Shown here: positions 1 to 64,000 of the stretch, piece after piece | Numbering within the stretch: the first letter of the stretch is position 1 | How the letters are laid out: each line of letters opens with the position of its first letter | Virus record (IMG/VR): IMGVR_UViG_3300001460_006335 | Location: 18,224-82,223 of that record | Reading direction: 5' to 3' (one strand) | DNA length: 64,000 nt | Source of the DNA: a virus | The notes under the pieces: generated by a model | The model's database searches: none | The model's input: only the letters and a program-made list of their open reading frames with translations | Told to the model about the DNA's origin: nothing | Translations under genes and position numbers: made by a program

Positions 1-166
1 AAAATGCAACCTTACCATCCCAACGTCCTAATTTATATTGAGGCATATACCTAGCATAAGGCACCTCAAACTTAAGACTATTTGCTAACTTTCTTCGTAC
101 GTCAACATCAAGTCCTTCAAGTTTAATGTTTACCTCGTCCTCTATTATAAGTTTACAAGTTGCCAA
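1..166 (-). CDS. uvsW: UvsW helicase, N-terminal part only
   Basis: Only about 55 N-terminal codons are inside the window; the gene continues past position 1. The visible peptide contains FEVPYARYMPQYKLGRWDGK, the typical N-terminal domain of T4 UvsW (compare FxxxGYRFNPRFRYGNWDGRIRL in T4). UvsW is a superfamily 2 helicase that unwinds recombination intermediates and R-loops and supports recombination-dependent replication. No ATG is available in this frame. I choose a TTG start at 166 because AAAGGA lies 8 nt upstream on the minus strand. The start overlaps the 3' end of the preceding 413-residue gene by 22 bp, so translation is probably coupled. The identity is strong even though the helicase motifs lie outside the window. 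Confidence 0.8.
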   Translation of the reverse strand, partial: MATCKLIIEDEVNIKLEGLDVDVRRKLANSLKFEVPYARYMPQYKLGRWDGKVAF

Positions 167-1386
167 GAATTGAATCCTTTATTATAAGTTTGTTTAAAGT
201 TACTTAAATCTGTATCATTGTATGCTATCAAATCACAATTAAAAGTAATGTAGCTAGTAACTAATCTACTAGGTCGAAGACTTGATTTACAAAATGCAGT
301 TGTTGGTTTAAACGAACTTTTCAATAAAACTTTAGGTAGTTTATCTTTTTTAATATACACTATTTTTGTTTTATTGTCTACCCAGTTATTTAACTTTTTA
401 TCTTTTACAAATTCATTTAACTGAACATTTGTTTTATCTGAACTTTCAATTCGAAACAAAATGCTTTGTAACTCATTAGGTACGTATTTTGAAAATCCGT
501 TATATAATTCTTGTAGCTGAAAGTAAGAATCATCTTTATCTAAGCAAACAATTATTGGATATCTATTGAGATGATCAAATACATCGGCAATGTTATATAT
601 AGTATATTTGTTTTGATCTGCTAATACTGCTGGTTCTTTTCTATAAGCAATCTTATCTAACAGTGTATCTATTTTTTTATTATTGTTTAAAAAGAAGCCA
701 TATTTAATTGACTTATCTGCTATCGATTTTTCGTCAGATAGTTTTTGTACAATATCGGTAACATTTGGTGATATGTTAAAAAATTTATTATCTTTATAAT
801 AAGGTATGTAATTATTTTTGTTGTTGATAATATCTTCAACTTTTTTAGCAGTATCTATAATAACTTTATCTGTATTCCATGTAGGAAAATTATCAACTAA
901 ATTATAACATATTTTTGAATCAAACAAAAAATAATGCTCGTGTGAATTTTTTTCATGAAAGTATTCATTTCTTTTTGTTTTTAGTAAACAGCTTTCTAAT
1001 TTAGAAATATGTTTTTTATTAAATGGAAATCTTACTTTTATATAATCTCCATCTTTAAGTGTAAGATACGATCTATCATGTCCAATAATTTTTGATTTAT
1101 CTACAACAGTAATATACTTACTACGGTCAATTTCTCTAAACGGACTTCTTGTTGTTTCAAGAGAATATTGCCAGTTTCTAATTTCATATTTTATAAATTG
1201 ATTTTTATAAATTTGTAATTTTGTTTTTAATAAATTATGTTGCCTATCAGTTAACGCAACACCTTTGTTTATTTGTCTATCAAAACTATTTAATAAAGTA
1301 AGATCAGCATTTTTTAAAACAAACTCATGATTGTGTTTGCCCAGAACTACTTGTAACAAATCTTCTATGTTTTCTGTACTTGTCAT
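145..1386 (-). CDS. Uncharacterised 413-residue protein upstream of uvsW
   Basis: I do not recognise this protein. It is lysine- and asparagine-rich with no signal peptide or membrane segment. Its best-structured part is the C-terminal third, about residues 280-413, with YPIIVCLDKDD, a KIVYIKKDKLP strand, and a terminal block rich in conserved-looking Ser, Arg, Cys and Tyr (FKPTTAFCKSSLRPSRLV) followed by an NCDLIAYNDTDL strand. It is directly upstream of uvsW, overlaps it, and is transcribed from a consensus sigma70-type promoter, so a role in early nucleic-acid metabolism is plausible, but no function is claimed. The ATG at 1386 has no Shine-Dalgarno sequence and lies about 6 nt after the -10 box, so the message is probably leaderless. 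Confidence 0.75.
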   Translation of the reverse strand: MTSTENIEDLLQVVLGKHNHEFVLKNADLTLLNSFDRQINKGVALTDRQHNLLKTKLQIYKNQFIKYEIRNWQYSLETTRSPFREIDRSKYITVVDKSKIIGHDRSYLTLKDGDYIKVRFPFNKKHISKLESCLLKTKRNEYFHEKNSHEHYFLFDSKICYNLVDNFPTWNTDKVIIDTAKKVEDIINNKNNYIPYYKDNKFFNISPNVTDIVQKLSDEKSIADKSIKYGFFLNNNKKIDTLLDKIAYRKEPAVLADQNKYTIYNIADVFDHLNRYPIIVCLDKDDSYFQLQELYNGFSKYVPNELQSILFRIESSDKTNVQLNEFVKDKKLNNWVDNKTKIVYIKKDKLPKVLLKSSFKPTTAFCKSSLRPSRLVTSYITFNCDLIAYNDTDLSNFKQTYNKGFNSWQLVNL

Positions 1387-1391
1387 AGTTT

Positions 1392-1420
1392 ATTATAACA
1401 AACTATATATAGTTTGTCAA
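1392..1420 (-). promoter_or_regulatory. Consensus sigma70 promoter with an 18-bp palindrome between the boxes
   Basis: On the minus strand the -35 box is TTGACA (1415-1420), the spacer is 17 nt, and the -10 box is TATAAT (1392-1397): a perfect match to the bacterial housekeeping consensus. The spacer is nearly filled by CAAACTATATATAGTTTG (1399-1416), a perfect 18-bp palindrome overlapping the -35 edge, which looks like an operator. The promoter overlaps the last codons of the glycosyltransferase gene at 1403-2254 and drives the 413-residue gene and uvsW. Confidence 0.8.
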
Positions 1421-2254
1421 TCTTTTCAAGGGAATGCCTTTACTTATTTCTTCTTCAGTAAATTCTGTCCATGCATAATCATTTAACCATTGTTGTCTTT
1501 CTGGTTTATTTGGATTGTTGATTGTTTTTAAGCCTGTGTTAGAAACCGGCCATGCTAAACTACTTGGACCAGTAAATGCAGGAATACCATTAATAACAGC
1601 TTGTATTCCAGGATTACTACTCCAGTTTATAACAGCATAACTGTCTTTAAAACTAAGATTAAAGTCGTCATATGTTCCGTTTACTTTTTGCGGCGCATCA
1701 GTATATACATTTGTATATTGATTTTCAAGTGCTTCTAATAAACATCTTGGATGCGGTCTAAATACAATTGATAAGTCTGTATACAGTTTTATTTCGTCTA
1801 TTATACTTGTTACCCATTTACTCATTTTTGGCATATTTTGCCATTGTAAACTTTTTTCATGTTGACCACATATTAATATATGATCTCCTGCTTTACGCCA
1901 AGGTTTTAAAGATAACCCAAGGCTATTAGCACGATCAGCATTGTTACCCATAGTGCCAAACTGTGCGTCACGATTGATTCCATTAAGTCCTACCTTCCAT
2001 GTTATTCCTCTTTTTATACTGCCTACTTCTAATACAATAACCGGCTTTTTGCGTTTTTGACAACTGGTCCAAATATGTTTATTACTAGCCATTCGCCCGT
2101 TAAAAAGCACACTCCAAATAACATGAACATCGGAATTGTTAATATTAGTATCATTACTAATAGTATGCCCATTACTAATACAAGAATGTTCGAAAGCATC
2201 AAAAATAGTACGGGAATTGTTCGCTCCATATTCTCTCCATAATCTGAATTTCAT
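1403..2254 (-). CDS. GT-B-like glycosyltransferase (capsule synthesis type), paralogue A
   Basis: A 283-residue protein. The ATG at 2254 is chosen because GGAG lies 9 nt upstream; the reading frame is open further upstream but that extension would run through the divergent gene. Features shared with the proteins at 3125-4066 and 4063-5829 are LNG followed by about 10 residues, GDHIL(I/L), a Trp-rich helix, an (I/V)xxRPHPR strand, and a C-terminal YAVINWSSNPGIQAVINGIP segment followed by a VSNTGL strand and a basic WL helix. These fit the C-terminal nucleotide-sugar half of a GT-B or capsule-polysaccharide-synthase-like transferase. The substrate is unknown. It is the last gene of the minus-strand sugar cassette and is divergent from the GT-A gene at 2295. 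Confidence 0.6.
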   Translation of the reverse strand: MKFRLWREYGANNSRTIFDAFEHSCISNGHTISNDTNINNSDVHVIWSVLFNGRMASNKHIWTSCQKRKKPVIVLEVGSIKRGITWKVGLNGINRDAQFGTMGNNADRANSLGLSLKPWRKAGDHILICGQHEKSLQWQNMPKMSKWVTSIIDEIKLYTDLSIVFRPHPRCLLEALENQYTNVYTDAPQKVNGTYDDFNLSFKDSYAVINWSSNPGIQAVINGIPAFTGPSSLAWPVSNTGLKTINNPNKPERQQWLNDYAWTEFTEEEISKGIPLKRLTNYI

Positions 2255-2256
2255 AA

Positions 2257-2282
2257 GTAAATACTCCAGTACACTATTTAAC
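2257..2282. promoter_or_regulatory. Interleaved opposing late promoter elements
   Basis: GTAAATAC on the plus strand (2257-2264) and GTTAAATA on the minus strand (2275-2282) lie in the 40-bp gap between divergent glycosyltransferase genes. By T4 late-promoter geometry, the plus transcript would start near 2270 and the minus transcript near 2268, so the two promoters interleave. Both genes then have short leaders with a Shine-Dalgarno (AAGGGAA for plus, GGAG for minus). Confidence 0.45.
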
Positions 2283-2294
2283 AAGGGAAACAAA

Positions 2295-3137
2295 ATGTCA
2301 GCAATAACTGTGGTAACAACATTCAATAAACAAGGAATGGATTTATACGGACAGAGATTTATCGAATCGTTTGAAGAAAATGTTGACGAATCTATCAAGT
2401 TATTTGTGTATGCAGAAGATTGCTTTCCGGCTATTGTAGGAAGACATCGTGTTTTTGAACTTCAGACAAGACAACTATTACCTAAACTTATGGAGTTCAA
2501 AAAACGCTGGAAAGATGTTCCAAAAGCAAATGGCATTCCGCCAGACGATATTAAAGCTCGTAGACCTCGAGATCATCATAAAGAATTTAAATGGAATGCT
2601 GTACGCTTTGCTAATAAAGTTTATGCAGTATTAGATGCATTTGAACGAAGTACAGATTGGTGTGTATGGATGGACGCAGATACATTTGTTCATAGCAATT
2701 GGTCACAAAAGCAATTTGAATCTTTACTACCAAATGATAAATGGTTAACTTATGTGGGCAGGGGTAAAGGATCACAAACATGGCCAGAGTGCGGATTCTA
2801 CGGTATGAATAAAAATCATTCAATGTGTGTACAGTTCTTAAAAGAATTTGAAAGATTTTATGAAGACGCTGAGAATGGAATTTTTAAATTAGAAGAATGG
2901 CATGATAGTTATGTATTTGGACATATATTAAACATAATGAAAGCTACTGATAATAATGTATTGGATTATAGTGCAGAAATGTATTTAAAAGAAGCTAAAA
3001 CCGGAGGCGGTGGCCATCCGTTAATTAATACTGAATTAGGAAAATATATTGATCATATGAAGGGCGATAGAAAAAATACAGGTAAAAGTTTACAAAAAGA
3101 TTTAATGGTTAATCGCAAAGAAAACTACTGGCAGTAG
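2295..3137 (+). CDS. GT-A-fold glycosyltransferase
   Basis: A 280-residue protein starting at the ATG at 2295, which has AAGGGAA upstream; the longer open frame upstream lacks a ribosome site. It opens with ITVVTTFNKQG, a nucleotide-sugar-binding first strand, and carries a metal-binding DxD motif in CVWMDADTFVHS (DAD at residues 127-129). Later GFYGMN and EWHDSYVFG segments match the acceptor side of GT-A enzymes. It is the only plus-strand gene of the sugar cassette and ends in a 13-bp convergent overlap with the gene at 3125. The sugar donor cannot be read from the sequence. Confidence 0.7.
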   Translation: MSAITVVTTFNKQGMDLYGQRFIESFEENVDESIKLFVYAEDCFPAIVGRHRVFELQTRQLLPKLMEFKKRWKDVPKANGIPPDDIKARRPRDHHKEFKWNAVRFANKVYAVLDAFERSTDWCVWMDADTFVHSNWSQKQFESLLPNDKWLTYVGRGKGSQTWPECGFYGMNKNHSMCVQFLKEFERFYEDAENGIFKLEEWHDSYVFGHILNIMKATDNNVLDYSAEMYLKEAKTGGGGHPLINTELGKYIDHMKGDRKNTGKSLQKDLMVNRKENYWQ

Positions 3138-4066
3138 TTCCTTATATGGTTCCAACATTCGCCACTTTCTAATTCTTGAAAATTCCAATGAAACATACTT
3201 ATACGCCTAAGCCATTTTAATCTATCAAATTCTTTAGGGTTATCAATATCTAATATACTATGATTACTTACTTCTGCACATTGACTTTTTGTAGGATCAG
3301 TAGTAAAAGCATGATAGCCTTGTATAATTGGTCCAACAATTCCGCTACTATTTTTGTTTACTACTGCATAACAATTTTGTAAATCGTTTTGTAACCAGTT
3401 GTTTGGATCCACAACTTCAACTTTTTTCAAGTGCCTAAACGGGTTACTCTTTTGCTCTATAAAAAAGTTACGTGATTGTTTACAGCCTGGATGAGCTCTT
3501 ATTTTTATTCTTCTTTTACAACCAGCACTCCTAATTTTTTCTATTGTGCTAATAGTCCAGTCAATTACACTTTCTCCGCTCATACTCCAACCACCTTGCC
3601 TTTGTAATAGTAGTAAAATATGATCGCCATCTTTTTTATAATCTTGTAATTGTAGTCCGCTATTGATTGATATTTTATTCCATCTTTGTTCGTCTATAAT
3701 ATCATCGCAATATATTCCTGTGTTAGGAAAAACTCCGTTCAAACTATAACGCAAATATCCATGTCTATTTTTCTTGTCAGCATATAAAAATAGATTTGCA
3801 TCTGCAACTATAGTATGTTTATTATTTTTAATTTGATGATTAATTACTTTTTTTCTTAATTGTAAATGGCTAGGATTTACATCTGAATATACCCACCCTT
3901 GTATTACAGCGGCATCACAATCTATAGGGTGATAATCTCTATGTAGCGTTGCACTATCACCAGTACGTAAAACACCATTATAAAACTTAATTAGCAGTTC
4001 TTCTTTTTGGACATTAGTATTACCTCTTGGAACACTAGTTAAATAACTTACAACAGTTTTCTTCAT
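3125..4066 (-). CDS. GT-B-like glycosyltransferase, paralogue B
   Basis: A 313-residue protein that shares its second half with paralogue A: YSLNGVFPNTG, GDHILLLLQRQGG, RIKIRAHPG, CYAVVNKNSSGIVGPIIQGYHAF and VSNHSILDIDNP appear in the same order and spacing. The N-terminal 100 residues (KKTVVSYLTSVPRGNTN and following) have the look of the acceptor Rossmann half. The start overlaps the end of the upstream fusion gene by ATGA, so translation is coupled. The role is inferred as transfer of a sugar or polyol-phosphate to a glycan; the specificity is unknown. Confidence 0.6.
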   Translation of the reverse strand: MKKTVVSYLTSVPRGNTNVQKEELLIKFYNGVLRTGDSATLHRDYHPIDCDAAVIQGWVYSDVNPSHLQLRKKVINHQIKNNKHTIVADANLFLYADKKNRHGYLRYSLNGVFPNTGIYCDDIIDEQRWNKISINSGLQLQDYKKDGDHILLLLQRQGGWSMSGESVIDWTISTIEKIRSAGCKRRIKIRAHPGCKQSRNFFIEQKSNPFRHLKKVEVVDPNNWLQNDLQNCYAVVNKNSSGIVGPIIQGYHAFTTDPTKSQCAEVSNHSILDIDNPKEFDRLKWLRRISMFHWNFQELESGECWNHIRNYCQ

Positions 4067-5829
4067 AGCTTTTCATTTAAAATTGCCCAGGCAGTGCCAT
4101 CTTGCATTTCTCTTCTTGTAAATTGGCAATAACTTAAATGAGCCGCATACTGGAGCATTTGTTCTTCTTCGTAAACATATAAATTATTAATATCGCTTAA
4201 TTTATCATTACACAATACACTAGCCGCATTATTTCCTAAAGTAATAGCAGGTATTCCATTTAGTAGTGCTTCTGTTGCGGCTATACTATTATAAGTCACT
4301 ACACAATATACGTTATCTCTTAATGCAAATAAAATATTTTTATCTGCTATACGTTCATTACGTTTTGGTTTTAATCTAATCTCAATAGGTCTATCTGTAT
4401 ATTGTTTTAATTCTTTACTAACTTTTGCAACCCATTGGTTAGGTGTTTCTTGGCCCCAAAACTTCATAACTTTATCACTAGGTGGAACTAAAAGTATTTT
4501 TTCACCTTTCATTTTAAAAGGAGAATATGAGTACTTTAGAGGCATAAGCCTTTTACGTGATCTAGGAAAAATAGGTCCAGTGTTTTGTAAACCGTTTTTT
4601 GTAATACGATGATATATTTTACTTTTTGTAGTTTCATTGCCCATATATCCGCTATCAATATAATAAAATTCTCTACCTGTTTTCATACAATGTTTTATAG
4701 CAAGCTGACTCTGTTTACCTAACCCTCTTATTAATAATGTATTCTTTGTATGTTCTTCTGCTTCCCACGATGATAATTTAGCACCATCTGCTCCTAATAC
4801 AAATGCTTCTAAATATTCATCAAACAAAAATCCTTTCTTTTCAGGTTTAAAACCAAACTCATCGTCGTTACCAGGATGTAAAGCGGCAACTCTGGGTTCT
4901 CGTAAAGCCATTATATTCTCCCATTTATGTTCTCTTTTGTAATATGTTCCATCAGGGTCTTTAAGGTAATGAATAAAGTCAGTTACTAATTTTTTTTTTT
5001 GATCCGAAAGGACTAGCGTGTCTGTTGTAGTTTTTAAACGTTCGACTTCGAACTTTTCCATTTGCCGTTGCCGTTTATTTTCTCCACTCTCTAATGCTTG
5101 ATTATATTTTACATTAAGATATTCTTCATAACTTATTCTTGCTTTATACCAATGGTATGCATAATCGCAGTTTTCATATTCAGGAAACCAAGGACCTCCT
5201 TCTGTATAATGTAATGCTTTAGGCTCACCATCTGTAGGCTCTTCGTACCAGCCAACAAGCCAATTCCACTCATGACTATATTCGCCAACTAAACTATCAT
5301 CTAACCAACTAAACCTATGAAAATATGCTCCGCCCTTACTTGGATCATTTACAAGATCTAAATTTATCTGTGCGTTATTTGGATGACCGCAATTGAACAG
5401 TACACAACTTGACCAATTTTTTCTTGGATATATATGCTGTGCTTGTCCGTCCATTTTTGTTAATTGTTTAGGAGAATAATCATGATGAGCACACATAACT
5501 GCATAACTATCATTTGCTTGATCAAATAACTTTTTAATATCATCAAGAAATACAAAGTCGCAATCTATAAACAATGCCCAGCCAGTAAAGTCATTTAAAT
5601 GTGGAACTAAAAATCTTGTAAAGGTAAATTCAGTGCTAGCCATTGCATCTGTTTCTCTTGTATAGATTCCGTCTCTTCTTAAATCTTTTTGCTTTAAAGG
5701 TATTACATCAACAGGTACACTTGCATGATCTAATATACTTTGTTTACAAACTTGAAATGCAATATCTTCTCTACTGTCCCAGCCTACGTATACTTTTAAT
5801 GGTTCAATTTCTGTAATCTGCTCGTTCAA
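4063..5829 (-). CDS. Two-domain glycosyltransferase: GT-A (GT8-like) plus GT-B-like
   Basis: A 588-residue fusion. Residues 10-235 form a GT8-like GT-A domain: KVYVGWDSREDIAF at the start, WALFIDCDFVFLDD with the metal-binding DxD at 89-91, then CVLFNCG and a C-terminal ALHYTEGGPWF segment typical of glycogenin/LPS galactosyltransferase relatives. After a charged linker (about 240-300), residues 330-588 repeat the GT-B-like module found in the two neighbours (GEKILLVPPSDK, IEIRLKPKR, YCVVTYNSIAATEALLNGIPAITLG). Two transferase activities on one chain suggest sequential additions to the same glycan. The start is TTG at 5829 with GGAG 7 nt upstream, overlapping the end of the cytidylyltransferase gene. 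Confidence 0.7.
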   Translation of the reverse strand: MNEQITEIEPLKVYVGWDSREDIAFQVCKQSILDHASVPVDVIPLKQKDLRRDGIYTRETDAMASTEFTFTRFLVPHLNDFTGWALFIDCDFVFLDDIKKLFDQANDSYAVMCAHHDYSPKQLTKMDGQAQHIYPRKNWSSCVLFNCGHPNNAQINLDLVNDPSKGGAYFHRFSWLDDSLVGEYSHEWNWLVGWYEEPTDGEPKALHYTEGGPWFPEYENCDYAYHWYKARISYEEYLNVKYNQALESGENKRQRQMEKFEVERLKTTTDTLVLSDQKKKLVTDFIHYLKDPDGTYYKREHKWENIMALREPRVAALHPGNDDEFGFKPEKKGFLFDEYLEAFVLGADGAKLSSWEAEEHTKNTLLIRGLGKQSQLAIKHCMKTGREFYYIDSGYMGNETTKSKIYHRITKNGLQNTGPIFPRSRKRLMPLKYSYSPFKMKGEKILLVPPSDKVMKFWGQETPNQWVAKVSKELKQYTDRPIEIRLKPKRNERIADKNILFALRDNVYCVVTYNSIAATEALLNGIPAITLGNNAASVLCNDKLSDINNLYVYEEEQMLQYAAHLSYCQFTRREMQDGTAWAILNEKL

Positions 5830-6607
5830 TGTCTTTCTCCGTTAATTTATCAGTTGGTCCTTTCCACACTTCGACTATGTGTGCAGGCTTATCAGTATCA
5901 TTACAACCTTGATGCCATATTCCTACAGGAATATCTACAGGATTATTTGGATGTAAATTCCAAATTGAACAACCGTCAAATGGATTGTCTGATAGTGTTA
6001 CATTCGTTTTAACATATGCTTCACCAGAAACAATATTCCATGTTTCACTTCTATACTTATGTCTTTGCATACTTAATTTACTCTTTGGTGAAATAACTAA
6101 TTCTTTTACTTGAAAGCCTTCGCCCTGATATAATTCTCTATAATGCCCCCATTCACGTTCTACTTTTGGTGCCCGCCATTCTTTTAATATCCAACTGCTA
6201 GAATTTTTCTTGTCCTCACCTCCAATACCAAATACAAATTCTACACCAGGATGATTACCGTACACTTCCATTTCAGGAATGTTTACATCAGTTCTGTCTC
6301 CGCCATTGGCAAAAATAATTTTTCCACTTTCAGTTGACATTGTATTAAAAATAGCATGAGACGCAGTATTATCATCATCGTTAAAACTAATAACTTTATC
6401 TACAACAGAAAGTCCTTTAATTATTTCTACTCTTTCTTGTAGCGGCATAAATGGTTTACCTTTTTTTCTAGTTAACCATTCATCAGAGTTAACACCAACA
6501 ATTAATCTATTACCTAAGTTTTTAGCCGCTTTGAAATATGCAAGATGCCCTGAATGTATTGGATCAAAGCCGCCAGTGACTAAAACTGTTTTATTGTTAC
6601 CAGCCAA
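5804..6607 (-). CDS. Cytidylyltransferase-like/cupin fusion for nucleotide-sugar synthesis
   Basis: A 267-residue bifunctional protein. The first 145 residues are a cytidylyltransferase of the RfaE domain II/TagD type: VLVTGGFDPIHSGHLAYF with HxGH at 18-21, GVNSDEWLTRKKGK, and a late NGGDR motif. The last 115 residues are a type II mannose-6-phosphate isomerase-like cupin (ELVISPKSKLSMQRHKYRSETWNIVSGEA, then PVGIWHQGCN), with metal-ligand-like His residues. The expected reactions are CMP or AMP transfer to a sugar-phosphate and a sugar isomerisation or epimerisation step. The start is TTG at 6607 preceded by AAGGAAGGA, overlapping the FkbM gene by 11 bp. The exact sugar cannot be told. Confidence 0.72.
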   Translation of the reverse strand: MAGNNKTVLVTGGFDPIHSGHLAYFKAAKNLGNRLIVGVNSDEWLTRKKGKPFMPLQERVEIIKGLSVVDKVISFNDDDNTASHAIFNTMSTESGKIIFANGGDRTDVNIPEMEVYGNHPGVEFVFGIGGEDKKNSSSWILKEWRAPKVEREWGHYRELYQGEGFQVKELVISPKSKLSMQRHKYRSETWNIVSGEAYVKTNVTLSDNPFDGCSIWNLHPNNPVDIPVGIWHQGCNDTDKPAHIVEVWKGPTDKLTEKDIERADYRN

Positions 6608-7217
6608 AAATATAATCCTTCCTTACATTACTAAGTTCTTTAGCACCTAAATCTTTTAAAAATTTTCCTGCACATTCTTCAGTTATAGGTTGTTGTTCAA
6701 TAATAATAATAGGTTTGTATTTTAATAATGTGTTAACTGCACCTTTAAGAACTTCAAGCTCGTGTCTTTCACAGTCAATTTTTATAAGATCAAATGGAGG
6801 CATAAAACTTTTGTCAAGTGTTTTAACTTTGATACTTCCTTCATTACCATTTATAAAACTATTTCCTGTATTGTTTGGATCATATGTCATATCTACGTTT
6901 TTTTGTTCACTACCTAGTGCAAAATTATTTAAAATAATATTATCAATACCTTTTGTATTTTCTAATAAACATTCATAAACTTGTGTCATAGGCTCAAACG
7001 ATATTACTTTGTTAAAGTTTTTTGATAACGGAACAGTCCATAATCCTACATTTGCACCAACATCGATTGCTGTATTGAATTGTTGTACATACTTATATGC
7101 TTCGTCTCTAACATCATCTTGATATTCTGCAGGACCGCCTTGACTTATACGTTTATTAATCATTTTTTCAAAATGTACATCTGAATCAGGAAGCCAATAA
7201 TTAAAAACTTGTTTCAT
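6597..7217 (-). CDS. FkbM-family SAM-dependent methyltransferase
   Basis: A 206-residue protein. The SAM-binding motif AIDVGANVGLWT lies at 50-61, followed by the acidic strand end VISFEP, and then the family signature FDLIKIDCERHELEVLKGA and IIIIEQQP. FkbM enzymes O-methylate sugars and polyketides; here the neighbours point to a glycan or nucleotide-sugar intermediate. The start at 7217 has AGGAAG upstream and overlaps the preceding gene by 17 bp. Confidence 0.85.
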   Translation of the reverse strand: MKQVFNYWLPDSDVHFEKMINKRISQGGPAEYQDDVRDEAYKYVQQFNTAIDVGANVGLWTVPLSKNFNKVISFEPMTQVYECLLENTKGIDNIILNNFALGSEQKNVDMTYDPNNTGNSFINGNEGSIKVKTLDKSFMPPFDLIKIDCERHELEVLKGAVNTLLKYKPIIIIEQQPITEECAGKFLKDLGAKELSNVRKDYIFGW

Positions 7218-8124
7218 TTAATATCTTCCTTTCTAAATTTAACCATTTTGTTACTATATGTTTAGGTGTGTAGTACTTATTAATATGTTCTTGTCCAAGT
7301 GTGATCTTTTGAACAACTTCATTAGGATTATCTATAGCATAGCGTAATCCTTCTGCAATATTTCCAGCCCAAAGGAAATTATTTAAATCTACATAACTTG
7401 GTATTGTGTTATTTGTAATTACAAATTTTCCTTGTTGTATACCATCGATTGGTCTATTATTGCCCTTTGACTTTAAAAAAGCTTTTTTCTTTTCTGTGTA
7501 AGCAATAGGTAAAATTATAAAATCAGCTTCATGCATAAGTTTTTCTTGTAAATCAAAACTCCACTCGAACCATTCCGTAGGATCTCCTATGCTTTTATTT
7601 GTAATTATTTTTAAATGTATATTTTGATGTATGTCAAATAATTGTTGTTTTAAAATTTCAAAGTTTATTGATCCTATGTTTTTTCTAGCACCATAAGTTA
7701 CTAAGTTGATATTATCATTTTTAGTAAATATTTTTTTATTTGGTTTGATTTGTTTACGTTCAGTAGGATCTTCTATCACAATACAAGGTTTTCCAAAAAT
7801 TTTCTTTATTTCATCAGCAAGATGATCGCAAGTAGTAACTATTGCCTTACAATTTTCTGTAGCTTTTTTATATAGTTCTAATACTGAATTTTTATAAAAT
7901 TTATAATCTGATATATCTAAAACGTACTTTATGTTGTTTTTATTACAATGTTCTATAATATCATTAGTAAATTCTTTACTAATAATGTACAATTCATTTG
8001 TGTCTTTAATTAATTTATAATCCTTTATATATCCATGACTATTTGGCATATTTTCTAATAATAATTTTCCTCTAGCCCTAAAGCTATATCTATCTATCAC
8101 AGAATCAGGAATAAAAAATTTCAT
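7201..8124 (-). CDS. GT-B glycosyltransferase (GT4-like)
   Basis: A 307-residue protein with a two-Rossmann layout: an N-terminal half ending in CKAIVTTCDHLADEIKKIFG, then the hinge CIVIEDP, which is the classic start of the C-terminal half, followed by NLVTYGARKNIGSINF, ADFIILPIAY and a GIQQGKFVITNN segment resembling the donor-phosphate site of GT4 enzymes. The usual EX7E is replaced by KGNNRPIDGIQQGKFVI, so the family assignment is loose. It overlaps the nucleotidyltransferase gene by ATGA. Confidence 0.65.
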   Translation of the reverse strand: MKFFIPDSVIDRYSFRARGKLLLENMPNSHGYIKDYKLIKDTNELYIISKEFTNDIIEHCNKNNIKYVLDISDYKFYKNSVLELYKKATENCKAIVTTCDHLADEIKKIFGKPCIVIEDPTERKQIKPNKKIFTKNDNINLVTYGARKNIGSINFEILKQQLFDIHQNIHLKIITNKSIGDPTEWFEWSFDLQEKLMHEADFIILPIAYTEKKKAFLKSKGNNRPIDGIQQGKFVITNNTIPSYVDLNNFLWAGNIAEGLRYAIDNPNEVVQKITLGQEHINKYYTPKHIVTKWLNLERKILNETSF

Positions 8125-8852
8125 GGTTCGTCCTCATGCAATGCAAGTAATTTTCTAATTTCTTTCCAAGTTCCTAGATCAACATAATCGTCAACTTCTA
8201 TTCCTTCTGTATTATAAAAAGGAGTAAGCGTCATTTGTTTAGTATTAAATTTTTGATTAAGTGTACTTTTTTCCATATAACTTATAGAGTCAGCAAAACT
8301 AGAAACCCTAAAAGCAAAACTACACCAATAAGCATTATAATTTTGAAAATTTGTTTGAGGCTTATCTTCATATAACTTTACTAGATTATTTTCTATTTGT
8401 AACGCACCTTTTGTTGATAGCATTGATGGATTTGATTCTTTTTTATAAAAAAATACAAATTCATTTGTTTCTAATCTATCTTTTACTGTTGTATACAAAT
8501 CTACGTTATTTTTTAATTTTAAAATTGTATCAGGTAGCAGTACTAGATTATCTTCGCCAAACCAGTTATAAGCACTTTTTATTGCACCCGTGTATTCTAA
8601 TTCTTTAGGATTTTGATAAACAAATGCAATATTGTACTTGTTTTTATATTTTGACAAGTATTCAACTATTTCAGTTTTATACTCGTTAATTACAATTACA
8701 AAATCAACATCGTTTTTTGTATAGTCTTTAAAAAAGTCAAAACTATAATCTATTAAAGCTTGATTTTTATCAAGTCTTAAGATTTCTTTTGGATATGGTA
8801 AATTTAATCTTGCACCTTTACCGGCGGCAGGAAGAATAACTGTTAGTGTCAT
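8121..8852 (-). CDS. Sugar-phosphate nucleotidyltransferase
   Basis: A 243-residue GT-A-like NTP transferase. The signature LPAAGKGARLNLPYPKE (residues 7-22) is the NTP-binding G-x-G-x-R...PK motif of glucose-1-phosphate thymidylyl/uridylyl/cytidylyltransferases; LVLLPDTI supplies the metal-binding Asp and DYVDLGTWKEI matches the C-terminal sugar-binding VDxGTxxxL motif. It should make the activated sugar used by the cassette. It is the first gene of that operon, and a late promoter element abuts its ATG. Confidence 0.8.
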   Translation of the reverse strand: MTLTVILPAAGKGARLNLPYPKEILRLDKNQALIDYSFDFFKDYTKNDVDFVIVINEYKTEIVEYLSKYKNKYNIAFVYQNPKELEYTGAIKSAYNWFGEDNLVLLPDTILKLKNNVDLYTTVKDRLETNEFVFFYKKESNPSMLSTKGALQIENNLVKLYEDKPQTNFQNYNAYWCSFAFRVSSFADSISYMEKSTLNQKFNTKQMTLTPFYNTEGIEVDDYVDLGTWKEIRKLLALHEDEP

Positions 8853-8857
8853 AACAG

Positions 8858-8865
8858 TATTTACA
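8858..8865 (-). promoter_or_regulatory. Late promoter element for the sugar cassette
   Basis: TGTAAATA on the minus strand; it contains the TAA stop codon of uvsY. Its last A lies 6 nt from the ATG at 8852, so the predicted start site is at the initiation codon and the mRNA would be leaderless. There is no Shine-Dalgarno sequence. Confidence 0.5.
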
Positions 8866-9316
8866 AAGTTGCATCTTCCATTCCAGCAACTCTGAGTTTT
8901 ACTATATTAGTAATTTGCCATTGTTTTTGATCTAAGCCTTTTAATACACCTAACCATTTATTCCTCAACAATGCAAATTCATTAATAATCTTTTCATAGT
9001 CAACTACGTCTGCTTCGCCGTCAACATACTTCTCAACGTCTCTACTAGATAATGCACGTTGATAGTTTTCAAGATATGTCTTAAAAAACGAGCTACGCAA
9101 TCTACGTAGCTCGATATTTAAGTAATGTAGTATTGCTTCGATCTCTTGTAATTGATTAAATCTATGTTCAACAATACCTGGCATTTCAGAAGATGCTTTT
9201 TCTACACTTCCTTTTAACTTTACTTCGGCTCGAGCTTGAGTAAGCTCTGCTTCAAAATGTTGTATAGCACCGGGTATTTGTGATATATCTCGTGATACTT
9301 GACTGTACCAACCCAT
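8861..9316 (-). CDS. uvsY: UvsY recombination mediator
   Basis: A 151-residue protein, close to the length of T4 UvsY (137). It is recognisable by LNIELRRLRSSFFKTYLENY and ALSSRDVEKYVDGEADVVD, the conserved core of UvsY. UvsY loads UvsX recombinase onto gp32-covered single-stranded DNA; all three partners lie within 3 kb here. The start overlaps the stop of the small acidic gene (TAATG). Confidence 0.9.
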   Translation of the reverse strand: MGWYSQVSRDISQIPGAIQHFEAELTQARAEVKLKGSVEKASSEMPGIVEHRFNQLQEIEAILHYLNIELRRLRSSFFKTYLENYQRALSSRDVEKYVDGEADVVDYEKIINEFALLRNKWLGVLKGLDQKQWQITNIVKLRVAGMEDATL

Positions 9317-9546
9317 TATTCATCCCAATCGTTGTCTTCGTCGACTTCGTCATCGTCCATTTCTAAATAATACTGAATTGCATAATCCAACGTTTTATCA
9401 TTGCCTAGTAAATCATTTAATTGATCATCTTTAAATCCATAGTCTATTAGCGTATCAACAAATCTCTCTGCCGCCATTTCAACGTGTTTCTTATCAAGAT
9501 AATCTTTAAAAACATTCCATAAGTCCGCAACAAATTCTTCATCCAT
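9316..9546 (-). CDS. Small acidic protein between uvsX and uvsY
   Basis: A 76-residue protein with about a third acidic residues and a D/E tail (MDDDEVDEDNDWDE). It has two predicted helical stretches (LWNVFKDYLDKKHVEMAAERFVDTL and DYAIQYYLEM). The gene overlaps uvsX by 8 bp and touches uvsY, so it is translated with the recombination proteins. Similar small acidic genes sit here in related marine T4-like phages; a role in recombination or DNA mimicry is possible but not shown. Confidence 0.7.
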   Translation of the reverse strand: MDEEFVADLWNVFKDYLDKKHVEMAAERFVDTLIDYGFKDDQLNDLLGNDKTLDYAIQYYLEMDDDEVDEDNDWDE

Positions 9547-10624
9547 TAGTAACAGGCTCCTCGTAATGATCCACAGCTTCTATGTCTGCGTTGTCGGTAT
9601 TTACCTCAGTTGCCTGTTTTTTAATGTAATCCGACATGACCATTTCGAGAAGATCGCCTGTCCAATTCTTACGATATTCTAGATGTTCAGTACCATCTAA
9701 AGCAATATATTTTAATCTATTACCTTGCTTTTCAATTACGCTCTTAGCTTCAAATAACTCAACGAGTCCGCTATATGGATTCATGCCTGTTTCGTATGGA
9801 ATCTTCACTTGCACACCTTCAAATGGTTTAGCATAACGAGTCTTCATTACTTTACAACCTGCACGAATACCCATAACTTGACTAATTTTGTTACCGTCTT
9901 CGTCTTCTTTTAGTTTTAACTTCTTCATTGCAACAACAATACTTGATGCATAGATAAAGCCTTGTCCACCTGATATCTTATCATCTGGATCAAACATATC
10001 CTGTGATGCATAAGTGTGGTTGGTACATACTAGTCCTACATTATGTGAACCAATCATATTAACTGTGTTACGAACAAGTGAGGTAAGTGCCTTAGGCTTT
10101 CTACCCATGTCACCTTTCATATCACCCTTGTTAAACTGATCAACATCAGTAGGAGTTAGTAGCATACCTAAGCTATCAATAACAAACAATACCTTAGGAC
10201 GATCTGTTTCATCCATTGCCTTATAGTCTGCCATAAACGTACTTATAGTTTTTGCTACATCATCGATCATTGACATATTAAGTTTAAGAAGTTTTTCTTC
10301 ACTAGTGTCAACGTCTAATGCTTGTAACCAACTTTCGTCAAGTGCATTCTCTGAGTCAATTAATACTACAAAGATACCTTGATCTTGTGCGTGTTTTACA
10401 ATGTTACCAGCACAAAAATAACTTTTACCTGCACCCGACTCTCCTGCAAAAACTGTTACTTTACCTAGAGGTACTCCTTTTTTAAAGTCACCACTTACTA
10501 GATAGTTTAGTGCATATGATCCTGTTGAGATCCAGTCAGTTGGATCATTAAAGCCGGAACTCATGCCTGAGATGCTTTTTGTTAAGTCCTTACGGAACTT
10601 GCTAACGTCAAAAGATTTAGCCAT
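9539..10624 (-). CDS. uvsX: UvsX RecA-like recombinase
   Basis: A 361-residue RecA/RAD51-family ATPase. Walker A is GESGAGKSYF (61-70), Walker B is KVLFVIDSLGM (about 144-154), and the NMIGSHNVGLVCTNHTY and ISGGQGFIYASS blocks match the T4 UvsX core. It catalyses strand exchange in recombination-dependent replication and repair. AGGAG precedes the ATG. It is downstream of gene 32 and separated from it by 78 nt that can fold. Confidence 0.95.
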   Translation of the reverse strand: MAKSFDVSKFRKDLTKSISGMSSGFNDPTDWISTGSYALNYLVSGDFKKGVPLGKVTVFAGESGAGKSYFCAGNIVKHAQDQGIFVVLIDSENALDESWLQALDVDTSEEKLLKLNMSMIDDVAKTISTFMADYKAMDETDRPKVLFVIDSLGMLLTPTDVDQFNKGDMKGDMGRKPKALTSLVRNTVNMIGSHNVGLVCTNHTYASQDMFDPDDKISGGQGFIYASSIVVAMKKLKLKEDEDGNKISQVMGIRAGCKVMKTRYAKPFEGVQVKIPYETGMNPYSGLVELFEAKSVIEKQGNRLKYIALDGTEHLEYRKNWTGDLLEMVMSDYIKKQATEVNTDNADIEAVDHYEEPVTNG

Positions 10625-10647
10625 ATTTTCTCCTAAGTAGAAATAAA

Positions 10648-10693
10648 GGGAGACCTCGCTGGTTACCGTGCGGAGGTTTTTGCCGGAACTCCC
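10648..10693 (-). promoter_or_regulatory. Foldable intercistronic element between gene 32 and uvsX
   Basis: On the minus strand GGGAG (10689-10693) and ACCTC (10673-10677) can both pair with the contiguous GAGGTCTCCC (10648-10657), leaving an 11-nt bulge and a loop containing GGTAACC. No proper T-tract follows, so this looks more like an RNA processing, stabilising or attenuating element than a simple terminator. Confidence 0.35.
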
Positions 10694-10702
10694 AATTAAT
10701 AA

Positions 10703-11683
10703 TTACTGTTGTCGTGCTCTAATCATTGCAAGAATGTCTTGGGCTCCGCCTTCAGCAGGTGCTTGTTCTGTTGCAGGAGTAGGAGTAGGAGCAGGTGTTG
10801 CTACTGGCTCTGTTGCTTCAACAACTGGTGCTGGTGCCGGAGTTTCTGCTACTGGAGCAGGTTTAGTATGTGCCGCTTTATTAGGATCACCAGTACGTGC
10901 TTGCATTCCACTGGGCCTAAAATATTGGCTCCATTTTTCTGCATCATATGCTTCGCCATCCACACTTGCTTCAAACATCTCAGTAAGAACTTTAACCCCA
11001 ACATCTTCGGGCTTCTTAGGCAAGAAGTCGCTTAAATTAAACAATCCATTTGTTTCGATTGCTTTCATTTCTGCATCTCCTAGTGGTCGCTCTCTACGTG
11101 CCCAATTACTTGCACCGTAGTCAGCATATCCGCCTTTAGATCCTTTAGATAAACGGAAGTCAACTCCAGCAGTATAATCTGTTGGTAATTCTTCCATATC
11201 TGGATCCATAAGTGCCGCTTTAATAAGTTGAAAGATTTGTGGTCCAATAATGAAACGTCTAACTGGATTTTCTGGCTTATCCTCACCAAGAGGATCTTCT
11301 GTTACAAAACCTTGGAAAACATAAGAACGCTTTTTCCAATATTTACGACCCATATCTTCAAGACTTGGATCTTTAAACCATCCACGTACTTCTCCTAAGA
11401 TAGGACATGATTCTCCATACATTTCCATACACGGAACTTGTACTTGAATTGGGCGAGAATCAGTATCGCCTTTTACTCCTGCAAACGGAAGTTTAATCAT
11501 CAAACGCTCTTTCCAAAAGAAAGTGTTTGAATCATCTCCGTCAGGCAAGAAACGCAGGGTTGCCTGCTCGCCTTCTTTCATATTCCAAAATGGGTAAATT
11601 GCGTTATCGCCACCAGTGTTATTTCCACCTGTACGATTTTCTTGTTCTTTGAGCTTTGCTCGTATTTCTGCTAATGATGCCAT
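10703..11683 (-). CDS. 32: gp32 single-stranded DNA-binding protein
   Basis: A 326-residue protein (T4: 301). The core is typical: a basic N-terminal helix (MASLAEIRAKLKEQ), IYPFWNMKEGEQATLRFLPDGD, then VPCMEMYGESCP and PVRRFIIGPQIFQLIKAAL. Only two cysteines are visible at the site where T4 gp32 uses His and three Cys for zinc, so zinc binding is doubtful. The C-terminal tail is an Ala/Pro-rich linker with scattered Glu ending in ILAMIRARQQ, unlike the strongly acidic T4 tail that contacts replication partners. AAGGAGG precedes the ATG. The gene has its own early-type promoter. Confidence 0.93.
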   Translation of the reverse strand: MASLAEIRAKLKEQENRTGGNNTGGDNAIYPFWNMKEGEQATLRFLPDGDDSNTFFWKERLMIKLPFAGVKGDTDSRPIQVQVPCMEMYGESCPILGEVRGWFKDPSLEDMGRKYWKKRSYVFQGFVTEDPLGEDKPENPVRRFIIGPQIFQLIKAALMDPDMEELPTDYTAGVDFRLSKGSKGGYADYGASNWARRERPLGDAEMKAIETNGLFNLSDFLPKKPEDVGVKVLTEMFEASVDGEAYDAEKWSQYFRPSGMQARTGDPNKAAHTKPAPVAETPAPAPVVEATEPVATPAPTPTPATEQAPAEGGAQDILAMIRARQQ

Positions 11684-11725
11684 AGTTATGCCTCCTTATA
11701 AATTTGCCTATGCATTGTGCCTTTA

Positions 11726-11754
11726 TTGTGTAGCACAGTTTATATACTACACAA
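11726..11754. promoter_or_regulatory. Inverted repeat overlapping the gene 32 promoter
   Basis: TTGTGTAG (11726-11733) and CTACACAA (11747-11754) are perfect 8-bp arms separated by 13 bp. One arm overlaps the -10 box and the other lies near the expected start site, which suggests a DNA operator rather than an mRNA hairpin. Confidence 0.5.
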
Positions 11755-11772
11755 CTTTATTTATCTTGTCAA
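11744..11772 (-). promoter_or_regulatory. Sigma70-type early promoter of gene 32
   Basis: On the minus strand: TTGACA (11767-11772), a 17-nt spacer, TAGTAT (11744-11749). The leader of roughly 55 nt ends with AAGGAGG before the ATG at 11683. This supplies gene 32, uvsX and uvsY before late transcription. Confidence 0.75.
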
Positions 11773-11813
11773 CTGTTTTTTTTATTTTTCTTGAAAAAAC
11801 AATAAGTTATATG

Positions 11814-13853
11814 TTAACCTAAATATTTTGTCATAAACATTTTAGGCATTTCGTGATAATCTTTAATATCTAAAAAATCATGTAAGCCATTTGATGTTTG
11901 TATGTCTTTTAGGAATCTACTCTTAACCATTGGTTTTACGTTTTGAGCTGTTGCCATCATTCTTAAGACTCTAGCTTGTTGTGCAGAAACTGGAAGAGAT
12001 TTCCCATCATCAGTTTTCACTGCTTTAACAGGGTTAGGACTACTTTGACTATCTATAACTTTTCCTAGTTGATCAAACATAGGTGGTTCTTTAAATCCAG
12101 CCTCGTCGTTATCTTGATCGAGTTCTTTACCTAAATCTTTCAAACCAAAGTCATCAAAACTTCCTTCTTCCAGTCCTGCGTTCATTCTCATTTTATATGT
12201 TTCAAATGCATGGCCTAGACGTTCTATGAATCGACTTGCGTTTCTTACGTATTGTTCGCCGTAATCTTTTTCAATTGCTGTTAATACTGCTGTTTCGCCT
12301 TTTGGAAATTGTCCAGTCTGTACGTCAAAATGACTCATTATATATTCGCCTATAGGTGTCTTATCTTTTTCAATTACAATATCATCTTCATCTGAATCTG
12401 GGTGGTCAACCTTGTCGCCTTTTGTTGCGCCTTTCATCTTTGCTTTTCTTACAGCGTCACCGTATGCGTTACCTTCTTCTGTTTCCATTATGTCAGGAAC
12501 ACCGTTTCCGTTTTTATCCTTCCACCAGCTACCTGATTCGTCATCACAATCATGTTTACAATTACAATCATCTTGTCTTACGTGCATTTGGCAACCGCAA
12601 TCTTCACAAAAATAATTTTTATATCCTGTCATGTATCTTTCTGATAAGGTTTGTGTTTCACTAAATTGACCCATCATTTTTTCAAAAAAGTTTTCTAAAT
12701 CTTCATCGTAACTTTTGGAATCGTTTACTTTATGACAGCTATTGCCTTTTCCTCTACGATATCCTTTCCAACATACTTTGCCATGTGAACCTTTTTTCTT
12801 TTCTTCTGATACTGCTGACCAATTAGCATTTCCGCAATCTTCGCATATAGAATCATCTATCTCGTCTAAAATATCCTCTGGCATAATTGAAACAGTTTGC
12901 ATTTCGCCTATTAGGTTATATATGTATGGAAATACATCTTTAAGTTCTTCGTTAAATTGTTTAATAGTAAGCTGATCTATCCAATTTTCTGCAACATCAA
13001 CAGGTACATCTTTTACATTTGTTGGTGAAAAGCTTTCAAATGTTTCTTTATAGTAATTTGGTTTTTGTAAATTTTGTATTTCTTTTTTAATAGAAACTGT
13101 TCTGTCTTTTACAATGCCTGTATATTCTTGCAAAGTTTCTGCCATTACTGTACTACGATTTAAATACTGATTAAATTTTCTTAATTTTGAAAGTTCTTCA
13201 CTAAGTCCTGTAATATACTTTCCAAAATCATCATATGGATTTCCGCCTTCTGAAACGTGCATAGCTAAAGCTCTTGCTCCGCTTAAATGTTTAAAAGGAT
13301 ACTTGAATTTTTCGCCTTCATTATTTTCAATAAAAATAAAGCCTATTTTTTTATTACGGCTTTCGTCTTCACCTAATGATGCATTATGTTTTATTGAAAG
13401 TTTTGCACTTCCAATTTTTTGGAAACTTGTTTTATGAGTTCCATACATTTTTGATTCTGACATTGTATTATCTCCAGGACGATTATTTGCTAAAAATTTG
13501 TAGTCTCTTTTTTGTAAATTTGATCTATTAACATCTCTTACTTCAAATTTAAGTAACCTTTTTTTACTAAAGTGTCTCATATCTTTTAAAAATGAAAACC
13601 AACTATCTTTACCAATACCGTAGTTTTCGTCTATTATATCTTTATTGTATATTATAGTAACTCCGCTATCTTCGTCTAAGCTAACACTTACTTTACCTAA
13701 GGTATTTTCTTGCACTCCAAAATCAAAGTCAAAAAATCTTGCTTCTTTTGGCGTGTTGGTTATGTCTCCATTTTCGTCACCTATTACAAGGTTAGAAAAT
13801 CGACTCTTAACTGAATTGAACAGTTGTTCTGCTATTAAATCTAAATTCAACAT
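11814..13853 (-). CDS. Uncharacterised 679-residue protein with two Cys clusters
   Basis: I do not recognise this protein. Residues 1-230 are a mixed alpha/beta region (DFDFGVQENTLGKVSVSL, WFSFLKDMRHFSKKRLLKFEVRD, GFIFIENNEGEKFKYPFKHLSGARALAMHVSEGG). Two Cys clusters follow, about 335-378 (CEDCG ... CWKGYRRGKGNSCH) and about 412-437 (CEDCGCQMHVRQDDCNCKHDC), both compatible with zinc binding. The C-terminal region is helical. The N terminus MLNLDLIAEQ carries an IAE motif like a prohead protease site. The gene lies between gp17 and gene 32 and starts behind a late element, so a virion or packaging role is likely. Confidence 0.75.
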   Translation of the reverse strand: MLNLDLIAEQLFNSVKSRFSNLVIGDENGDITNTPKEARFFDFDFGVQENTLGKVSVSLDEDSGVTIIYNKDIIDENYGIGKDSWFSFLKDMRHFSKKRLLKFEVRDVNRSNLQKRDYKFLANNRPGDNTMSESKMYGTHKTSFQKIGSAKLSIKHNASLGEDESRNKKIGFIFIENNEGEKFKYPFKHLSGARALAMHVSEGGNPYDDFGKYITGLSEELSKLRKFNQYLNRSTVMAETLQEYTGIVKDRTVSIKKEIQNLQKPNYYKETFESFSPTNVKDVPVDVAENWIDQLTIKQFNEELKDVFPYIYNLIGEMQTVSIMPEDILDEIDDSICEDCGNANWSAVSEEKKKGSHGKVCWKGYRRGKGNSCHKVNDSKSYDEDLENFFEKMMGQFSETQTLSERYMTGYKNYFCEDCGCQMHVRQDDCNCKHDCDDESGSWWKDKNGNGVPDIMETEEGNAYGDAVRKAKMKGATKGDKVDHPDSDEDDIVIEKDKTPIGEYIMSHFDVQTGQFPKGETAVLTAIEKDYGEQYVRNASRFIERLGHAFETYKMRMNAGLEEGSFDDFGLKDLGKELDQDNDEAGFKEPPMFDQLGKVIDSQSSPNPVKAVKTDDGKSLPVSAQQARVLRMMATAQNVKPMVKSRFLKDIQTSNGLHDFLDIKDYHEMPKMFMTKYLG

Positions 13854-13861
13854 ATTAATAT

Positions 13862-13869
13862 TATTTATC
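13862..13869 (-). promoter_or_regulatory. Late promoter element overlapping the gp17 stop codon
   Basis: GATAAATA on the minus strand; its TAA is the gp17 stop. The last A is 9 nt from the ATG at 13853, leaving a leader of about 3 nt and no Shine-Dalgarno. Confidence 0.5.
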
Positions 13870-15451
13870 CATAATTGCTAGATACAAAGATTGGCATTGG
13901 AGTTTCGTAATCGCCTATTTCCTCGGCTTGTGTAAATGTATTATACACATCTGGGTTCCAATCTCTCATAACAGTTATAATCCGTAGAGTTAATATCAAC
14001 GCACTAACTAAGTCATCAGTAGCGCCAGGCTTTGCTTTGAATGAACTACCTATTGATACAAATGCTTTTAATTCACTTACTAATGGTTTACTTCGGATAA
14101 TTAATTTATCATTCTCAACCATTGTTTTTAATCTTGCACAAGAACTTGTTTTGCTTCCATGTGTAGTATTAAATCCTTTTCGAAACTTCCTCACATGGCC
14201 TTTTCTAATAGGTTCACTAATAAAAAGTCCTGGTATATTTTCTTCCCCAAAATCCTGTATAACAATTAATGCCGCTTCTCCAATACCATTATTTTCTACA
14301 CTCCAGTAAATATTTGCACCTTCGTTTCTACAAGTTTCTGCTATATATGTGCAAATATCTTTCATTACACGTATTTGCCCGGGGATACCTGTAACATTAT
14401 GTTGCCATTCGGCAACTTGTTCGTATGTAGGAAGTTCTACTACTTGTATAGCCGCAAAGTCTCCTCCTGTACCCATAGATGGATCTAATGCTACTGTATA
14501 ACTTTTGTCTGGATCAGGAGTTTTATACCAACGTACTTGACCCATATTCATTTTAGGTATTACACCTTCCATTTGTGCAAGTTTTAAGCTGTTAATTAAA
14601 GTTTCATCAAATACTAAAAATTCACAACCGTATTCTCTTCTAAATTTTTCTTCACCTATACGCCCTAGTTCATCAACTTTCCATTTTTCATCTCTATCCG
14701 GATGTTCATCCCAATAGCTTCTAAAACTATGAAATCCGTTAATTCCTACATCACGCTCATTTCCATTTTCATCAAACTTTTGTTCAGCTTGTTTCCAAAT
14801 AGTTGCAAATGTATCTTCATCTGAATTTGGTGTACTTGTAATAATTGCTCGACCACCTGTTGCTAGAGTTGGTGATATAGAAGTCCAAAATTCTTCAGCA
14901 ATATTAGGCATAACAAACGCAAACTCGTCACAGTATAATAATGAAATAGATAAACCACGTCCTGTTGTTCCTGTTGTTGTTTGACTTATAATCCTTGATC
15001 CATTTTCAAACTCAACAGATCCTTTGTTATAACTGGTTACGCCTGCTCTTATATAATCAGGACAAAGTTCATATACATATCTGATACGTGCCATAATTTC
15101 TTGGGCACCTGTATATTTGTGTGCGGCAATTAGAATAGTTTGATCAGGATTAAACATAGCATACCAACACAAATATATTGCGGCACAAGTTGTTTTACCT
15201 GTTTGCCTTGGCATCATATTAATGTTAAACCTATGATTATGATAGCTTTGCATAAGTCTATCTTGGTATTCATACGAATCAAATAATAGTTTACCCTCGA
15301 CAGGATGTTGAATATAGGCAAACTTACTTGCAAAATAAACATAGCCTGTTTCAGGATCCATACACTTCATCAAATCTTCTACTTGATCATTTGTATATGT
15401 TTCTTGCTGATTTGCTTTTTTGGTTAAAACACCATCTAAACTTTTACTCAT
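13865..15451 (-). CDS. 17: gp17 large terminase subunit
   Basis: A 528-residue packaging motor (T4: 610). Walker A MPRQTGKTT is at 80-88, Walker B LLYCDEFAF with the catalytic Glu at 171-179, and the coupling motif ITSTPN at about 204-209. The C-terminal RNase H-like nuclease begins at VALDPSMGTGGDFAA with candidate metal-binding Asp323 and Asp331. It cuts concatemeric DNA and pumps it into proheads through the portal with gp16. It has its own transcription signals: a terminator closes the preceding unit, and a late-like element abuts the ATG. Confidence 0.96.
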   Translation of the reverse strand: MSKSLDGVLTKKANQQETYTNDQVEDLMKCMDPETGYVYFASKFAYIQHPVEGKLLFDSYEYQDRLMQSYHNHRFNINMMPRQTGKTTCAAIYLCWYAMFNPDQTILIAAHKYTGAQEIMARIRYVYELCPDYIRAGVTSYNKGSVEFENGSRIISQTTTGTTGRGLSISLLYCDEFAFVMPNIAEEFWTSISPTLATGGRAIITSTPNSDEDTFATIWKQAEQKFDENGNERDVGINGFHSFRSYWDEHPDRDEKWKVDELGRIGEEKFRREYGCEFLVFDETLINSLKLAQMEGVIPKMNMGQVRWYKTPDPDKSYTVALDPSMGTGGDFAAIQVVELPTYEQVAEWQHNVTGIPGQIRVMKDICTYIAETCRNEGANIYWSVENNGIGEAALIVIQDFGEENIPGLFISEPIRKGHVRKFRKGFNTTHGSKTSSCARLKTMVENDKLIIRSKPLVSELKAFVSIGSSFKAKPGATDDLVSALILTLRIITVMRDWNPDVYNTFTQAEEIGDYETPMPIFVSSNYG

Positions 15452-15464
15452 AGTAATACTTAGT

Positions 15465-15491
15465 CAAAAAAATAGCACCCGTAAGTGCTAT
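15465..15491 (-). terminator. Intrinsic terminator before gp17
   Basis: On the minus strand, ATAGCAC, a 6-nt loop and GTGCTAT (7-bp stem, 15472-15491) are followed by seven T residues (15465-15471). It lies in the 68-bp gap after the 532-residue gene. Confidence 0.75.
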
Positions 15492-15519
15492 TGAGTCTGG
15501 GGGATTATTGATTAACTAG

Positions 15520-17118
15520 TTACTTTTTGCCTGCAATAGCTTTCTGCAAGCCTGCTGGAAGTTTCTTTTGTTTTGCTGATAAGCCTTTTGAGTCTGAATC
15601 TTTTGAATCGCCTTTTTCTTTTGCGGCTTTTTTCATTGGTTCTTTTGTATTACCATCACCATCTATATCAGGAAAGTCTGGCTTTGCTTTTTTCTCAGCT
15701 AGTGCGTTCAACAGTGTATTTTTTATAGATGCTTCTGTATTCATTGGGTTATCACCGCCTGATGTTGCTTTATATGACTTTTTAACTTTGTGCAAATCAT
15801 TACCAGCTGGTACACTTGCACTAACATTATTCATATATTTTTCATCTGGTTCAGTTGACGCATCAGGAAAATTACCATCATAGTCTTCTGCTTCATCTTC
15901 AGTTGACATCATATGAATCATATCTCCCATAGATGGAGACCCTTGTGGCTCCATTGACATACGTGGGCTTATGTCATCTGGTCCTACTTCTTTTGCACCA
16001 GAAGCTCCTGCCAATTGCATCATGCGTATTAGATCATCAACTGATCCGGATATTGTAACTTTTCCATCTGAGCCCATATCCATGCCTTCTGTGCCTTCCA
16101 TGCCGCACTCGTTTGTGGTTTCGTTCATGGTGTTCTCCTTATTGTTTATTGATTCTGCATTTGATGTAGCTTTTGTAGTGTCTACAGTCCATTCAATGCC
16201 CATATCCTCTAAATGATCAATAACAGGCTTTATATCATCATCATTTAATTCGCTATCAATTCTTGTCCATAGCGGAGCAGATTGTCTACTAATCTTTCTT
16301 TTAGTAGAACCAAGTGTTGCGGCATCTAGTAATATTCTTCTAAATGCTTCGCTGACTTGATTCCAATCTGCTTGTGTTTGTATTTGTTCAATTGACGAAA
16401 TTATATCGGCTTCTGTTGTGCCTATTCCGTCTACTGCATCATACAACACTTGTGCAATCGAAGAATGATTTATATCGCTTGTTTGTTCTTGATCTTTTTC
16501 AGCATCAGTATTTGGGCTATTATCTTGTCCAGCACCATCGCCTTGTGGTTCACTCTTTGGTAGTGCTTCGTCACCGCCTGGTCCTGTTGGTAGTTCGTTA
16601 TTGCCATCTGGACCTGTCATTTTTGAATAATTCTGATCAAGTCCACTTAAATCAACATTATTAACATTAAGGCGTAACGCATTCATCATTTGCAAACCAA
16701 GTTTATTATTTTTTGGATCGTACTGCACATTATTACCTTTGTAATGTTCGAAATCAGCTTGTCCAGGTCCTGAGGAATTGCCTTTATGTTTTGTTAAACC
16801 AATTTTAGCATATTTACTACCATTTGTAATAATTGCTTTACCTTGTTCACGACCATACCCGTTTGGTTGAGGAACAACTGCTTTCCATTTGGCTTTTGGT
16901 GCGGCCTTTGGTGCGGCGTCTAATCCACCTTTGTCTTTGTCTTTATTTCCACTGATAGCTTTTTCTAAGGCGTCAATTCTTTTTTGCATTTCAGCACCTA
17001 GTTCTTTATCGTCGGGGTACATTTTCAAAGCATTTTTTAATGTTTGAATCATTTGTTTTGCCGCATCTATTTGCTCTTTTGGCAAGCTTTCTTTAATTGC
17101 GATTTCTTTAATTATCAT
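15520..17118 (-). CDS. Internal-protein candidate with annexin-like repeat and internal start
   Basis: A 532-residue hydrophilic protein of unknown function. The N terminus MIIKEIAIKES resembles a capsid-targeting peptide ending in the gp21 site motif IKE. Residues 221-262 (VLYDAVDGIGTTEADIISSI, then DWNQVSEAFRRIL) match the helical GTxE pattern of annexin-like repeats that recur in phage proteins. Two Gly/Pro/Asp-rich linkers flank it. At Met331 (16128) an in-frame ATG is preceded by AAGGAG 6 nt upstream, stronger than the start signal of most genes here, so a separate 202-residue C-terminal product is likely. That part contains VTISGSVDDLIRMMQLAGASG and a lysine-rich tail. It lies between the peptidoglycan-binding gene and gp17. 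Confidence 0.7.
   Translation of the reverse strand: MIIKEIAIKESLPKEQIDAAKQMIQTLKNALKMYPDDKELGAEMQKRIDALEKAISGNKDKDKGGLDAAPKAAPKAKWKAVVPQPNGYGREQGKAIITNGSKYAKIGLTKHKGNSSGPGQADFEHYKGNNVQYDPKNNKLGLQMMNALRLNVNNVDLSGLDQNYSKMTGPDGNNELPTGPGGDEALPKSEPQGDGAGQDNSPNTDAEKDQEQTSDINHSSIAQVLYDAVDGIGTTEADIISSIEQIQTQADWNQVSEAFRRILLDAATLGSTKRKISRQSAPLWTRIDSELNDDDIKPVIDHLEDMGIEWTVDTTKATSNAESINNKENTMNETTNECGMEGTEGMDMGSDGKVTISGSVDDLIRMMQLAGASGAKEVGPDDISPRMSMEPQGSPSMGDMIHMMSTEDEAEDYDGNFPDASTEPDEKYMNNVSASVPAGNDLHKVKKSYKATSGGDNPMNTEASIKNTLLNALAEKKAKPDFPDIDGDGNTKEPMKKAAKEKGDSKDSDSKGLSAKQKKLPAGLQKAIAGKK
16128..16140 (-). promoter_or_regulatory. Internal ribosome binding site within the 532-residue gene
   Basis: On the minus strand AAGGAG is followed by 6 nt and an in-frame ATG at 16128. 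This would give a 202-residue product sharing the C terminus of the long protein, or it may mark an old gene boundary. Confidence 0.6.
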
Positions 17119-17119
17119 A

Positions 17120-18142
17120 TTAGCTCCCGTACTTACTTAACCAACTGTCAACATCTGGTAACACTCGTTGACGCAATCTTAGTCTACTAGGTGCAGTACT
17201 ACCTTTTGGTCTATTTGGATTTGGTTCTGCTAATCCTGCGGCTCTTCTTGCGGCTGGATCTGTAATGCCTTTTTGTGCTTGTTTCTCTCTTTCAGCATCT
17301 ATAGCATCTAAATCTCTAGGTTTTACTAATCCAAGCTGTTTAGCATCTGGTGCTTGATCAACATATGCTTTTGTTCCATCTGGATCTACTTGCGTAGCTT
17401 TAGCTGTTGGTCTTGCTTTTGGTTTTACTTTAGCCAATTTTAATGCGGCTCTAGTATTTGGTCCAACAATACCATCAACTTTTAATGGCTTACCTTTTAG
17501 TATTGCAGATTTTTGAAAGTCCATTACTGCTTTTTCAGTACCGCTTCCAAAGATACCATCAGCGGTAATACCTAGCTGTGCTTGTATAGCTTTAACTTCA
17601 GCGCCTCTACTACCTTTACGTAGTAAGTTACTTGTTCCTGCTTTTCCTGCTGGTTTTGCATCTGGGTTTTTCCAACTTTGTGCTGGTGCTTTGCCTACTT
17701 GATTAGAAGGTGCATTCTTAAAGTTTTCTCCTTGACGATAAGAAATTTTTCTTCCGCCTTTAACAATACCTTTTATTGTTGCTGGGTTCCATTTACCAAA
17801 AAATCCTTCGCCGGAAGGATTACCATTCCATCTAACTATTTCTTTACCGCCGACAGCCATTCCGTCGCGTCCAGTTTTTGGTTTTTGAAAGTAAAGATTA
17901 CCATCAGGGGCGTGCATAATCATATTGCCACCACCAGGTCCTCCATAGTGTGTTGGAATAAATGTTGTTGGTACAGCTTCGCTTACGATTGCTTCTTTTT
18001 TAGCTGTCTTTGCGGCATTTTTCCAGTCTTGGCTTGAAGGAGCATCTGGGTGATCAGCATCTCTACTTGTGCCGGCTTTCTTACGCTTGTTTACGTTGTA
18101 GTATAAGCCTTTAGACTTTTCATTAATTTCTTTTATTCTCAT
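17120..18142 (-). CDS. Peptidoglycan-binding-domain protein, probable internal virion protein
   Basis: A 340-residue protein. The ATG at 18142 is chosen because AGGAG lies 6 nt upstream; an upstream TTG in the same frame has no site. The N terminus MRIKEINEKSKG contains an INE gp21-type cleavage motif. It is followed by a KGLYYNVNKRKKAG/DHPDAPSSQDWK motif. Residues about 173-237 form a PG_binding_1 domain (LLRKGSRGAEVKAIQAQLG, DGIFGSGTEKAVMDFQ, VDGIVGPNTRAAL). No catalytic lysin domain is evident, so it may position another protein on the wall during ejection. It is adjacent to two other candidate capsid-targeted proteins. Confidence 0.75.
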   Translation of the reverse strand: MRIKEINEKSKGLYYNVNKRKKAGTSRDADHPDAPSSQDWKNAAKTAKKEAIVSEAVPTTFIPTHYGGPGGGNMIMHAPDGNLYFQKPKTGRDGMAVGGKEIVRWNGNPSGEGFFGKWNPATIKGIVKGGRKISYRQGENFKNAPSNQVGKAPAQSWKNPDAKPAGKAGTSNLLRKGSRGAEVKAIQAQLGITADGIFGSGTEKAVMDFQKSAILKGKPLKVDGIVGPNTRAALKLAKVKPKARPTAKATQVDPDGTKAYVDQAPDAKQLGLVKPRDLDAIDAEREKQAQKGITDPAARRAAGLAEPNPNRPKGSTAPSRLRLRQRVLPDVDSWLSKYGS

Positions 18143-18143
18143 A

Positions 18144-18704
18144 TCATGCTCCTGCAATGGTGCTTTTTGTATTTTCTACATCACCAATGTCTTTGCTTTC
18201 TCCTTGCGGAGCACCATCTAACGGGTCGTTATCTCTTTCTTTACGTGCAGTTTCTAATTCTTTTAACAAGTCCATAACTCTATTAACACCTGAGTCTTGT
18301 TGTGCTGATTCTCCGCCCATGTCTTCCTGGGTTAGTTTTGCAGTATATTCCTCTTCAGATTTTTCTTGCTGATATAATTCTTGAGGTTCATTTGGATTAC
18401 GTACAATAATATGACTCTGTGGTACATCACAGCATGATCCAATATATTCTTGTAATACTTGTACAGTGGTTGGATATGTACAGGTTACTTCATAATAGTG
18501 TACTTCTGTATTTTCTAACTGTGGAAAATCTAACGGACGTTCTTGTATTGGTGTCTTTTTACCTGCTGACATTTTTGTACAACCAAATTTCTGCAAGCAT
18601 CTTTCTATCATATCTTCACAATTATCAGGCAAATTACCCGCTATTCCAATTTTAAAATCATAAGTCTTTTTAGACTCTTGTAAATAATCAGCAAATTCTT
18701 TCAT
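18144..18704 (-). CDS. Conserved unknown protein with capsid-targeting-like N terminus
   Basis: A 186-residue protein. MKEFADYLQES resembles the capsid-targeting sequence of T4 internal proteins (MKTYQEFIAEA), including the L/I-x-E site for gp21. The body has a ferredoxin-like look (YDFKIGIAGNLPDNCEDMIERC, then EVHYYEVTCTYPTTVQVLQEYI), typical of a conserved T4-like phage protein of unknown function, and a charged disordered tail. AGGA precedes the start, and a late element overlaps the gp16 stop upstream. Confidence 0.65.
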   Translation of the reverse strand: MKEFADYLQESKKTYDFKIGIAGNLPDNCEDMIERCLQKFGCTKMSAGKKTPIQERPLDFPQLENTEVHYYEVTCTYPTTVQVLQEYIGSCCDVPQSHIIVRNPNEPQELYQQEKSEEEYTAKLTQEDMGGESAQQDSGVNRVMDLLKELETARKERDNDPLDGAPQGESKDIGDVENTKSTIAGA

Positions 18705-18731
18705 TATAACATCCTAATTTAATGTATAGTA

Positions 18732-19217
18732 TTATTTATCTTTATCAAGGCCTTTTAGTCTTTCTAATAGACTATTTCTATCAGTGACTACATATCCTTC
18801 GCCACTTACTATTCCTTCAGATGTTCCACTATCTTTATCTAGTTTTTCCTTTTTTAATTGCAAATCAATCATTTTTAATTTTTTATCTATTTTCGCAACT
18901 TTTGCATCTAACGTAGTTTTAAGCATATTACCTGCTACTTCAAAAACTCTTCCACTATAACGACTTTCTACATTCATACCTAAGTCCATTAAATCATCAT
19001 AAGCTTGCATGGCTTTTCCTGCTACTTCATTTAATTCATCATCGGCCATTTGACCTAAACCTTTAACAGCTGGTAATGCACTAGCAATTTTGTCAAACTC
19101 TGCTATGTCACGAAACGTGTCGCTTTGTTCTGTAATTGCTGTTTCTGCCTTTTTATCTGGTGTATTAGTTGTATCTGTATCAGCAATATTTAAAAGGTCT
19201 TCAAGTTTTTTTGTCAT
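18732..19217 (-). CDS. 16: gp16 small terminase subunit
   Basis: A 161-residue protein, similar to T4 gp16 (164). The diagnostic core is AYDDLMDLGMNVESRYSGRVFEVAGNMLKTTLDAKVAKIDKKLKMIDLQ, a helical oligomerisation region (recognised from its MNVESRYSGRxFEVA pattern). It forms the ring that regulates gp17 and selects DNA. In T4, genes 16 and 17 are adjacent; here three genes separate them. Confidence 0.85.
   Translation of the reverse strand: MTKKLEDLLNIADTDTTNTPDKKAETAITEQSDTFRDIAEFDKIASALPAVKGLGQMADDELNEVAGKAMQAYDDLMDLGMNVESRYSGRVFEVAGNMLKTTLDAKVAKIDKKLKMIDLQLKKEKLDKDSGTSEGIVSGEGYVVTDRNSLLERLKGLDKDK
18733..18740 (-). promoter_or_regulatory. Late promoter element overlapping the gp16 stop codon
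   Basis: GATAAATA followed by ATACTAT on the minus strand; the final Asp, Lys and stop codons of gp16 form the element. The leader of about 20 nt carries AGGATG before the ATG at 18704. Confidence 0.55.
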
Positions 19218-19250
19218 AAAAGTAATCCATTATATACTAGTATTATTTAG

Positions 19251-19877
19251 TCAAATATTATTCAGCAGTGCATTTATTTTTTGTTGGGCTGTATACACTG
19301 CACTAGTTCCAGCAGTGATCCAATGTGTATAATCTTTTAATTCTTGTTTGTTTTCTGTTTTAAGTTGCTGTTCACTTTTGTGTTGATATTGTGTTAGATT
19401 TTCTATTTGCCAAATATTCATTAGGTGATCTGTTGTAGGTGGATTGGTCAACATTATTTTTGCTTTTTCTACAACTTTTTGTGAGGCGTTAGATGTGAAT
19501 ATACTTGCTGACACTCCTCCTAAGTATCCTCTTTTTTGTCTTTGTATACGCCACTGTTCTACAGTAATTTTAGGAAAATTTTGTTTCTTAACTGCTAAAC
19601 AATTTATTTGTGTACAAAGTATATTTACTTTTTTGTAGTAGGGTAAACCTAGCCAACGCATTAAATAGAAATGTTCACGTTTTGGATTAGATGGAAGCAA
19701 ATGTGTAACATCTATACTTTCTACTTTGTAATCTTTACATTTTTGTAATGAGCTTTTGCTTGGTTTATATAAAGCAATTACTTTATCATTATTATAAAAT
19801 TTATTTAATTGCTTATTCCATAAATCAAAATAAAGATCAAAGTATACAGGATCAGCCGCACAATATATTATCATCAA
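19251..19877 (-). CDS. Possible glycosyltransferase-like protein
   Basis: A 208-residue protein. The first strand IIYCAADPVYFDLYFDLW, then VIALYKP, ALYKPSKSS and HFYLMRWLGLPYYKKVNILCTQINCLAV, follows the order of a short GT-A fold in which the position of the DxD motif is replaced by TQIN. This is a weak structural reading; catalysis is doubtful without the acidic pair. The end, ITAGTSAVYTAQQKINALL, is helical. The gene overlaps gp4 (TTGATG at the gp4 stop; the start may be TTG at 19877 or ATG at 19874) and is unrelated to its structural neighbours, so it may be an insertion. Confidence 0.6.
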   Translation of the reverse strand: MMIIYCAADPVYFDLYFDLWNKQLNKFYNNDKVIALYKPSKSSLQKCKDYKVESIDVTHLLPSNPKREHFYLMRWLGLPYYKKVNILCTQINCLAVKKQNFPKITVEQWRIQRQKRGYLGGVSASIFTSNASQKVVEKAKIMLTNPPTTDHLMNIWQIENLTQYQHKSEQQLKTENKQELKDYTHWITAGTSAVYTAQQKINALLNNI

Positions 19878-20308
19878 CGTTTGCCTTGATGGAAAATATC
19901 TCCTTCATTTATAACTCTAAAGAATATACCTTTTTGTTTACTGTATGCCCTAGCCGCAGACCATTTTGCTTGGTTTAAAACATAATGTGCTTTATTATGT
20001 TGGCTGTTACCTATTTTCTTTAAATCAGTTTGGTTAGCTGGTTTAACTTCTATAAGTTCAACTTTTTGAGATCCATTTTTATCGTTATAAACAACAAAAA
20101 AATCAGGAACATAAACTGTATATTTTCCAGTAAATGGATTTCTATATGGTATTTTAATTGATTCACTTGCCCATTTAGATATATTAGGATTGTTATCACA
20201 CATACGCATAAACGCCCATTCCCAACTACTTCTATATGTAGGGGAACGTCCACCTACATATTTGTCAGGGTTTTTCAGTGTATACTTTCCTTGAGCAAAC
20301 CTTGCCAT
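19874..20308 (-). CDS. 4: gp4 head-completion protein, nuclease fold
   Basis: A 144-residue protein, close to T4 gp4 (150). It has the TnsA-like/PD-(D/E)xK layout: Glu30 in SSWEWAF, PDF at 68-70 and ELIEVKP with Glu87 and Lys89. T4 gp4 is needed to make filled heads competent for tail joining, probably by trimming DNA ends. The start overlaps the preceding stop (TAATG). Confidence 0.85.
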   Translation of the reverse strand: MARFAQGKYTLKNPDKYVGGRSPTYRSSWEWAFMRMCDNNPNISKWASESIKIPYRNPFTGKYTVYVPDFFVVYNDKNGSQKVELIEVKPANQTDLKKIGNSQHNKAHYVLNQAKWSAARAYSKQKGIFFRVINEGDIFHQGKR

Positions 20309-20676
20309 TATAATAAAATATTTCTTTGTTCTTTGCTAGGATTTTGAGGTTCTACTTTAAAACCTAATTGACTTGATTTACTTCTATTTACATTAAGTAT
20401 AGTAGTAACTAATCTACTTAATTGAACTTCATCCAATCCACGGAGAGTGTCAAGAATAGTATATACTGGAGTGCCTTCTAACTTAGCCTGTTGTAGTATA
20501 GCCACACTAGTTGATACGGCACTAGATTTTCCAAATCCTCTTTTTTCAAAAAATCCTACACAACTGTCTACTTCGTTTGATGTAAAATTTACTTGTTTAG
20601 AAAAGTACTTATTATAAAATTCTTTAACTTCTCCTGCACTATCAGTATTTGCTAGGGTACTAGTAACATCTGTCAT
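20308..20676 (-). CDS. Conserved small virion-cluster protein
   Basis: A 122-residue, mostly helical protein (EVDSCVGFFEKRGFGKSSAVSTSVAILQQA, then LDTLRGLDEVQLSRLVTTILNVNRSKSSQLG). Proteins with this pattern are common between baseplate/tube genes and gp4 in marine T4-like phages, without a known function. AAGGAA precedes its ATG, and it overlaps the gp54-like gene by ATGA. A chaperone or assembly role is only a guess. Confidence 0.7.
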   Translation of the reverse strand: MTDVTSTLANTDSAGEVKEFYNKYFSKQVNFTSNEVDSCVGFFEKRGFGKSSAVSTSVAILQQAKLEGTPVYTILDTLRGLDEVQLSRLVTTILNVNRSKSSQLGFKVEPQNPSKEQRNILL

Positions 20677-22007
20677 TGTGAATTCCTTATGTTATCAAAG
20701 TTGTCTATTGCTAATGTTCCAAATGCATCTTTTTGGGATCTACTCAAGTTATTCCATGCACCTTTTCTGTCATTTAAATTGCCAGATTGTTGATTATTAC
20801 TATATGCATTTTTAAATGCAAAATCATCTCTTGCTTGTTGGTTATTTGCTAATACATTTAAAGCATCTTGTCTTGGTAAATTAAAAATTGTATTATTATT
20901 ATCTTGCAGTGTACTTGTTTGCGTAAATGCTTGTGTATTAGATTGTTGTGGAAAAAGGTTATTAACTAATCCATTTAAAGCTATTGTTGAAACAGCTACT
21001 AATGCTCCGTCTATTATATTATTTTTTTCTGCTTCTTTTGCTTGATCAGAATAGTTTTCTATATTTTGTAAAGTATTATATCCTGTAAGAATAGTTTGTA
21101 AATCTACATTTTGATTTTCTATATCTTTGAATACCGATGTTATACCGCTAAGTATTCCGCCGTCACCAAATATATTAGACACACCTCCTCCTTCAACTGA
21201 AAGTGGACTTTTTCCAACATCATAATGAGAAGGATCTGCAAATCCTGCTGGATTATCTACAGTGGTTAGTCCTCTACCATACATTACAGATTCGTATTCA
21301 ACTTGCATTTGATTTTCTGTAAACTGACTGGCGCCTTGTTCTAAATTATCATGTCTTAAACTTGTTATTATTGGATTTATTAATGTGTAGCTAGTAAAAT
21401 TACTTACTCCACTATTTCCATGTAATTGATTAATTGTAATTGAATTGAAGAAAGGTGCAGAAGGTCTAGTTTTATCTAGTCCATATCTATAACTATTACG
21501 TAACTCTGACCCATATGTATTATCAGGATTATTTATAAAAGGCAACGGAACAGTTGTATCAGGTTGGCCGATAGCATTTTTTCTAGCATAATTTGGATCT
21601 TGATAATAATACCTAAAATATGTTTCCCATAACAATGTTGTTAGTCCTGCTTGATCATCATGGAATACAACAGATACAGGGTCATATCTAAGTTTTGTTT
21701 GAACAATCTTTTTTCTATTATATTGATTTTTTACATCAGTATCAATACTATATCCAGGCATATCAATACTTCTAACCAGTAAATTTACTTCTTTCTTGTT
21801 TAAAAGTTGACCTACCGCTTGTCCTAACGATGCTAATGCTATTTGATTAATATCAAATACTACATGATATAGGAATTTTTGTTTTGGAGTAAGACGTAAA
21901 TTATTACGTACATATAAAGCACTCGCATGGGCATAGTCACCTAAATTGCCTTTAGGGTTTCCTAATGCACTTGAAAAGTTATCAAAAAATCCGGATAGTT
22001 TACTCAT
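20673..22007 (-). CDS. gp54/gp19-fold baseplate-tail tube protein
   Basis: A 444-residue protein. The segment VNLLVRSIDMPGYSIDTDVKNQYNRKKIVQTKLRYDPVSVVFHDD matches the beta-barrel part of T4 gp54 and the tube proteins (MPxxxxxTDxxxYNxxxxxxxxxxDPLxISF). A second barrel half follows (NSITINQLHGN, LINPIITSLRHDNL, MQVEYESVMYGRG). T4 gp54 starts tube polymerisation on the baseplate; gp48 is the close alternative. The C-terminal 150 residues are Asn/Gln-rich. Its position next to gp19 supports a tube-initiator role. Confidence 0.6.
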   Translation of the reverse strand: MSKLSGFFDNFSSALGNPKGNLGDYAHASALYVRNNLRLTPKQKFLYHVVFDINQIALASLGQAVGQLLNKKEVNLLVRSIDMPGYSIDTDVKNQYNRKKIVQTKLRYDPVSVVFHDDQAGLTTLLWETYFRYYYQDPNYARKNAIGQPDTTVPLPFINNPDNTYGSELRNSYRYGLDKTRPSAPFFNSITINQLHGNSGVSNFTSYTLINPIITSLRHDNLEQGASQFTENQMQVEYESVMYGRGLTTVDNPAGFADPSHYDVGKSPLSVEGGGVSNIFGDGGILSGITSVFKDIENQNVDLQTILTGYNTLQNIENYSDQAKEAEKNNIIDGALVAVSTIALNGLVNNLFPQQSNTQAFTQTSTLQDNNNTIFNLPRQDALNVLANNQQARDDFAFKNAYSNNQQSGNLNDRKGAWNNLSRSQKDAFGTLAIDNFDNIRNSQ

Positions 22008-22011
22008 ATAG

Positions 22012-22019
22012 TATTTATC
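22012..22019 (-). promoter_or_regulatory. Late promoter element abutting an ATG (leaderless)
   Basis: GATAAATA followed by CTAT and then the ATG at 22007, so the last A is 5 nt from the start codon. No Shine-Dalgarno is present. Confidence 0.55.
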
Positions 22020-22038
22020 ACTTGATTTATATACGTAT

Positions 22039-22069
22039 AAAACAACGAAAGGAGCTCAAGGCTCCTTTC
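22039..22069 (-). terminator. Intrinsic terminator after gp19
   Basis: On the minus strand GAAAGGAGC, loop CTTGA and GCTCCTTTC form a perfect 9-bp stem, followed by GTTGTTTT. It ends the sheath/tube transcription unit. Confidence 0.8.
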
Positions 22070-22092
22070 ATAACAATCTCTAAATTGTTTTA

Positions 22093-22719
22093 TTAAGTTC
22101 CGCCACCTGTTGCGGCTACGCTTACATTTCTTGCAACAGTTGCACCAACTCCATTTCCTATTGGAGTTTGTACAGCGTTATCATACATTATTGTAAGTGA
22201 GACTGTAACAGGATCACTATTAGCGTATGCTACTGAACCATAATCTACTGAGGTTAAATATGCTCCGTATATTTCCCAAGTTTCTAAAACATTTGGTGTG
22301 TTTACACCGTTACCACCATCTAGTATTTCTAGCCTTTGTAAAAACTTATAATCAATACCTGATGCGGCACTAGCTTGTTCGAAGAAATCAAATTGCTTCT
22401 GTAGCTGTTCGCCAACTAATTTTTGAACATTACCGTTTACATCATCACGTAAATTTACAGTAATTTCATTCCAAGTATGCTTACCTGCAATATTTACTTT
22501 ACTACCATAAACATGAAGTTCTTGGTTTTCAAATGAAACTGTAGGCCTTGAAGCATCAATTACCTGTTTTGTTAATTCTTGTGTTTCGTTAGATACACCA
22601 AAATTTTCTAATGTAATTCTAAAACGGTATTGTAGCTTCGGCATAAGCAAGCCTTGACTGCTTGCACTAGTGTCGTTTGCTAAAGGTACCGTAATATTTG
22701 TTAGTGTTGAGATTGCCAT
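22093..22719 (-). CDS. 19: gp19 tail tube protein
   Basis: A 208-residue protein (T4: 163). YRFRITLENFG, IDASRPTVSFENQELHVYGSKVNIAGKHTWNEITVNLRDD and WEIYGAYLTSVDYGSVAYANSDPVTVSLTIMYDNAVQ are the canonical tube-protein beta-barrel strands. Hexamer rings of gp19 form the inner tail tube through which DNA passes. AGGAG precedes the ATG, with a late element upstream; a terminator follows. Confidence 0.93.
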   Translation of the reverse strand: MAISTLTNITVPLANDTSASSQGLLMPKLQYRFRITLENFGVSNETQELTKQVIDASRPTVSFENQELHVYGSKVNIAGKHTWNEITVNLRDDVNGNVQKLVGEQLQKQFDFFEQASAASGIDYKFLQRLEILDGGNGVNTPNVLETWEIYGAYLTSVDYGSVAYANSDPVTVSLTIMYDNAVQTPIGNGVGATVARNVSVAATGGGT

Positions 22720-22740
22720 ATTTGTACTCCTATTTGCAAG

Positions 22741-22748
22741 TATTTATC
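22741..22748 (-). promoter_or_regulatory. Late promoter element of gp19
   Basis: GATAAATAC on the minus strand with a short leader (about 15 nt) containing AGGAG before the ATG at 22719. Confidence 0.55.
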
Positions 22749-22780
22749 ATATTTAAATGTTAATTCATTAACACCCTACT

Positions 22781-25700
22781 TTATGATCCCAAGCTTGCTA
22801 TCTCTCCTGTATTTTTCAATCTCAACGGAATGTAAATAAATTCCACTGCTTTGACTGGTTCTACTGCAATATCAACATAAAGTTCATTTCTGTCAATTCT
22901 TGCTGGTGTATTGTTTGTTTCGTCGCATACAACTAAGAAATCATATAATGCTCTAAGTCCAACTAATTCAATCATTAAACTTTCAGTTGCTTGTTTAATT
23001 TCATCACGGGTGATTTTATCATTTGGTTCAAACAAATATGGTTTTGCAAGTTGGTTTAGCTGACTACGTAGATATACTGTAAGTCTTGCTACATTAATTC
23101 TATCTAATGAACTTGCATTAGCCGCTCTAGTTTTTTGGCCAAATACAACTAAACCTGCACCTGTTAAGAATGTTATTGGATTTACATTATTAGCATAAAG
23201 CGTATCACGCTGTCCTTCATTAAGAGCAATGCTACTAAATTCACCTTCTGCTGTAATAAACCCTGTTGCAGTTGCATTAGTTACTCCACCACGTCTTGTA
23301 CCTGCTGGTGCAAACCATGGAAACGCAACTTGGTCATTTAATGCAATAGTTCTTAGAACCATATGACTTGGAGGTACAACAATATTGTTACCTGCATTAT
23401 CACTTGTAAATCCGCTTGGATAGTATACACCTAAGTATTCATTACTTGTTACAAGTCCGTCATCGTTATCTTCTGGTGCTAATGCAACATTTGTTGCCCA
23501 ATTATTAAGTGTGGTTGCATCTGATGCTAATCTAAATGGTGAATCACCAATTACAAATGCTGTTAATCCTCTATCAGCATTTAAGCTATTCATTTCGCCA
23601 ATTAGTTCTGAATATCCAGGAGTTGCTATCAAGTTAAAAATTCTTGATTCGTCGTCTCTAATATCTGCATTACTATTAACCATTGCTTGTAATGCTTGAA
23701 CAACAACTTTACGCTGTGATTGTCTACCAAATGATCCTGAGCCATCGTTATTATTAGCTGATTCAGTTACCCAACGATGTGGATAGTATGATGCCATAGA
23801 CGCTCCGTTTTGTCTTGTATTTGTTAATGTAAGGTCAATGCTGTTTCTTACAAATTTCTTAACATTAAATCCACTTCTACGTAGGTTCCATAAAATCATA
23901 CCTTTTGGATATAAAGCTGGATCAGGGCAATCTGGATCAACATAATCACTAATCATCATGTCTTCGATTGCACCTATTGTATGTGTACTTGCACTACCGC
24001 CTGTTGTTGCCCAACGTGCATCTGCAAATAAAACACCATTTTCTGTAGTTTGATCTGTGTTGTCAAGTAGTACCCATTTGTTCACTGTAAGTGCTGAGTT
24101 ATATTTGTATATCTTAGGATAATTTTCAAGATCTGCTGTGCTTACCCAAATATCTCCTGTTACAAGTGCATTACCATCTGTCCTACTTGTGTCTGTTGGT
24201 TCTGTTGCACTTACAATTGGCCCTGCCGCACTTGGTGCGTTTGCTGGTGTAGCATTATAGAACGGTGAACTTGTAGCTGATGTTCCAGTTCCGCCTTGAT
24301 ATAAGTATCCAACCCAATCAGTTCCATTGTGTACCATAATATCAATTTCATCTACAACTGAGCTATACCATAGGGCACCGTCTGCCGCTAACGCTGTTGG
24401 TGCACTCGCACTCGCAGTGTATGTTAAACCTGCCCAAAGCGATGCATTTAATTTTTCTGGATTACTTCCGCTTTCACCTGGTTGCCAGTATAAGTTAGCT
24501 GTTGTTCCAGCAACTAGTCCTGCTAGTGTTAATCCGTTATCAGTATCAACTAGGTTAATCTCTCCTCCTAATGAATGCTGTATAACTACTCTATTTTGAC
24601 TATCAACACTTGCACTTACATTTACAAGACCTAAATTGTTAATAGCTGTTGCCATTAAGTCTGAGTCTGTGCTTGCACCTGTTGCAGTAAATGATGCTGA
24701 AACTGGTGATGTCATCGTAGCATTATCTTTAAGTGATTCACTTACAGTAAATGCATATGCTTGTGCTGAGAAACTTGTTGCTGTAATTTTACTTGATGTA
24801 ATAGTAGTTGCACCAGTTTCTTTTCTGTAATATACATAATATGATGCTAATATTGTTGCATCATCAGCCGCATTATATTTTACATACAATTGATTTGCTG
24901 TTAAATTTGCACCGCCGCCTGCTTTATCTAATTCTTTTAATGCTGTAGCATTATTTGTGTAAAGTGGTGCTGATGAAAGATCCCATTTTTCTGTAGTTGA
25001 ATTCCATCTACGCACTTTCCAGTCTGCACCTAAGTTTGGATTTGTTGTTTTAATCCATAGTGATCCAGTAGGTCTAGGATTTGTGTCTCCTGATTTATAC
25101 TCTGGTACACTTGTATGCGGTGCAATAGTTAATGCTGTAGTATAGTATGTTCCAGCAGTTAAACCTATGTCTGCTAATGGTGTTCCTGATCCGTCAGCAA
25201 TAGCAATATAGTCTCTGCCAGTACCGTCATTATAAATTTCTAGTTTATTATCTACAACTGCCGCTGTAATACCTGTAATAGCGGCTGTGTTAATGTCACC
25301 TGCTAAAGCTGATAATGTTGTGCTACTTGTTGTAATAGTAGTAGGTGTTCCACTAATGGCAATAGTGAATTGCTCACCTGCACCTGTTGTTCCGCCAGAT
25401 GTACTTGAGACACTTGGCCAAGATTTTTTCCAAAGAGCACTTCCTACTTCTACCCATGTACCTGCAGTATTTTTATAATATGTTTTTACTGTTGTTGTAG
25501 TTGCTCTAACAGCATAGTCACCTACTGCACCAATTGACCCTTTTGGTGCGCCGGTAGCTGAATTTCCAACTAGTTTTGTTGAATCTGTAATTACAATAGG
25601 AGCCTTATTACCAAACGTTTGTCCGCCAGTAGTTGTTACTGCGGCGGCATTCCATTGTTGAATTCCAAACAGTGATGTGCTAGTATCTAACCACCAAGTT

Positions 25701-26098
25701 CCGTTAGCTGGATTAGCTGTTGTAGCTGTAGCACTTGCTGAAAGTGCATTTAAATCTACATCTCCTCTAACTACATAAGCTCTATTACTTACACCTAAGA
25801 AGCTATATGCGGCTTGGAGCCCATATTCGTTTTGCTCTCCGCCGTGTATCGGATTATTGTTTGCATCCGTTTTAAAGCTTGGATCTCCAAAAGTTTCTAC
25901 TAAGTCTCTTTGTGATGATAACAAATAAACTTTTCCTGCGCCTGCTTTTGTAGTTCCAGGTGCAATACCTGTTCCAGCACCGTTCAGTTTATTTTCTGCG
26001 GTAGCAACAAAGATGATTGGAGTAGTACCTGGTTCAGCTGGAGTATAAAAACTCTCATCTATAACGCTAACCTGTACACCTGGTGATGTTAATGCCAT
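22781..26098 (-). CDS. 18: gp18 contractile tail sheath protein
   Basis: A 1105-residue protein, much longer than T4 gp18 (659). The N terminus MALTSPGVQVSVIDESFYTPAEPGTTPIIFVATAE and the C-terminal half (from about residue 720: DLTLTNTRQNGASMASYYPHRWV to VEFIYIPLRLKNTGEIASL) are unmistakable sheath core. Between about residues 130 and 690 is a large Thr/Ala/Ser-rich insertion containing at least two related beta modules (GTWWLDT...LSALAGDINTAAITG and GSLWIKTT...LMATAINNLGLVN). These probably project from the sheath surface. Contraction of the sheath drives the tube through the envelope. GGAG precedes the start. Confidence 0.95.
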   Translation of the reverse strand: MALTSPGVQVSVIDESFYTPAEPGTTPIIFVATAENKLNGAGTGIAPGTTKAGAGKVYLLSSQRDLVETFGDPSFKTDANNNPIHGGEQNEYGLQAAYSFLGVSNRAYVVRGDVDLNALSASATATTANPANGTWWLDTSTSLFGIQQWNAAAVTTTGGQTFGNKAPIVITDSTKLVGNSATGAPKGSIGAVGDYAVRATTTTVKTYYKNTAGTWVEVGSALWKKSWPSVSSTSGGTTGAGEQFTIAISGTPTTITTSSTTLSALAGDINTAAITGITAAVVDNKLEIYNDGTGRDYIAIADGSGTPLADIGLTAGTYYTTALTIAPHTSVPEYKSGDTNPRPTGSLWIKTTNPNLGADWKVRRWNSTTEKWDLSSAPLYTNNATALKELDKAGGGANLTANQLYVKYNAADDATILASYYVYYRKETGATTITSSKITATSFSAQAYAFTVSESLKDNATMTSPVSASFTATGASTDSDLMATAINNLGLVNVSASVDSQNRVVIQHSLGGEINLVDTDNGLTLAGLVAGTTANLYWQPGESGSNPEKLNASLWAGLTYTASASAPTALAADGALWYSSVVDEIDIMVHNGTDWVGYLYQGGTGTSATSSPFYNATPANAPSAAGPIVSATEPTDTSRTDGNALVTGDIWVSTADLENYPKIYKYNSALTVNKWVLLDNTDQTTENGVLFADARWATTGGSASTHTIGAIEDMMISDYVDPDCPDPALYPKGMILWNLRRSGFNVKKFVRNSIDLTLTNTRQNGASMASYYPHRWVTESANNNDGSGSFGRQSQRKVVVQALQAMVNSNADIRDDESRIFNLIATPGYSELIGEMNSLNADRGLTAFVIGDSPFRLASDATTLNNWATNVALAPEDNDDGLVTSNEYLGVYYPSGFTSDNAGNNIVVPPSHMVLRTIALNDQVAFPWFAPAGTRRGGVTNATATGFITAEGEFSSIALNEGQRDTLYANNVNPITFLTGAGLVVFGQKTRAANASSLDRINVARLTVYLRSQLNQLAKPYLFEPNDKITRDEIKQATESLMIELVGLRALYDFLVVCDETNNTPARIDRNELYVDIAVEPVKAVEFIYIPLRLKNTGEIASLGS

Positions 26099-26135
26099 TT
26101 TAATTTCTCCTATGGGTCTAAATCTCTTATTACTA

Positions 26136-26143
26136 TTATTTAG
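26136..26143 (-). promoter_or_regulatory. Late-like element upstream of gp18
   Basis: CTAAATAATAG on the minus strand, about 38 nt before the gp18 ATG, with a leader carrying AGGAGA. It deviates from GATAAATA at the first base. Confidence 0.4.
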
Positions 26144-26195
26144 CAGATTTGGTTATTTTTATTAATTTTAGTCCAGTAATACACGCATTTTTCTA

Positions 26196-26224
26196 TTGAC
26201 TAAGTGTAATTAATCGTGTAAAAT
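26196..26224 (+). promoter_or_regulatory. Sigma70-type early promoter for the DUF3310-like gene
   Basis: Plus strand: TTGACT (26196-26201), a 17-nt spacer, TAAAAT (26219-26224), then AAGGAG and the ATG at 26244. It is an early promoter placed inside the late structural region. Confidence 0.7.
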
Positions 26225-26243
26225 AAAAATTAAGGAGTTGTTT

Positions 26244-26516
26244 ATGACAAAATACAAATTTAAAGAAGATGAATATATTAAAGAGTTTGCAAAATATATA
26301 GATACAACTTATGGTGCTCATTATTCAAAAGATAAATTTCAAGCTACAGAATTTATAATTGATGGTGGACACGGTACTGGGTTTTGTGTTGGAAATGTTT
26401 TAAAATATGGTCAACGCTATGGCAAAAAAGGTACAAAAGAAGATGCTAGAAAAGATCTTATGAAAGTGTTACATTATGCACTTATGCAACTATATGTGCA
26501 TGACGAAGATCTTTAA
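26244..26516 (+). CDS. Small DUF3310-like protein
   Basis: A 90-residue protein. The ATG at 26244 is chosen because AAGGAG lies 6 nt upstream; an in-frame TTG two codons earlier is not needed. FIIDGGHGTGFCVGNVLKYGQRYGKKGTKEDARKDLMKVLHYALMQL follows the DUF3310 pattern (GFxxGNxxKYxxRxGKK...DLxKxxxY), a small helical domain common in phages, of unknown function and sometimes linked to nucleotide metabolism. It is plus-strand and early-promoted between gp18 and gp13, so it looks like an accessory gene inserted in the late cluster. It ends in a 4-bp convergent overlap with gp13. Confidence 0.75.
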   Translation: MTKYKFKEDEYIKEFAKYIDTTYGAHYSKDKFQATEFIIDGGHGTGFCVGNVLKYGQRYGKKGTKEDARKDLMKVLHYALMQLYVHDEDL

Positions 26517-27283
26517 CCTATTAGAAATCCGTAACCAGTACCACCTGCTACTGCCATAAACAAATCCTGTTCAAGCTTTTCCATTTCCTGTTGTGCTTCA
26601 GCCTTAAGTGTGTCACCGTTTAATGTAGTTCCGCCGCCAGGGCCAGCTATAGTACTAAACTTACTTCTTGCTTCACCTAGCATATATTTACATCCTGCTA
26701 GTGTATAATCTTTAATCCATTGTGCGGCTTTATAATCAGCAAATAATTCAAAATCAGGTCTATAGTTATAAACTTGTAAAAGAACTTCTTCTTCGGCTCT
26801 TGGTCTTTGAAGTATAGTTAATTTATGACTTGTAGGGTTCCATTTGAATTCCATAAATGAACCAAACATTCTTCCAATTAATTCTTGCTGTTGTGCAAAA
26901 AAGTCATATGTAGCTAATCCGCCTATACCTGATCCTGCAAGCAAATATGTATTAGTATATGCTAAATTAAAAGGTTCAAATAAACTACCTCCGTCGGCAC
27001 TTGCTCCTAGTCTACTTCCAACACTTCTTCTAAAAATTTTTCTTACTTCGATAATTTCCTGTGGTAGGATATAGGCATTTTGACTTTCTACTAAAGTAAT
27101 AGTTGCATAACTTTCTTCTACACTATTTTCACTTCGCTGTCTGTACTTTGTTAATGATTTGGATAAAGCAGTTTCATAATGTATAGGATCAAGTTCTACA
27201 TCAACCATTCCTCCACCAAGAAATGCATTCACATAATCAAATATTTGTTGTTTTTCTGTTGTTAGATCAGGTATTGCGTTCAT
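26513..27283 (-). CDS. 13: gp13-like neck protein
   Basis: A 256-residue protein starting at ATG 27283 (GGAGAG upstream). The longer open frame upstream runs through two late promoters and is rejected. The sequence IFDYVNAFLGGGMVDVELDPIHYETALSKSLTKYRQRSENSVEESY, a tyrosine/phenylalanine-rich middle and the helical YKAAQWIKDYTLAGCKYMLGEARSKF segment fit the head-tail connector (neck) proteins of T4-like phages. The assignment to gp13 rather than another connector rests on its position next to gp14 and gp15. It is divergent from gp14 over a shared promoter region. Confidence 0.65.
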   Translation of the reverse strand: MNAIPDLTTEKQQIFDYVNAFLGGGMVDVELDPIHYETALSKSLTKYRQRSENSVEESYATITLVESQNAYILPQEIIEVRKIFRRSVGSRLGASADGGSLFEPFNLAYTNTYLLAGSGIGGLATYDFFAQQQELIGRMFGSFMEFKWNPTSHKLTILQRPRAEEEVLLQVYNYRPDFELFADYKAAQWIKDYTLAGCKYMLGEARSKFSTIAGPGGGTTLNGDTLKAEAQQEMEKLEQDLFMAVAGGTGYGFLIG

Positions 27284-27299
27284 TGAATCTCTCCATATA

Positions 27300-27316
27300 T
27301 ATTTATACGATAAATA
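27300..27316. promoter_or_regulatory. Back-to-back divergent late promoters between gp13 and gp14
   Basis: TATAAATA on the minus strand (27300-27307) and GATAAATA on the plus strand (27309-27316) are separated by one base. The minus promoter gives gp13 a leader of about 10 nt with GGAGAG. The plus element ends 6 nt before the gp14 ATG, so gp14 mRNA should be leaderless. Confidence 0.65.
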
Positions 27317-27321
27317 TACAT

Positions 27322-28476
27322 ATGCCGAGACTAAGTTTATATAGACCAGAAAAATCAAAAGATTACAGTTTTCTAGATGGAATTATTCTAGAACAATTTA
27401 CTGTTGGTGGTACCGATGTACTTTTACACAAATATGTCGGAACAAAAAATCCTACAGCTGAAGAAGCTACAAAAGAAAAACCAATTTATGAAAATGAATC
27501 AGTATCAAATATTCAAGATTTATTATTTTTAGAAAATAGAGATAGAAAATATGATCAAGATATTTACTCAATTAGAGGACATTACAATGTTCAAGATAAC
27601 GATTTTGATTTAACTCAATTTGGTTTGTTTTTACAAAACGATACATTGTTTATGACAGTGCATATTAACAGTAGTGTGAAAACATTAGGGAGAAAAATTA
27701 TAAGTGGTGATGTTATTGAATTGCCACACTTAATAGACGAATATGCACTAAACGATGCAACAGTAGCATTAAAAAGGTTTTATGTAGTTGAAGATGTTAA
27801 CAGAGCAAGCGAAGGCTTTAGTCAAACTTGGTATCCACATTTGTATAGACTTAAACTAAAACAAATATATGATGGACAAGAATATAAAGACATACTTGAT
27901 TTGCCTTCCGAAGAAGGAAGCGATCAAACATTACGAGATGTATTATCAACGTTTGAGACAGAAATGCAGATTAACAATGCAGTAGTTGCACAAGCAGAAG
28001 ACAATCTTCCACAAGCTGGTTATAATACAAAACATTTTTATACAATAAGTGTTGATACTAACGGAGAAGTAAGTATAGTGACTGTTGACGATGATGTACT
28101 ACGAGCTGATTTTGATGTTGATGTTTCAAGCGTGATTGATCCTGCTCCTCAAAGTGGTTATAAAGGATATTTAGTAGGCGATGGTACTCCTCCTAATGGA
28201 GCTCCATTTGGAACGGGAATTGGGTTCCCGTCAAATAGTAGTGTTGGAAGTTACTTTTTACGTACAGATTTTGTACCCAACAGACTATTTAGATATAATG
28301 GAAATAGTTGGAAGAAAGTCGAAGATGCTGTACGAACAACAACTACGCCAGACACTGTTAAAAATACTCTAAAAGGAACATTTATTAATAATGCTACTGT
28401 AAATACAATCAACGGCGAACAAGTTACTGAAAGACAGTCTCTTAGTAAAGCATTAAAACCAAAGGCAGATAATTAA
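27322..28476 (+). CDS. 14: gp14-like neck protein
   Basis: A 384-residue protein (T4 gp14: 256). The start at 27322 (MPRLSLYRPEKSKDYSFLD) matches the family; the upstream extension is hydrophobic nonsense across the promoter. The core has IYENESVSNIQDLLFLENRDRKYDQDIYSIRGHYNVQDNDFDLTQFGLFL, a GDVIELPHLIDEYALND loop and FYVVEDVNRASEGFSQTWYPHLYRLKLK, the pattern of neck protein gp14. The C-terminal extension (from about 240) is Gly/Pro/Thr-rich. It is followed by gp15 with a TAATG overlap. Confidence 0.75.
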   Translation: MPRLSLYRPEKSKDYSFLDGIILEQFTVGGTDVLLHKYVGTKNPTAEEATKEKPIYENESVSNIQDLLFLENRDRKYDQDIYSIRGHYNVQDNDFDLTQFGLFLQNDTLFMTVHINSSVKTLGRKIISGDVIELPHLIDEYALNDATVALKRFYVVEDVNRASEGFSQTWYPHLYRLKLKQIYDGQEYKDILDLPSEEGSDQTLRDVLSTFETEMQINNAVVAQAEDNLPQAGYNTKHFYTISVDTNGEVSIVTVDDDVLRADFDVDVSSVIDPAPQSGYKGYLVGDGTPPNGAPFGTGIGFPSNSSVGSYFLRTDFVPNRLFRYNGNSWKKVEDAVRTTTTPDTVKNTLKGTFINNATVNTINGEQVTERQSLSKALKPKADN

Positions 28477-30218
28477 TGCAATATTTTTATGATGGACAAA
28501 TAAGAAGGTATCTTACACAAATTGTAAGAGCTTTCAGTAATTTTAATTACAAAGACGGTGACGAAGAGTTACGTCAAGTGCCTGTAACATATGGTGATTT
28601 GACAAGACAAGTTGCAAATATTATTAGAGATAATAGTGAAAATAAAATGCCTTCTGTACCAAGAATGGCTGTATATATTACTAGTATGCAAATGGATAGA
28701 AGCAGACTAAGTGATAGTAGTTTTATAAGTAAAATTAATATTAAAGAACGTGCATTTGATGAAACTAGTCAAACATATTCAACTACACAAGGAAGCGGAT
28801 TTACGGTAGAAAGATTACATCCGACGCCTTATGTTTTAGGTGTAAATGTGGATGTATGGAGTTCTAATACAGAACAAAAATTACAGCTATTAGAACAAAT
28901 TTTTATGATGTTTAATCCTGATTTAGAATTCCAAACAAATGACAATTATGTAGATTGGACAAGTTTAACTGTACTACAACTTGAAAATATTAATTTTAGT
29001 AGCAGAAGTATTCCGGTGGGAACAGAAACAGAAATAGATATTGCTACATTAAGTTTTATTGCTCCTGTTTATATTTCACCGCCAACAAAAGTTAAAAAGC
29101 TTGGTGTTATTACTGAAATAATTAATAGTGTGTTAAATTTAGATGCTAATACAATAACTTTAGATGGATTTAATCCTGATACAAGTGATCAAACAAAAGT
29201 TGCAGACGGATTTGTCGTATTACCTGATGGGTCAGTAGTTAGTAATAATCCAAATGAACCAAAAGAAGCAAAATACGATGAAGATGGTAATGTTGTTTAT
29301 GATGGATTACGCCCTGAAGATAGTAGAACTACTGTTATAAAAACTTCAAATGACGGAAATATAAATGTAGCTAATGTTAACACAGCAACCTATAGAAATT
29401 TTGATATATTAATTGAAAAACGATTAGCTAAACTTGCTAAAAATGCGGCAAATCTCAATAACATAAATTGGTTAAATGTTTTAGAAGCAGAAGCTCCAGC
29501 AAAATTCCAACCAGGAATAAGTCAAATAAGACTAAAAAGAGCTGAATTATTAACATCTATTGTAGCTACATTTGATTTTGTTAATAATAATACACAAGAG
29601 ATTGTTTTGACATACGATGTTGATACTTTACCAGCAGATACACTTTTACAAGGGCCAACTAAAAATGCAGGAACAGTTGATTATATTATTAATCCACGTA
29701 ACTTTGATCCTACTACTGTAAAAGCAAACGGTGTTCGACTTTTACTTTTACAACCCATAGGCGGACAAATTGAAAGAATATTTACCGCAAGTAATAGCAC
29801 CACACGAGTAGAAACAGAAGTAGATGCTGATAGAGTGTACGATATTGATTTGTATATTAATAATATACGTAAAACTGATGTTACATCACAAGAAACTATT
29901 GATGGTAGTTTAGTATTAAAAATACAGCCAGACGATATGCCAAGACCAGGCGAAGAAGTAAGGTATGTTTTATACATAAACGAAGATGGAGCAGATGCGT
30001 GGAAATCTACAACTGACCGAGACTTTGTAGCAGATACTGGAGATATTTGTGAATGGTCTGGTACTGAATGGCAAATAATTTTTGATGCTAGTCAAACAAA
30101 AACACCAACTTATGTAACAAACTTAAACACAAGTCAGCAGTTTTACTGGAATAGTTTTTACTGGCAGTTTTCAGTTGATGGATATTATCCAAGAGGAAGT
30201 TGGGATTTAATAATATAA
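28476..30218 (+). CDS. 15: gp15 proximal tail sheath stabiliser
   Basis: A 580-residue protein whose first 230 residues match T4 gp15 (272): YFYDGQIRRYLTQIVRAFSNFNYKDGDEELRQVPVTYGD, MAVYITSMQMDRSRL, then LHPTPYVLGVNVDVWSSNTEQKLQLLEQIFMMFNPDL. gp15 caps the head-proximal end of the sheath and tube and binds the neck. The 350-residue C-terminal extension is Asp/Asn/Thr-rich with beta-like repeats and is unlike T4. It is translated immediately after gp14. Confidence 0.82.
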   Translation: MQYFYDGQIRRYLTQIVRAFSNFNYKDGDEELRQVPVTYGDLTRQVANIIRDNSENKMPSVPRMAVYITSMQMDRSRLSDSSFISKINIKERAFDETSQTYSTTQGSGFTVERLHPTPYVLGVNVDVWSSNTEQKLQLLEQIFMMFNPDLEFQTNDNYVDWTSLTVLQLENINFSSRSIPVGTETEIDIATLSFIAPVYISPPTKVKKLGVITEIINSVLNLDANTITLDGFNPDTSDQTKVADGFVVLPDGSVVSNNPNEPKEAKYDEDGNVVYDGLRPEDSRTTVIKTSNDGNINVANVNTATYRNFDILIEKRLAKLAKNAANLNNINWLNVLEAEAPAKFQPGISQIRLKRAELLTSIVATFDFVNNNTQEIVLTYDVDTLPADTLLQGPTKNAGTVDYIINPRNFDPTTVKANGVRLLLLQPIGGQIERIFTASNSTTRVETEVDADRVYDIDLYINNIRKTDVTSQETIDGSLVLKIQPDDMPRPGEEVRYVLYINEDGADAWKSTTDRDFVADTGDICEWSGTEWQIIFDASQTKTPTYVTNLNTSQQFYWNSFYWQFSVDGYYPRGSWDLII

Positions 30219-30231
30219 AATAACTATTTGT

Positions 30232-30690
30232 ATGGACAAAATAGTTTGTAGTGGTGCATTATTTTATGCACAAGATACTGAAAGATTTTTACTTCTACAT
30301 AGAACAAAAGGAAAAACCAAAGGCAAGTGGGGGCTTGTTGGCGGAACAGCTGAGGATCAAGAATCTCCGTGGGAATCTTTAAGTAGAGAAATAAATGAAG
30401 AAATAGGCACAGTAAACAAAATAAAAAAAGTTTTTCCTTTAGAAACTTTTATAAGTAGTGATCAACATTTTAATTTCCATACCTATCTTTGTATTGTTCA
30501 AAATGAATTTTTACCAAAGTTAAACGACGAGCATGATGGGTATTGCTGGGTAACATTAAACCAATGGCCTAAACCACTACATCAAGGTGTCCAAAATACA
30601 TTAAGAAATAAAAGAAATTATAATAAATTAGAAACAGTAATAAAACTCATTCATGTGTTTCTTGACGATCAAGCTGTTGACTTAACTTAA
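30232..30690 (+). CDS. Nudix hydrolase
   Basis: A 152-residue protein with a perfect Nudix box at residues 38-59: G-x5-E-x7-R-E-x2-E-E-x-G (GGTAEDQESPWESLSREINEEIG). Nudix enzymes hydrolyse nucleoside diphosphates linked to another moiety, such as damaged NTPs, ADP-ribose, nucleotide sugars or RNA caps; T4 NudE is a phage example. The substrate here is not readable. Its last 44 bp overlap convergently with the 1099-residue glycosyltransferase gene. No clear Shine-Dalgarno is present. Confidence 0.85.
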   Translation: MDKIVCSGALFYAQDTERFLLLHRTKGKTKGKWGLVGGTAEDQESPWESLSREINEEIGTVNKIKKVFPLETFISSDQHFNFHTYLCIVQNEFLPKLNDEHDGYCWVTLNQWPKPLHQGVQNTLRNKRNYNKLETVIKLIHVFLDDQAVDLT

Positions 30691-33600
30691 TAACTTGTAA
30701 AATATCACCTTTATAAGTTATACTTTTTTCCTGTAATGCATCAACAACAGATAATTCATTTTCTAATATTTGTTCAAATATCTCTTGATCAAGTTCAATA
30801 TATGTTTCTTTTTTGTTATCTTTCTCTATAATACCATTATTATCTATGCTAATTGATCCAACTTTATTAATGTTTATTTGCATATCTAATAATTCATTAT
30901 CAACAATACTTGATAGAGCTATTCTATGTAATGCTATTTTGGTCTCTTCTTTATGTAAAACCTGCTGTTTTAAATCATCAAAAAATAGCATTGCTAAGTC
31001 TGCATCACCTTCTAATAAAAAATCACCACGCTTGTACATTTCTACAGAATCATCTTCCATTTTTAGAAGTTTTAAGCCTGTTTTAAGATCTGTTGTTATC
31101 TCTGTATCTGCATATTCGCTACTTACTCTTACACCTTTTTTATCCCAAAATAAATCTCCAACATTAGTGACTGATAACTTTACACTACCATGCTGAAATT
31201 TATAATTCTTTCCTAGCTTATTTTCAATTTCTTTAAACATTGTGCTTACAATAGGATTAAACGCTTTAAGACTTTCTTCCTCAGAATAATCTAAAAAGTC
31301 CAAATCAAAATCAAAAGATTTTGGTGGATAAGTATCCTTAAATCTTTTCTTCAACCATTCAAAATCATTTATTTTTTTCAAAGCATCTGGATTATTTTTC
31401 CATTTAATTCCATACTTTGCTCCTTCATATGCACCTGTTATTGTTTCAGCACCAAACTCCTTTTCTTGTCCTCTTGAACACCAAGACTTTAATCTAAATG
31501 TTGTTTCGTCATCCTTTTGTCTATTAATTGTCCTACTAGAAAGTTTTACACATTCTCTAAATCCACTTCTCCAAGCACTAAAGCTATCAGTATTGAATGC
31601 TGTAATATTACTCATGCGAGGAATACCTTTAAAGTTTTTACTTATACTTGTGGTCATATCAGCAGTATTAACATCCATATTCAAAGTAAGGTTTGTTGGT
31701 AAAAGTTTTACGCCGCCATATCCATAAACTAATCCGTTAACAGGATTCATACTCCTCCATACATATACAGTACGTTTCCCATCTATGTCGTAATATGCAA
31801 TTTGATAATCTAACTCAAAGTCCATTAGTAATTCGGCATCACCGTCAACTACCCAAAACATTTCAGTATCTACAAGCTTTGCGGCTTCGATATGTGCTTG
31901 GTGTATTCCTTTAACTTTATCAACTCTTTTAGCATTAGGGTATGATGAAGTCAATCTTTCATAATTTTTATCAGCATTATTTTCACCGTTACTAATAAAG
32001 ACAATATCAAATGTACTAGGATAACTTCCAACCTCGGTATATTCTTTTTTAATTGCTAAAAATCTATAATCTATTTCGTGTTTTGTAAGAACTATATTTT
32101 TTGTTACTAGTGCAACTCCATCGTAGTATTCACCATTCTTCCACACATGATTAATTTTTCTTTCATATTGATTATGATGCGATATGTACATATTAAAATT
32201 AAAATCTTCCACAACATTAATATCATGATATATAATCCAAAACATTCCTGTTTTTGATGTTTCTTTTGCTTTTAAGTAATCGTCATAATCTTTTATAATA
32301 AATTTATCAAATGGTTTAGGAGTACTTGCAACTACTTCATGTTCTTTTTTATTAATAAAAAATCTATGATTAATTTCTTTTTCAGTTGCTATACATTCTT
32401 TGCTCATTAAAGCTATTCCATCATAGTTCTTATCATTTAAAAATACATGATTTATTTCTTTATCAAATTTATTGTGATGACTAAAGTACAAATTAAAATT
32501 GAAATCGTCTTTTACATCTACATCGCTAGGAATAAGCCAAAACATTTCTGTTTTAGAATCTTGTAGTGCTTGTAAATAATCTTCATAATTATTAATTGTA
32601 AACTTTTCATAAGGGCGAGGAATGCTTGCTATTATATTATGTTCTTTATTACTTACAAGAAATCTATGATTTATTTCTTTTTTTGTAACCTTAAAACTTT
32701 TACTAAAAAGAGCAACACCATCATAATGTTTATCATTTAAAAATAAATGTGTAGTTCCTGTATCTAAGGTTTTTTGTTCTGCTATCCATTCGTCTATATT
32801 AAAATTTTTATCCAATATCACATCATCTGGAACACCGAGAAAAACATGAGTTTTACTTGTTTCTAATGCCTTTTCGTAGTCTGCATAATTGTTCATTCTA
32901 AACACTTTAATAGGGTGAGGTTTAGAAGCTACGATATTAGTTTCTATAGGATTAACAACAAATCTATATGCAATTTCTTTTTTTGTAACAATAGAATGTT
33001 TGCTAAACAAAACAACTCCGTTGTATTTGTTTTTATTTAAAAATACATGATTTTGTTTTCTTAAAGATTTATCGTGGTGACTAATATAATAATCAAAATC
33101 AAATTCTTCAATAATTTCTACATCAGACGGAACTCCCCAGAACATATCATTAGTTGATTTACGTGATGCATTTTCGTAGTCTTCATAATTATCAATGATA
33201 AACCTTTCGTATTTTTTTGGAGTACTTGCCATAATACGAACTTCTTTTTTATTCACATAAAATCTATGTTCTAATTCTTTTTCTGTTATATTATAATTTT
33301 TTGGAAATAATGCTACTCCGTCTAGTTGATCAATATCGCCATTGCCAAACACATGGACAAAATCATGACTCCATTCGTCTGGCTTAAAACTAAATTTAAA
33401 TGTATTTCTAACATCAACATCTTCCCATATTACCCAAAACATATCTGTGTAGCTACGTTGTTGTGCTTCTTGCCATGTTTTAACTGTTTGTAGATGCGGA
33501 ACTTTTTGCTGTATAGAATTTATATCGTCTTGATTTTCTCCTATGTAAAAGCAATCAAATTTGCTATTGCCTTTATATACATCATATTCTCCACAGATGT

Positions 33601-33946
33601 GAATATGCTGTCGTGGTTCATGCTGTGTTTTTTTAGTTGGTACTAAACGCACTTTATCCCAACTTTTTATTTTTCTACTTTCTTTGTACACATAAGGAAA
33701 TTCGTGTATTTGTATAATGTCGTTTGACCTTGGTTTGAACCACCAAGGAAAGCTATCAAATACTTTAATGTTTTTATCAACTACCCACACATAATCGCTA
33801 TCTATATTTTGTTGATAAACTTTGTCAAGATCACAATAGTCATCTATCCTTAATACTGGATATCTATCAAATATAAGATTTTTTAACTGATCTTGTCCGT
33901 TGTGTAAAGGCTTAGAAAATTTGTTAAATCTGTCTATGGCTTTCAT
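30647..33946 (-). CDS. Giant tandem-repeat glycosyltransferase-like protein
   Basis: A 1099-residue protein. After a divergent N-terminal unit (VWVVDKNIKVFDSFPWWFKP), five units of about 100 residues run from about 151 to 650 with near-exact period: each has D/S-x-MFWxxxxDV, F-x-F-x-x-Y-x-SHH, NHVFLN-x-x-x-YDGVALFSK, TKKEIxxRF and a KKE...ASxPxP end. A sixth, complete unit follows with MFWVVDGDAELLMDF (DGD at 701-703), an intact metal-binding GT-A motif, while the repeats have only SD, DD, HD or ED at that place. The C-terminal 300 residues (WRSGFRECVKLSSRTI, RLKSWCSRG) complete the transferase. It overlaps the preceding GT gene by ATGA. Confidence 0.75.
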   Translation of the reverse strand: MKAIDRFNKFSKPLHNGQDQLKNLIFDRYPVLRIDDYCDLDKVYQQNIDSDYVWVVDKNIKVFDSFPWWFKPRSNDIIQIHEFPYVYKESRKIKSWDKVRLVPTKKTQHEPRQHIHICGEYDVYKGNSKFDCFYIGENQDDINSIQQKVPHLQTVKTWQEAQQRSYTDMFWVIWEDVDVRNTFKFSFKPDEWSHDFVHVFGNGDIDQLDGVALFPKNYNITEKELEHRFYVNKKEVRIMASTPKKYERFIIDNYEDYENASRKSTNDMFWGVPSDVEIIEEFDFDYYISHHDKSLRKQNHVFLNKNKYNGVVLFSKHSIVTKKEIAYRFVVNPIETNIVASKPHPIKVFRMNNYADYEKALETSKTHVFLGVPDDVILDKNFNIDEWIAEQKTLDTGTTHLFLNDKHYDGVALFSKSFKVTKKEINHRFLVSNKEHNIIASIPRPYEKFTINNYEDYLQALQDSKTEMFWLIPSDVDVKDDFNFNLYFSHHNKFDKEINHVFLNDKNYDGIALMSKECIATEKEINHRFFINKKEHEVVASTPKPFDKFIIKDYDDYLKAKETSKTGMFWIIYHDINVVEDFNFNMYISHHNQYERKINHVWKNGEYYDGVALVTKNIVLTKHEIDYRFLAIKKEYTEVGSYPSTFDIVFISNGENNADKNYERLTSSYPNAKRVDKVKGIHQAHIEAAKLVDTEMFWVVDGDAELLMDFELDYQIAYYDIDGKRTVYVWRSMNPVNGLVYGYGGVKLLPTNLTLNMDVNTADMTTSISKNFKGIPRMSNITAFNTDSFSAWRSGFRECVKLSSRTINRQKDDETTFRLKSWCSRGQEKEFGAETITGAYEGAKYGIKWKNNPDALKKINDFEWLKKRFKDTYPPKSFDFDLDFLDYSEEESLKAFNPIVSTMFKEIENKLGKNYKFQHGSVKLSVTNVGDLFWDKKGVRVSSEYADTEITTDLKTGLKLLKMEDDSVEMYKRGDFLLEGDADLAMLFFDDLKQQVLHKEETKIALHRIALSSIVDNELLDMQININKVGSISIDNNGIIEKDNKKETYIELDQEIFEQILENELSVVDALQEKSITYKGDILQVIKLSQQLDRQETHE
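31997..33496 (-). repeat. Five in-frame 300-bp repeats in the giant glycosyltransferase gene
   Basis: These encode residues about 151-650 as five units of about 100 residues. NHVFLN, YDGVALFSK and KEINHRF recur at the same phase in units two to five. Nucleotide identity is only moderate, so the duplications are old but the length has been held. Confidence 0.85.
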
Positions 33947-34527
33947 AATGTGTATGCCTTTGTTCCTATATGTGCTAATTTTATATCAGCATCTATCCAT
34001 ACATCTACGCCGTGATGCATTGCCTGATTGCAAAAGTATATATCTTCTCCGCTAAACGTATCGTCTATTTTATTATATTCGTGATTAAACCAAGGTTTAG
34101 GCAATGTATAAAATACATTTTTATCAATCAACATACATCCCATTCCTACAGCCCAAATTTTATGTAGCCCACTAGAAACACCTAATCTATCTTTTATATT
34201 ATCTGGATTAGTAAATGCTACAGTTTGATAAGGTGGATATCTTGTGCTATAAGTTGCTCCAACAATATCTTTATTATGAGAATTTAGCTTGTCTACTACA
34301 TTTGAAGGAAATTGTATATCACTATCCAAAAATAATATTTTATCACTATTTACAGATAAAGCTTCGTTAACAAGTCTTGTGCGTGACTCACAGATTACAC
34401 TTCCGGCAAACAGATGCAATTCGAAATCTATTTGCTTGCGGGTAAGTCTATTGGTCAGATTAACTAAACTTTGTGTAAACAGAGTGTGTACTTGATCTCT
34501 GCAAGGAACACATATACTAATTTTCAT
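33943..34527 (-). CDS. GT-A glycosyltransferase (GT2-like)
   Basis: A 194-residue single-domain protein. KISICVPCRDQVHTLF is the donor-binding start, CESRTRLVNEAL resembles the NxARN helix, KILFLDSDIQFP carries the DxD at 68-70, and AVGMGCMLIDKNVF...GEDIYFCNQAMHHG matches the acceptor region with its ED motif. It is translationally coupled to the genes on both sides (TAATG and ATGA). It probably acts with the giant repeat protein on the same glycan. Confidence 0.8.
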   Translation of the reverse strand: MKISICVPCRDQVHTLFTQSLVNLTNRLTRKQIDFELHLFAGSVICESRTRLVNEALSVNSDKILFLDSDIQFPSNVVDKLNSHNKDIVGATYSTRYPPYQTVAFTNPDNIKDRLGVSSGLHKIWAVGMGCMLIDKNVFYTLPKPWFNHEYNKIDDTFSGEDIYFCNQAMHHGVDVWIDADIKLAHIGTKAYTL

Positions 34528-34901
34528 TAAATTGTAGTATTTGGTATAAGTTCTTCGTTTAGGTCTTTTTCAGCATCGATGGTATTTTGATTTAATTTCC
34601 TTGCTGTGCTTGTTGCAACTTTTACAGCTTCTTGAAAATCATCACCTAATCCTCTCATAGCCAACATATTTTCTGGCTGTACTTTGCCTAATGTAAGCAA
34701 ATCGATACCTGCTGTGATACCAAATTTTTGTATCCAATGATGTCTTTCATCATCTTCTGGAATATCCATAGCATCAATAGCTTCAACAGCTTGATTAAAC
34801 AAATCTTTTTCTAGCTCCATTGTTGTGACTAGATGTTTTTTCCTTGCTTTTGTATATTCATCAGCTAGGTGTACGTTCATAATTTCGTATAATGTTATCA
34901 T
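34527..34901 (-). CDS. Uncharacterised 124-residue helical protein
   Basis: The start at 34901 (MITLYEIMNVHLADEY) is chosen because GGAGA lies 5 nt upstream. A longer frame from 34940 would overlap the small gene upstream and has no site. The sequence is all-helical and charged (LEKDLFNQAVEAIDAM, DDFQEAVKVATSTARKLN). No family is recognised. It is directly upstream of the GT2-like gene. Confidence 0.65.
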   Translation of the reverse strand: MITLYEIMNVHLADEYTKARKKHLVTTMELEKDLFNQAVEAIDAMDIPEDDERHHWIQKFGITAGIDLLTLGKVQPENMLAMRGLGDDFQEAVKVATSTARKLNQNTIDAEKDLNEELIPNTTI

Positions 34902-34917
34902 AAGTTCTCCTGTTAAA

Positions 34918-35088
34918 TTATGGAAAATAATATCCGCCAAAACTACTACTCATTGATATAGTAGCCTGGTTACCTATACCTATATATGGTCCTAAATCGG
35001 CACTGAGTCTAATTGTGGACGATGGTCCACTGAAATAGTTAGAGATTTGACTCATTGTAATTGTGCTTCCTGTATTAGGTAAAGCCAT
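34918..35088 (-). CDS. 56-residue virion-type small protein
   Basis: ATG at 35088, stop at 34918-34920. The sequence MALPNTGSTITMSQISNYFS...TISMSSSFGGYYFP has the MALPxTGxIxxSxI start and ISMSSxxG end seen in short structural proteins of marine T4-like phages. Upstream are AGGAA, a consensus sigma70 promoter and a late element. The product probably sits on or near the tail fibre, whose gene precedes it. The function is unknown. Confidence 0.6.
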   Translation of the reverse strand: MALPNTGSTITMSQISNYFSGPSSTIRLSADLGPYIGIGNQATISMSSSFGGYYFP

Positions 35089-35114
35089 ATTATTTTCCTA
35101 CATTCATATTTTTT

Positions 35115-35143
35115 ATTTTAACACTTATAATTATGTATGTCAA
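35115..35143 (-). promoter_or_regulatory. Sigma70-type promoter upstream of the 56-residue gene
   Basis: Minus strand: TTGACA (35138-35143), a 17-nt spacer, TAAAAT (35115-35120). Both boxes are near consensus. It would drive the small gene, the 124-residue gene and the two glycosyltransferases early. Confidence 0.7.
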
Positions 35144-35154
35144 GTCCTTATAGT

Positions 35155-38100
35155 CTATTTATCGGTTAACTTTTTAACCATTCTTTTAAGATCATCAATT
35201 TGAGTTTGCTGTGCTTTTATTGCTTCGATAAACACACCTGCCATAGCACCATAGTTTACAGTTTTAATACCTGATTCTTCATGTGTGGTTACAACCTCTG
35301 GGAAATGCTCTTCTATTTCTTGTGCAATTACACCCATGTGTCTTGTTTCAGTATCAGCAAGATCAGTACGAGTAAAGGTTACACCTCTTACACTTAGTAT
35401 CTTTGTTAATGGATCTGCAATAATTTCGATATTGTCTTTTAGAGTAGCATCAGAGAACGCTGTAATTTCGCCTGATGCTGTAAAGTTACCACTGCTTATA
35501 TCAAAAGTAAATCTTGTTGCGTTACTGCTATTACCATCTCTAAAGTATATATCATCGTCTGAATTCAGATCAAAATACAAATCCGAACCATTATGATAAA
35601 TTTCTGCATCGTCTCCTGTACCAAAGTTTAATTGAATACTATCATTAAATCTTAAACTACCTGATGTTTTTTGATCTGCTGAATCACTACGCAAGAACTG
35701 TGAACTATCTAAGTTGTCAAGTGTGCCTGCATTTGTTGCTGTAACACCAGTGATACCGCTACCATCTCCTGATAGACTTGTACAACTTACATTTCCGCTT
35801 ATGTTTATGCTTCCTGTACCGCTTAGTGTACCAGTGAAACTATCATTTGCATCGCTACGTAAAAAACTTCCTGAGTTTACACCGTCAAGTGTATCAGCAT
35901 CTAATCCACTACCAGTACCGTCATTAGCTGAAGTCCATACAGTGTAACCAGTGCCATCAACATAGTGTTGTAATCCGGTTGTTCCGTTGCCAATATCTAG
36001 TCTGTCATTGTTTTCGTCACTTGCTAAACGTAGTATTCCTCCAGAGTCTACAAATTGAATATAAGCTCTTCTTGTAGTACCTTGATAAAAGCCAATATAA
36101 GGATTACCTGTTGCACTAGTGTCACTAAGTTTTAGTTGTTCGCCGCTTCTACTTGTTGTTAAAAGTCCAGTAATAGTGTCATCAGCATCACTACGCACAA
36201 ACGAACCACTATCTATACTATCAAGTGTTGTAGCATCTACGTTTGTAAGCCCACTACCATTACCAGTGAATGTGCTTGTGCCGATATTAACATTACCAAA
36301 GTTAGCAGTAATTTCACCTGCGTCTAATGCACCAGTACCTGTTAAGTTACTATATGTTCCATCAATCCTTGTGTTTGGTACTGTACCGCTTGCAAGATAA
36401 CTTGCATTAAGTGATTGTACGTTACTACCATCAGCAGTGTACATTGATGCGGCATATAATGCACCAGCAACACCCAAACCACCGCTTACTCTTACAGCGC
36501 CTGTTGTAGTACTTGTTGATGAACTTGTGTTAGCAAATGTTACCACTGCATTTGAATTAAAATCAATACTAGCTCCATTATCTGAAGTAATACTATCTAA
36601 AGCAATACTACCAACATTTGTAATATTATTATCATTAAAGCTTGTTGCACCAAAAGAACAAGCACCTGTTCCAGTAAACGAACTTGCTCCAATATCAATG
36701 TTACCAAATCCTGTTGATATACTTCCTGCATTAAGTTGTCCGGTTGCTGTAAGATCAGCTTGGTGTTGTGTAACACCGCTTGATTGGATACGTGCATCTG
36801 GAATTGTACCACTTGATAATTGTGTAGCAACTAGATCAGTTAAGCCACCTCCATTTCCAGAAAATGTACTAGTACCAATATTAATGCTACCAAATCCTGA
36901 TGTAATACTACCACCATTTAATATACCAGTTGCAGTAATATCTGTTTGGTGTTGTGTAATTGCACTTGAAGGTACTCTTGCGTCTGGAATAGTACCACTT
37001 GTAAGGTCACTTGCACTAGCATCACCTATGAAGTTATCAGCTTTTATATCTTTTGCTACGTGTAATCCGCCTGTCATTTTAACTGATGCACTACCACTTG
37101 CAAAATCACCTGTTGCATTTGTAGCATCTGTGAACGTAACAAAATTATTTGCTGTAAGGGTTGTAAATGCGGCTGAGCTTGGTGTTAAATTTCCAATTGG
37201 AATGTTATTAATAGCATCTGCTATAAGCACGCCACCTGCAGAAATAGTTAAGTCACCATCTGTAGTTAGATTGTTTCTTACTGTTGTTGTGCCAGTTGTT
37301 GCACCCATTTGAATAGCTGTTGCCGCTTGTCCAAATGCAATAGTAGTTACATTATCTTTAAGTAGGTTAAACGTTGCAGTTTCATCTGTATCTAATGATG
37401 TACCATTAATTGCTAAGTCGTTAGTAATAACAATGTTTGTATTTTTCAATGTCATTGTACCAGTTGTAGCACCAATATTTAATGTTGATGCCGCATCTGC
37501 AAAATTTACAGTGGTTGGAGTAGTGTTAGCAATGTTAATACTTGCATCGCTAAATGTTAAATCTCCTCCATCAATTTCGATGTCACCGTCAACGTTTAAG
37601 TTGTTTTGTATAGTAGTTGTACCAGTAGCGGCACCCATTTTTAAAGCTGTGGCCGCTCTAGCAAAGTTAACAGTTGTAGCAGTAGCATCTATTAAGCCAA
37701 ATGTTGTACTACCTGTTGTAATACTTGTTGTAATTTCTGGGCTTGTACCAAAAACAGCAACTCCAGTGCCAGTTTCGTCACTTAATACACCAGCTAATTG
37801 TGCCGAAGTAGTTGCCGCGAATTGATTTAGTCCGTCATCTACTCTTGCAATAGTACCGCTTGTTGGTAATGTTACACTTGTGTTTCCTGTTGTAGTAATT
37901 CCTAATGTGTGAGCACCGGTGTGTGTAAACGATCCGCCTAATGTAATAGTTTTTGAACCGTTGTTAACACCTGTTCCACCGTATGTAGGATCTATAATTG
38001 TTCCATTCCACACACCTGTAGTAATTGTGCCTAATGTTTGTAGACTGGAATTAACTACTGCTGATCCTAATGTTGTTGCATTTAATACACTAGCATCGTT

Positions 38101-41100
38101 TATAAAGTATTCTTTTCCACTAGCAAGATTAAAGTCTTGATTTGAATCCCAAGTAGTATTAGCGTGATCCCAGGTTAAAGTAGCACTTGCACCATCTATA
38201 GTAATACCTGCACCATTTGCCGCTGAACTATCTGCGGCTCCGCTTGCAATAACAATATTTTTATCATCAACTGTAAGTGTTGTACTGTTAATAGTAGTTT
38301 GACTTCCGTTAACTGTTAGATCACCTTGTACAACTAAATCATGTCCGATTGTAGTTGATCCACCACCATCGCCACCTGTACCCATTTGTATAGTAGTAGC
38401 CGCTCCAAATGCATTTACGCTAGTAGCATTTGTGTTAATTAGATTAAAAGTAGCCTGATCCGTAGTAATATCTCCACCGTCTACTTCTAGGTCGGATGTA
38501 ATTTCTACATTACCATTTGTGCCTGTAATTTTAATTCTATCTATTATAGCAGATCCGTTATAATTACCAATAACAATATCATTACCACCAGCATCATGCT
38601 TAATATGGCCAACAGCCGTTCCGTCTGCTTGCTCAAATACAATTTGGTTTCTATCAGTATTTGCACCTCGTTGCATTGTAAAAGTAGTATCTGTTCCAGC
38701 TGTTTCTTTAATATGTAATGTAGTGTCCGGCTCATGTTCACCGATTCCTACATGACCTTGTGTATCAATTTTCATACGCTGTTTACTTGTATGCTTAATA
38801 TCACCAGTGGTTGAAACATCACCTGTTTTGATAATTACGTCTCCGCCTGTTCCGTTACCTGTACCTAAACCGCCCTCAATACTAATACTTCCTCCGGATT
38901 TATCTGTACCAATACCAGATGTGCCTAAGAGTCTTCCAGGTTCTGGAGTAGTTGCGTGTTCTGCATTTCCTAACACAAACTTTGTATTTTTAACTACAAA
39001 GTTTGAATCAATAGTTAATGCACCAGCCGGGGTATCACCATTTGATGCTGTAACATTAGCATCTGTTTGGAAAGTAAACGATGTAGCATTTTCTGTAGCA
39101 CCAGTTACAGGCCATGACCCATCTAGATTTGCTATTGTACTTGAAGCAACATTAATTGTATCACCAACGTTTATACCTAATGTAAATGGTGTATAAGTAA
39201 AAGTTAATGTTAGTGCAGATGCTACAGTACCTGTTGTTTCTGCACTTAGATATATAAAGTTTTCAGTTACACCAGTTACTGTTGTGTTTGCCGGAATAGA
39301 TGCACTACCAGTTATAAGCATACCTGATAATATTCCTGTCGTTGATGTTAATGGAATTTCTTTATCGCCATTTGCCGCAACACCATTTGTAGTTTGAGTA
39401 ATACTGGTTAAGTTAGCTACCACTGATTGGCTTGCGTTTGCTTCGTAACTAGCAAGTAGTGTAAATATATTCCTTGTATCTGCTGTACTACCAAAAGCAA
39501 TATTTGTTGCGGCGCCACCAATTTCTAAGCTTGAAACATTTGCATTATAAACTTGTCCAGCACCTGTGCTTGACGAAGTAAGTTTTGCGGCACCAACATC
39601 TAATCCTTCTGCAAGATCAAGTGCAGTACCCCACTCTGGTATACCAGTTGCTGATACTTTTAAAACAGAGTCTTTCCTACCAATATTTAACGGATTCAAT
39701 GTACCTGTTGTTGAAGCATAAATTATATCTCCAACAGCATATGTGGTTAAGTTTGTGCCGCCTCTATTTACAGGAACAGCTGATGTTAAGTTTGCTGGGT
39801 TCAAGAAGTATGCACTATCTAGTGAATCTAATGTACCAGCATCTATTACACCATCCTTAAGAAAAACTTGTCCACTAGCATCTGAAGCAACATCAAATTG
39901 TGATTGTAAAAATCGTGATGTTCCAAGTGTACTAAAAGTTCCACCAGGATTGAGATCAATATTGTTTACACCTACATTTACTGTTCCATAAAATTCTTGA
40001 CTAATGCTACTACCTGTAAGAGTTATTGGATTATCTGTGGTTGATGCTTTTTTCAATTTTTGTACAACTACAGAATATGCACTATCACCCCTTAAGAATG
40101 TATCACTATTAGGAGTACCTGCTCCACCCAATCTACTTGGAGATACTATACCAGAAATAATGTTACTTGCGTCAATATTTGTAACAGCAAGTGAATTCCA
40201 ATTAGATACTGTTTTACTAGAGGAGTTTACTTGCGAAATAACTTGAACATTTTGTTGTATTACCTCAGCACTACCAACACCAATACCGTCAATGTCTTGT
40301 GCATTAGTAACCAAATCATTAATACTACTTAAAGCATCTGATCTTAACGTATGCAATGTAAAAGAGTTTGTTGTTACAGAACCAACAAAGAATCTAGAAC
40401 CTGATGCAATAGCTGTTCCACCTACAGAAAATAATGCATTTGATGAGCTACCGTCTGACAAGGTAACAAGTCTAAGTGCGTTACCTGTTGTAAATCCGTG
40501 TCCTTCAACAATAATACTATTATCAGTTATGTTAACAGTTTTTCTTGTAAGGTTATGATTATTATTTGCTGGAGTTGTTAAGAACTCTACTTTGTTAAGT
40601 AACGAAAATCCTTCGTACAATTCAATTGTATTTGCATCAATAACTTTTACATAAACAACTTGAGTATTTGTTAACCCTCCAATTGGCACATTTGTAAGTG
40701 TGTCATATGAAACAGGATCACCAGTTGTAAATCCGTGGTTTGTAATTGTAATTCTATCATTAGTATAGTCTACGTTACCACTACCACCGGATGAACCAGC
40801 TAAGAAGTTTTTAGAAATGTTATCATCTAAGTTTATTGTTTTCTTATTTGCAATAGCTGTGTTATCTTCAACAAAGTCAACACTTGATGTACTTGCAACA
40901 AATAACACACCACCAATAATATCAACATATATACGTTTTTCAATAGCAGTACAAACAATTTTAAAACCACTACCTGTGCCGCCAATGTCTGTAGGGCTTG
41001 CACCAAGCTCGTCGCCTGACGCATATCCTGTACCACCTCTTATTAGGTCAACATCTGTTATCTGTCCTGCTGTGACTGTAATATTTGCCCTAGCACCAGT

Positions 41101-44100
41101 TCCACTTCCTGTTACGGCTGTCATTGGAATATTTTTGTATATTTTACTTCCGGTAGTTGGGGTATATAAACTACCGCCAGTAATTGCCGCATTGTCAACA
41201 CCAGTTGCTACACCAAATCTTGTTTCTGTAACTTTACCTTGTGCATCACCATCAGCACTTTTTACAACTGTCCCTACTGTACCGCTAGTTACACTAAAAC
41301 TACCAACATTATCAGGATCAACATTTGCATATGTAAATGATGTTGCAGTAGGTGTACTAATAACTACTGCATTTTCATCAAATGTTGAATTATCAGCTAT
41401 AGTAACATTGACAGTATTTCCAATTTGTAGATTATGAGCGCCACTGGTTGTAATAGTAGATACATTACTTGTTCTAGCCGCATTTGCTATAGCATTGGTT
41501 GTAAATGTATAATTTGGTGTAGGATCTAAAACTAAGAACTGACTACTATTAGATGTTTTTATAAAGAAGTTATCAACTATTTCACTAACTACGCCAAGTG
41601 CAGTTGGATATACTCCGGAGTCAACACCGTCTACAAATAAATTATTTCCAGCGCCTGTTGCCCATTGTGACCCTGTACTATCATCACCCGCAATCCATTC
41701 ACCAGTAATACTTGCAACCAAAATGTTACCACTATTACCATAGAGTCCTTTAGCATAGCCTGTAGCACCAAAAGAAGTAGGTTGTGTTATTGTTGCTCCG
41801 TCTGCCGCTGAAATATTTCCACTTAATGTTAATTCTTGTTGTTCATAGTTTTCAGTACCAATATCGCCAGCCTTTAAATCTACAGCCGGTATATCGTCAA
41901 TTTGATCTAGTCTTGAAAGATATCCAAAAGTATTTGTATTTGTAAACTGTCGTGTAGCAGGAATCAAGTCAGCGTTTAATTGTCCGTTAACATTAAGTTG
42001 AACAATAGCACCCGGTACTGCCGCAGTACTCACAGTTTTATCAACAAATCCACCTAGTCTATTACTAATAAAGGATCTCACAGCTAACTGGGTTGATAAT
42101 CTAGTATTAGTTGCACCACCTAATTCGTCATCACCTAAGTTAACACTTGTTGAAATTTCTTCAATAATAACATCGGAAACACTTAATCTCAAAGCATCAA
42201 GTTCGTCCACCTGTACTTTGTTTCTAAATGTAATGTTACCTGTTCTGTTAAACGCTGTAATAAAGTCACCAACTTTAAAGTCACCAAGTTCGTTTGTACC
42301 TGATGAGTATACACGCCCTGGTAGTTCTTCAAACTGTTCAAACTCTGCTTTGGTGTTACCACCGTTTTGCGGTAGTGCGTTATAGTCTGTACCCGAACCT
42401 GCATATTCCCATGTGTGAGAAGATGAGTTAACAATACTAGGTCTATGGAACCATACTTGACTTTCAGGTAAATTGCCTAAATTTGTTAAACTACTACTTC
42501 CGTCTGTAGCTTTTACTGAAAATGTAGCACTACCTAATCCTGTTTTTGCTTGAACGGCATTAACCCCAATACTTGCATTTGGAGTTCCTGCGTGGTCTGC
42601 TGTGATAACACTTGTAGCATCAAATTGAATACGTAACAAACTACTTCCAACTGCAACTTGTTCAACACTTACAATAAGTCTACGTTCTGCTGGTTCCCAA
42701 CTAGAAACAATAGCACTGTTATTACTTGAACCTGTTGTACCAGCTATCGATTTACCTGGAGTAAAAACAAAACTTTCTGATCCAGACTCTAGTTCTAATT
42801 GCTGGTATGTTGTGTGCGAAGATGTTATCTCTTGTACAAAAAATTCAATTACTCCTGATAGGAACTTATGACTTCCTGTGCTTAATACTCTAATATCGAC
42901 TGGAAAATCTCCAGATTCATCAAAAGTAAGTTTAAATTCATCGTCATTAATTATGTTTATGTAGTATGTTTGTTCTTCGTCTAGTCCACCTAATGGTGTA
43001 TTGCCGTTAGCAGTATAAATTACTTTTTGTAAATTTGCAAATCCATGTCCAGTAATAGTAATGACATCAACACCTATGTTTACATCTGTAGCCGCATTAA
43101 ATGATTTTTCAGTAGCATTAGTTTTAAAATTGTTTGTTGTATCACCTTCAGAACTTACATCTTGTGCATCTGGTAAATCACCAGGATCATTAATAATTGT
43201 AGTAACAATATCAAATCTTGATGAGACAAAGTTTTGTGTTCCCGCAGATACTGATGTAATATAAGTTAATGCTAAATCTCTTGCTTTTTTGATTGCATCA
43301 ATTGTTTGTCTCTCTTGTCCACTAATACTAATTTGTGACGAGTCTGCTAAATTTTTTGTGTAATAAGAAAGTCCAGCACTTCTTGAATATCTGTTACCAG
43401 TATCCCAGGTATCTTTTGCTACAGCCTCAACAATTAATTTTGTATCTCTTAAGCACTTGGCTGAATCGTATACAAAATTATACCATTTAGCGGCTTCAGT
43501 TTGTGTTTCGATATATCCAGATACATTTTGTGCAATATTTTTTTGACCTTCTGCATTTAATCGGATTAAGTCATCTTGATACGCTTGTGCAACCCAGCTA
43601 ACGCCTGGATCAATTTTTGTTGGTTGTGTTGCTCCATCTGCTGTGATAAAATCTATAACTTCTTGCATTCTAGCTTGTACAAAAACTGCGGTATCTGATC
43701 CGCCTGCTGTACCTGATACATCCTGTGTTACAGTATTTCCAGATTTACCTATGTTTACAGTAATAGTATTGCCAGTTACTGATGCTATTGATAAAGCAGT
43801 GCCAGCGGCTGGATCAGTTGATCTTGGATATGTTTTGGTTACAGTATTACCATCTGTATCACAAGTAAATGATAATGAATTTGTAACTATTGTTGCTTTA
43901 TCGCTTGTAGTAAAACTGTGTGAACCTATAGTAATAACACTTAGACCTGTATCAGGATCATATGTTGCATTTGTAACATCTCTTTGAACAGTTGATTGAT
44001 TTGGTGCTGTTATAGTAACCGCATTTGTTACAGTACCACCTACATAAGTATGAACTCCTCCACCACTTTTAGTTACTGTTTGTTCTTGAACAATTTGACC

Positions 44101-46944
44101 TAATACTTCTTTCAATCTAACATAAGCGGCAAGTGTTTGTGCTTTTTCGCCATATTCTGATAGTCTATTATTAGCAAGTCCACCTGCTTGTGTTGTATTA
44201 GTAAAATTTTGATTAGCGGCATCAATAGTTTGTAAGTTACCACCATATGTTAAATCATATAAAAATGCATCTAAATAATGTCCAATATCTTCTTCACATT
44301 TTTCTTTACTATATGTAAATGTTTTTGAAAATGGTGCAGTTCCAGCGGCAATTTGATTATTAACATAGGCTGTAATTTCTGCAACAATAAATTTTCTATT
44401 TGCAATTAATTGTGCTCTTGCATTACCGTAGCCTGCAAGGTAGCTTGTATTATAGCCTGTGGGATCTGAAAATGTTCCAGTACCTGCAACTGTAATAGAA
44501 TTAGCTGTAGCACTTTCAAAAGTATGAGCTGACGAAGCGGCTGATCCTGCGTTACCAATATTTACTGTAACTGTAGTTGCATTTACTGCGGTAATTGTAA
44601 CAGGAGTTTTGTATGCCGGATCTGGATCTCCGTTAGATGCATTAACTGCTCTTGGATATGTTTTAGTAGAACTTGACGAGCCAACTGCTCCTACATTAAC
44701 AGTTATTGTAGTACCGGATACTGCTGAAATAGCTATTGCAACTCCGTCGGCTGGATCTCCTACTCTTGGATAGGTATGGTTTGTTGCATTACTATCAGCC
44801 GCACAAGTAAATGTTAAAGAATTTGTTTCTATTGTTACTGTGTCACTAGTTGTAAAACTATGTGAACCTATAGTAAGTTCCATTACGCCTGTTGCATGAT
44901 TGTATGTTGCATCAGTTACATCTCTTTTAACACTACCTGAAGTAATTGTAATTGCATCTGTTACAGTACCACCTACATAAGTATGAGCACCTTGTCCATA
45001 GTCACAGCTGAATGATAAGCTGTTAGGAGCAATTTCAATCTGGGTTCCTACAGTTAAATCGTGAGCACCTACGTTTAAAATAAGTGAACCGCTTGCCGCA
45101 TTATATGAAGTACCTGTGCCAGCAGTATATGTTCCAGAGTGTTCCAGAATATCAATAACTTCATCCCATAATGCGTTAACTCTTGCATCATATGTGGAAT
45201 CTTGTGTTATATTTGTAGTAAATGCTTTTGCTTGTGTAAAAGCATCTACTTCTTGTAGTCTTTGTGATTCAAATACTGCTGGTGTTTGACGTCCATTAAA
45301 GTATGTAATTACAGATGCAATTGATCTATAATTTGTGTTAAACGCCGCGTCGTACCTAATAGCATCTACTAATAATTTTGTATCTCTTTCACATTTTGCT
45401 TGCAGTGGATCGTAATCATATCCTGCCCAAATGCTTGCAGATGCACCAGCAATTTGAGTATTGATATATGAAACGGTATCAGTTGCAATAGTATTTTTAG
45501 CTAATAATAACAAGTCACGTGCAGTTTTATAATCAGGGTCTCTAAATCTTAATACAAATTCTTCAACTGGTGAAGCACGATTAATACCAACTACACTTAA
45601 AGTTTGTAATCCTTCAAAAGCACCTGTTGACGATACAAATGCTCTATCAAATTCAAAAGCTTTAGGTGAATACCCACTTGATCTCAACGCATACAAACCA
45701 AAGTTTGTAGCGGAGTTAGTAATAGAACAATATCCGCCGGACTGTGTATAAACACCGTTTAGTAGGAAGATTTCAAAACAAGACACAATCTGTGCATAAG
45801 CATCGTTGGTTAATCGCCATGCTGTACCGCCGAAGGACAGAATAGTAAAGGCGTTAGCAACCATTGACTTACCTTGTTCAGGTATTGATCCTACAACTGG
45901 GTTTTCTTGCTCTGAAGGTACTAGTCCAACGTTTGGAGATGTAATTTTACTACCATCAATTTTTGCTCCGTTACCGCCTAAGAATGAAAGTATGGAACAG
46001 TTTTGGATATATGGTGAAGTAGTAATAAAGGGTCTAGAAGTTGGCATATTTGTATAGCCAACCCTAGCTACAGTTACATCAAACGGATCATCAAAAGCAA
46101 CAGCATAATCAAAAGTAATTAATGGAACTCCGTTCTCGTCTACACCGTCTCTAAATGTAACTTCACCAAAGTAACAAGCATTACGCACCCGTAACATATC
46201 TTCGTTAGCATTTGCTGGACGTAAAATACATCCACGTAAGCCGTCACCTTTAATAACTGTGTTATCTGGAACAATAATAGGATTTTGTTCAGTGTAATCT
46301 CCAACAGCAACTTTAACGTTTACACGTTTATTATTTGTTGTGCCGTCTGTATTATAAACTAACCCAGAAGCAATCTGACAGGCACGTTTAATTGTTTTTA
46401 CAGGAGCACTTTGACCGTCATTTATATCATCACCTTGTTCATTAGAAACGTAGACAACATTACCGCCAAAAATATCAGGATCAGTAAAACTTAAATTTCC
46501 ATTAGCATCTGTTTTTAAAAGCTGACCTATAGTACCACTATTTGGAGGCAATGTTAGTGAGTATCCAGCGTCAAGCGTATCAGGTGCTTTTAGACTTACT
46601 CCGTCTGCACCAGATCCTGTTAATTCTTTAAGTGTAAGTGTGTTGGCATTTTCAATCTGTACATCATCATTTATATTGATGCCGTTATCAGTGATTATCA
46701 TTTTATCGTCAGCATTTACTCTTGCAGTAATTGCGGCTGACGTACTATCACCTAAATCATCAACTTTTAATTCTGTATTTCCTTCAAAAACTCTTTTTGT
46801 TATATCTTGAACTGTATTATCATCACGCAAAAGGTATACTTTTCCGTCTGCGGTGTTAATAGCTAATTCACCTGATTCTAACTGCGATACACTTGGTTGC
46901 TTCCCAGCAACCGCACTACGCTTATGCTTGATTTTTGTTGCCAT
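35155..46944 (-). CDS. Giant tail fibre/adhesin with beta-helix start and S74 chaperone end
   Basis: A 3929-residue protein. The N terminus KIKHKRSAVAGKQPSVSQLESGELAINTADGKVYLLRDD is a common fibre-attachment motif. Residues about 155-430 form a pectin-lyase-like beta-helix (VVYVSNEQGDDINDGQS, VAVGDYTEQNPIIVPDNTVIKGDG). Three KCxRD helical modules lie near 513-538, 878-905 and 1161-1188, with HTYVGG/TYPR beta modules between. The second half is a series of short-period beta repeats (TATTVNFARAATALKMGAATGTTTI types). The last 99 residues are a peptidase S74 intramolecular chaperone with FSDATLKDN (Ser3831 and the nearby Lys are the expected cleavage dyad) and MGVIAQEIEEHFPEVV. It should be trimeric and bind the host surface. 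Confidence 0.85.
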   Translation of the reverse strand: MATKIKHKRSAVAGKQPSVSQLESGELAINTADGKVYLLRDDNTVQDITKRVFEGNTELKVDDLGDSTSAAITARVNADDKMIITDNGININDDVQIENANTLTLKELTGSGADGVSLKAPDTLDAGYSLTLPPNSGTIGQLLKTDANGNLSFTDPDIFGGNVVYVSNEQGDDINDGQSAPVKTIKRACQIASGLVYNTDGTTNNKRVNVKVAVGDYTEQNPIIVPDNTVIKGDGLRGCILRPANANEDMLRVRNACYFGEVTFRDGVDENGVPLITFDYAVAFDDPFDVTVARVGYTNMPTSRPFITTSPYIQNCSILSFLGGNGAKIDGSKITSPNVGLVPSEQENPVVGSIPEQGKSMVANAFTILSFGGTAWRLTNDAYAQIVSCFEIFLLNGVYTQSGGYCSITNSATNFGLYALRSSGYSPKAFEFDRAFVSSTGAFEGLQTLSVVGINRASPVEEFVLRFRDPDYKTARDLLLLAKNTIATDTVSYINTQIAGASASIWAGYDYDPLQAKCERDTKLLVDAIRYDAAFNTNYRSIASVITYFNGRQTPAVFESQRLQEVDAFTQAKAFTTNITQDSTYDARVNALWDEVIDILEHSGTYTAGTGTSYNAASGSLILNVGAHDLTVGTQIEIAPNSLSFSCDYGQGAHTYVGGTVTDAITITSGSVKRDVTDATYNHATGVMELTIGSHSFTTSDTVTIETNSLTFTCAADSNATNHTYPRVGDPADGVAIAISAVSGTTITVNVGAVGSSSSTKTYPRAVNASNGDPDPAYKTPVTITAVNATTVTVNIGNAGSAASSAHTFESATANSITVAGTGTFSDPTGYNTSYLAGYGNARAQLIANRKFIVAEITAYVNNQIAAGTAPFSKTFTYSKEKCEEDIGHYLDAFLYDLTYGGNLQTIDAANQNFTNTTQAGGLANNRLSEYGEKAQTLAAYVRLKEVLGQIVQEQTVTKSGGGVHTYVGGTVTNAVTITAPNQSTVQRDVTNATYDPDTGLSVITIGSHSFTTSDKATIVTNSLSFTCDTDGNTVTKTYPRSTDPAAGTALSIASVTGNTITVNIGKSGNTVTQDVSGTAGGSDTAVFVQARMQEVIDFITADGATQPTKIDPGVSWVAQAYQDDLIRLNAEGQKNIAQNVSGYIETQTEAAKWYNFVYDSAKCLRDTKLIVEAVAKDTWDTGNRYSRSAGLSYYTKNLADSSQISISGQERQTIDAIKKARDLALTYITSVSAGTQNFVSSRFDIVTTIINDPGDLPDAQDVSSEGDTTNNFKTNATEKSFNAATDVNIGVDVITITGHGFANLQKVIYTANGNTPLGGLDEEQTYYINIINDDEFKLTFDESGDFPVDIRVLSTGSHKFLSGVIEFFVQEITSSHTTYQQLELESGSESFVFTPGKSIAGTTGSSNNSAIVSSWEPAERRLIVSVEQVAVGSSLLRIQFDATSVITADHAGTPNASIGVNAVQAKTGLGSATFSVKATDGSSSLTNLGNLPESQVWFHRPSIVNSSSHTWEYAGSGTDYNALPQNGGNTKAEFEQFEELPGRVYSSGTNELGDFKVGDFITAFNRTGNITFRNKVQVDELDALRLSVSDVIIEEISTSVNLGDDELGGATNTRLSTQLAVRSFISNRLGGFVDKTVSTAAVPGAIVQLNVNGQLNADLIPATRQFTNTNTFGYLSRLDQIDDIPAVDLKAGDIGTENYEQQELTLSGNISAADGATITQPTSFGATGYAKGLYGNSGNILVASITGEWIAGDDSTGSQWATGAGNNLFVDGVDSGVYPTALGVVSEIVDNFFIKTSNSSQFLVLDPTPNYTFTTNAIANAARTSNVSTITTSGAHNLQIGNTVNVTIADNSTFDENAVVISTPTATSFTYANVDPDNVGSFSVTSGTVGTVVKSADGDAQGKVTETRFGVATGVDNAAITGGSLYTPTTGSKIYKNIPMTAVTGSGTGARANITVTAGQITDVDLIRGGTGYASGDELGASPTDIGGTGSGFKIVCTAIEKRIYVDIIGGVLFVASTSSVDFVEDNTAIANKKTINLDDNISKNFLAGSSGGSGNVDYTNDRITITNHGFTTGDPVSYDTLTNVPIGGLTNTQVVYVKVIDANTIELYEGFSLLNKVEFLTTPANNNHNLTRKTVNITDNSIIVEGHGFTTGNALRLVTLSDGSSSNALFSVGGTAIASGSRFFVGSVTTNSFTLHTLRSDALSSINDLVTNAQDIDGIGVGSAEVIQQNVQVISQVNSSSKTVSNWNSLAVTNIDASNIISGIVSPSRLGGAGTPNSDTFLRGDSAYSVVVQKLKKASTTDNPITLTGSSISQEFYGTVNVGVNNIDLNPGGTFSTLGTSRFLQSQFDVASDASGQVFLKDGVIDAGTLDSLDSAYFLNPANLTSAVPVNRGGTNLTTYAVGDIIYASTTGTLNPLNIGRKDSVLKVSATGIPEWGTALDLAEGLDVGAAKLTSSSTGAGQVYNANVSSLEIGGAATNIAFGSTADTRNIFTLLASYEANASQSVVANLTSITQTTNGVAANGDKEIPLTSTTGILSGMLITGSASIPANTTVTGVTENFIYLSAETTGTVASALTLTFTYTPFTLGINVGDTINVASSTIANLDGSWPVTGATENATSFTFQTDANVTASNGDTPAGALTIDSNFVVKNTKFVLGNAEHATTPEPGRLLGTSGIGTDKSGGSISIEGGLGTGNGTGGDVIIKTGDVSTTGDIKHTSKQRMKIDTQGHVGIGEHEPDTTLHIKETAGTDTTFTMQRGANTDRNQIVFEQADGTAVGHIKHDAGGNDIVIGNYNGSAIIDRIKITGTNGNVEITSDLEVDGGDITTDQATFNLINTNATSVNAFGAATTIQMGTGGDGGGSTTIGHDLVVQGDLTVNGSQTTINSTTLTVDDKNIVIASGAADSSAANGAGITIDGASATLTWDHANTTWDSNQDFNLASGKEYFINDASVLNATTLGSAVVNSSLQTLGTITTGVWNGTIIDPTYGGTGVNNGSKTITLGGSFTHTGAHTLGITTTGNTSVTLPTSGTIARVDDGLNQFAATTSAQLAGVLSDETGTGVAVFGTSPEITTSITTGSTTFGLIDATATTVNFARAATALKMGAATGTTTIQNNLNVDGDIEIDGGDLTFSDASINIANTTPTTVNFADAASTLNIGATTGTMTLKNTNIVITNDLAINGTSLDTDETATFNLLKDNVTTIAFGQAATAIQMGATTGTTTVRNNLTTDGDLTISAGGVLIADAINNIPIGNLTPSSAAFTTLTANNFVTFTDATNATGDFASGSASVKMTGGLHVAKDIKADNFIGDASASDLTSGTIPDARVPSSAITQHQTDITATGILNGGSITSGFGSINIGTSTFSGNGGGLTDLVATQLSSGTIPDARIQSSGVTQHQADLTATGQLNAGSISTGFGNIDIGASSFTGTGACSFGATSFNDNNITNVGSIALDSITSDNGASIDFNSNAVVTFANTSSSTSTTTGAVRVSGGLGVAGALYAASMYTADGSNVQSLNASYLASGTVPNTRIDGTYSNLTGTGALDAGEITANFGNVNIGTSTFTGNGSGLTNVDATTLDSIDSGSFVRSDADDTITGLLTTSRSGEQLKLSDTSATGNPYIGFYQGTTRRAYIQFVDSGGILRLASDENNDRLDIGNGTTGLQHYVDGTGYTVWTSANDGTGSGLDADTLDGVNSGSFLRSDANDSFTGTLSGTGSINISGNVSCTSLSGDGSGITGVTATNAGTLDNLDSSQFLRSDSADQKTSGSLRFNDSIQLNFGTGDDAEIYHNGSDLYFDLNSDDDIYFRDGNSSNATRFTFDISSGNFTASGEITAFSDATLKDNIEIIADPLTKILSVRGVTFTRTDLADTETRHMGVIAQEIEEHFPEVVTTHEESGIKTVNYGAMAGVFIEAIKAQQTQIDDLKRMVKKLTDK
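35156..35163 (-). promoter_or_regulatory. Late promoter element over the giant fibre stop codon
   Basis: GATAAATA followed by G: the last codons GAT AAA TAG of the 3929-residue gene form the element. It lies just upstream of the sigma70 promoter, giving the downstream unit both early and late transcription. Confidence 0.5.
43380..45405 (-). repeat. Three KCxRD helical modules in the 3929-residue fibre
   Basis: Copies near 45330-45405, 44230-44310 and 43380-43460 encode Y-x-x-x-KC-x-x-D-x-x-x-x-x-(D/E)A-x-x-x-D-x-x-x-x-x-N. They are related to nine copies in the 3450-residue protein. Confidence 0.75.
44687..45050 (-). repeat. DNA block shared with the 3450-residue fibre gene (copy 1)
   Basis: About 360 bp that align base by base, with scattered substitutions, to 51961-52320. 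Both encode the TYPR/HTYVGG beta module. Confidence 0.75.
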
Positions 46945-47031
46945 AACGGCCTCCTATTTAGGTACGAGTCAAGTCTATATAGACGCCCATAATTTTAATT
47001 ACGATAGAAATCGCTCTTAAATGTATTTATC
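46945..47031 (-). promoter_or_regulatory. Late promoter and structured leader of the 3929-residue fibre
   Basis: GATAAATAC (47024-47031, minus strand) starts a leader of about 74 nt. It can form GCGAT-TTCT-ATCGT and the palindromic GTCT-ATAT-AGAC hairpin before AGGAGG and the ATG. It shares a TAGACTT...CGT...TAAA..GGAG layout with the leader of the gene at 59287. Confidence 0.5.
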
Positions 47032-47061
47032 AAGGATTAAAATAGTGGGTGTTTTATAGAT

Positions 47062-47193
47062 CTAGAACAACAAAAAGTCAATAATAATTGTTAGTATTAT
47101 ACCTTTTGCGAATGCAATCCAAGCTATACCATACCAGCCAATACCTAGTTTATCACTATACCATTCTATTTGTTTTTTATGCCAAGCTATCAA
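47062..47193 (-). CDS. 43-residue single-span membrane microprotein
   Basis: TTG start at 47193 overlapping the stop of the 3450-residue gene by 4 nt; stop at 47062-47064. The sequence MIAWHKKQIEWYSDKLG, then GWYGIAWIAF, then GIILTIIIDFLLF, has an amphipathic basic start and a C-terminal hydrophobic helix. It is too regular to be chance: the frame is open with a typical membrane profile and is coupled to the gene before. Similar short proteins occur in marine T4-like phages. The role is unknown; a lysis or envelope role is only a possibility. Confidence 0.6.
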   Translation of the reverse strand: MIAWHKKQIEWYSDKLGIGWYGIAWIAFAKGIILTIIIDFLLF

Positions 47194-50100
47194 AATGAAC
47201 CGCCGTCTATTGTGTCTGTCCAAATTGGAGTATCATCGCCTGAATCTGTTACTGTTAGCATTTGGAATGATGTATTAATATCTGCACTACCTGCCGCTTC
47301 TGTAACTTGCAATTGACTTGTATTATCTCCATAAACAATACCGTTTGGAACAAAGCTACTTCTACCAGTACCACCATATTGTACTTCTAAATCAGTTGTT
47401 AATGATAAGGTTCCTATTGCTCCGTTTACAACAGTAAGTTTATTATTAATAGCGTCAATAATTTCAGTACTATCATCAGCAACAACACTACCTCTAAAGC
47501 TTGAAGCATCAAGCACACCTGTAACAAATAAGCTTTGATCTACTTGTACATTATTTGTAAATGTACTAGTTGTGTCACTTATTCTAAATTTTTCAATACC
47601 AGCTGTACCGTTAACCATTGTTTTGAATACCATATCAAAATCTTCTTGGTTACCAGTAATATCAATTGCTGTAACTTCAATTTGTCCGCCTACTTCAAAA
47701 TTGTTATTTGAAGTTTCTAATTCAAATTTAAGTCCTGTACCACTACCAACTGTTGGAGATCCACTAACACTATGATGTGCTAAACTAACTGGATATACTA
47801 CATCGTCGGCGGCACTATCCGGTGCATTAGTAATAATTTTTAACGATTCAGGAGATTCAATAGTATCTGCTTTTATTAATATTTTATCACTTGCAACATT
47901 GGCTAGTGTAAGCACTCCGCTATTATCACCACCTATAAATCCTTGTACGTGTAAATCTTTAGCTATTCCAGCACCACCTGATACAACTAATCCGCCGGTT
48001 TGATAATCTGTACTTTCAGTAGTATTTTGTACATTTAGAATAGTTGTTGTACCAATATTAAATTCGGTGTTAGAAAGTGTTGCCCGTTTAGTTCCTTCTG
48101 TATAAAAGTCTAATTCATTGTTATCAGCACCAGGTGTATCTTCAGCTAAGATATATGTATTTTGATCTACATCAATTACACCACCTAAGCTATTCCACGC
48201 TACACCATCGTAACCTTCAAATGCATTTGTAGTAGTGTTAAATCTAATTCTACCTGTAACATTTGTTGGACGCTGTCCTGTGGTACCAACCGGAATTTGG
48301 AAACCAGCAACACTATCTACAATTACAACCTCGTTGTTTATAGTTAATGTACCTGTTGCCGCTCCTATGTTAACTGATGTAGCGGCTCCAAACGCATTTA
48401 TTGTTGTAGCATTTGTATTGAATACATTGAAAGCACCTGTTTCATCTGTAATAATATTTGTGCCATTTACTTCAACATCTCTATCAGCTTTTAAATCTCT
48501 ATCTGCTGTTATATCATTACCAGCATGGATATCTTGTTGTGTACTTAACCCACCTGTAATTTGTACTGCACCAGTTGTGCTACTTGTAGCATTTGTGTTA
48601 TTTTGTACAACAAGTTTAGGTGTTGTACCAAGTTTTATAGATTCTGAACCATCTGTTGTTACAATGTCTAAGTATTCACTTAGGTTTTCGTGTATTCTAA
48701 AATTGTTAATACCAGAATCTGGTATATCAATATCTATTTTACCTTTAATAGTATGTGCGTTTACAGTTCTGTCTGTACCTAGTGTTAAGTTATCATCAAT
48801 GTCTGCACTGCCGCCTACATTAATATTCTTTTCAATACCGGCTCCACCATCTACTATTAACGACCCTGTATCTTTACTTGTACTATCAGTTGTATTAGCA
48901 ATAATTACACTTGGTTGTTGACCAAAGGTTACTGATTCTTCACCTGATCTAGTATTAATACTAATGTAATCTTCTGTTCCTTCTGTAATACTATATGCTT
49001 GTAATTCTTCGTCCGGTATAGTAATTGCAACATCGCCTGTAAATATCAAATTACCATTTACAGTTAATGCGCCTTGAACTGTCATATCAGGATTAATAGT
49101 TACTAGTCCATTTGCGGCGCCTAAATTTATAGCCGTTGCTTGTCCAAATGCGTTAACTGTTGTTGCGTTTGTGTTTAATAATTCAAAAGCACCAGTTGAA
49201 GTAGTTGAAATAACACTACCATTTACATCAAAGTTTCCGTTTAGTGTAACGTTTCCTTGAACTGTACCACCAGTTAATTTATTTAGATATCTAGCTTCAA
49301 CATAATTAGAAACAGCTCTTTGAGTAGGAGCAGTATTTAAATCCTGTGTACCTAAACTTGAAACAAGTGCTTCATTATCACTAACCTCTTTTAATTCTAC
49401 ACCAACTGGAATACCGTTTCTAATGAAAGGTCCAACACTAGTTAATCCTGATAAATCAATTTCATTAGCATTAAGTGTGATGCTACCTGTTAATGCATTT
49501 ACACCAAAGAAGTCACCAACTCTAAAGTTACCGATTTGGTCAACAGTACCACCTGCAAAAACTTTACCTTGATTACTTTGTATAATTTCTGTTGAAGGAA
49601 CAGCCGTACCTCCAAAGAACGGTAGTGCATTATATGTTATACCTGCACCTACATATTCAAATGCGTGACCTGAAGTACTTACTGTACTTACATTATGCAA
49701 GCTACCTAACTTATCAGTAGTTACACTTATTATTCCTGGAAATAAGTTAACATCAAATCTACCACCATATTGTAAGTTTAATGCTGAAATAGCATTGTCT
49801 ACAATAGTTTGTTCAGCGGCAAGTATAGTATTACGTTCAGTCAAATAAATGCTGTTACCTAATGTTAAGTCAGGTTCTCTTTCAAACCAACCACTTACTG
49901 ATTTATTATAAATCGAATCTGCTAATCTATTAATCAATAATTCACAAGTTGCACCCGGATATGTTGCTGTTCCTATCAAGGTACTTCCGTCTGGTATAGT
50001 TTGTATCTGATTAAATGTGTTGCCAAAACTTTTTGTTACAGTATCATTTATTGAAACTTTAGCAATAATATCTGCAAGATAGTAATTAGCATATGCAGTT

Positions 50101-53100
50101 ATTTCACACTGGTCAGTATATGCATTGTTAGTCACCTGTAATACTGTACCACTATAATATGCAGTTGCGGCTCTCTGTGTTTGCTTATCACCACCATAAA
50201 CCATGTCGTACACAGCGGCATCAATAATATATCCAGTATCTCTTTTACACTTATCAATATTATAAGTAAAGCCAATAACTTTTGTATTCAGATAGTTAAT
50301 AACTTCAGTTTGATAGTAAGCTCTTTGACTAAAAAATTCTAAACAAGCGTTTCTTGTTGCCTGTGATATCCAGCTATAGTTTGGTTCTATTTCTGCTGGA
50401 GTACCAACAAGTGTTTGATTGTTTATTGCTGTTTTTGTTATATTAATCAAGCCTGTAAAAGTATTTGCTACAGTAGAATTACCATAATTACCACTTAGTG
50501 TTTGATTAAGTGGATTTCCTGCAGATTTAGTAACTGCTACACCTTGTATACAATCGTCTATTACACTTTGTAAATGTGTGTATGCTGTTACTGTGTTTGC
50601 TACTTGATAAGATGGAAGATACTGAGCAGATCCTAAAAAGTATGCTCTAGTTGCAATAAGTGTTTGAATATTAGATTCATAAAATGAATCATGTGTAATT
50701 GCATCTATTAAGAATCCAGTATCTTGCTTGCACTTAGCTTGATCATATGAGTAACCATTATATGTTGCATCAATATAATCTACAGTTTCAGTTTTAATTG
50801 TTTCTTTTTGACTAAACAAGTTTGAGATACCTTGTACAACATCTGTATCTACCCATTGTGGGTAATCTGGATATGTAGTAGATGGAAGATTATCAAGTCC
50901 GTTTTCAATTACATCTTCCATAATTTGTACTAGTGTTTGTACCCTACCTACTTCTATAATTGTACCAGCACCATTAGTTTTATCTTGATTTACTACACCT
51001 TGCCATTTATAATCAACATCTTTATCTCTAATTATTTCGTCACATATTTTTCCAACATAGTCTATGGTGACTGCTGTTTCTTCTTTTTGATCAGCTACTT
51101 GTGTTTGTGTTCCTACCCAATAACTTTTAGCTACATCTATAGTAGCACTATTACCACCGTACAATAAGTCATATGAAAGAGCATCAATTATATATTTTGT
51201 ATCTCTTTCACACTTTGTTGCGTTGAAATTATATCCTTGATATTTTTCAGTTATAAAATCTGTAGTTGCTGTTTGTAATGCAGATTTATTTGCTACAATA
51301 GTGTTATAATCTGCTTGGATAGATTGTGATGCCCATGTAACACTTGGTGTAACTTCTGCTGGTACGCCTGAGTTATTATTTGCAGTTATAGCATTTGTAA
51401 CTATTGTTATATCGCCTTCTAATGCAGACACTTCTGAACTACTAGCCGGGCCATTAGATGTATCTTGCACAGTAAAGTTTCCAACTGATACACTATCTGC
51501 TATTGAGCTTATCCAAGTATGAGCTTGCAACGCAGTAAGTGAAATTCCAACATCAACTGTAATTGATGTTGCATCTAAAGCAGTAATTGGAAGTAAACCT
51601 GTTGTTACAGAATTTGTTTTTGCAGAAATAAATGTATGTGGATTAGTATCTGATGATACTCCTACATTCATTGTAATTGTTGTTGCTGTAACGGCTGTTA
51701 TATCTAAACCTTTTTGAAATGCAGGGTCAGTTCGTCTAGGATAAAGCTTAGGTTTTGTTTCATCTGTAGTACAAGTAAACACCATACTATTAGGTGCAAT
51801 CACAACTTGCATATTTGTTGTTAAGCTATGCGAGCCAATTTCTAAAACAAGTTCTCCTGTTGCTGGATTATATGTAGTTCCTGTGGCAGGTGTAAATGAT
51901 CGCTGTATTGCTGGATCAGTTGCTCTTGGATAAGACTTATTTGAACTAGATGATCCAACAGCACCGACATTTACAGTAATAGTAGTACCAGTTACTGCTG
52001 ATATTGCTATAGCAGTGTTATGAGCAGGGTCTCCTACTCTTGGATACGTATGGTTAGTTGCGTTTCCATCTGCATCACAAGTAAATGTTAATGAATTTGT
52101 AGCTATTGTCACAGTATCACTAGTTGTAAAGCTATGTGAGCCTATAGTTAATTCCATAACACCTGTTGCATAGTCATATGTTGCATTTGTAACGTCTTTT
52201 TGAACACTTCCTGCAGTTATAGTAATTGCATTTGATACTGTGCCGCCTACATAAGTATGAGCACCTGCTCCATATGTACAACTAAATGTAACCCCATTTG
52301 GTTCAATTTTAATCAAATCACTTAGTTGTAAGTTATGTGAACCGACTGCTAATTTTAATACGCCTGTTGTAGGATCATACGTTGTACCTGCTCCAGGTGT
52401 AAATTTTGTTCTTGTTGGTGCAACTGTTATATTTTGTACAACATCACCAATTATATTAGTTGCAATATGTTGGAATGCATTTACAATAGCTGTTTTTTGC
52501 TGTGAATTTGGAAGTTGCGGAGTGCCATCATCAAAGTAACTATTTGCAACTGTTCTAATTGCAGTATTGCCTCCATATAGAATATCATGTGATAAAGAAT
52601 CAACCAAATATCTTGCATCTCTTAAACACTTATCTTGATTATATCCAGTTGTAACTGCACCTGGTGTTGCAGATTCAAATGTGTGTACAGTAGGATTAGT
52701 TGTGTTTGGTCCAACATTAACTGTAACAGTATTACTAGCTACCGCAGTAATTCTTAAATTAGCACTATAAGCAGGATCTGCATTGTTACGTGGATATTTT
52801 TTAGTTGAACTTGTTGAACTTGAAATAATACCTACGTTTACTGATATTGTAGTTCCAGTTTTGGCTGTAATAGACAATGCAGTATCTCTTGCTGGATCAG
52901 TTGATCTTGGATATGTATGATTTGTTGCATTACCATCAGCATCACAAGTAAATGTTAATGCATCATTAGCAATCTTAATACTTGTTCCTACAGCCAGTGA
53001 GTGACTGCCAATAGTCATTTCTATTATGCCAGTAGCATAGTTGTATGTTGCATTAGTAACATCATGATTTACAATTGGTGATGCGCCTACATTTATAGTA

Positions 53101-56100
53101 ATAGTATTAGTAGTTACTGCACTAATAGCAAGAGTTGCTCCAGACGCAGGATCTGTTGATCTTGGATACGTTTTAGTTGTTGTGTTGCCGTCCATTGTGC
53201 AGGTAAAAGAGAGTGCATCATCGGCTATAGCAAGTGTGTTTGACGTTGTTAACAGATGTGAAGCAGAGGTAATAATCATCTCACCAGTTGATGCATTATA
53301 TGTTGCACCTGTAACTGCGTTTGGTAAATTACCTGCATTTGATGTAACTCCGTTGGTTACAGCAGATACGAATGTATGTAGATAGTTACCACCTGACTGA
53401 ACTGCGTTGCTTGCTGTACCACCAACATAAGTGTGATTGCCTTGTCCATATGTACAACTAAAAGCTAACGATTCTTTTCCTAATCTTATATAATCAGCTG
53501 TTGTATAACTATGTGATCCTATTGTAAGAACCATATCTCCAGTAGTTTGATTGTAAGTTGCTGTTGATACATCATATTTTGGATTATTTGCATTTACATA
53601 AGCTAATGTTTCTTGTGCAATAAATTCTCTGTTTGCTTGTAATTGATTTTTAGCATCAATTAAATCTTGACTTGCTCCTGTTGGATTTGTAAATGTTATA
53701 GCATCTGCAGAAACATCTGTACTAAGCACTCCATTTTGGAAAACATCTATGACTTCGTTGTAACCTGCTAAAGCCCTTGCTTCTCCAACATCGCTTAAAC
53801 CTTTTTCTAATGTTTCTTTTCTAACAAATTGAAATGCATTAAGAGTTTGTATTCCTTGTGCTTGTTTATTAGTTAATGCACTTGCTCTTGAATATGCAAG
53901 TCCGGCTGTCACTGAGCTGTAGTTGGTGCCTAATGCAACATCTCTTGCTACAGCATCTATAATTAAGCCTGTGTCTCGTTGACATTTTGTAACATCATAT
54001 GTATAATTTACATAGTTACTATTTACATATGCTACAGCTTCTTTTCCAATAAAATTTCTGTTAGCTTGTAATTGTAGTCTTGCATTTTTTTGACCAGTTG
54101 TAGCTGTACTTGGATCTGTAAATGTTAACGGATCTGCCGCTTGTTCTGTTGATGTTGCTCCATTGTTAATAATATCTATTACTTCGTCAAATGCCGCTTC
54201 CACAGTTGATTGTGATGGTGAATGAGTTGTTGCATCAGATGATTTACTTTTTGCAAAGTTTATTCCTGCAATAGTTTGTGTTTTTTGATTGCTTTGCAAG
54301 TATGCACTATTTGCTCTTTGATATGATAATCCTGCAACTCTTTGATTATAATTAGTGCCAAGCAATGTATCATATGCGGCGGCATCTATTATTAGTCCTG
54401 TATCTCTTTTACACTTATCTTTGTCGTATACATAATTATTTGCATTAATATATGCAACAAGTTCTTCTTGTAAAAATGCTTTGTTTGCAATTACCTGATC
54501 AACACCATAAATTAATTCGTTTGTAGCAGGCCCCGGATCAGGGTATGACAAACCTTCTGACGGTAATTCATCATTTTCAATTATATTTAAAACATCTTCC
54601 CACCTTGCAGTAACAGCGTCTTTGATTGTAGTGCTTGATATTACTGCGGCTTCACCTAATGCCTTTGCTTTTCTTAATCCTAATATTGTTGCTGGCTTCT
54701 GCTCAACATTTAGGTATGCAGTGTTTGCTCTCTTATATGCTTGACCTGCTTGAATACTATTTGTATTAGTTCCTAAAAGGATATCTCTATTTACAGCATC
54801 AACAATGTACCCAACGTCTCTTCTACATTTGTCTTGATCGTATGTTAAAGTAGGATTATTTGCTAAGTTATAAGCTATTGCATCAGTAATAAAGTTATTT
54901 CTGTTTAGAAGAATTTTTTGCCCTGCTGTTATTTGTAATGTAGGTTCATCAGTGTAAAGAGGTTTTGTTAATGTAGCTGGTAATCTTGATAATGTTAAAT
55001 TATCAATCATATCTTGTATATTAAATATCAAAGTATCTATAAAATCTGCTTCACTTTGTGTGGCATTGTTGCTTGCAAAGTTTTGAGCTACACCGTTTCC
55101 AGAAGTTGGTGTTACTGCTAAACCTCTAACAACTCTTTGTATTACAAATCTTAATCTTGCAAAAGCATTAACTAATGCCGCTTTGTTTACAGGAGCAAGT
55201 GCAGAAAAAGCCACCCCGCCTGCTCCGTTAGCAAAGTAATATTTTGCTTCTTGTACTGTACTACTATTTCCGCCATAAAGAACATCAAATATACAAGCAT
55301 CAAGAATGTTTGTTAAGTCTGTGGTATATATTGCATCATCATATACGAACCCTGATACTTCAGCTGATAAGAATGTTTTAAATTCAGCTATCAAAAAGTT
55401 TTTATTTGCAATAATTTGATCTTTTGCATCAGCCCTATTATTATCAACACCAGCGTGTTCTGGAAATACTATCACAATAGCTGAACTATCACCATCATCA
55501 ATAATATTCATAAATTGATTAAAGCCTTCTTTAACATTTGTAAGTGCAATACTACTTGCTTGAACATCTGCTAGTGCTTCAAACTTGTCGCTCAAATATC
55601 TAAAACTTGACAACAACATTGGTTTAAATCTTGTTCTAAGCTCAAATTCTTCAGCCGCTCTAACAATTTGCTGATTACTTTCTAATGTTGCAAACATTTC
55701 TATACCGTCTATAAGTGTAGTCATATTTTCAGTATATGTAGCTTGGTTATAGCTTAATTCAGTAAATTGATCATTAATATATGCAGAAAGTTCTTCAACT
55801 AAAAATTCTCTATTTTCTAAAATATTATTTTTTGCTTCAATTTTAGCAGGGTCAATAGTTTGTAAATCATTAAATGTAGCCGCTACATCGTTACTATTAT
55901 CAGGTTGTATACTACTATCACCTTCACTAATAGTGCTAGTAATAATGTTAAACAAATAATCAATATTTTCTTCCATTGCAAGATTTGTAGTCTGTGCTTT
56001 CATACCGTCACGTGCTTGCTCAATGCCATATATTGTTGGTGCTTTTTGATCGTTTAACACTTTAGTAGATGTACTACGTAGATAACTCGTTCCTGCGGCT

Positions 56101-57542
56101 TGTGATTGAAAAGATGTTCCTAGTACAATATCAGAAGTGACAGCATCAATTATTCTTTTAAGGTCTCGTCTACATACAGTTTCATCATATATAAATGGTG
56201 CATTTATTTGTGTGTTACCAGTAATGTAGTAATAAGTTGGATCTGCTTCAAATTTAACAATACTACCTGTTTGCGGTTTATCACGTAAACTGTTTAATCT
56301 TATTGTAATATTTTTTGCTAAATTTACAACGGCAGTAGCTTGTGCTGATGCTCCTCCACCGCTTATAGTAATTAATGGTGTAGTTGTATATCCACTACCA
56401 GCATCTTGAACTGTAATAGCACTAAGTTTACCAGTAGTAGCATCAATTGAAGTAGTTGCTGTGGCTTGTGTTCCGCCTCCTAAAGTAGGTGCTTCGATTA
56501 CTACTGTTGGTGCACTGGTATATCCTGCTCCAGCAGTTTGTATTGTTACACTTGCAACAGTACTAAAATAGTTTTGTTCAGCCCGAGCTGTGGTATATGC
56601 TTGTGGAAAAAATCCGTCAGACTCAATACCTTTAAGTCCAAAGTCAGAAACCGAGTTTGAAATTGATAAGTAGCCACCATTTGTAGCTTTAAATCCAACA
56701 GAACAAAATACAGAGAAACAACTAACAATCTGTGTATATCCAAAGTTGTCAATCCAAAACCCAATACCACCTTGAGAAATTTGTGTAAATGCATCAGCAA
56801 CAAAGCTGAATACTAATGATGTTGGATCGTAACTATTACCATCAACGTATAATCCTCCACCGCCGCCGGTATCGTTAATTTGCTTGTCAGTTGACAGAGC
56901 TGGGTAATCTTCAAGCATTAATGGTTTGGCACCTGGCGTTATTCCAGCAATTTGTACAGTTTCAAAAGGAATAAATTCTGTACCATCATTTAACCAAGGT
57001 CCATTCATGTTAGTGCAATTTTGTACATAAGGTGATGTAGTTACTCTAGCACCTGGGCGTATTTCAACACACCAACCTGGATATCTCAAAGCCCTAAATG
57101 TAAGTTCGTGTAAGTAACACCCATTGCCCATAAAGAATATTGTTTGTGTATTATTCCTTGGAAAAATTCTTGTGTTTCTTAAATCTCCTGCACCTCTGAT
57201 TGTAACAAAGTCTGCTAATGTAATCGGATTTGATTCATAATAATCACCCGGTCCTACAATAATAGTAGTGCCTGGTAAAGCCGAAGCGGCGGCACTTTTA
57301 ATTGTTGCTTTAGCACCATCTTTTCCCATGCTTTTACCGTCGTTGGTATCGCTACCATCTTGAGTAACATATAAGATGTCTGTTGTTGCTGGGCCTGTTG
57401 CATTACCAGAAACTATTAAGTCACCAGTAACTCTTGTTTTTGCTCCTTCGGGTGCAATTAATACTTCACCGTCAGCAGTTAAAGTAACACTAGTATCACC
57501 TACTGTTCTTTTATGTAAACTCTGCCTCTTAAAAAATTCCAT
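47190..57542 (-). CDS. Giant fibre/adhesin with beta-helix and nine helical modules
   Basis: A 3450-residue protein. Residues about 53-330 form a pectin-lyase-like beta-helix related to that of the 3929-residue protein (ILYVTQDGSDTNDGKS, TTIIVGPGDYYESNPITLADFVTIRGAG, TQIVSCFSVFCSVGFKATNGGYLSISNS). Two GxGYTxxPxVxI repeats follow. From about 450 to 2450 run nine copies of the module FLxxEExAYIN...YxxxKCxRDxGxIIDAxxxDxxxGTN, interrupted at about 1330-1980 by TFTCDADGN/TYPR and HTYVGG beta modules. The last 900 residues are fibre-type beta repeats (NATTVNAFGQATAINLGAANG). There is no S74 domain. GGAAG lies 8 nt before the ATG. It presumably forms a long virion fibre or tail-surface filament. Confidence 0.8.
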   Translation of the reverse strand: MEFFKRQSLHKRTVGDTSVTLTADGEVLIAPEGAKTRVTGDLIVSGNATGPATTDILYVTQDGSDTNDGKSMGKDGAKATIKSAAASALPGTTIIVGPGDYYESNPITLADFVTIRGAGDLRNTRIFPRNNTQTIFFMGNGCYLHELTFRALRYPGWCVEIRPGARVTTSPYVQNCTNMNGPWLNDGTEFIPFETVQIAGITPGAKPLMLEDYPALSTDKQINDTGGGGGLYVDGNSYDPTSLVFSFVADAFTQISQGGIGFWIDNFGYTQIVSCFSVFCSVGFKATNGGYLSISNSVSDFGLKGIESDGFFPQAYTTARAEQNYFSTVASVTIQTAGAGYTSAPTVVIEAPTLGGGTQATATTSIDATTGKLSAITVQDAGSGYTTTPLITISGGGASAQATAVVNLAKNITIRLNSLRDKPQTGSIVKFEADPTYYYITGNTQINAPFIYDETVCRRDLKRIIDAVTSDIVLGTSFQSQAAGTSYLRSTSTKVLNDQKAPTIYGIEQARDGMKAQTTNLAMEENIDYLFNIITSTISEGDSSIQPDNSNDVAATFNDLQTIDPAKIEAKNNILENREFLVEELSAYINDQFTELSYNQATYTENMTTLIDGIEMFATLESNQQIVRAAEEFELRTRFKPMLLSSFRYLSDKFEALADVQASSIALTNVKEGFNQFMNIIDDGDSSAIVIVFPEHAGVDNNRADAKDQIIANKNFLIAEFKTFLSAEVSGFVYDDAIYTTDLTNILDACIFDVLYGGNSSTVQEAKYYFANGAGGVAFSALAPVNKAALVNAFARLRFVIQRVVRGLAVTPTSGNGVAQNFASNNATQSEADFIDTLIFNIQDMIDNLTLSRLPATLTKPLYTDEPTLQITAGQKILLNRNNFITDAIAYNLANNPTLTYDQDKCRRDVGYIVDAVNRDILLGTNTNSIQAGQAYKRANTAYLNVEQKPATILGLRKAKALGEAAVISSTTIKDAVTARWEDVLNIIENDELPSEGLSYPDPGPATNELIYGVDQVIANKAFLQEELVAYINANNYVYDKDKCKRDTGLIIDAAAYDTLLGTNYNQRVAGLSYQRANSAYLQSNQKTQTIAGINFAKSKSSDATTHSPSQSTVEAAFDEVIDIINNGATSTEQAADPLTFTDPSTATTGQKNARLQLQANRNFIGKEAVAYVNSNYVNYTYDVTKCQRDTGLIIDAVARDVALGTNYSSVTAGLAYSRASALTNKQAQGIQTLNAFQFVRKETLEKGLSDVGEARALAGYNEVIDVFQNGVLSTDVSADAITFTNPTGASQDLIDAKNQLQANREFIAQETLAYVNANNPKYDVSTATYNQTTGDMVLTIGSHSYTTADYIRLGKESLAFSCTYGQGNHTYVGGTASNAVQSGGNYLHTFVSAVTNGVTSNAGNLPNAVTGATYNASTGEMIITSASHLLTTSNTLAIADDALSFTCTMDGNTTTKTYPRSTDPASGATLAISAVTTNTITINVGASPIVNHDVTNATYNYATGIIEMTIGSHSLAVGTSIKIANDALTFTCDADGNATNHTYPRSTDPARDTALSITAKTGTTISVNVGIISSSTSSTKKYPRNNADPAYSANLRITAVASNTVTVNVGPNTTNPTVHTFESATPGAVTTGYNQDKCLRDARYLVDSLSHDILYGGNTAIRTVANSYFDDGTPQLPNSQQKTAIVNAFQHIATNIIGDVVQNITVAPTRTKFTPGAGTTYDPTTGVLKLAVGSHNLQLSDLIKIEPNGVTFSCTYGAGAHTYVGGTVSNAITITAGSVQKDVTNATYDYATGVMELTIGSHSFTTSDTVTIATNSLTFTCDADGNATNHTYPRVGDPAHNTAIAISAVTGTTITVNVGAVGSSSSNKSYPRATDPAIQRSFTPATGTTYNPATGELVLEIGSHSLTTNMQVVIAPNSMVFTCTTDETKPKLYPRRTDPAFQKGLDITAVTATTITMNVGVSSDTNPHTFISAKTNSVTTGLLPITALDATSITVDVGISLTALQAHTWISSIADSVSVGNFTVQDTSNGPASSSEVSALEGDITIVTNAITANNNSGVPAEVTPSVTWASQSIQADYNTIVANKSALQTATTDFITEKYQGYNFNATKCERDTKYIIDALSYDLLYGGNSATIDVAKSYWVGTQTQVADQKEETAVTIDYVGKICDEIIRDKDVDYKWQGVVNQDKTNGAGTIIEVGRVQTLVQIMEDVIENGLDNLPSTTYPDYPQWVDTDVVQGISNLFSQKETIKTETVDYIDATYNGYSYDQAKCKQDTGFLIDAITHDSFYESNIQTLIATRAYFLGSAQYLPSYQVANTVTAYTHLQSVIDDCIQGVAVTKSAGNPLNQTLSGNYGNSTVANTFTGLINITKTAINNQTLVGTPAEIEPNYSWISQATRNACLEFFSQRAYYQTEVINYLNTKVIGFTYNIDKCKRDTGYIIDAAVYDMVYGGDKQTQRAATAYYSGTVLQVTNNAYTDQCEITAYANYYLADIIAKVSINDTVTKSFGNTFNQIQTIPDGSTLIGTATYPGATCELLINRLADSIYNKSVSGWFEREPDLTLGNSIYLTERNTILAAEQTIVDNAISALNLQYGGRFDVNLFPGIISVTTDKLGSLHNVSTVSTSGHAFEYVGAGITYNALPFFGGTAVPSTEIIQSNQGKVFAGGTVDQIGNFRVGDFFGVNALTGSITLNANEIDLSGLTSVGPFIRNGIPVGVELKEVSDNEALVSSLGTQDLNTAPTQRAVSNYVEARYLNKLTGGTVQGNVTLNGNFDVNGSVISTTSTGAFELLNTNATTVNAFGQATAINLGAANGLVTINPDMTVQGALTVNGNLIFTGDVAITIPDEELQAYSITEGTEDYISINTRSGEESVTFGQQPSVIIANTTDSTSKDTGSLIVDGGAGIEKNINVGGSADIDDNLTLGTDRTVNAHTIKGKIDIDIPDSGINNFRIHENLSEYLDIVTTDGSESIKLGTTPKLVVQNNTNATSSTTGAVQITGGLSTQQDIHAGNDITADRDLKADRDVEVNGTNIITDETGAFNVFNTNATTINAFGAATSVNIGAATGTLTINNEVVIVDSVAGFQIPVGTTGQRPTNVTGRIRFNTTTNAFEGYDGVAWNSLGGVIDVDQNTYILAEDTPGADNNELDFYTEGTKRATLSNTEFNIGTTTILNVQNTTESTDYQTGGLVVSGGAGIAKDLHVQGFIGGDNSGVLTLANVASDKILIKADTIESPESLKIITNAPDSAADDVVYPVSLAHHSVSGSPTVGSGTGLKFELETSNNNFEVGGQIEVTAIDITGNQEDFDMVFKTMVNGTAGIEKFRISDTTSTFTNNVQVDQSLFVTGVLDASSFRGSVVADDSTEIIDAINNKLTVVNGAIGTLSLTTDLEVQYGGTGRSSFVPNGIVYGDNTSQLQVTEAAGSADINTSFQMLTVTDSGDDTPIWTDTIDGGSF
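50190..56190 (-). repeat. Nine KCxRD helical modules in the 3450-residue protein
   Basis: Copies lie near 56115-56190, 55270-55345, 54770-54840, 54345-54425, 53920-54000, 52560-52640, 51140-51220, 50670-50750 and 50190-50265. Consensus: Y-(D/N)-x-x-KC-x-RD-x-x-x-IIDA-x-x-x-D-x-x-x-G-(G/T)-N. The second copy lacks Cys and Arg. Confidence 0.8.
51961..52320 (-). repeat. DNA block shared with the 3929-residue fibre gene (copy 2)
   Basis: Partner of 44687-45050. Further weaker copies of the same beta module lie at about 52850-53290 and 43720-44060. Confidence 0.75.
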
Positions 57543-57545
57543 TCC

Positions 57546-57878
57546 TTATACTTCCAAATAGCTTATTGTAACACTTAAATTTGTTGGGTTTGCTCCTACG
57601 AATGTAATCCTGTCGTCTGCTTCTAAAATTATTCTTTCTACATTAAATGTAAAAGTATCTGATGCTGTGACCGGTATATCATTAAGAACAATATTTGTAC
57701 TATTTCTGCTCTGACCGCTTTTAATAACGTGCATATCAAATTTTGTATCATTTGCTGTGGTGCCATCGTCGGTTGCATTATTACAAACTAAGATTGTAGT
57801 CATAGCATATTTTTTACCAGCAGGAACAGTAATTAATGTTGTATCTGTAGTTGATATTAATGAATTTACTATTGCCAT
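57546..57878 (-). CDS. Small beta-sandwich virion protein
   Basis: A 110-residue protein. VNSLISTTDTTLITVPAGKKYAMTTILVCNNAT and the C-terminal EADDRITFVGANPTNLSVTISYLEV suggest an all-beta, jelly-roll-like fold seen in small tail-fibre-associated proteins of marine T4-like phages. AAAGGA precedes the ATG, and the stop is 3 nt from the giant fibre start. The role is probably fibre attachment or decoration. Confidence 0.65.
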   Translation of the reverse strand: MAIVNSLISTTDTTLITVPAGKKYAMTTILVCNNATDDGTTANDTKFDMHVIKSGQSRNSTNIVLNDIPVTASDTFTFNVERIILEADDRITFVGANPTNLSVTISYLEV

Positions 57879-57889
57879 GTTTTCGTCCT

Positions 57890-58909
57890 TTAAAAAATTA
57901 TACTAAAAAGTAATGCTTTATTTCTGCTTGCAATTTCGTCTTGCGTAGAATCCTGATTTACAAAGAATAAACCAGTTCCACCATCAGCAAGAGGTTTACT
58001 ATACAAAGATATTCCATCAGCAGGAGCAGAAGGATCACTTTGTTGTATTATTGTAGTTGGAGTAGTTATTTTTACAACTCCAGTACCATTGCCTTTTAAT
58101 TCAACATCACCGTTTGTATTTTGAGATGTAAGCGAGCCGCCGGAAAGAGTTAAGTTACCTATATCAAAACGATTTTCAAACATAGTTGCTATATTAGTTC
58201 CGTCGACACCAAATTCTATTCTACTTGTTGTTGCATCCTCTTCAAAATCATAAGTTTGCACAGATGTTTTTGATGCTTCACCTCTATCAATTCTATTTTG
58301 GAAATTATAAGTATAAAAACCTAAAATATAGTCTTCCATCAATTTTACATTTACTAATGCATCATCGTCAGTAGCTAAAGATAATTTATTTGGTCGACTT
58401 GGATTTGGTGTTATAGCTGAAGCTGTATACGGATACACATTTTTTTCATAATCTGTAGTTCCACTAACTGTAACTATACTTGTTCCTGCACCTAATAATG
58501 TTAAGTTATTTGCATTACTTGGATCAGGTTTGATACTCGAAGCATACAATCCTTGAATTACATTGTTTTGATCTTTTAATGCCCAACTACCTGTATAGGC
58601 ACTTCCGCCTTGTATCGTTTGCAAGCTTTCATCAAATATTAAATTTGCATCTGGTCTTACGCCACGATCAATTATGATTCCAGCAGTGCCAAGAGTAATT
58701 CCTGCACCGGTTTCACCGTTGTTTAAAGTAATTGTGTTATCTTCAACAATCAGCTCACTAGAGCCAATGCTTGTGCTTTGACCTTGTATATCAAGATCAC
58801 CGCTTACAGTAACTTTACCACCGTTGCCAACATCAAGTGTAATGTCGCCGCCGCTGTTAACTTTTATCTTGTAAGAACTTGCACCTACATTATTGATACG
58901 TTCAGCCAT
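57890..58909 (-). CDS. Fibre-related structural protein
   Basis: A 339-residue protein. MAERINNVGASSYKIKVNSGGDITLDVGNGGKVTVSGDLDIQG and SELIVEDNTITLNNGETGAGITLGTAGIIIDRG share the sequence style of the C-terminal repeats of both giant fibres (VTVNG...LTVDDKNIVIASG...GAGITIDG). The middle contains paired KPDPSNANNLTLLG and TPNPSRPNKLSLA units. The C-terminal 25 residues end hydrophobic. It is likely a connector or short fibre. AAGGAG precedes the ATG. Confidence 0.7.
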   Translation of the reverse strand: MAERINNVGASSYKIKVNSGGDITLDVGNGGKVTVSGDLDIQGQSTSIGSSELIVEDNTITLNNGETGAGITLGTAGIIIDRGVRPDANLIFDESLQTIQGGSAYTGSWALKDQNNVIQGLYASSIKPDPSNANNLTLLGAGTSIVTVSGTTDYEKNVYPYTASAITPNPSRPNKLSLATDDDALVNVKLMEDYILGFYTYNFQNRIDRGEASKTSVQTYDFEEDATTSRIEFGVDGTNIATMFENRFDIGNLTLSGGSLTSQNTNGDVELKGNGTGVVKITTPTTIIQQSDPSAPADGISLYSKPLADGGTGLFFVNQDSTQDEIASRNKALLFSIIF

Positions 58910-58921
58910 TTATTTAACTCC

Positions 58922-59287
58922 TTAAATAGCAGTTAACCGTAGCAATGATTCTGTTGAGTCGTCTTCTGCTGTCCAAGTATATCGATTATTACTATAGTCT
59001 AAACAAGTTCTATTAAACATTTTTCTAATATTAATAGCTTCTCCGCCTGCGGCTATTCCAACAAGCAAAGCTTCTTTATCAGCATTTGGAGCACTACCAT
59101 CACTAGTAAGTGTGCAAACTCTTGTAACACTTCCTGCATCGTTTGAGCAGTTAAATTTGTTTGTGCCTCGTTGTGATAGAATCTTTCCTTCTATTAATGA
59201 TGATCCATCGTGAAATCTAATTGGTATTGTTGGTGTGGCGTCAACGCCTGTTGCACCAAAGTTTCTTTTATTGACTGGTCGTCCCAT
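58922..59287 (-). CDS. Conserved small virion protein
   Basis: A 121-residue protein. The sequence GRPVNKRNFGATG, then GKILSQRGTNKFNCSNDAGSVTRVCTLTSDG, then NRYTWTAEDDSTESLLRLTAI, belongs to a small structural protein family found near the fibre genes of marine T4-like phages. The function is unknown. It has a late promoter with a 75-nt structured leader and AAGGAG before the ATG, and is the first gene of the fibre operon. Confidence 0.7.
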   Translation of the reverse strand: MGRPVNKRNFGATGVDATPTIPIRFHDGSSLIEGKILSQRGTNKFNCSNDAGSVTRVCTLTSDGSAPNADKEALLVGIAAGGEAINIRKMFNRTCLDYSNNRYTWTAEDDSTESLLRLTAI

Positions 59288-59376
59288 GATTTTCTCCTTT
59301 ATGACGTTCTAAGTCTACGCTATGGGTCTAGCATAAGTCCTCTAATGAGGCTCACCTATTGACAATAGTATTTATG
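59288..59376 (-). promoter_or_regulatory. Late promoter and hairpin-rich leader of the fibre operon
   Basis: CATAAATA (59369-59376, minus strand) then a leader of about 75 nt. It can form CCTC-ATTA-GAGG and TATGCTA-GACCCA-TAGCGTA stems ahead of AAGGAG. Such a leader is unusual here, where most leaders are under 25 nt. Confidence 0.45.
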
Positions 59377-59404
59377 AAAAAAATAAAAATGGGTTATAAT
59401 GTAT

Positions 59405-59437
59405 AAAAAAGGCCTACCAAATAAATGATAGACCTTT
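59405..59437 (-). terminator. Strong intrinsic terminator of the candidate ncRNA
   Basis: On the minus strand AAGGTCTATCA and TGGTAGGCCTT pair over 11 bp (two G-U), with loop TTTATT, followed by a T6 tract. Confidence 0.8.
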
Positions 59438-59651
59438 CTATAATGTTGATAGGTTGGACTTCAGAATACCAACAACCCGGCTTTGCAGTCTGTTCTGCTA
59501 AATCACCAAGAGCCTAGTATTAAACAGTTACGTTTAAAGTCGCATCTTCGTATCTCTACGCTCATACGCTGTCACTACAACTACTAGCCAAGTTTGAGAC
59601 CTGCTATCTCTCTTCCTTGCACTATCTAACTAGGACCGTCGTCTTTGTTAT
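59405..59651 (-). ncRNA. Candidate non-coding RNA, about 245 nt
   Basis: This is the largest stretch without a protein gene in the window. It has its own extended -10 promoter (59658-59685) and ends at a strong terminator (59405-59437). Neither strand carries a credible reading frame. The RNA can form several helices: CCTAGT near the 5' end with ACTAGG near its middle, CGTAT/ATACG, TTAAAC-GTAACT-GTTTAA, GCAG-AACAGA-CTGC, and GTTGG/CCAAC next to the terminator. It does not match the tmRNA, RNase P, 6S or tRNA features that I know. It lies just downstream of a cold-shock-like gene. I call it a new structured RNA of unknown function. Confidence 0.65.
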
Positions 59652-59657
59652 ATACTT

Positions 59658-59685
59658 AATATAGCACATACAAAATAAAAGTCAA
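59658..59685 (-). promoter_or_regulatory. Extended -10 sigma70 promoter of the candidate ncRNA
   Basis: Minus strand: TTGACT (59680-59685), a 16-nt spacer ending in TGC, then TATATT (59658-59663). The TGn motif makes it an extended -10 promoter. The start site is expected near 59651. Confidence 0.7.
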
Positions 59686-59692
59686 CCTTTTT

Positions 59693-59884
59693 TTAAACTT
59701 TTTTTAAATTAAATGCATATCTTCTACTATTTTTTTCCATATGCTCGTATACAACCCTGTCTCCAATAATTAAATCGTTTTCTCTTTTGTCAAATAATAC
59801 ATCTCTTCTATATTGGCCAAAGGAATCGGGTCTAATAACTCCTTTGGTTCCAACAAATTTATAAACTTGGCCAGTTTGTGTCAT
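59693..59884 (-). CDS. Small cold-shock-domain-like protein
   Basis: A 63-residue protein. GQVYKFVGTKGVIRPDSFGQYRRDVLFD, then DLIIGDRVVYEHMEKNSRRYAFNLKKV, follows the cold-shock OB-fold pattern (GxVKxFxxxKGxGFIxPDxxxxDVFFH...LxxGDxVxFEV...xxAxNV), although the aromatic RNP residues are partly changed. It would bind single-stranded RNA or DNA. GTAGGAG precedes the ATG, with a TATAAATA late element upstream. It sits directly before the candidate ncRNA. Confidence 0.6.
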   Translation of the reverse strand: MTQTGQVYKFVGTKGVIRPDSFGQYRRDVLFDKRENDLIIGDRVVYEHMEKNSRRYAFNLKKV

Positions 59885-59900
59885 GTGTTTCTCCTACAAC

Positions 59901-60569
59901 CTATTTATATTTTTGTTTAGCGGTGTTATAAATTATATTATCGGTGTAGTAATATTCAATTAATTTCTTTTTTACATTTGGTAAAGATAATAAGGTTGTC
60001 ATTTTTTCTTTATTATATTTGCCAAAGTTTTGATATTGTTTATTAGATGTGTATCCAAAAACTTTTAGCAAATGTTTATTTAAATTTTCCAAAGTCCAAT
60101 ATTTTGATCTTGTCTGCAATTGATTTGGATACTGCCATGATGTATTTTGTCTCATCGAATGTCCATCATTTTCAATACTAATTGGTAATATTTCATTTAA
60201 CCAAAATAAAAATTTTGTTTCATCAATAGAATCATTATACCAAGAGGTTGGTGGGTCTGGATATTTTTTTCTTATAGTTTTAAATAATTCATAATATCTT
60301 GGTTCGGATTCTCTTTCGTTTAGTCTATCTATTCCGTCAACTGTGTAAGGTAACCTATACATATTATAATTGAAAATAGATATTGCCCTTTCTAATGGAT
60401 TACGTATTATTGTTATAATTTTAGTATCATCATTACAATTATAATTTTTCTTATGTAATTTTTTATAATCTGTGTATAGATGATTCATTGTGGTTAACCC
60501 ACATTTAGGGCTCCATGTTATCCATAGATTATGTGTATGCCAGTATCCTGATAAGCCTGTTTGCATCAT
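59901..60569 (-). CDS. Sulfotransferase-family protein
   Basis: A 222-residue protein. The 5'-phosphosulfate-binding loop is WITWSPKCGLTTMNHLY (residues 16-32, compare PKTGSTS), and the 3'-phosphate motif is IITIIRNPLERAISIFNY (51-68, with Arg56 and the RNPxxR pattern). The rest (FWLNEILP, NTSWQYP, YWTLENLNKHL) fits the Sulfotransfer_2 type of glycan sulfotransferases that use PAPS. It lies alone between gp23 and the fibre operon. Two adjacent ATGs exist (60569 and 60566); the second fits the leaderless late pattern better. The target could be virion or host glycan. Confidence 0.75.
   Translation of the reverse strand: MMQTGLSGYWHTHNLWITWSPKCGLTTMNHLYTDYKKLHKKNYNCNDDTKIITIIRNPLERAISIFNYNMYRLPYTVDGIDRLNERESEPRYYELFKTIRKKYPDPPTSWYNDSIDETKFLFWLNEILPISIENDGHSMRQNTSWQYPNQLQTRSKYWTLENLNKHLLKVFGYTSNKQYQNFGKYNKEKMTTLLSLPNVKKKLIEYYYTDNIIYNTAKQKYK
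59902..59909 (-). promoter_or_regulatory. T4-type late promoter of the cold-shock-like gene
   Basis: TATAAATA on the minus strand, an exact match to the T4 late consensus. It overlaps the last codons (TAT AAA TAG) of the sulfotransferase gene and leaves a short leader with AGGAG. Confidence 0.65.
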
Positions 60570-60581
60570 TTATTTACTCAT

Positions 60582-60609
60582 AAAAAAAGGCCCCCGGAAG
60601 GGCCTTTTT
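60582..60609 (-). terminator. Intrinsic terminator after gp23
   Basis: AAAAAGGCCC, loop TTCCGG, GGGCCTTTTT: a 10-bp stem with a T-rich end on both strands, so it can work in both directions. It closes the gp21-gp22-gp23 unit. Confidence 0.88.
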
Positions 60610-60628
60610 AATAGTATCGCTAATAATA

Positions 60629-61801
60629 TTAGCTGAAAGCAAGGTTGCTTGTATTGACTTCTACTTTTTCCAAGTAGTCAGCCGCATTACCAAGAGACGA
60701 AGCTGTGTTTGACAATTCAACATATCCGTAACGAGTCATAAATGATACGACTGGCTCGAATGATGTTGGATCAAGCACAACGCCACTTGACATCAACGGG
60801 ATGTATGGGCAATAGAATGCCGCGGCGTCTGATTCGCTTGTACCTTTGTAACCAACAAGTACATCGTCGTCAGCCGCATATGTGTTTACATATATCTTCA
60901 TTGCTGAGTTAAGTGTACCAACCATTTTGGTGTTTGTTGGTGCTTCAAATGTACCTTCAGTTGTTCTTGCGAACGCTGAGGTTGTTGCACTTTGTAGTAC
61001 AGTTAAGATTGCTGGTGACACAACAGCCCAGTTACCTGCGCCTCTTCGTGTTCTTTGAGCAATTCTGTTTGCCGCTCTGTTAACGAGAACAGCCAAAGCG
61101 GCGTGCTCATCACCAACAAAAGTTGCAGTACCGGATACACTTGCTTGATTGTATGTATCAGTACCTGTACCTGCTAGGGAAGCAAGAGAACCTAAGATCT
61201 CCTGATCGATTTCAGCAGTAATTTCTTGAGCAAGAGCCGCCATAATTTCGGCTTCTACATCAATACCATGCTGTGACTGAGCATCTTGTGCAGATTCAAA
61301 AGTCCATCGTGCTGATAGCTTACGTGATTTAGCTTCAACAGTCTGTTTTAAGATCTGAATGCTTAGTCTTTTTCCGGCTTCACCTTCAAGTGCCGCAGTT
61401 GCGTCTGCTTTACCTGATGTGGCGTTTCCGGAATATGCTTCCGCAATTTTAAATGGTGAAAGTGCTTCTTCACCTGCTACTGCGCCTGAGGCTCCAGAAC
61501 CAACAGTATCGGAGTACCGTACTCTTAGTGTGTGGATTTGACCCACTGGACCTGTCATTGGTTGTACACCAACGATTTCGTTTGCAATAACGGTTGGCAT
61601 AACACGTCTGATCACTGGTAGGATCACACGGTTAAGTGTCGCTATATTACCGGCAGAGGTTGCACCTGCAGTTGCTGTCTCAGCCAAATACTTACGAGTA
61701 TTTTCTAGCGTTGACGACATTACTGCTTTCTTTGTGCCTGAAAGGCCTTCAAGAAGTGCTGTTTTTGTCTCTTGCCAGCGACTTTCTAATAGTTCTGACA
61801 T
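60629..61801 (-). CDS. 23: gp23 major capsid protein
   Basis: A 390-residue protein (T4: 521, marine T4-like forms are shorter). NRVILPVIRRVMPTVIANEIVGVQPMTGPVGQIHTLRVRY is the conserved gp23 core; EEALSPFKIAEAYSG and AQEITAEIDQEIL follow. The N-terminal segment ends in KYLAE at residue 41 before TATAGA, a good gp21 cleavage site (L-x-E). AAGGAGA precedes the ATG. It forms the hexamers of the head shell after proteolytic maturation. Confidence 0.96.
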   Translation of the reverse strand: MSELLESRWQETKTALLEGLSGTKKAVMSSTLENTRKYLAETATAGATSAGNIATLNRVILPVIRRVMPTVIANEIVGVQPMTGPVGQIHTLRVRYSDTVGSGASGAVAGEEALSPFKIAEAYSGNATSGKADATAALEGEAGKRLSIQILKQTVEAKSRKLSARWTFESAQDAQSQHGIDVEAEIMAALAQEITAEIDQEILGSLASLAGTGTDTYNQASVSGTATFVGDEHAALAVLVNRAANRIAQRTRRGAGNWAVVSPAILTVLQSATTSAFARTTEGTFEAPTNTKMVGTLNSAMKIYVNTYAADDDVLVGYKGTSESDAAAFYCPYIPLMSSGVVLDPTSFEPVVSFMTRYGYVELSNTASSLGNAADYLEKVEVNTSNLAFS

Positions 61802-61811
61802 TGTTATCTCC

Positions 61812-62906
61812 TTAGTTTAAACCAGCTAAACGTCTAATATCAATGATATTACTTGCGTTTGCTGAGATATCAGTTTTTGGGTTTTCTCTGTTGCCTGTAA
61901 TTTCTTTTGCCTCTGCCAATACTTTTGCCTTTTTAGTTGGACTCTTGCCGTCGATAACTGCCGGTAGATACTTTTCAAACTGTGACGTTAGTCTAGTTGT
62001 TTGAACACTTTCTAACAAATCCATCATAATTTCTTTTTGATCAACACTTAGTGGTGCAACCAAATTATCGATTTTGTCTTTGCGTACAATTGACTCATTA
62101 ATTTTTTTATTTTCATGAGCTTGCTTTTCCGCAAGGTTTATTGCCTTGGCCGCCGCTACTTTAGCTTCGCTAAGTTGTTGATTTTTAGTATCTACAACTT
62201 TTAGAAGTTTAGAAGTTTCACTCTTTTCGTTTAGATAGGAGTGAGAGTATTCGTTAGCAAATGCTTCGAATAATTTACGGCCAAAATCATTTTCACGTGC
62301 CTTCTCGATATCTTCTTTGAGTGAGGAAATTTCTTTAGTAAGAGTTCTTCCCACAGTATCTGATACCAAGTTTGCACTTTTCTTAATAAAGTTTGATTTA
62401 ACTGTATCAAGATGGTTTCTAGCTTCACGTACTAAGCGTACTTTTGTTTCAGCTAGGTCTTTTTTATCTTCATAAAATTCTGCAAGTTCTTTTGCAAGTG
62501 ATTCTACTACAAACTCCTCTAGAGCAACAAACTTATCAGCCATTGCTTTTTGATCGCCATGTAGTTCTTTTATTTCTGTAGCTAGTTGCTCAGTAACAAA
62601 AGCTTTCATTAGATTTGCATTTTTACGTTGGGCAACAGCAAAGTTAGCTTTCGCTTCTGCCAGTTGCTTACGATCTTCTGAGAATTCCTTAATTTCTTCT
62701 GCTAGTCTTTCCGTAACAAGTGAATCAATAGCTTCCACCATTGTTGACTTATCATGTTCATACTTTTTAGCAAATTCTTCACGGAGTTCTGAGGTAACTT
62801 CAAGACGATTTTCATCAATCTTTTTGTTCCATGCTTCTTCTAACTCTGAACGTACTTCTTCCGATAATGCGTCATTTTCGAAGAGTGATTTTAGTGCATC
62901 TATCAT
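61812..62906 (-). CDS. 22: gp22 prohead scaffold core protein
   Basis: A 364-residue, highly charged, almost wholly helical protein with long coiled-coil stretches (VTERLAEEIKEFSEDRKQLAEAK, VTEQLATEIKELHGDQKAM, VESLAKELAEFYEDKKDL, repeating at about 50-residue spacing). The position between gp21 and gp23 fits gp22. T4 gp22 is 269 residues and is degraded by gp21 after assembly. GAGGAGA precedes the ATG. Confidence 0.88.
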   Translation of the reverse strand: MIDALKSLFENDALSEEVRSELEEAWNKKIDENRLEVTSELREEFAKKYEHDKSTMVEAIDSLVTERLAEEIKEFSEDRKQLAEAKANFAVAQRKNANLMKAFVTEQLATEIKELHGDQKAMADKFVALEEFVVESLAKELAEFYEDKKDLAETKVRLVREARNHLDTVKSNFIKKSANLVSDTVGRTLTKEISSLKEDIEKARENDFGRKLFEAFANEYSHSYLNEKSETSKLLKVVDTKNQQLSEAKVAAAKAINLAEKQAHENKKINESIVRKDKIDNLVAPLSVDQKEIMMDLLESVQTTRLTSQFEKYLPAVIDGKSPTKKAKVLAEAKEITGNRENPKTDISANASNIIDIRRLAGLN

Positions 62907-62919
62907 TAATTTCTCCTCG

Positions 62920-63537
62920 TTAATGGAGTCTGCTTATTATGTTTAATAAGCTCTCTTTTAAATATTTTTGTGCCTTTTTGTCGCCTTGGACTTCTCTCGA
63001 AGTTAAATATGCCTTGTATCCGCCTCTTTCATTCATCAAATGTTCGTAAATTGGCGTTGGATACGCACCAGGGGCGGAGGGCTGAGCCACTACGTCCACA
63101 GTAATTATTTCAAATCCTTCAACTTGACCACCACCGTCTACCTCGCCTGAACCGCGAGATGAGACACCTAGTTTAACTCCGCTTTCAAGCATTGTTTTAA
63201 CTAGGCCTCCCATTGGTGTAGGTAAAATTTTAAGTTTCCCATAACCGTTTGGGCCATCCATCCACATTTCTGTAACCATATGGCACACACGATCTAAGTT
63301 TATATTGAGTCCTTCAGGATGATCAACTTCTCCTAACACTGAGTAGCCGCCACTAATTTGTTCGTTGAGTGTGGTGACAGCCCTGCTAATTTCATTAACT
63401 GGATATACACGCTGGTTTGCGTTCTTTACTCCACCTTGAATGCAAATACCTTTCATAAAAAGGTCTTTGCCTTCATTAGCAGACTCAACGACAATTCTAG
63501 CTTGGTCAAAACTCAAATGTTCATTAAGTATTTTCAT
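62920..63537 (-). CDS. 21: gp21 prohead core protease
   Basis: A 205-residue serine protease (T4: 212). The catalytic His is His73 in GEVDHPEGLN and the Ser is in GVSSRGSGEV (126-127). IITVDVVAQPSAPGAYP is the usual C-terminal part of the fold. It cleaves scaffold, internal and capsid proteins at I/L-x-E sites during head maturation. GAGGA precedes the ATG. Confidence 0.95.
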   Translation of the reverse strand: MKILNEHLSFDQARIVVESANEGKDLFMKGICIQGGVKNANQRVYPVNEISRAVTTLNEQISGGYSVLGEVDHPEGLNINLDRVCHMVTEMWMDGPNGYGKLKILPTPMGGLVKTMLESGVKLGVSSRGSGEVDGGGQVEGFEIITVDVVAQPSAPGAYPTPIYEHLMNERGGYKAYLTSREVQGDKKAQKYLKESLLNIISRLH

Positions 63538-63551
63538 CTAGTCGTCCTCGT

Positions 63552-64000
63552 TTAGCTTCCAATAGTTGATTTTTTATTGTCAGCGTTCTCTGGCTTCGAC
63601 TTCTTTTCAGCGCCGTGTCCAGGTTGTGACTTCATTGATTTTGAAGCCTTACCACCAGGTACGTTTACATTACCTGCTGAATCTTGTTTTGGAGCAGTTG
63701 CACCAGTGCCTTTTTCATCAGCTGATCCACCTTTTGCAATATTTGCAGATGTTCCGCCCATGTTATTTGAACCAGCAACTACTGATTTTGCATTTGCACC
63801 GTTGTCACCCATTGATGCTGATACTTTATCAGTATATTCACGCATCACTTCTGTGTGTGACTTGGCAACTTTTGACTCTTCTACTTCTTCGTCATTTGCT
63901 TCGTCAACTTCTTCATCAGTTGCTTCATATGCAAATGCTTCTTCTTCAGCTTCGTCATCGTCACCTTCTTCTGAATCCATGTCCATTGGCATTTCGTCGC
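63552..64000 (-). CDS. Probable prohead core protein, N terminus off the window
   Basis: The frame is open to the right edge and the visible ATGs have no Shine-Dalgarno, so the true start lies beyond 64000. The visible part begins strongly acidic (DSEEGDDDEAEEEAF, then EEVEES), then a low-complexity Gly/Ser/Asn/Ala region with NAKSVVAGSNNMGGTSANI, and a basic Lys-rich tail. Acidic proteins directly before gp21 in T4-like phages include the core proteins gp67 and gp68; this is an inference from position and composition only. Confidence 0.55.
   Translation of the reverse strand, partial: DEMPMDMDSEEGDDDEAEEEAFAYEATDEEVDEANDEEVEESKVAKSHTEVMREYTDKVSASMGDNGANAKSVVAGSNNMGGTSANIAKGGSADEKGTGATAPKQDSAGNVNVPGGKASKSMKSQPGHGAEKKSKPENADNKKSTIGS

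Follow-up and report, generated by a model that had tools for sequence, protein, structure and literature searches.

The window, a 64,000-nucleotide stretch of the IMG/VR virus record IMGVR_UViG_3300001460_006335, carried at positions 30647–33946 (window coordinates) a minus-strand ORF of 1,099 aa with an ATG start, which confirmed the gene placed there by the earlier note. The protein and its neighbours are described in Table 1. The 194-aa protein encoded upstream also matched phrog_12406 (glycosyltransferase; 5e-6). Within the subfamily of the window, the gene order fibre, 124-aa ORF, small glycosyltransferase (GT), repeat-GT gene, NUDIX, and gp15 was conserved. By its tail sheath and terminase, the phage of the window was nearer to jumbo phages of the Atu_ph07/PA5oct type than to pelagimyophages. 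An uncultured marine jumbo myophage has its tail-fibre/host-recognition cluster at this locus.

Table 1. Features of the repeat-GT gene and its neighbours (window coordinates; residues are those of the 1,099-aa protein)
Feature	Position	Strand	Remark
Tail sheath stabiliser resembling T4 gp15, conserved neighbour	28476..30218	+	PF16724, 3.8e-22
NUDIX hydrolase, convergent, conserved neighbour	30232..30690	+	PF00293, 1.6e-18
Whole gene, 1,099 aa	30647..33946	-	Unit 0, units 1–5, GT-A catalytic domain, two SCP2-like domains
SCP2-like domain 2, residues ~999–1096	30659..30952	-	Z 10–11
SCP2-like domain 1, residues ~894–998	30953..31267	-	Z 11.9 to 1pz4
Catalytic GT-A domain, residues 644–872 (229 residues)	31331..32017	-	Structural matches to GT-A enzymes
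DGD metal-binding motif, residues 701–703	31838..31846	-	Invariant across relatives
Unit 5, residues 545–643	32018..32314	-	YHD at DxD site; own clade across relatives
Unit 4, residues 445–544	32315..32614	-	PSD at DxD site
Unit 3, residues 345–444	32615..32914	-	PDD at DxD site; most divergent among units 2–5
Unit 2, residues 245–344	32915..33214	-	PSD at DxD site
Unit 1, residues 128–244, GT-A-like	33215..33565	-	N-terminal beta1-alpha1 present; WED at DxD site
Unit 0, residues 29–106, divergent, GT-A-derived	33629..33862	-	VVDKN at DxD site
GT-A-type glycosyltransferase-like gene, 194 aa, upstream, 4-nt overlap	33943..34527	-	Anp1 2.3e-4; phrog_1574 2e-25
Conserved 124–137 aa ORF between fibre and GTs	34527..34940	-	phrog_1409
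Giant tail-fibre gene, 3,929 aa, S74 intramolecular chaperone at end	35155..46944	-	PF13884, 5.8e-12

Self-comparison of the protein showed that its best match lay at a lag of exactly 100 residues (BLOSUM score 836; 159 identities over 348 positions, residues 206–553), while the top score of 300 shuffles was 58 (lags 40–399); self-match scores were also obtained at lags of 200, 300, and 400. The five units of about 100 residues in near-exact phase, as first described, were thus recovered at residues 128–643, with unit matches starting at 152 (a truncated match), 246, 347, 446, and 546. The units were mutually 33–50% identical at the protein level, and in the pooled relatives the spacing between units was 99–100 aa in 263 of 293 cases. 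The earlier note had assigned a set of motifs to every unit. Looser patterns (DV/DI, H[VL][FW], [YL][DN]G[VI][AV]L, and [KH]E[IL]xxRF) did occur in all five; however, the exact motifs were not universal (MFW in 4/5, SHH in 3/5, NHVFLN in 2/5, and YDGVALFSK in 1/5). The most conserved residues of the unit were H55, G65, E79, S96, F84, and R83, whose role could be purely structural.

Tandem Repeats Finder detected no DNA-level array in the gene, the repetition being at the protein level only. Across the subfamily of the window, units 1 to 5 each clustered by position, which shows that the unit positions are old and maintained and did not arise by recent slippage; on this positional orthology and the Tandem Repeats Finder result, neither recent slippage nor a tandem array in the DNA was accepted for this gene. 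In the clade of the window, dN/dS of the units was mostly 0.05–0.4, and by this measure of sequence change the units are under purifying selection. Weak Pfam matches to the repeats of relative L016 (DUF4309 and a coronavirus NSP3 domain) were judged to be due to chance, all being below the cut-offs in a repetitive sequence.

The last unit, taken in the earlier note for another 100-residue copy, was instead a complete GT-A domain of 229 residues. It had a Rossmann-like fold, with structural matches to B4GALNT1 (Z 10.9, 140 aligned, 2.8 A), WrtF (Z 9.8), and SunS/ThuS; Foldseek matched it to K4CP (2.6e-5) and SunS (5e-5). No named GT family in Pfam scored above its curated cut-off (best GT2, E 0.11), and no match to the protein was found in PHROGs or in a sequence search of solved structures. 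The domain was among the most constrained segments of the protein (dN/dS about 0.05–0.12 in the clade of the window). No xED triplet could be assigned; the invariant WxSxFREC helix is a candidate source of the acidic residue that may act as catalytic base.

A profile built from the units alone matched the catalytic domains with E down to 2e-12 (best of more than 1,000 shuffles, 0.009). The relation of single units to the GT-A fold, on which the first description depended, was borne out by hhalign (probability 98.1, E 1e-13). On these profile comparisons, the units are homologous to the core of the final GT-A domain. The predicted structure of the units alone was confident (pLDDT 90.3, pTM 0.64); it does not establish the rod suggested in the earlier note. 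A Foldseek search of the units alone against the PDB gave no significant match (best 0.058), the top-ranked entries being GT-A enzymes, and unit 1 reached Z 8–9 to GT-A and nucleotidyltransferase folds.

Beyond the shared core, the catalytic domain had 28 extra residues on the N-terminal side and about 95 on the C-terminal side. The similarity of the units to the catalytic profile stopped past the strand equivalent to GGVKLLP, and the unit ended about 25 aa further on. The units therefore lacked the C-terminal half of the catalytic domain, with its invariant DMTTSIS, FNT, and WKSAFREC region. Units 2–5 also lacked beta1-alpha1, the first beta-alpha element (nucleotide-binding), while unit 1 retained the N-terminal beta-alpha-beta half. 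As previously noted, the metal-binding position was degraded in all five units, with the first Asp lost and the third position kept (Table 1), and the intact DxD was confined to the final domain. Among the 382 units counted in the family, the first Asp was missing from every one, an intact DxD was found in none, and the third position was Asp in 277; DxD (DGD/DAD) was kept in 162 of 162 catalytic domains. The earlier note was right as to the loss of DxD, but "truncated GT-A cores" fits the units better than a picture of full copies that have degenerated. Homology, DxD counts, and unit truncation all support a catalytic unit accompanied by non-catalytic copies; the binding or measuring of a long glycan, considered in the earlier note, would be a hypothetical function.

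Two further elements were found beyond the earlier note. One was a sixth, divergent unit at the N-terminus (unit 0), matched with E of 2e-3 in the window protein, 2e-5 in relative L009, and 5e-5 in L011/L012; in some relatives its DxD site read LVDPD. The other was a C-terminal pair of SCP2-like domains (894–1096), one fold in two copies with a common secondary-structure order. Pfam SCP2 scored 29.6–35.8 bits (cut-off 21.3) in relatives L002, L003, and L086, and below the cut-off in the window protein. The fusion of SCP2 to a glycosyltransferase was confined to the clade of the window, and no separate SCP2 gene was seen beside relatives without the fusion, in gene orders based on matching the flanking ORFs to those of the window alone.

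A single scan of IMG/VR viral contigs with a profile from the five-unit alignment found 576 stretches encoding the family. By tblastn, the full protein, an enzyme-only relative, a one-unit relative, and a paralogue of about 300 aa had no match in 50,697 isolate and GenBank phage records. Copy number, which the earlier note had proposed to compare in related phages, was 1, 2, 4, 5, 7, 8, or 9 in the 81 complete relatives carrying units. Enzyme-only relatives of 226 aa without units also existed, located in clusters with other GTs and radical SAM enzymes and present in bacterial genomes as well. No unit array without the enzyme was found among the complete ORFs of relatives. In the subfamily of the window, the copy number was nearly fixed at five, which fits poorly with a freely varying ruler and with random drift.

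The reading preferred here, to which we give a probability of roughly 45%, is that the protein is an active glycosyltransferase whose non-catalytic GT-A-derived modules serve in acceptor binding or positioning. It draws on common descent, DxD loss, truncation, the linkage of array and enzyme, purifying selection, and the tail-fibre location. A single working GT-A domain (644–872) would be preceded by a covalent array of pseudo-domains that retain a surface of the ancestral core, and these modules would hold or place the acceptor for the one active site. The putative acceptor would be a host-surface glycan or glycolipid, or the adjoining tail fibre. In the clade of the window, the SCP2-like pair may contribute a site that is hydrophobic or binds lipid; a lipid-linked acceptor would fit with this. 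The likely role would be alteration of the cell surface (or of a virion adhesin) during infection, as the sections on host-recognition clusters in a study of pelagimyophages propose for the glycosyltransferases there, with regard to the cell surface (PMC7029224).

A somewhat unlikely alternative is that the array binds no substrate and serves as a spacer, an oligomerisation surface, or an intramolecular chaperone that folds or presents the enzyme. Inactive GT-A relatives can be scaffolds or chaperones, such as the inactive GT31 protein COSMC (PMC7185993); the near-fixed count and positional orthology match a structural role, and the confident predicted fold suits a stable scaffold. However, the enzyme of close relatives has no units at all, so the units are dispensable for the folding of the domain as such.

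It is unlikely that the acceptor is specifically the phage's own tail fibre, with the giant upstream adhesin being glycosylated and the units docking on its repetitive chain. The conserved order from fibre to repeat-GT gene agrees with this, and group B relatives likewise sit after tail-fibre-like genes; however, the multi-unit relatives L096 and L020 had radical SAM genes and no fibre gene within the flank read, and the role proposed in the pelagimyophage sections cited above is one at the host surface. Doubtful too is the proposal that phages made the GT-A core into a true tandem protein repeat, with truncated pseudo-glycosyltransferase units in a number fixed by subfamily holding a polymeric acceptor (glycan, glycolipid, or fibre) at the single active site, and with copy number setting the reach or acceptor length: the near-constant five copies in the subfamily of the window leave a length-dependent function without support.

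Metal-independent activity of some of the units is very improbable: GT14 and prokaryotic GT6 have lost DxD and retained activity (PMC7185993), and the Asp frequent at the third position and the DPD of unit 0 in some relatives would agree, but the units lack the entire C-terminal half, and units 2–5 the nucleotide-binding element. It is equally far-fetched that the protein is a structural part of the virion's fibre network and no enzyme, as its tail-gene location and long repetitive chain might indicate, since the catalytic-domain residues are invariant and strongly constrained and the enzyme-only relatives cluster with other GTs and radical SAM enzymes, in bacterial genomes too.

The predicted glycosyltransferase with its pseudo-domain array shares the GT-A fold and DxD of its catalytic domain with B4GALNT1/GT12, WrtF, the S-glycosyltransferases SunS/ThuS, and the chondroitin polymerase K4CP; among these, the phage protein alone has an array of truncated units and SCP2-like domains, and it matched no Pfam, PHROGs, or isolate-phage family. 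The fold of its C-terminal pair is common to SCP2, UbiJ, and the alkylsulfatase C-terminal domains, but here it is fused to a glycosyltransferase. The unit array matched two uncharacterised BFVD proteins of uncultured Caudovirales phages, A0A6J5LK21 (764 columns, Foldseek E 2.5e-17) and A0A6J5L5L5 (539 columns, 6.8e-14). The GTs of the pelagimyophage clusters, in the sections of PMC7029224 that describe them, likewise have tail-fibre genes on one side, the neck region on the other, and further GTs nearby, and the clusters resemble the group B relatives in their radical SAM genes; their enzymes are mostly of GT8 type, and those sections mention no repeat array.

The gene neighbourhood is where the phage-host encounter is decided, and the family is widespread in IMG/VR without a match in isolate or GenBank phage records. 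Inactive GT-A domains are already known, singly. COLGALT1/GLT25D1, K4CP, and LARGE1 likewise have an inactive or extra GT-A module beside the catalytic one, in each case one additional full-size domain, and COSMC is a separate pseudo-enzyme. In searches of the literature for tandem or inactive GT domains, no head-to-tail array of truncated GT-A cores and no such phage family were found. The phage family, in contrast to COLGALT1, K4CP, and LARGE1, has one to nine truncated cores of about 100 aa placed head-to-tail (plus unit 0 in the subfamily of the window), which suggests that viruses can make a modular scaffold from an enzyme fold. Its natural series of 0, 1, 2, 4, 5, 7, 8, and 9 units on one enzyme offers a probe of what pseudo-enzyme modules contribute.

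When the window protein was compared with itself, the strongest signal (score 836) came at a lag of exactly 100 residues; none of 300 shuffles scored above 58, and weaker echoes appeared at lags of 200, 300 and 400. A profile of the units was used to set their positions and gave five consecutive units and a divergent one (unit 0), plus a shorter match within the final domain. The motifs described earlier as shared by each unit were recovered for the family as a whole but not as the literal content of every unit. No tandem array was found in this gene at the DNA level and the units were only 33-50% identical, so the duplication, judged by sequence, is old.

Features of the glycosyltransferase (GT) gene and its neighbourhood
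Feature	Position	Strand	Remark
Gene	30647-33946	minus	1,099-codon ORF
Divergent unit 0	residues 29-106		unit profile
Units 1-5	residues 152-244, 246-344, 347-444, 446-544, 546-643		unit profile
Tandem SCP2-like pair	30659-31267	minus	within gene
194-aa GT		same as gene	upstream; 4-nt overlap with gene
124-137 aa ORF		same as gene	upstream
Fibre, S74 chaperone end	35155-46944	minus	3,929 aa; upstream
Fibre-like gene	47190-57542	minus	3,450 aa
NUDIX hydrolase and gp15		convergent to gene	downstream

Sequence profiles indicated that the units and the enzyme domain are related. A profile from 118 non-catalytic units matched the relatives' catalytic domains with E as low as 2e-12, where the lowest value from >1,000 shuffles was 0.009. 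Aligning profile to profile gave 98.1% (E 1e-13, 60 columns). The common stretch began at the helix preceding the DxD strand and ended with the GGVKLLP-type strand. Past it, the enzyme had about 95 further residues with invariant DMTTSIS, FNT and W[KR]SxFREC, and the unit about 25 (KEIxxRFxxxKKExxxVAS) before the next unit began. The beta1-alpha1 element was present in unit 1 and absent from units 2-5.

The AlphaFold2 model of the full chain had a pTM of 0.50 and a mean pLDDT of 82.9. Residues 645-783 matched GT-A enzymes, with B4GALNT1 at Z 10.9 and WrtF and ThuS/SunS among the others, and Foldseek matched the catalytic part to K4CP (2.6e-5). Residues 894-1096 comprised two stretches that matched SCP2 domains, one at Z 11.9 and one at ~11, and relatives scored over the Pfam cut-off for SCP2 by sequence. 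The units-only model (pTM 0.64, pLDDT 90.3) had GT-A enzymes as top Foldseek matches in the PDB, none significant (best 0.058); in BFVD, two uncharacterised proteins of uncultured phages strongly matched the array (2.5e-17 and 6.8e-14). The VIA comparison placed only unit 1 (Z 8-9 to GT-A and nucleotidyltransferase folds) and barely covered units 2-5, so the GT-A identity of these comes from sequence homology.

Among relatives, DxD was found in 0 of 382 units, with the first Asp missing from all and an Asp at the third position in 277, while all 162 catalytic domains carried DGD or DAD. The window protein probably has a single active site, and hidden activity in the units is very improbable. 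The earlier note's claim that only the last unit is intact held for the window protein; it fails as a rule for all relatives because unit 0, tallied separately, retains LVDPD or LFDPD, a possible intact DxD, in L005, L006, L132 and L137.

Three viral-contig scans and one genome-contig scan yielded 174 relative loci (576 encoding stretches in the largest viral-contig scan). Over complete distinct ORFs having the enzyme domain, 62 had no units (~300-aa paralogues included), 14 had one, 4 had two, 1 had four, 58 had five, 2 had seven, and 1 each had eight and nine. No complete ORF in these loci had units without the enzyme. Of 293 intervals between consecutive units, 263 measured 99-100 aa. The unit tree grouped units by position, with the first and last each separate; local expansions were seen in L095 (u2-u5, 66-74% identical) and L016 (u3/u4, 70%). 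In the enzyme tree the window's subfamily formed a single clade (support 0.999), with five units in nearly all members; the nine-unit L016 and eight-unit L017 were nested inside it.

Rough Nei-Gojobori dN/dS against close relatives, with dS near saturation in more distant pairs, was lowest for the enzyme, unit 0 and unit 1 (~0.03-0.12), 0.05-0.4 for units 2-5 and highest for the SCP2 part (~0.2-0.4). This fastest-evolving part was found on phage glycosyltransferases only in the window's clade.

The source record is an 82-kb virus fragment, whose nearest phages by tail sheath and terminase were Atu_ph07/PA5oct-type jumbo myophages (50-53% identity). Its two giant fibre-like genes lie in tandem. 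The small GT immediately upstream and NUDIX immediately downstream recurred in 46 relatives with five units and in those with eight and nine; the other five-unit loci were mostly edge-cut or lacked a GT match in the 60 nt upstream. The longer order including fibre and gp15 was found wherever the flank reached far enough. Relatives that carry 0-2 units, as well as some of those carrying 4-7, were clustered with another paralogue of ~300 aa, radical SAM/SPASM genes and additional ORFs that were GT-like by eye, with no Pfam match. Dense runs of consecutive radical SAM/SPASM genes adjoined GTs in uncultured phages (L042, L047, L052, L074, L096). L052:5986-8592 and L065:5983-8583 each encoded two fused catalytic-type GT domains in one ORF, with a ~335-aa C-terminal part methyltransferase-like by eye and matching no PHROGs at E 0.01. 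In Bdellovibrionia MAG contigs (L102:4048-9464, L103:4042-10643), a 319 + 229 aa paralogue pair with SPASM radical SAM genes adjoined genes that seemed to belong to an ordinary chromosome, such as a MoxR-like ATPase judged by eye; the GT-radical SAM cassette thus exists outside phages too.

GT-A-derived modules are covalently attached to the enzyme, conserved and catalytically disarmed, in a tail-fibre neighbourhood. They may serve to bind the acceptor, to position it or to scaffold it; acceptor positioning is our tentative reading (about 45%), a pure scaffold or chaperone is distinctly less probable, and a structural virion protein is very improbable. Whether the target is the fibre or the host surface is a separate question, and the fibre seems unlikely. 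Islands of this fibre-GT-radical SAM kind are described in PMC7029224 as pelagimyophage host-recognition clusters, and the authors of that paper propose that the host surface is altered. Already-known kinds include GT-A enzymes, single pseudo-GT domains and GTs within phage host-recognition islands; a truncated ~100-aa GT-A core as a serial repeat of 1-9 copies, and the fusion of an array-bearing GT to tandem SCP2-like domains, are what is new here.

Follow-up and report, generated by a model that had tools for sequence, protein, structure and literature searches.

What is the RNA that appears to be encoded beside the capsid genes of this virus, and does it control the gene that follows it or act on its own? 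The virus record comprises 82,223 bases, of which the final 64 kb were analysed here and are called the window. The initial annotation had proposed a discrete, structured non-coding RNA running from a promoter to a terminator. Every part of the locus is carried on the minus strand, in the 5' to 3' order 63-aa gene, sigma70-type promoter, RNA, terminator, CATAAATA, 68-nt leader and 121-aa gene. The features are as follows.

59693..59884, minus strand: gene for a 63-aa divergent cold-shock-domain (CSD) protein, predicted from homologue profiles and fold, immediately upstream of the RNA unit
59658..59685, minus strand: sigma70-type promoter TTGACT-N16-TATATT with TGC before the -10 element; predicted start at about 59651
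59443..59655, minus strand: structured core of a predicted divergent manA RNA (Rfam RF01745 match, type-B model R1, covariation)
59582..59587, minus strand: 5' strand (CTAGTA) of a long-range helix, pairing with 59519-59514
59514..59519, minus strand: 3' strand (TACTAG) of this helix, pairing with CTAGTA at 59587-59582
59403..59436, minus strand: intrinsic terminator with an 11-bp stem and T-rich tail, from a folding-based check of the full transcript
59369..59376, minus strand: late-promoter-like octamer CATAAATA (GATAAATA in most relatives), read directly
59285..59352, minus strand: freshwater-2-like RNA (RF02980) leader of 68 nt from a model match, ending at the downstream start codon
58922..59287, minus strand: 121-aa gene in its own late unit, between gp23 and fibre-like genes

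The extended -10 promoter described previously is present at 59685-59658, with TTGACT at 59685-59680, TATATT at 59663-59658, a 16-nt spacer between them and TGC before the latter. The site TTGACY...TGYTATATTA also precedes the RNA in relatives. Over the 215 nt or so past the promoter there is no credible gene, the overlapping ORFs being only 30-34 codons long and on the opposite strand. The 11-bp terminator hairpin, AAGGTCTATCA-TTTATT-TGGTAGGCCTT at 59436-59409 with a T-rich tail, was missed by a simple terminator scan and confirmed by a separate folding-based check, which gave its 11 pairs a probability of 0.95-1.0 within the whole transcript of the window. The minus-strand RNA folded at -68.2 kcal/mol, compared with -58.5 kcal/mol for shuffled sequences (z -2.2; 2 of 200 shuffles equally good), and the plus-strand RNA folded no better than its shuffles (z -0.4). 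A covariance alignment of relatives, as the initial annotation had suggested, revealed compensatory changes: RNAalifold predicted 36 pairs from 20 type-B RNAs (the window type, defined below), and 25 of these were compensated. Since this support coincides with a promoter-RNA-terminator layout that recurs in relatives, the unit goes beyond chance, and the window is predicted to encode a real, folded, structured non-coding RNA between its own promoter and terminator.

The long-range pairing originally proposed, CCTAGT (59634-59629) with ACTAGG (59518-59513), was not supported, being paired in 84 of 120 alignment cells against 81.7 in shuffled alignments. The ACTAGG segment pairs with CTAGTA instead. 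This CTAGTA/TACTAG helix was paired in 119 of 120 cells across 20 relatives (91.9 when shuffled), in an alignment that is biased towards it because the gap at column 161 was moved by hand. Its compensatory types are many and were read directly, with A-U, C-G, G-U, U-A and G-C all occurring at one pair. The alignment also supported a 5' hairpin, TAAC..GAC-GACG-GTC..GTTA.

Searches at Rfam gathering thresholds returned nothing in the window, and no tRNA or tmRNA was found within it. The only Rfam matches in the window with E < 0.1 were manA (RF01745) and freshwater-2 (RF02980); both scored below their cut-offs and were therefore tested via relatives. The manA match covered 59646-59443 and the full length of the model (1-192) at 31.0 bits, with an E-value of 3.5e-6 on the region and 3.6e-4 for the whole window against all Rfam families; the gathering cut-off of 55.2 bits is an annotation threshold and no structural feature. 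The Rfam check thus fell short at the cut-off in the window itself, while the E-value and the relatives supplied a family match. Homologues of the 121-aa gene were found at 71 viral loci, and manA in 16 of 41 records of these relatives, seven of them above the cut-off; at the loci checked, it lay upstream of the 121-aa-gene homologue. Relatives above the RF01745 cut-off include L073 (89.3 bits), L360 (74.5), L074 (66.5), L075 (62.5), L335 (58.0), L249 (55.9) and L288 (55.5).

We also built a covariance model, R1, from 20 diverse window-type (type-B) RNAs. R1 matched the window at 59655-59444 with 180.8 bits (next match 5.9), and recovered accepted cyanophage manA RNAs with E-values of 4e-5 or better (L103-L106, L138, L203, L204, L208, L131, L140 and L141). 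E-values were 8e-15 for P-SSM4, 1e-11 for P-RSM4, 2e-7 for both P-SSM2 and S-SSM7, and 4e-30 for pelagiphage Mosig. Because of the full-length match, the relatives above the cut-off and this reciprocal detection, we assign the RNA, as judged from model matches, to a divergent manA subtype ('type B'), and the label 'unknown class' is withdrawn. The score below the cut-off is the reason for calling it a divergent subtype and not a standard manA member, and also explains why standard Rfam annotation misses it. One strict type-B pattern hit five stretches in bacterial genome contigs, all scoring below 7 bits with the model and therefore taken as chance; a bacterial-genome origin was rejected.

The window RNA shares with manA the 5' hairpin with a GACG loop, the basal stem, the AGUG core start, a GUGGUG-like hairpin loop, the long-range helix and the GGUA...AUCC 3' hairpin, and both are found in marine T4-like phages. 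They differ in their cores (AGUGCAAGGAA...AACUUG in the window, AGUGACUGAAUAAACUU... in manA), and the window RNA ends in its own terminator, outside any 5' UTR. The 5'-UTR position that goes with the RF01745 type 'Cis-reg' was not found, as a terminator and a separate late promoter precede the next gene; this is a matter of function and leaves the homology untouched. manA is an orphan riboswitch candidate. It is listed as cis-regulatory in PMC2864571, PMC9964418 and PMC10665884, whose searched passages assign it no ligand or function and do not describe the subtype, the free-standing context or the empty sites reported here. The manA family is known; these three aspects are new.

The gene downstream of the terminator belongs to a different unit. 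The late-promoter-like octamer precedes homologues of the 121-aa gene both with and without the RNA. The freshwater-2 match scored 37.7 bits (cut-off 49.9), with an E-value of 3.6e-4 in 621 bases and 0.038 for the whole window; all seven relatives' records that were searched contained freshwater-2, the best at 51.0 bits, and L289 scored 68.6 bits. In relatives above the cut-off it lies, like the freshwater-2-like element of the window, immediately 5' of the start codon of the probable structural gene, and it would be a late leader separate from the manA unit, 3' of the terminator. The 121-aa protein, which had no PHROG or Pfam match, is probably structural. The contrast between a sigma70-type promoter and its neighbouring late unit bears out the earlier remark that host-type signals occur here in a late region.

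Upstream, the description of the adjacent gene as cold-shock-like was upheld. The window's 63-aa protein alone had no Pfam match, but 17 of its 19 homologues matched the CSD family PF00313 (best 2.2e-5), and cold-shock domains were the top PDB matches of the family profile. The predicted fold is a five-stranded barrel (pLDDT 90), closest to CspA (E 1.9e-3, TM 0.75), and we regard the protein, on this modelling, as a divergent cold-shock domain. Between this gene and gp23, a 222-aa protein (59901-60569) has a weak, below-cut-off sulfotransferase match (PF00685, E 0.007). Among named phages, gp23 itself (60629-61801) is closest to those of jumbo phages (Vibrio 2.275.O, 71%; Sinorhizobium Phosso, 69%; PA5oct, 66.5%; CBB, 65%), although the window RNAs resemble cyanophage ones; the type-B model had no match in these four phages.

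A search from the CSD protein alone gave 85 loci, 83 of them informative. manA lies directly 3' of the CSD gene in 64 of these, and in the remaining 19 (13 distinct) the CSD gene lacks manA and is followed at once by the motif TAATAACCC and then the late unit. The 13 distinct empty sites retain the late promoter in every case and the freshwater-2 leader in 12, which indicates that the RNA is removable and that the late unit is independent of manA. Other manA-less relatives also keep the late promoter and freshwater-2 leader of the downstream gene. A terminator was found in 28 of the 31 distinct CSD-manA units having enough sequence. By these comparisons, promoter, manA and terminator form a modular unit that is present or absent at one site, and it looks as if marine phages gain and lose it as a whole. 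Modularity and the independence of the downstream unit are, like the family relationship, fold, promoter and terminator, read from the sequence itself.

We then surveyed manA contexts using two pattern scans and the earlier loci, which gave at least 168 distinct RNAs, at least 92 of type A (cyanophage-like) and at least 76 of type B; the loci are mutually related and mostly metagenomic, so that counts are not independent events. Among the matches listed, a TTGAC..TATAAT-like promoter lies just upstream of manA in 137 of 160 (2.9 expected from mononucleotide shuffles), late promoters precede it in only 6 of 166, and one lies 3' of manA in 52 of 75 type-B RNAs. Strong terminators within 110 nt past manA, again among the matches listed, were found for 43 of 75 type-B (1.3 expected) and 27 of 91 type-A RNAs (1.0 expected). 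After clustering of the listed type-B RNAs at 90%, 13 of 20 clusters contained a member with a terminator, and in 10 of 20 these were the majority. tRNA genes lie downstream of at least 10 manA RNAs and just upstream of at least five. In the same slot as in the window, L324, L334 and L248 carry tRNA-Gly immediately after manA, with a terminator beyond it, and the manA end adjoins tRNA-Gly in S-SSM7. Since manA abuts tRNAs in this way, it does not have to be made as the leader of an mRNA. manA follows gp23 in P-RSM4, precedes purL in P-SSM2, and in pelagiphage Mosig stops some 20 nt short of a rubrerythrin gene. Many type-A RNAs have no terminator and lie 20-100 nt before ORFs that, by eye, resemble gp32, transaldolase or HAD-type phosphatase, or are small genes. 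No one pathway fits the genes after manA.

Our preferred reading, which we hold with modest confidence, is that manA here would be a free-standing RNA, made early and acting in trans. We infer the existence of the transcript, its timing, its trans action and its binding partner as follows. Unmodified host RNA polymerase would start at the sigma70-type promoter and stop at the intrinsic terminator just past the fold, which would yield a separate transcript some 240 nt long; as such a promoter is read by unmodified polymerase, expression would probably be early in infection, a label that rests on promoter type. The stable folded RNA would then act in trans, its conserved core (AGUGCAAGGAA...AACUUG plus the GGUA-NN-C-NNN-A-N-UCC hairpin) most likely binding a protein, of host or phage, or a small molecule. 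The RNA would not be a leader of the capsid-region gene, for which a separate late promoter and freshwater-2-like leader are present. Phage T4 offers a parallel in its stable RNAs C and D of the tRNA cluster, free-standing RNAs of unknown function; they resemble the manA unit, by description only, in being free-standing and near tRNA genes. Against the free-standing reading stand the terminator-less type-A RNAs before ORFs and the Mosig arrangement, as cis-regulation predicts, and the score of the window RNA below the Rfam cut-off. A narrow literature search found no transcriptomic mention of manA in infected cells.

If RNAs of this kind act in trans, the Rfam type 'cis-reg' probably fails to describe the free-standing marine subset. 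A broader proposal, which we put forward tentatively, is that a large marine-phage manA subtype may be an early trans-acting RNA gene in a modular promoter-RNA-terminator cassette, and that the cyanophage 'leaders' may represent this RNA in cases where it has stayed attached to a gene or tRNA. Should many phage manA copies be RNA genes in their own right, looking for a riboswitch ligand may be the wrong approach to them, and pull-down, Northern blotting and deletion would be fitting tests. Phages that naturally carry or lack the cassette at a shared site provide pairs in which this question can be tested directly.

An attenuation riboswitch, with manA as the aptamer and the terminator as the expression platform that decides whether transcripts from the early promoter extend into the structural gene, is in our view unlikely. 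It would agree with the classification of manA as cis-regulatory and a likely riboswitch by Rfam and Weinberg et al. 2010 (PMC2864571), with a terminator that usually starts 18-21 nt past the manA core, and with the ORFs that follow many type-A RNAs. However, we saw no antiterminator co-varying with the terminator. Pairing of the terminator arms was no stronger with the manA of their own locus than with those of others (-0.16 kcal/mol, sd 2.2), and the stem probability beside the manA fold averaged 0.97, so that no antiterminator is visible. The riboswitch reading also sits poorly with a downstream gene that keeps its own late promoter and leader where manA is absent, and with sister loci that have a tRNA, not an ORF, after manA.

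We give little credence to a processive-antitermination leader like HK022 put, in which the nascent RNA would bind RNA polymerase and let it pass terminators into tRNA or early genes. The put RNA antiterminates without any phage protein (PMC9378689) and, like manA, is a phage RNA right behind an early promoter and indifferent to the following gene. manA is nearly always promoter-proximal and phage-borne, and the sequence behind it is varied (terminators, tRNAs, gp32-like and transaldolase-like genes). Yet manA is a larger, multi-helix RNA, compared with put here by its promoter-proximal position, and read-through would serve little in the window because a separate late unit comes first past the terminator.

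It is similarly improbable that the RNA works as a ribonucleoprotein with the CSD protein encoded upstream. The protein's predicted cold-shock fold and the 64 loci in which manA directly follows it would favour such a pair, but the protein is found without manA at the 19 loci described above, and 52 of 72 type-B RNAs among the matches listed have no such protein upstream. As each occurs alone, we reject an obligate partnership as unproven, and the linkage may be positional only. Finally, a wholly new RNA class, to which the absence of a match at Rfam gathering thresholds had pointed, is contradicted by the full-length manA match, the relatives above the cut-off and the reciprocal model matches, and is very improbable.

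Several further elements were observed near manA RNAs. The viral contig L322 has a tmRNA match at 6060-6430 (alpha_tmRNA, 127.4 bits; permuted tmRNA model, 119.4 bits) adjoining several tRNA genes and a type-B manA, and L286 has a glutamine riboswitch (3376-3423, 53.3 bits) beside a tRNA and upstream of a type-B manA. A conserved hairpin, GACCTAAGATGCAACTC-N4-GAGTCGGGCAGATGGTC, lies downstream of manA in L165, L170, L195, L203, L218, L241 and others, 9-16 nt past many cyanophage manA RNAs and often with a T-run; it may represent a second conserved element, or else a dedicated terminator. In L323, L332, L341, L280 and L313 a conserved element, ACACACCAGAGTAGATGCACCTACTTTCCTGTGCATAGGACAAG..., is found past manA within a long inverted repeat (AGTGTTTTAGTATACAC/GTGTATACTAAAACACT in L323); it had no Rfam match at gathering score in L323, the locus scanned. 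Another conserved, structured-looking element lies past manA in L326, L340, L254, L297, L251, L277 and L265; it reads AACTGTAACAAGAAAGGA...GGGTTGCGCCATAATACGCACGTTAGGGACCACGGTTAGTCCCTAA in L326. In this group of loci GTAGATGCCAATAGGGTCTAC comes after the element, ahead of an ORF, and scans of L326, L340 and L265 gave no Rfam match to it at gathering score. In L430, L275 and L292 the element AAGGGTTTTGTTCCCCTTGTAAAACAA.TGAGCAAATGGTGCCCAGGATGA... lies 3' of manA, with tRNA genes next in L275 and L430.
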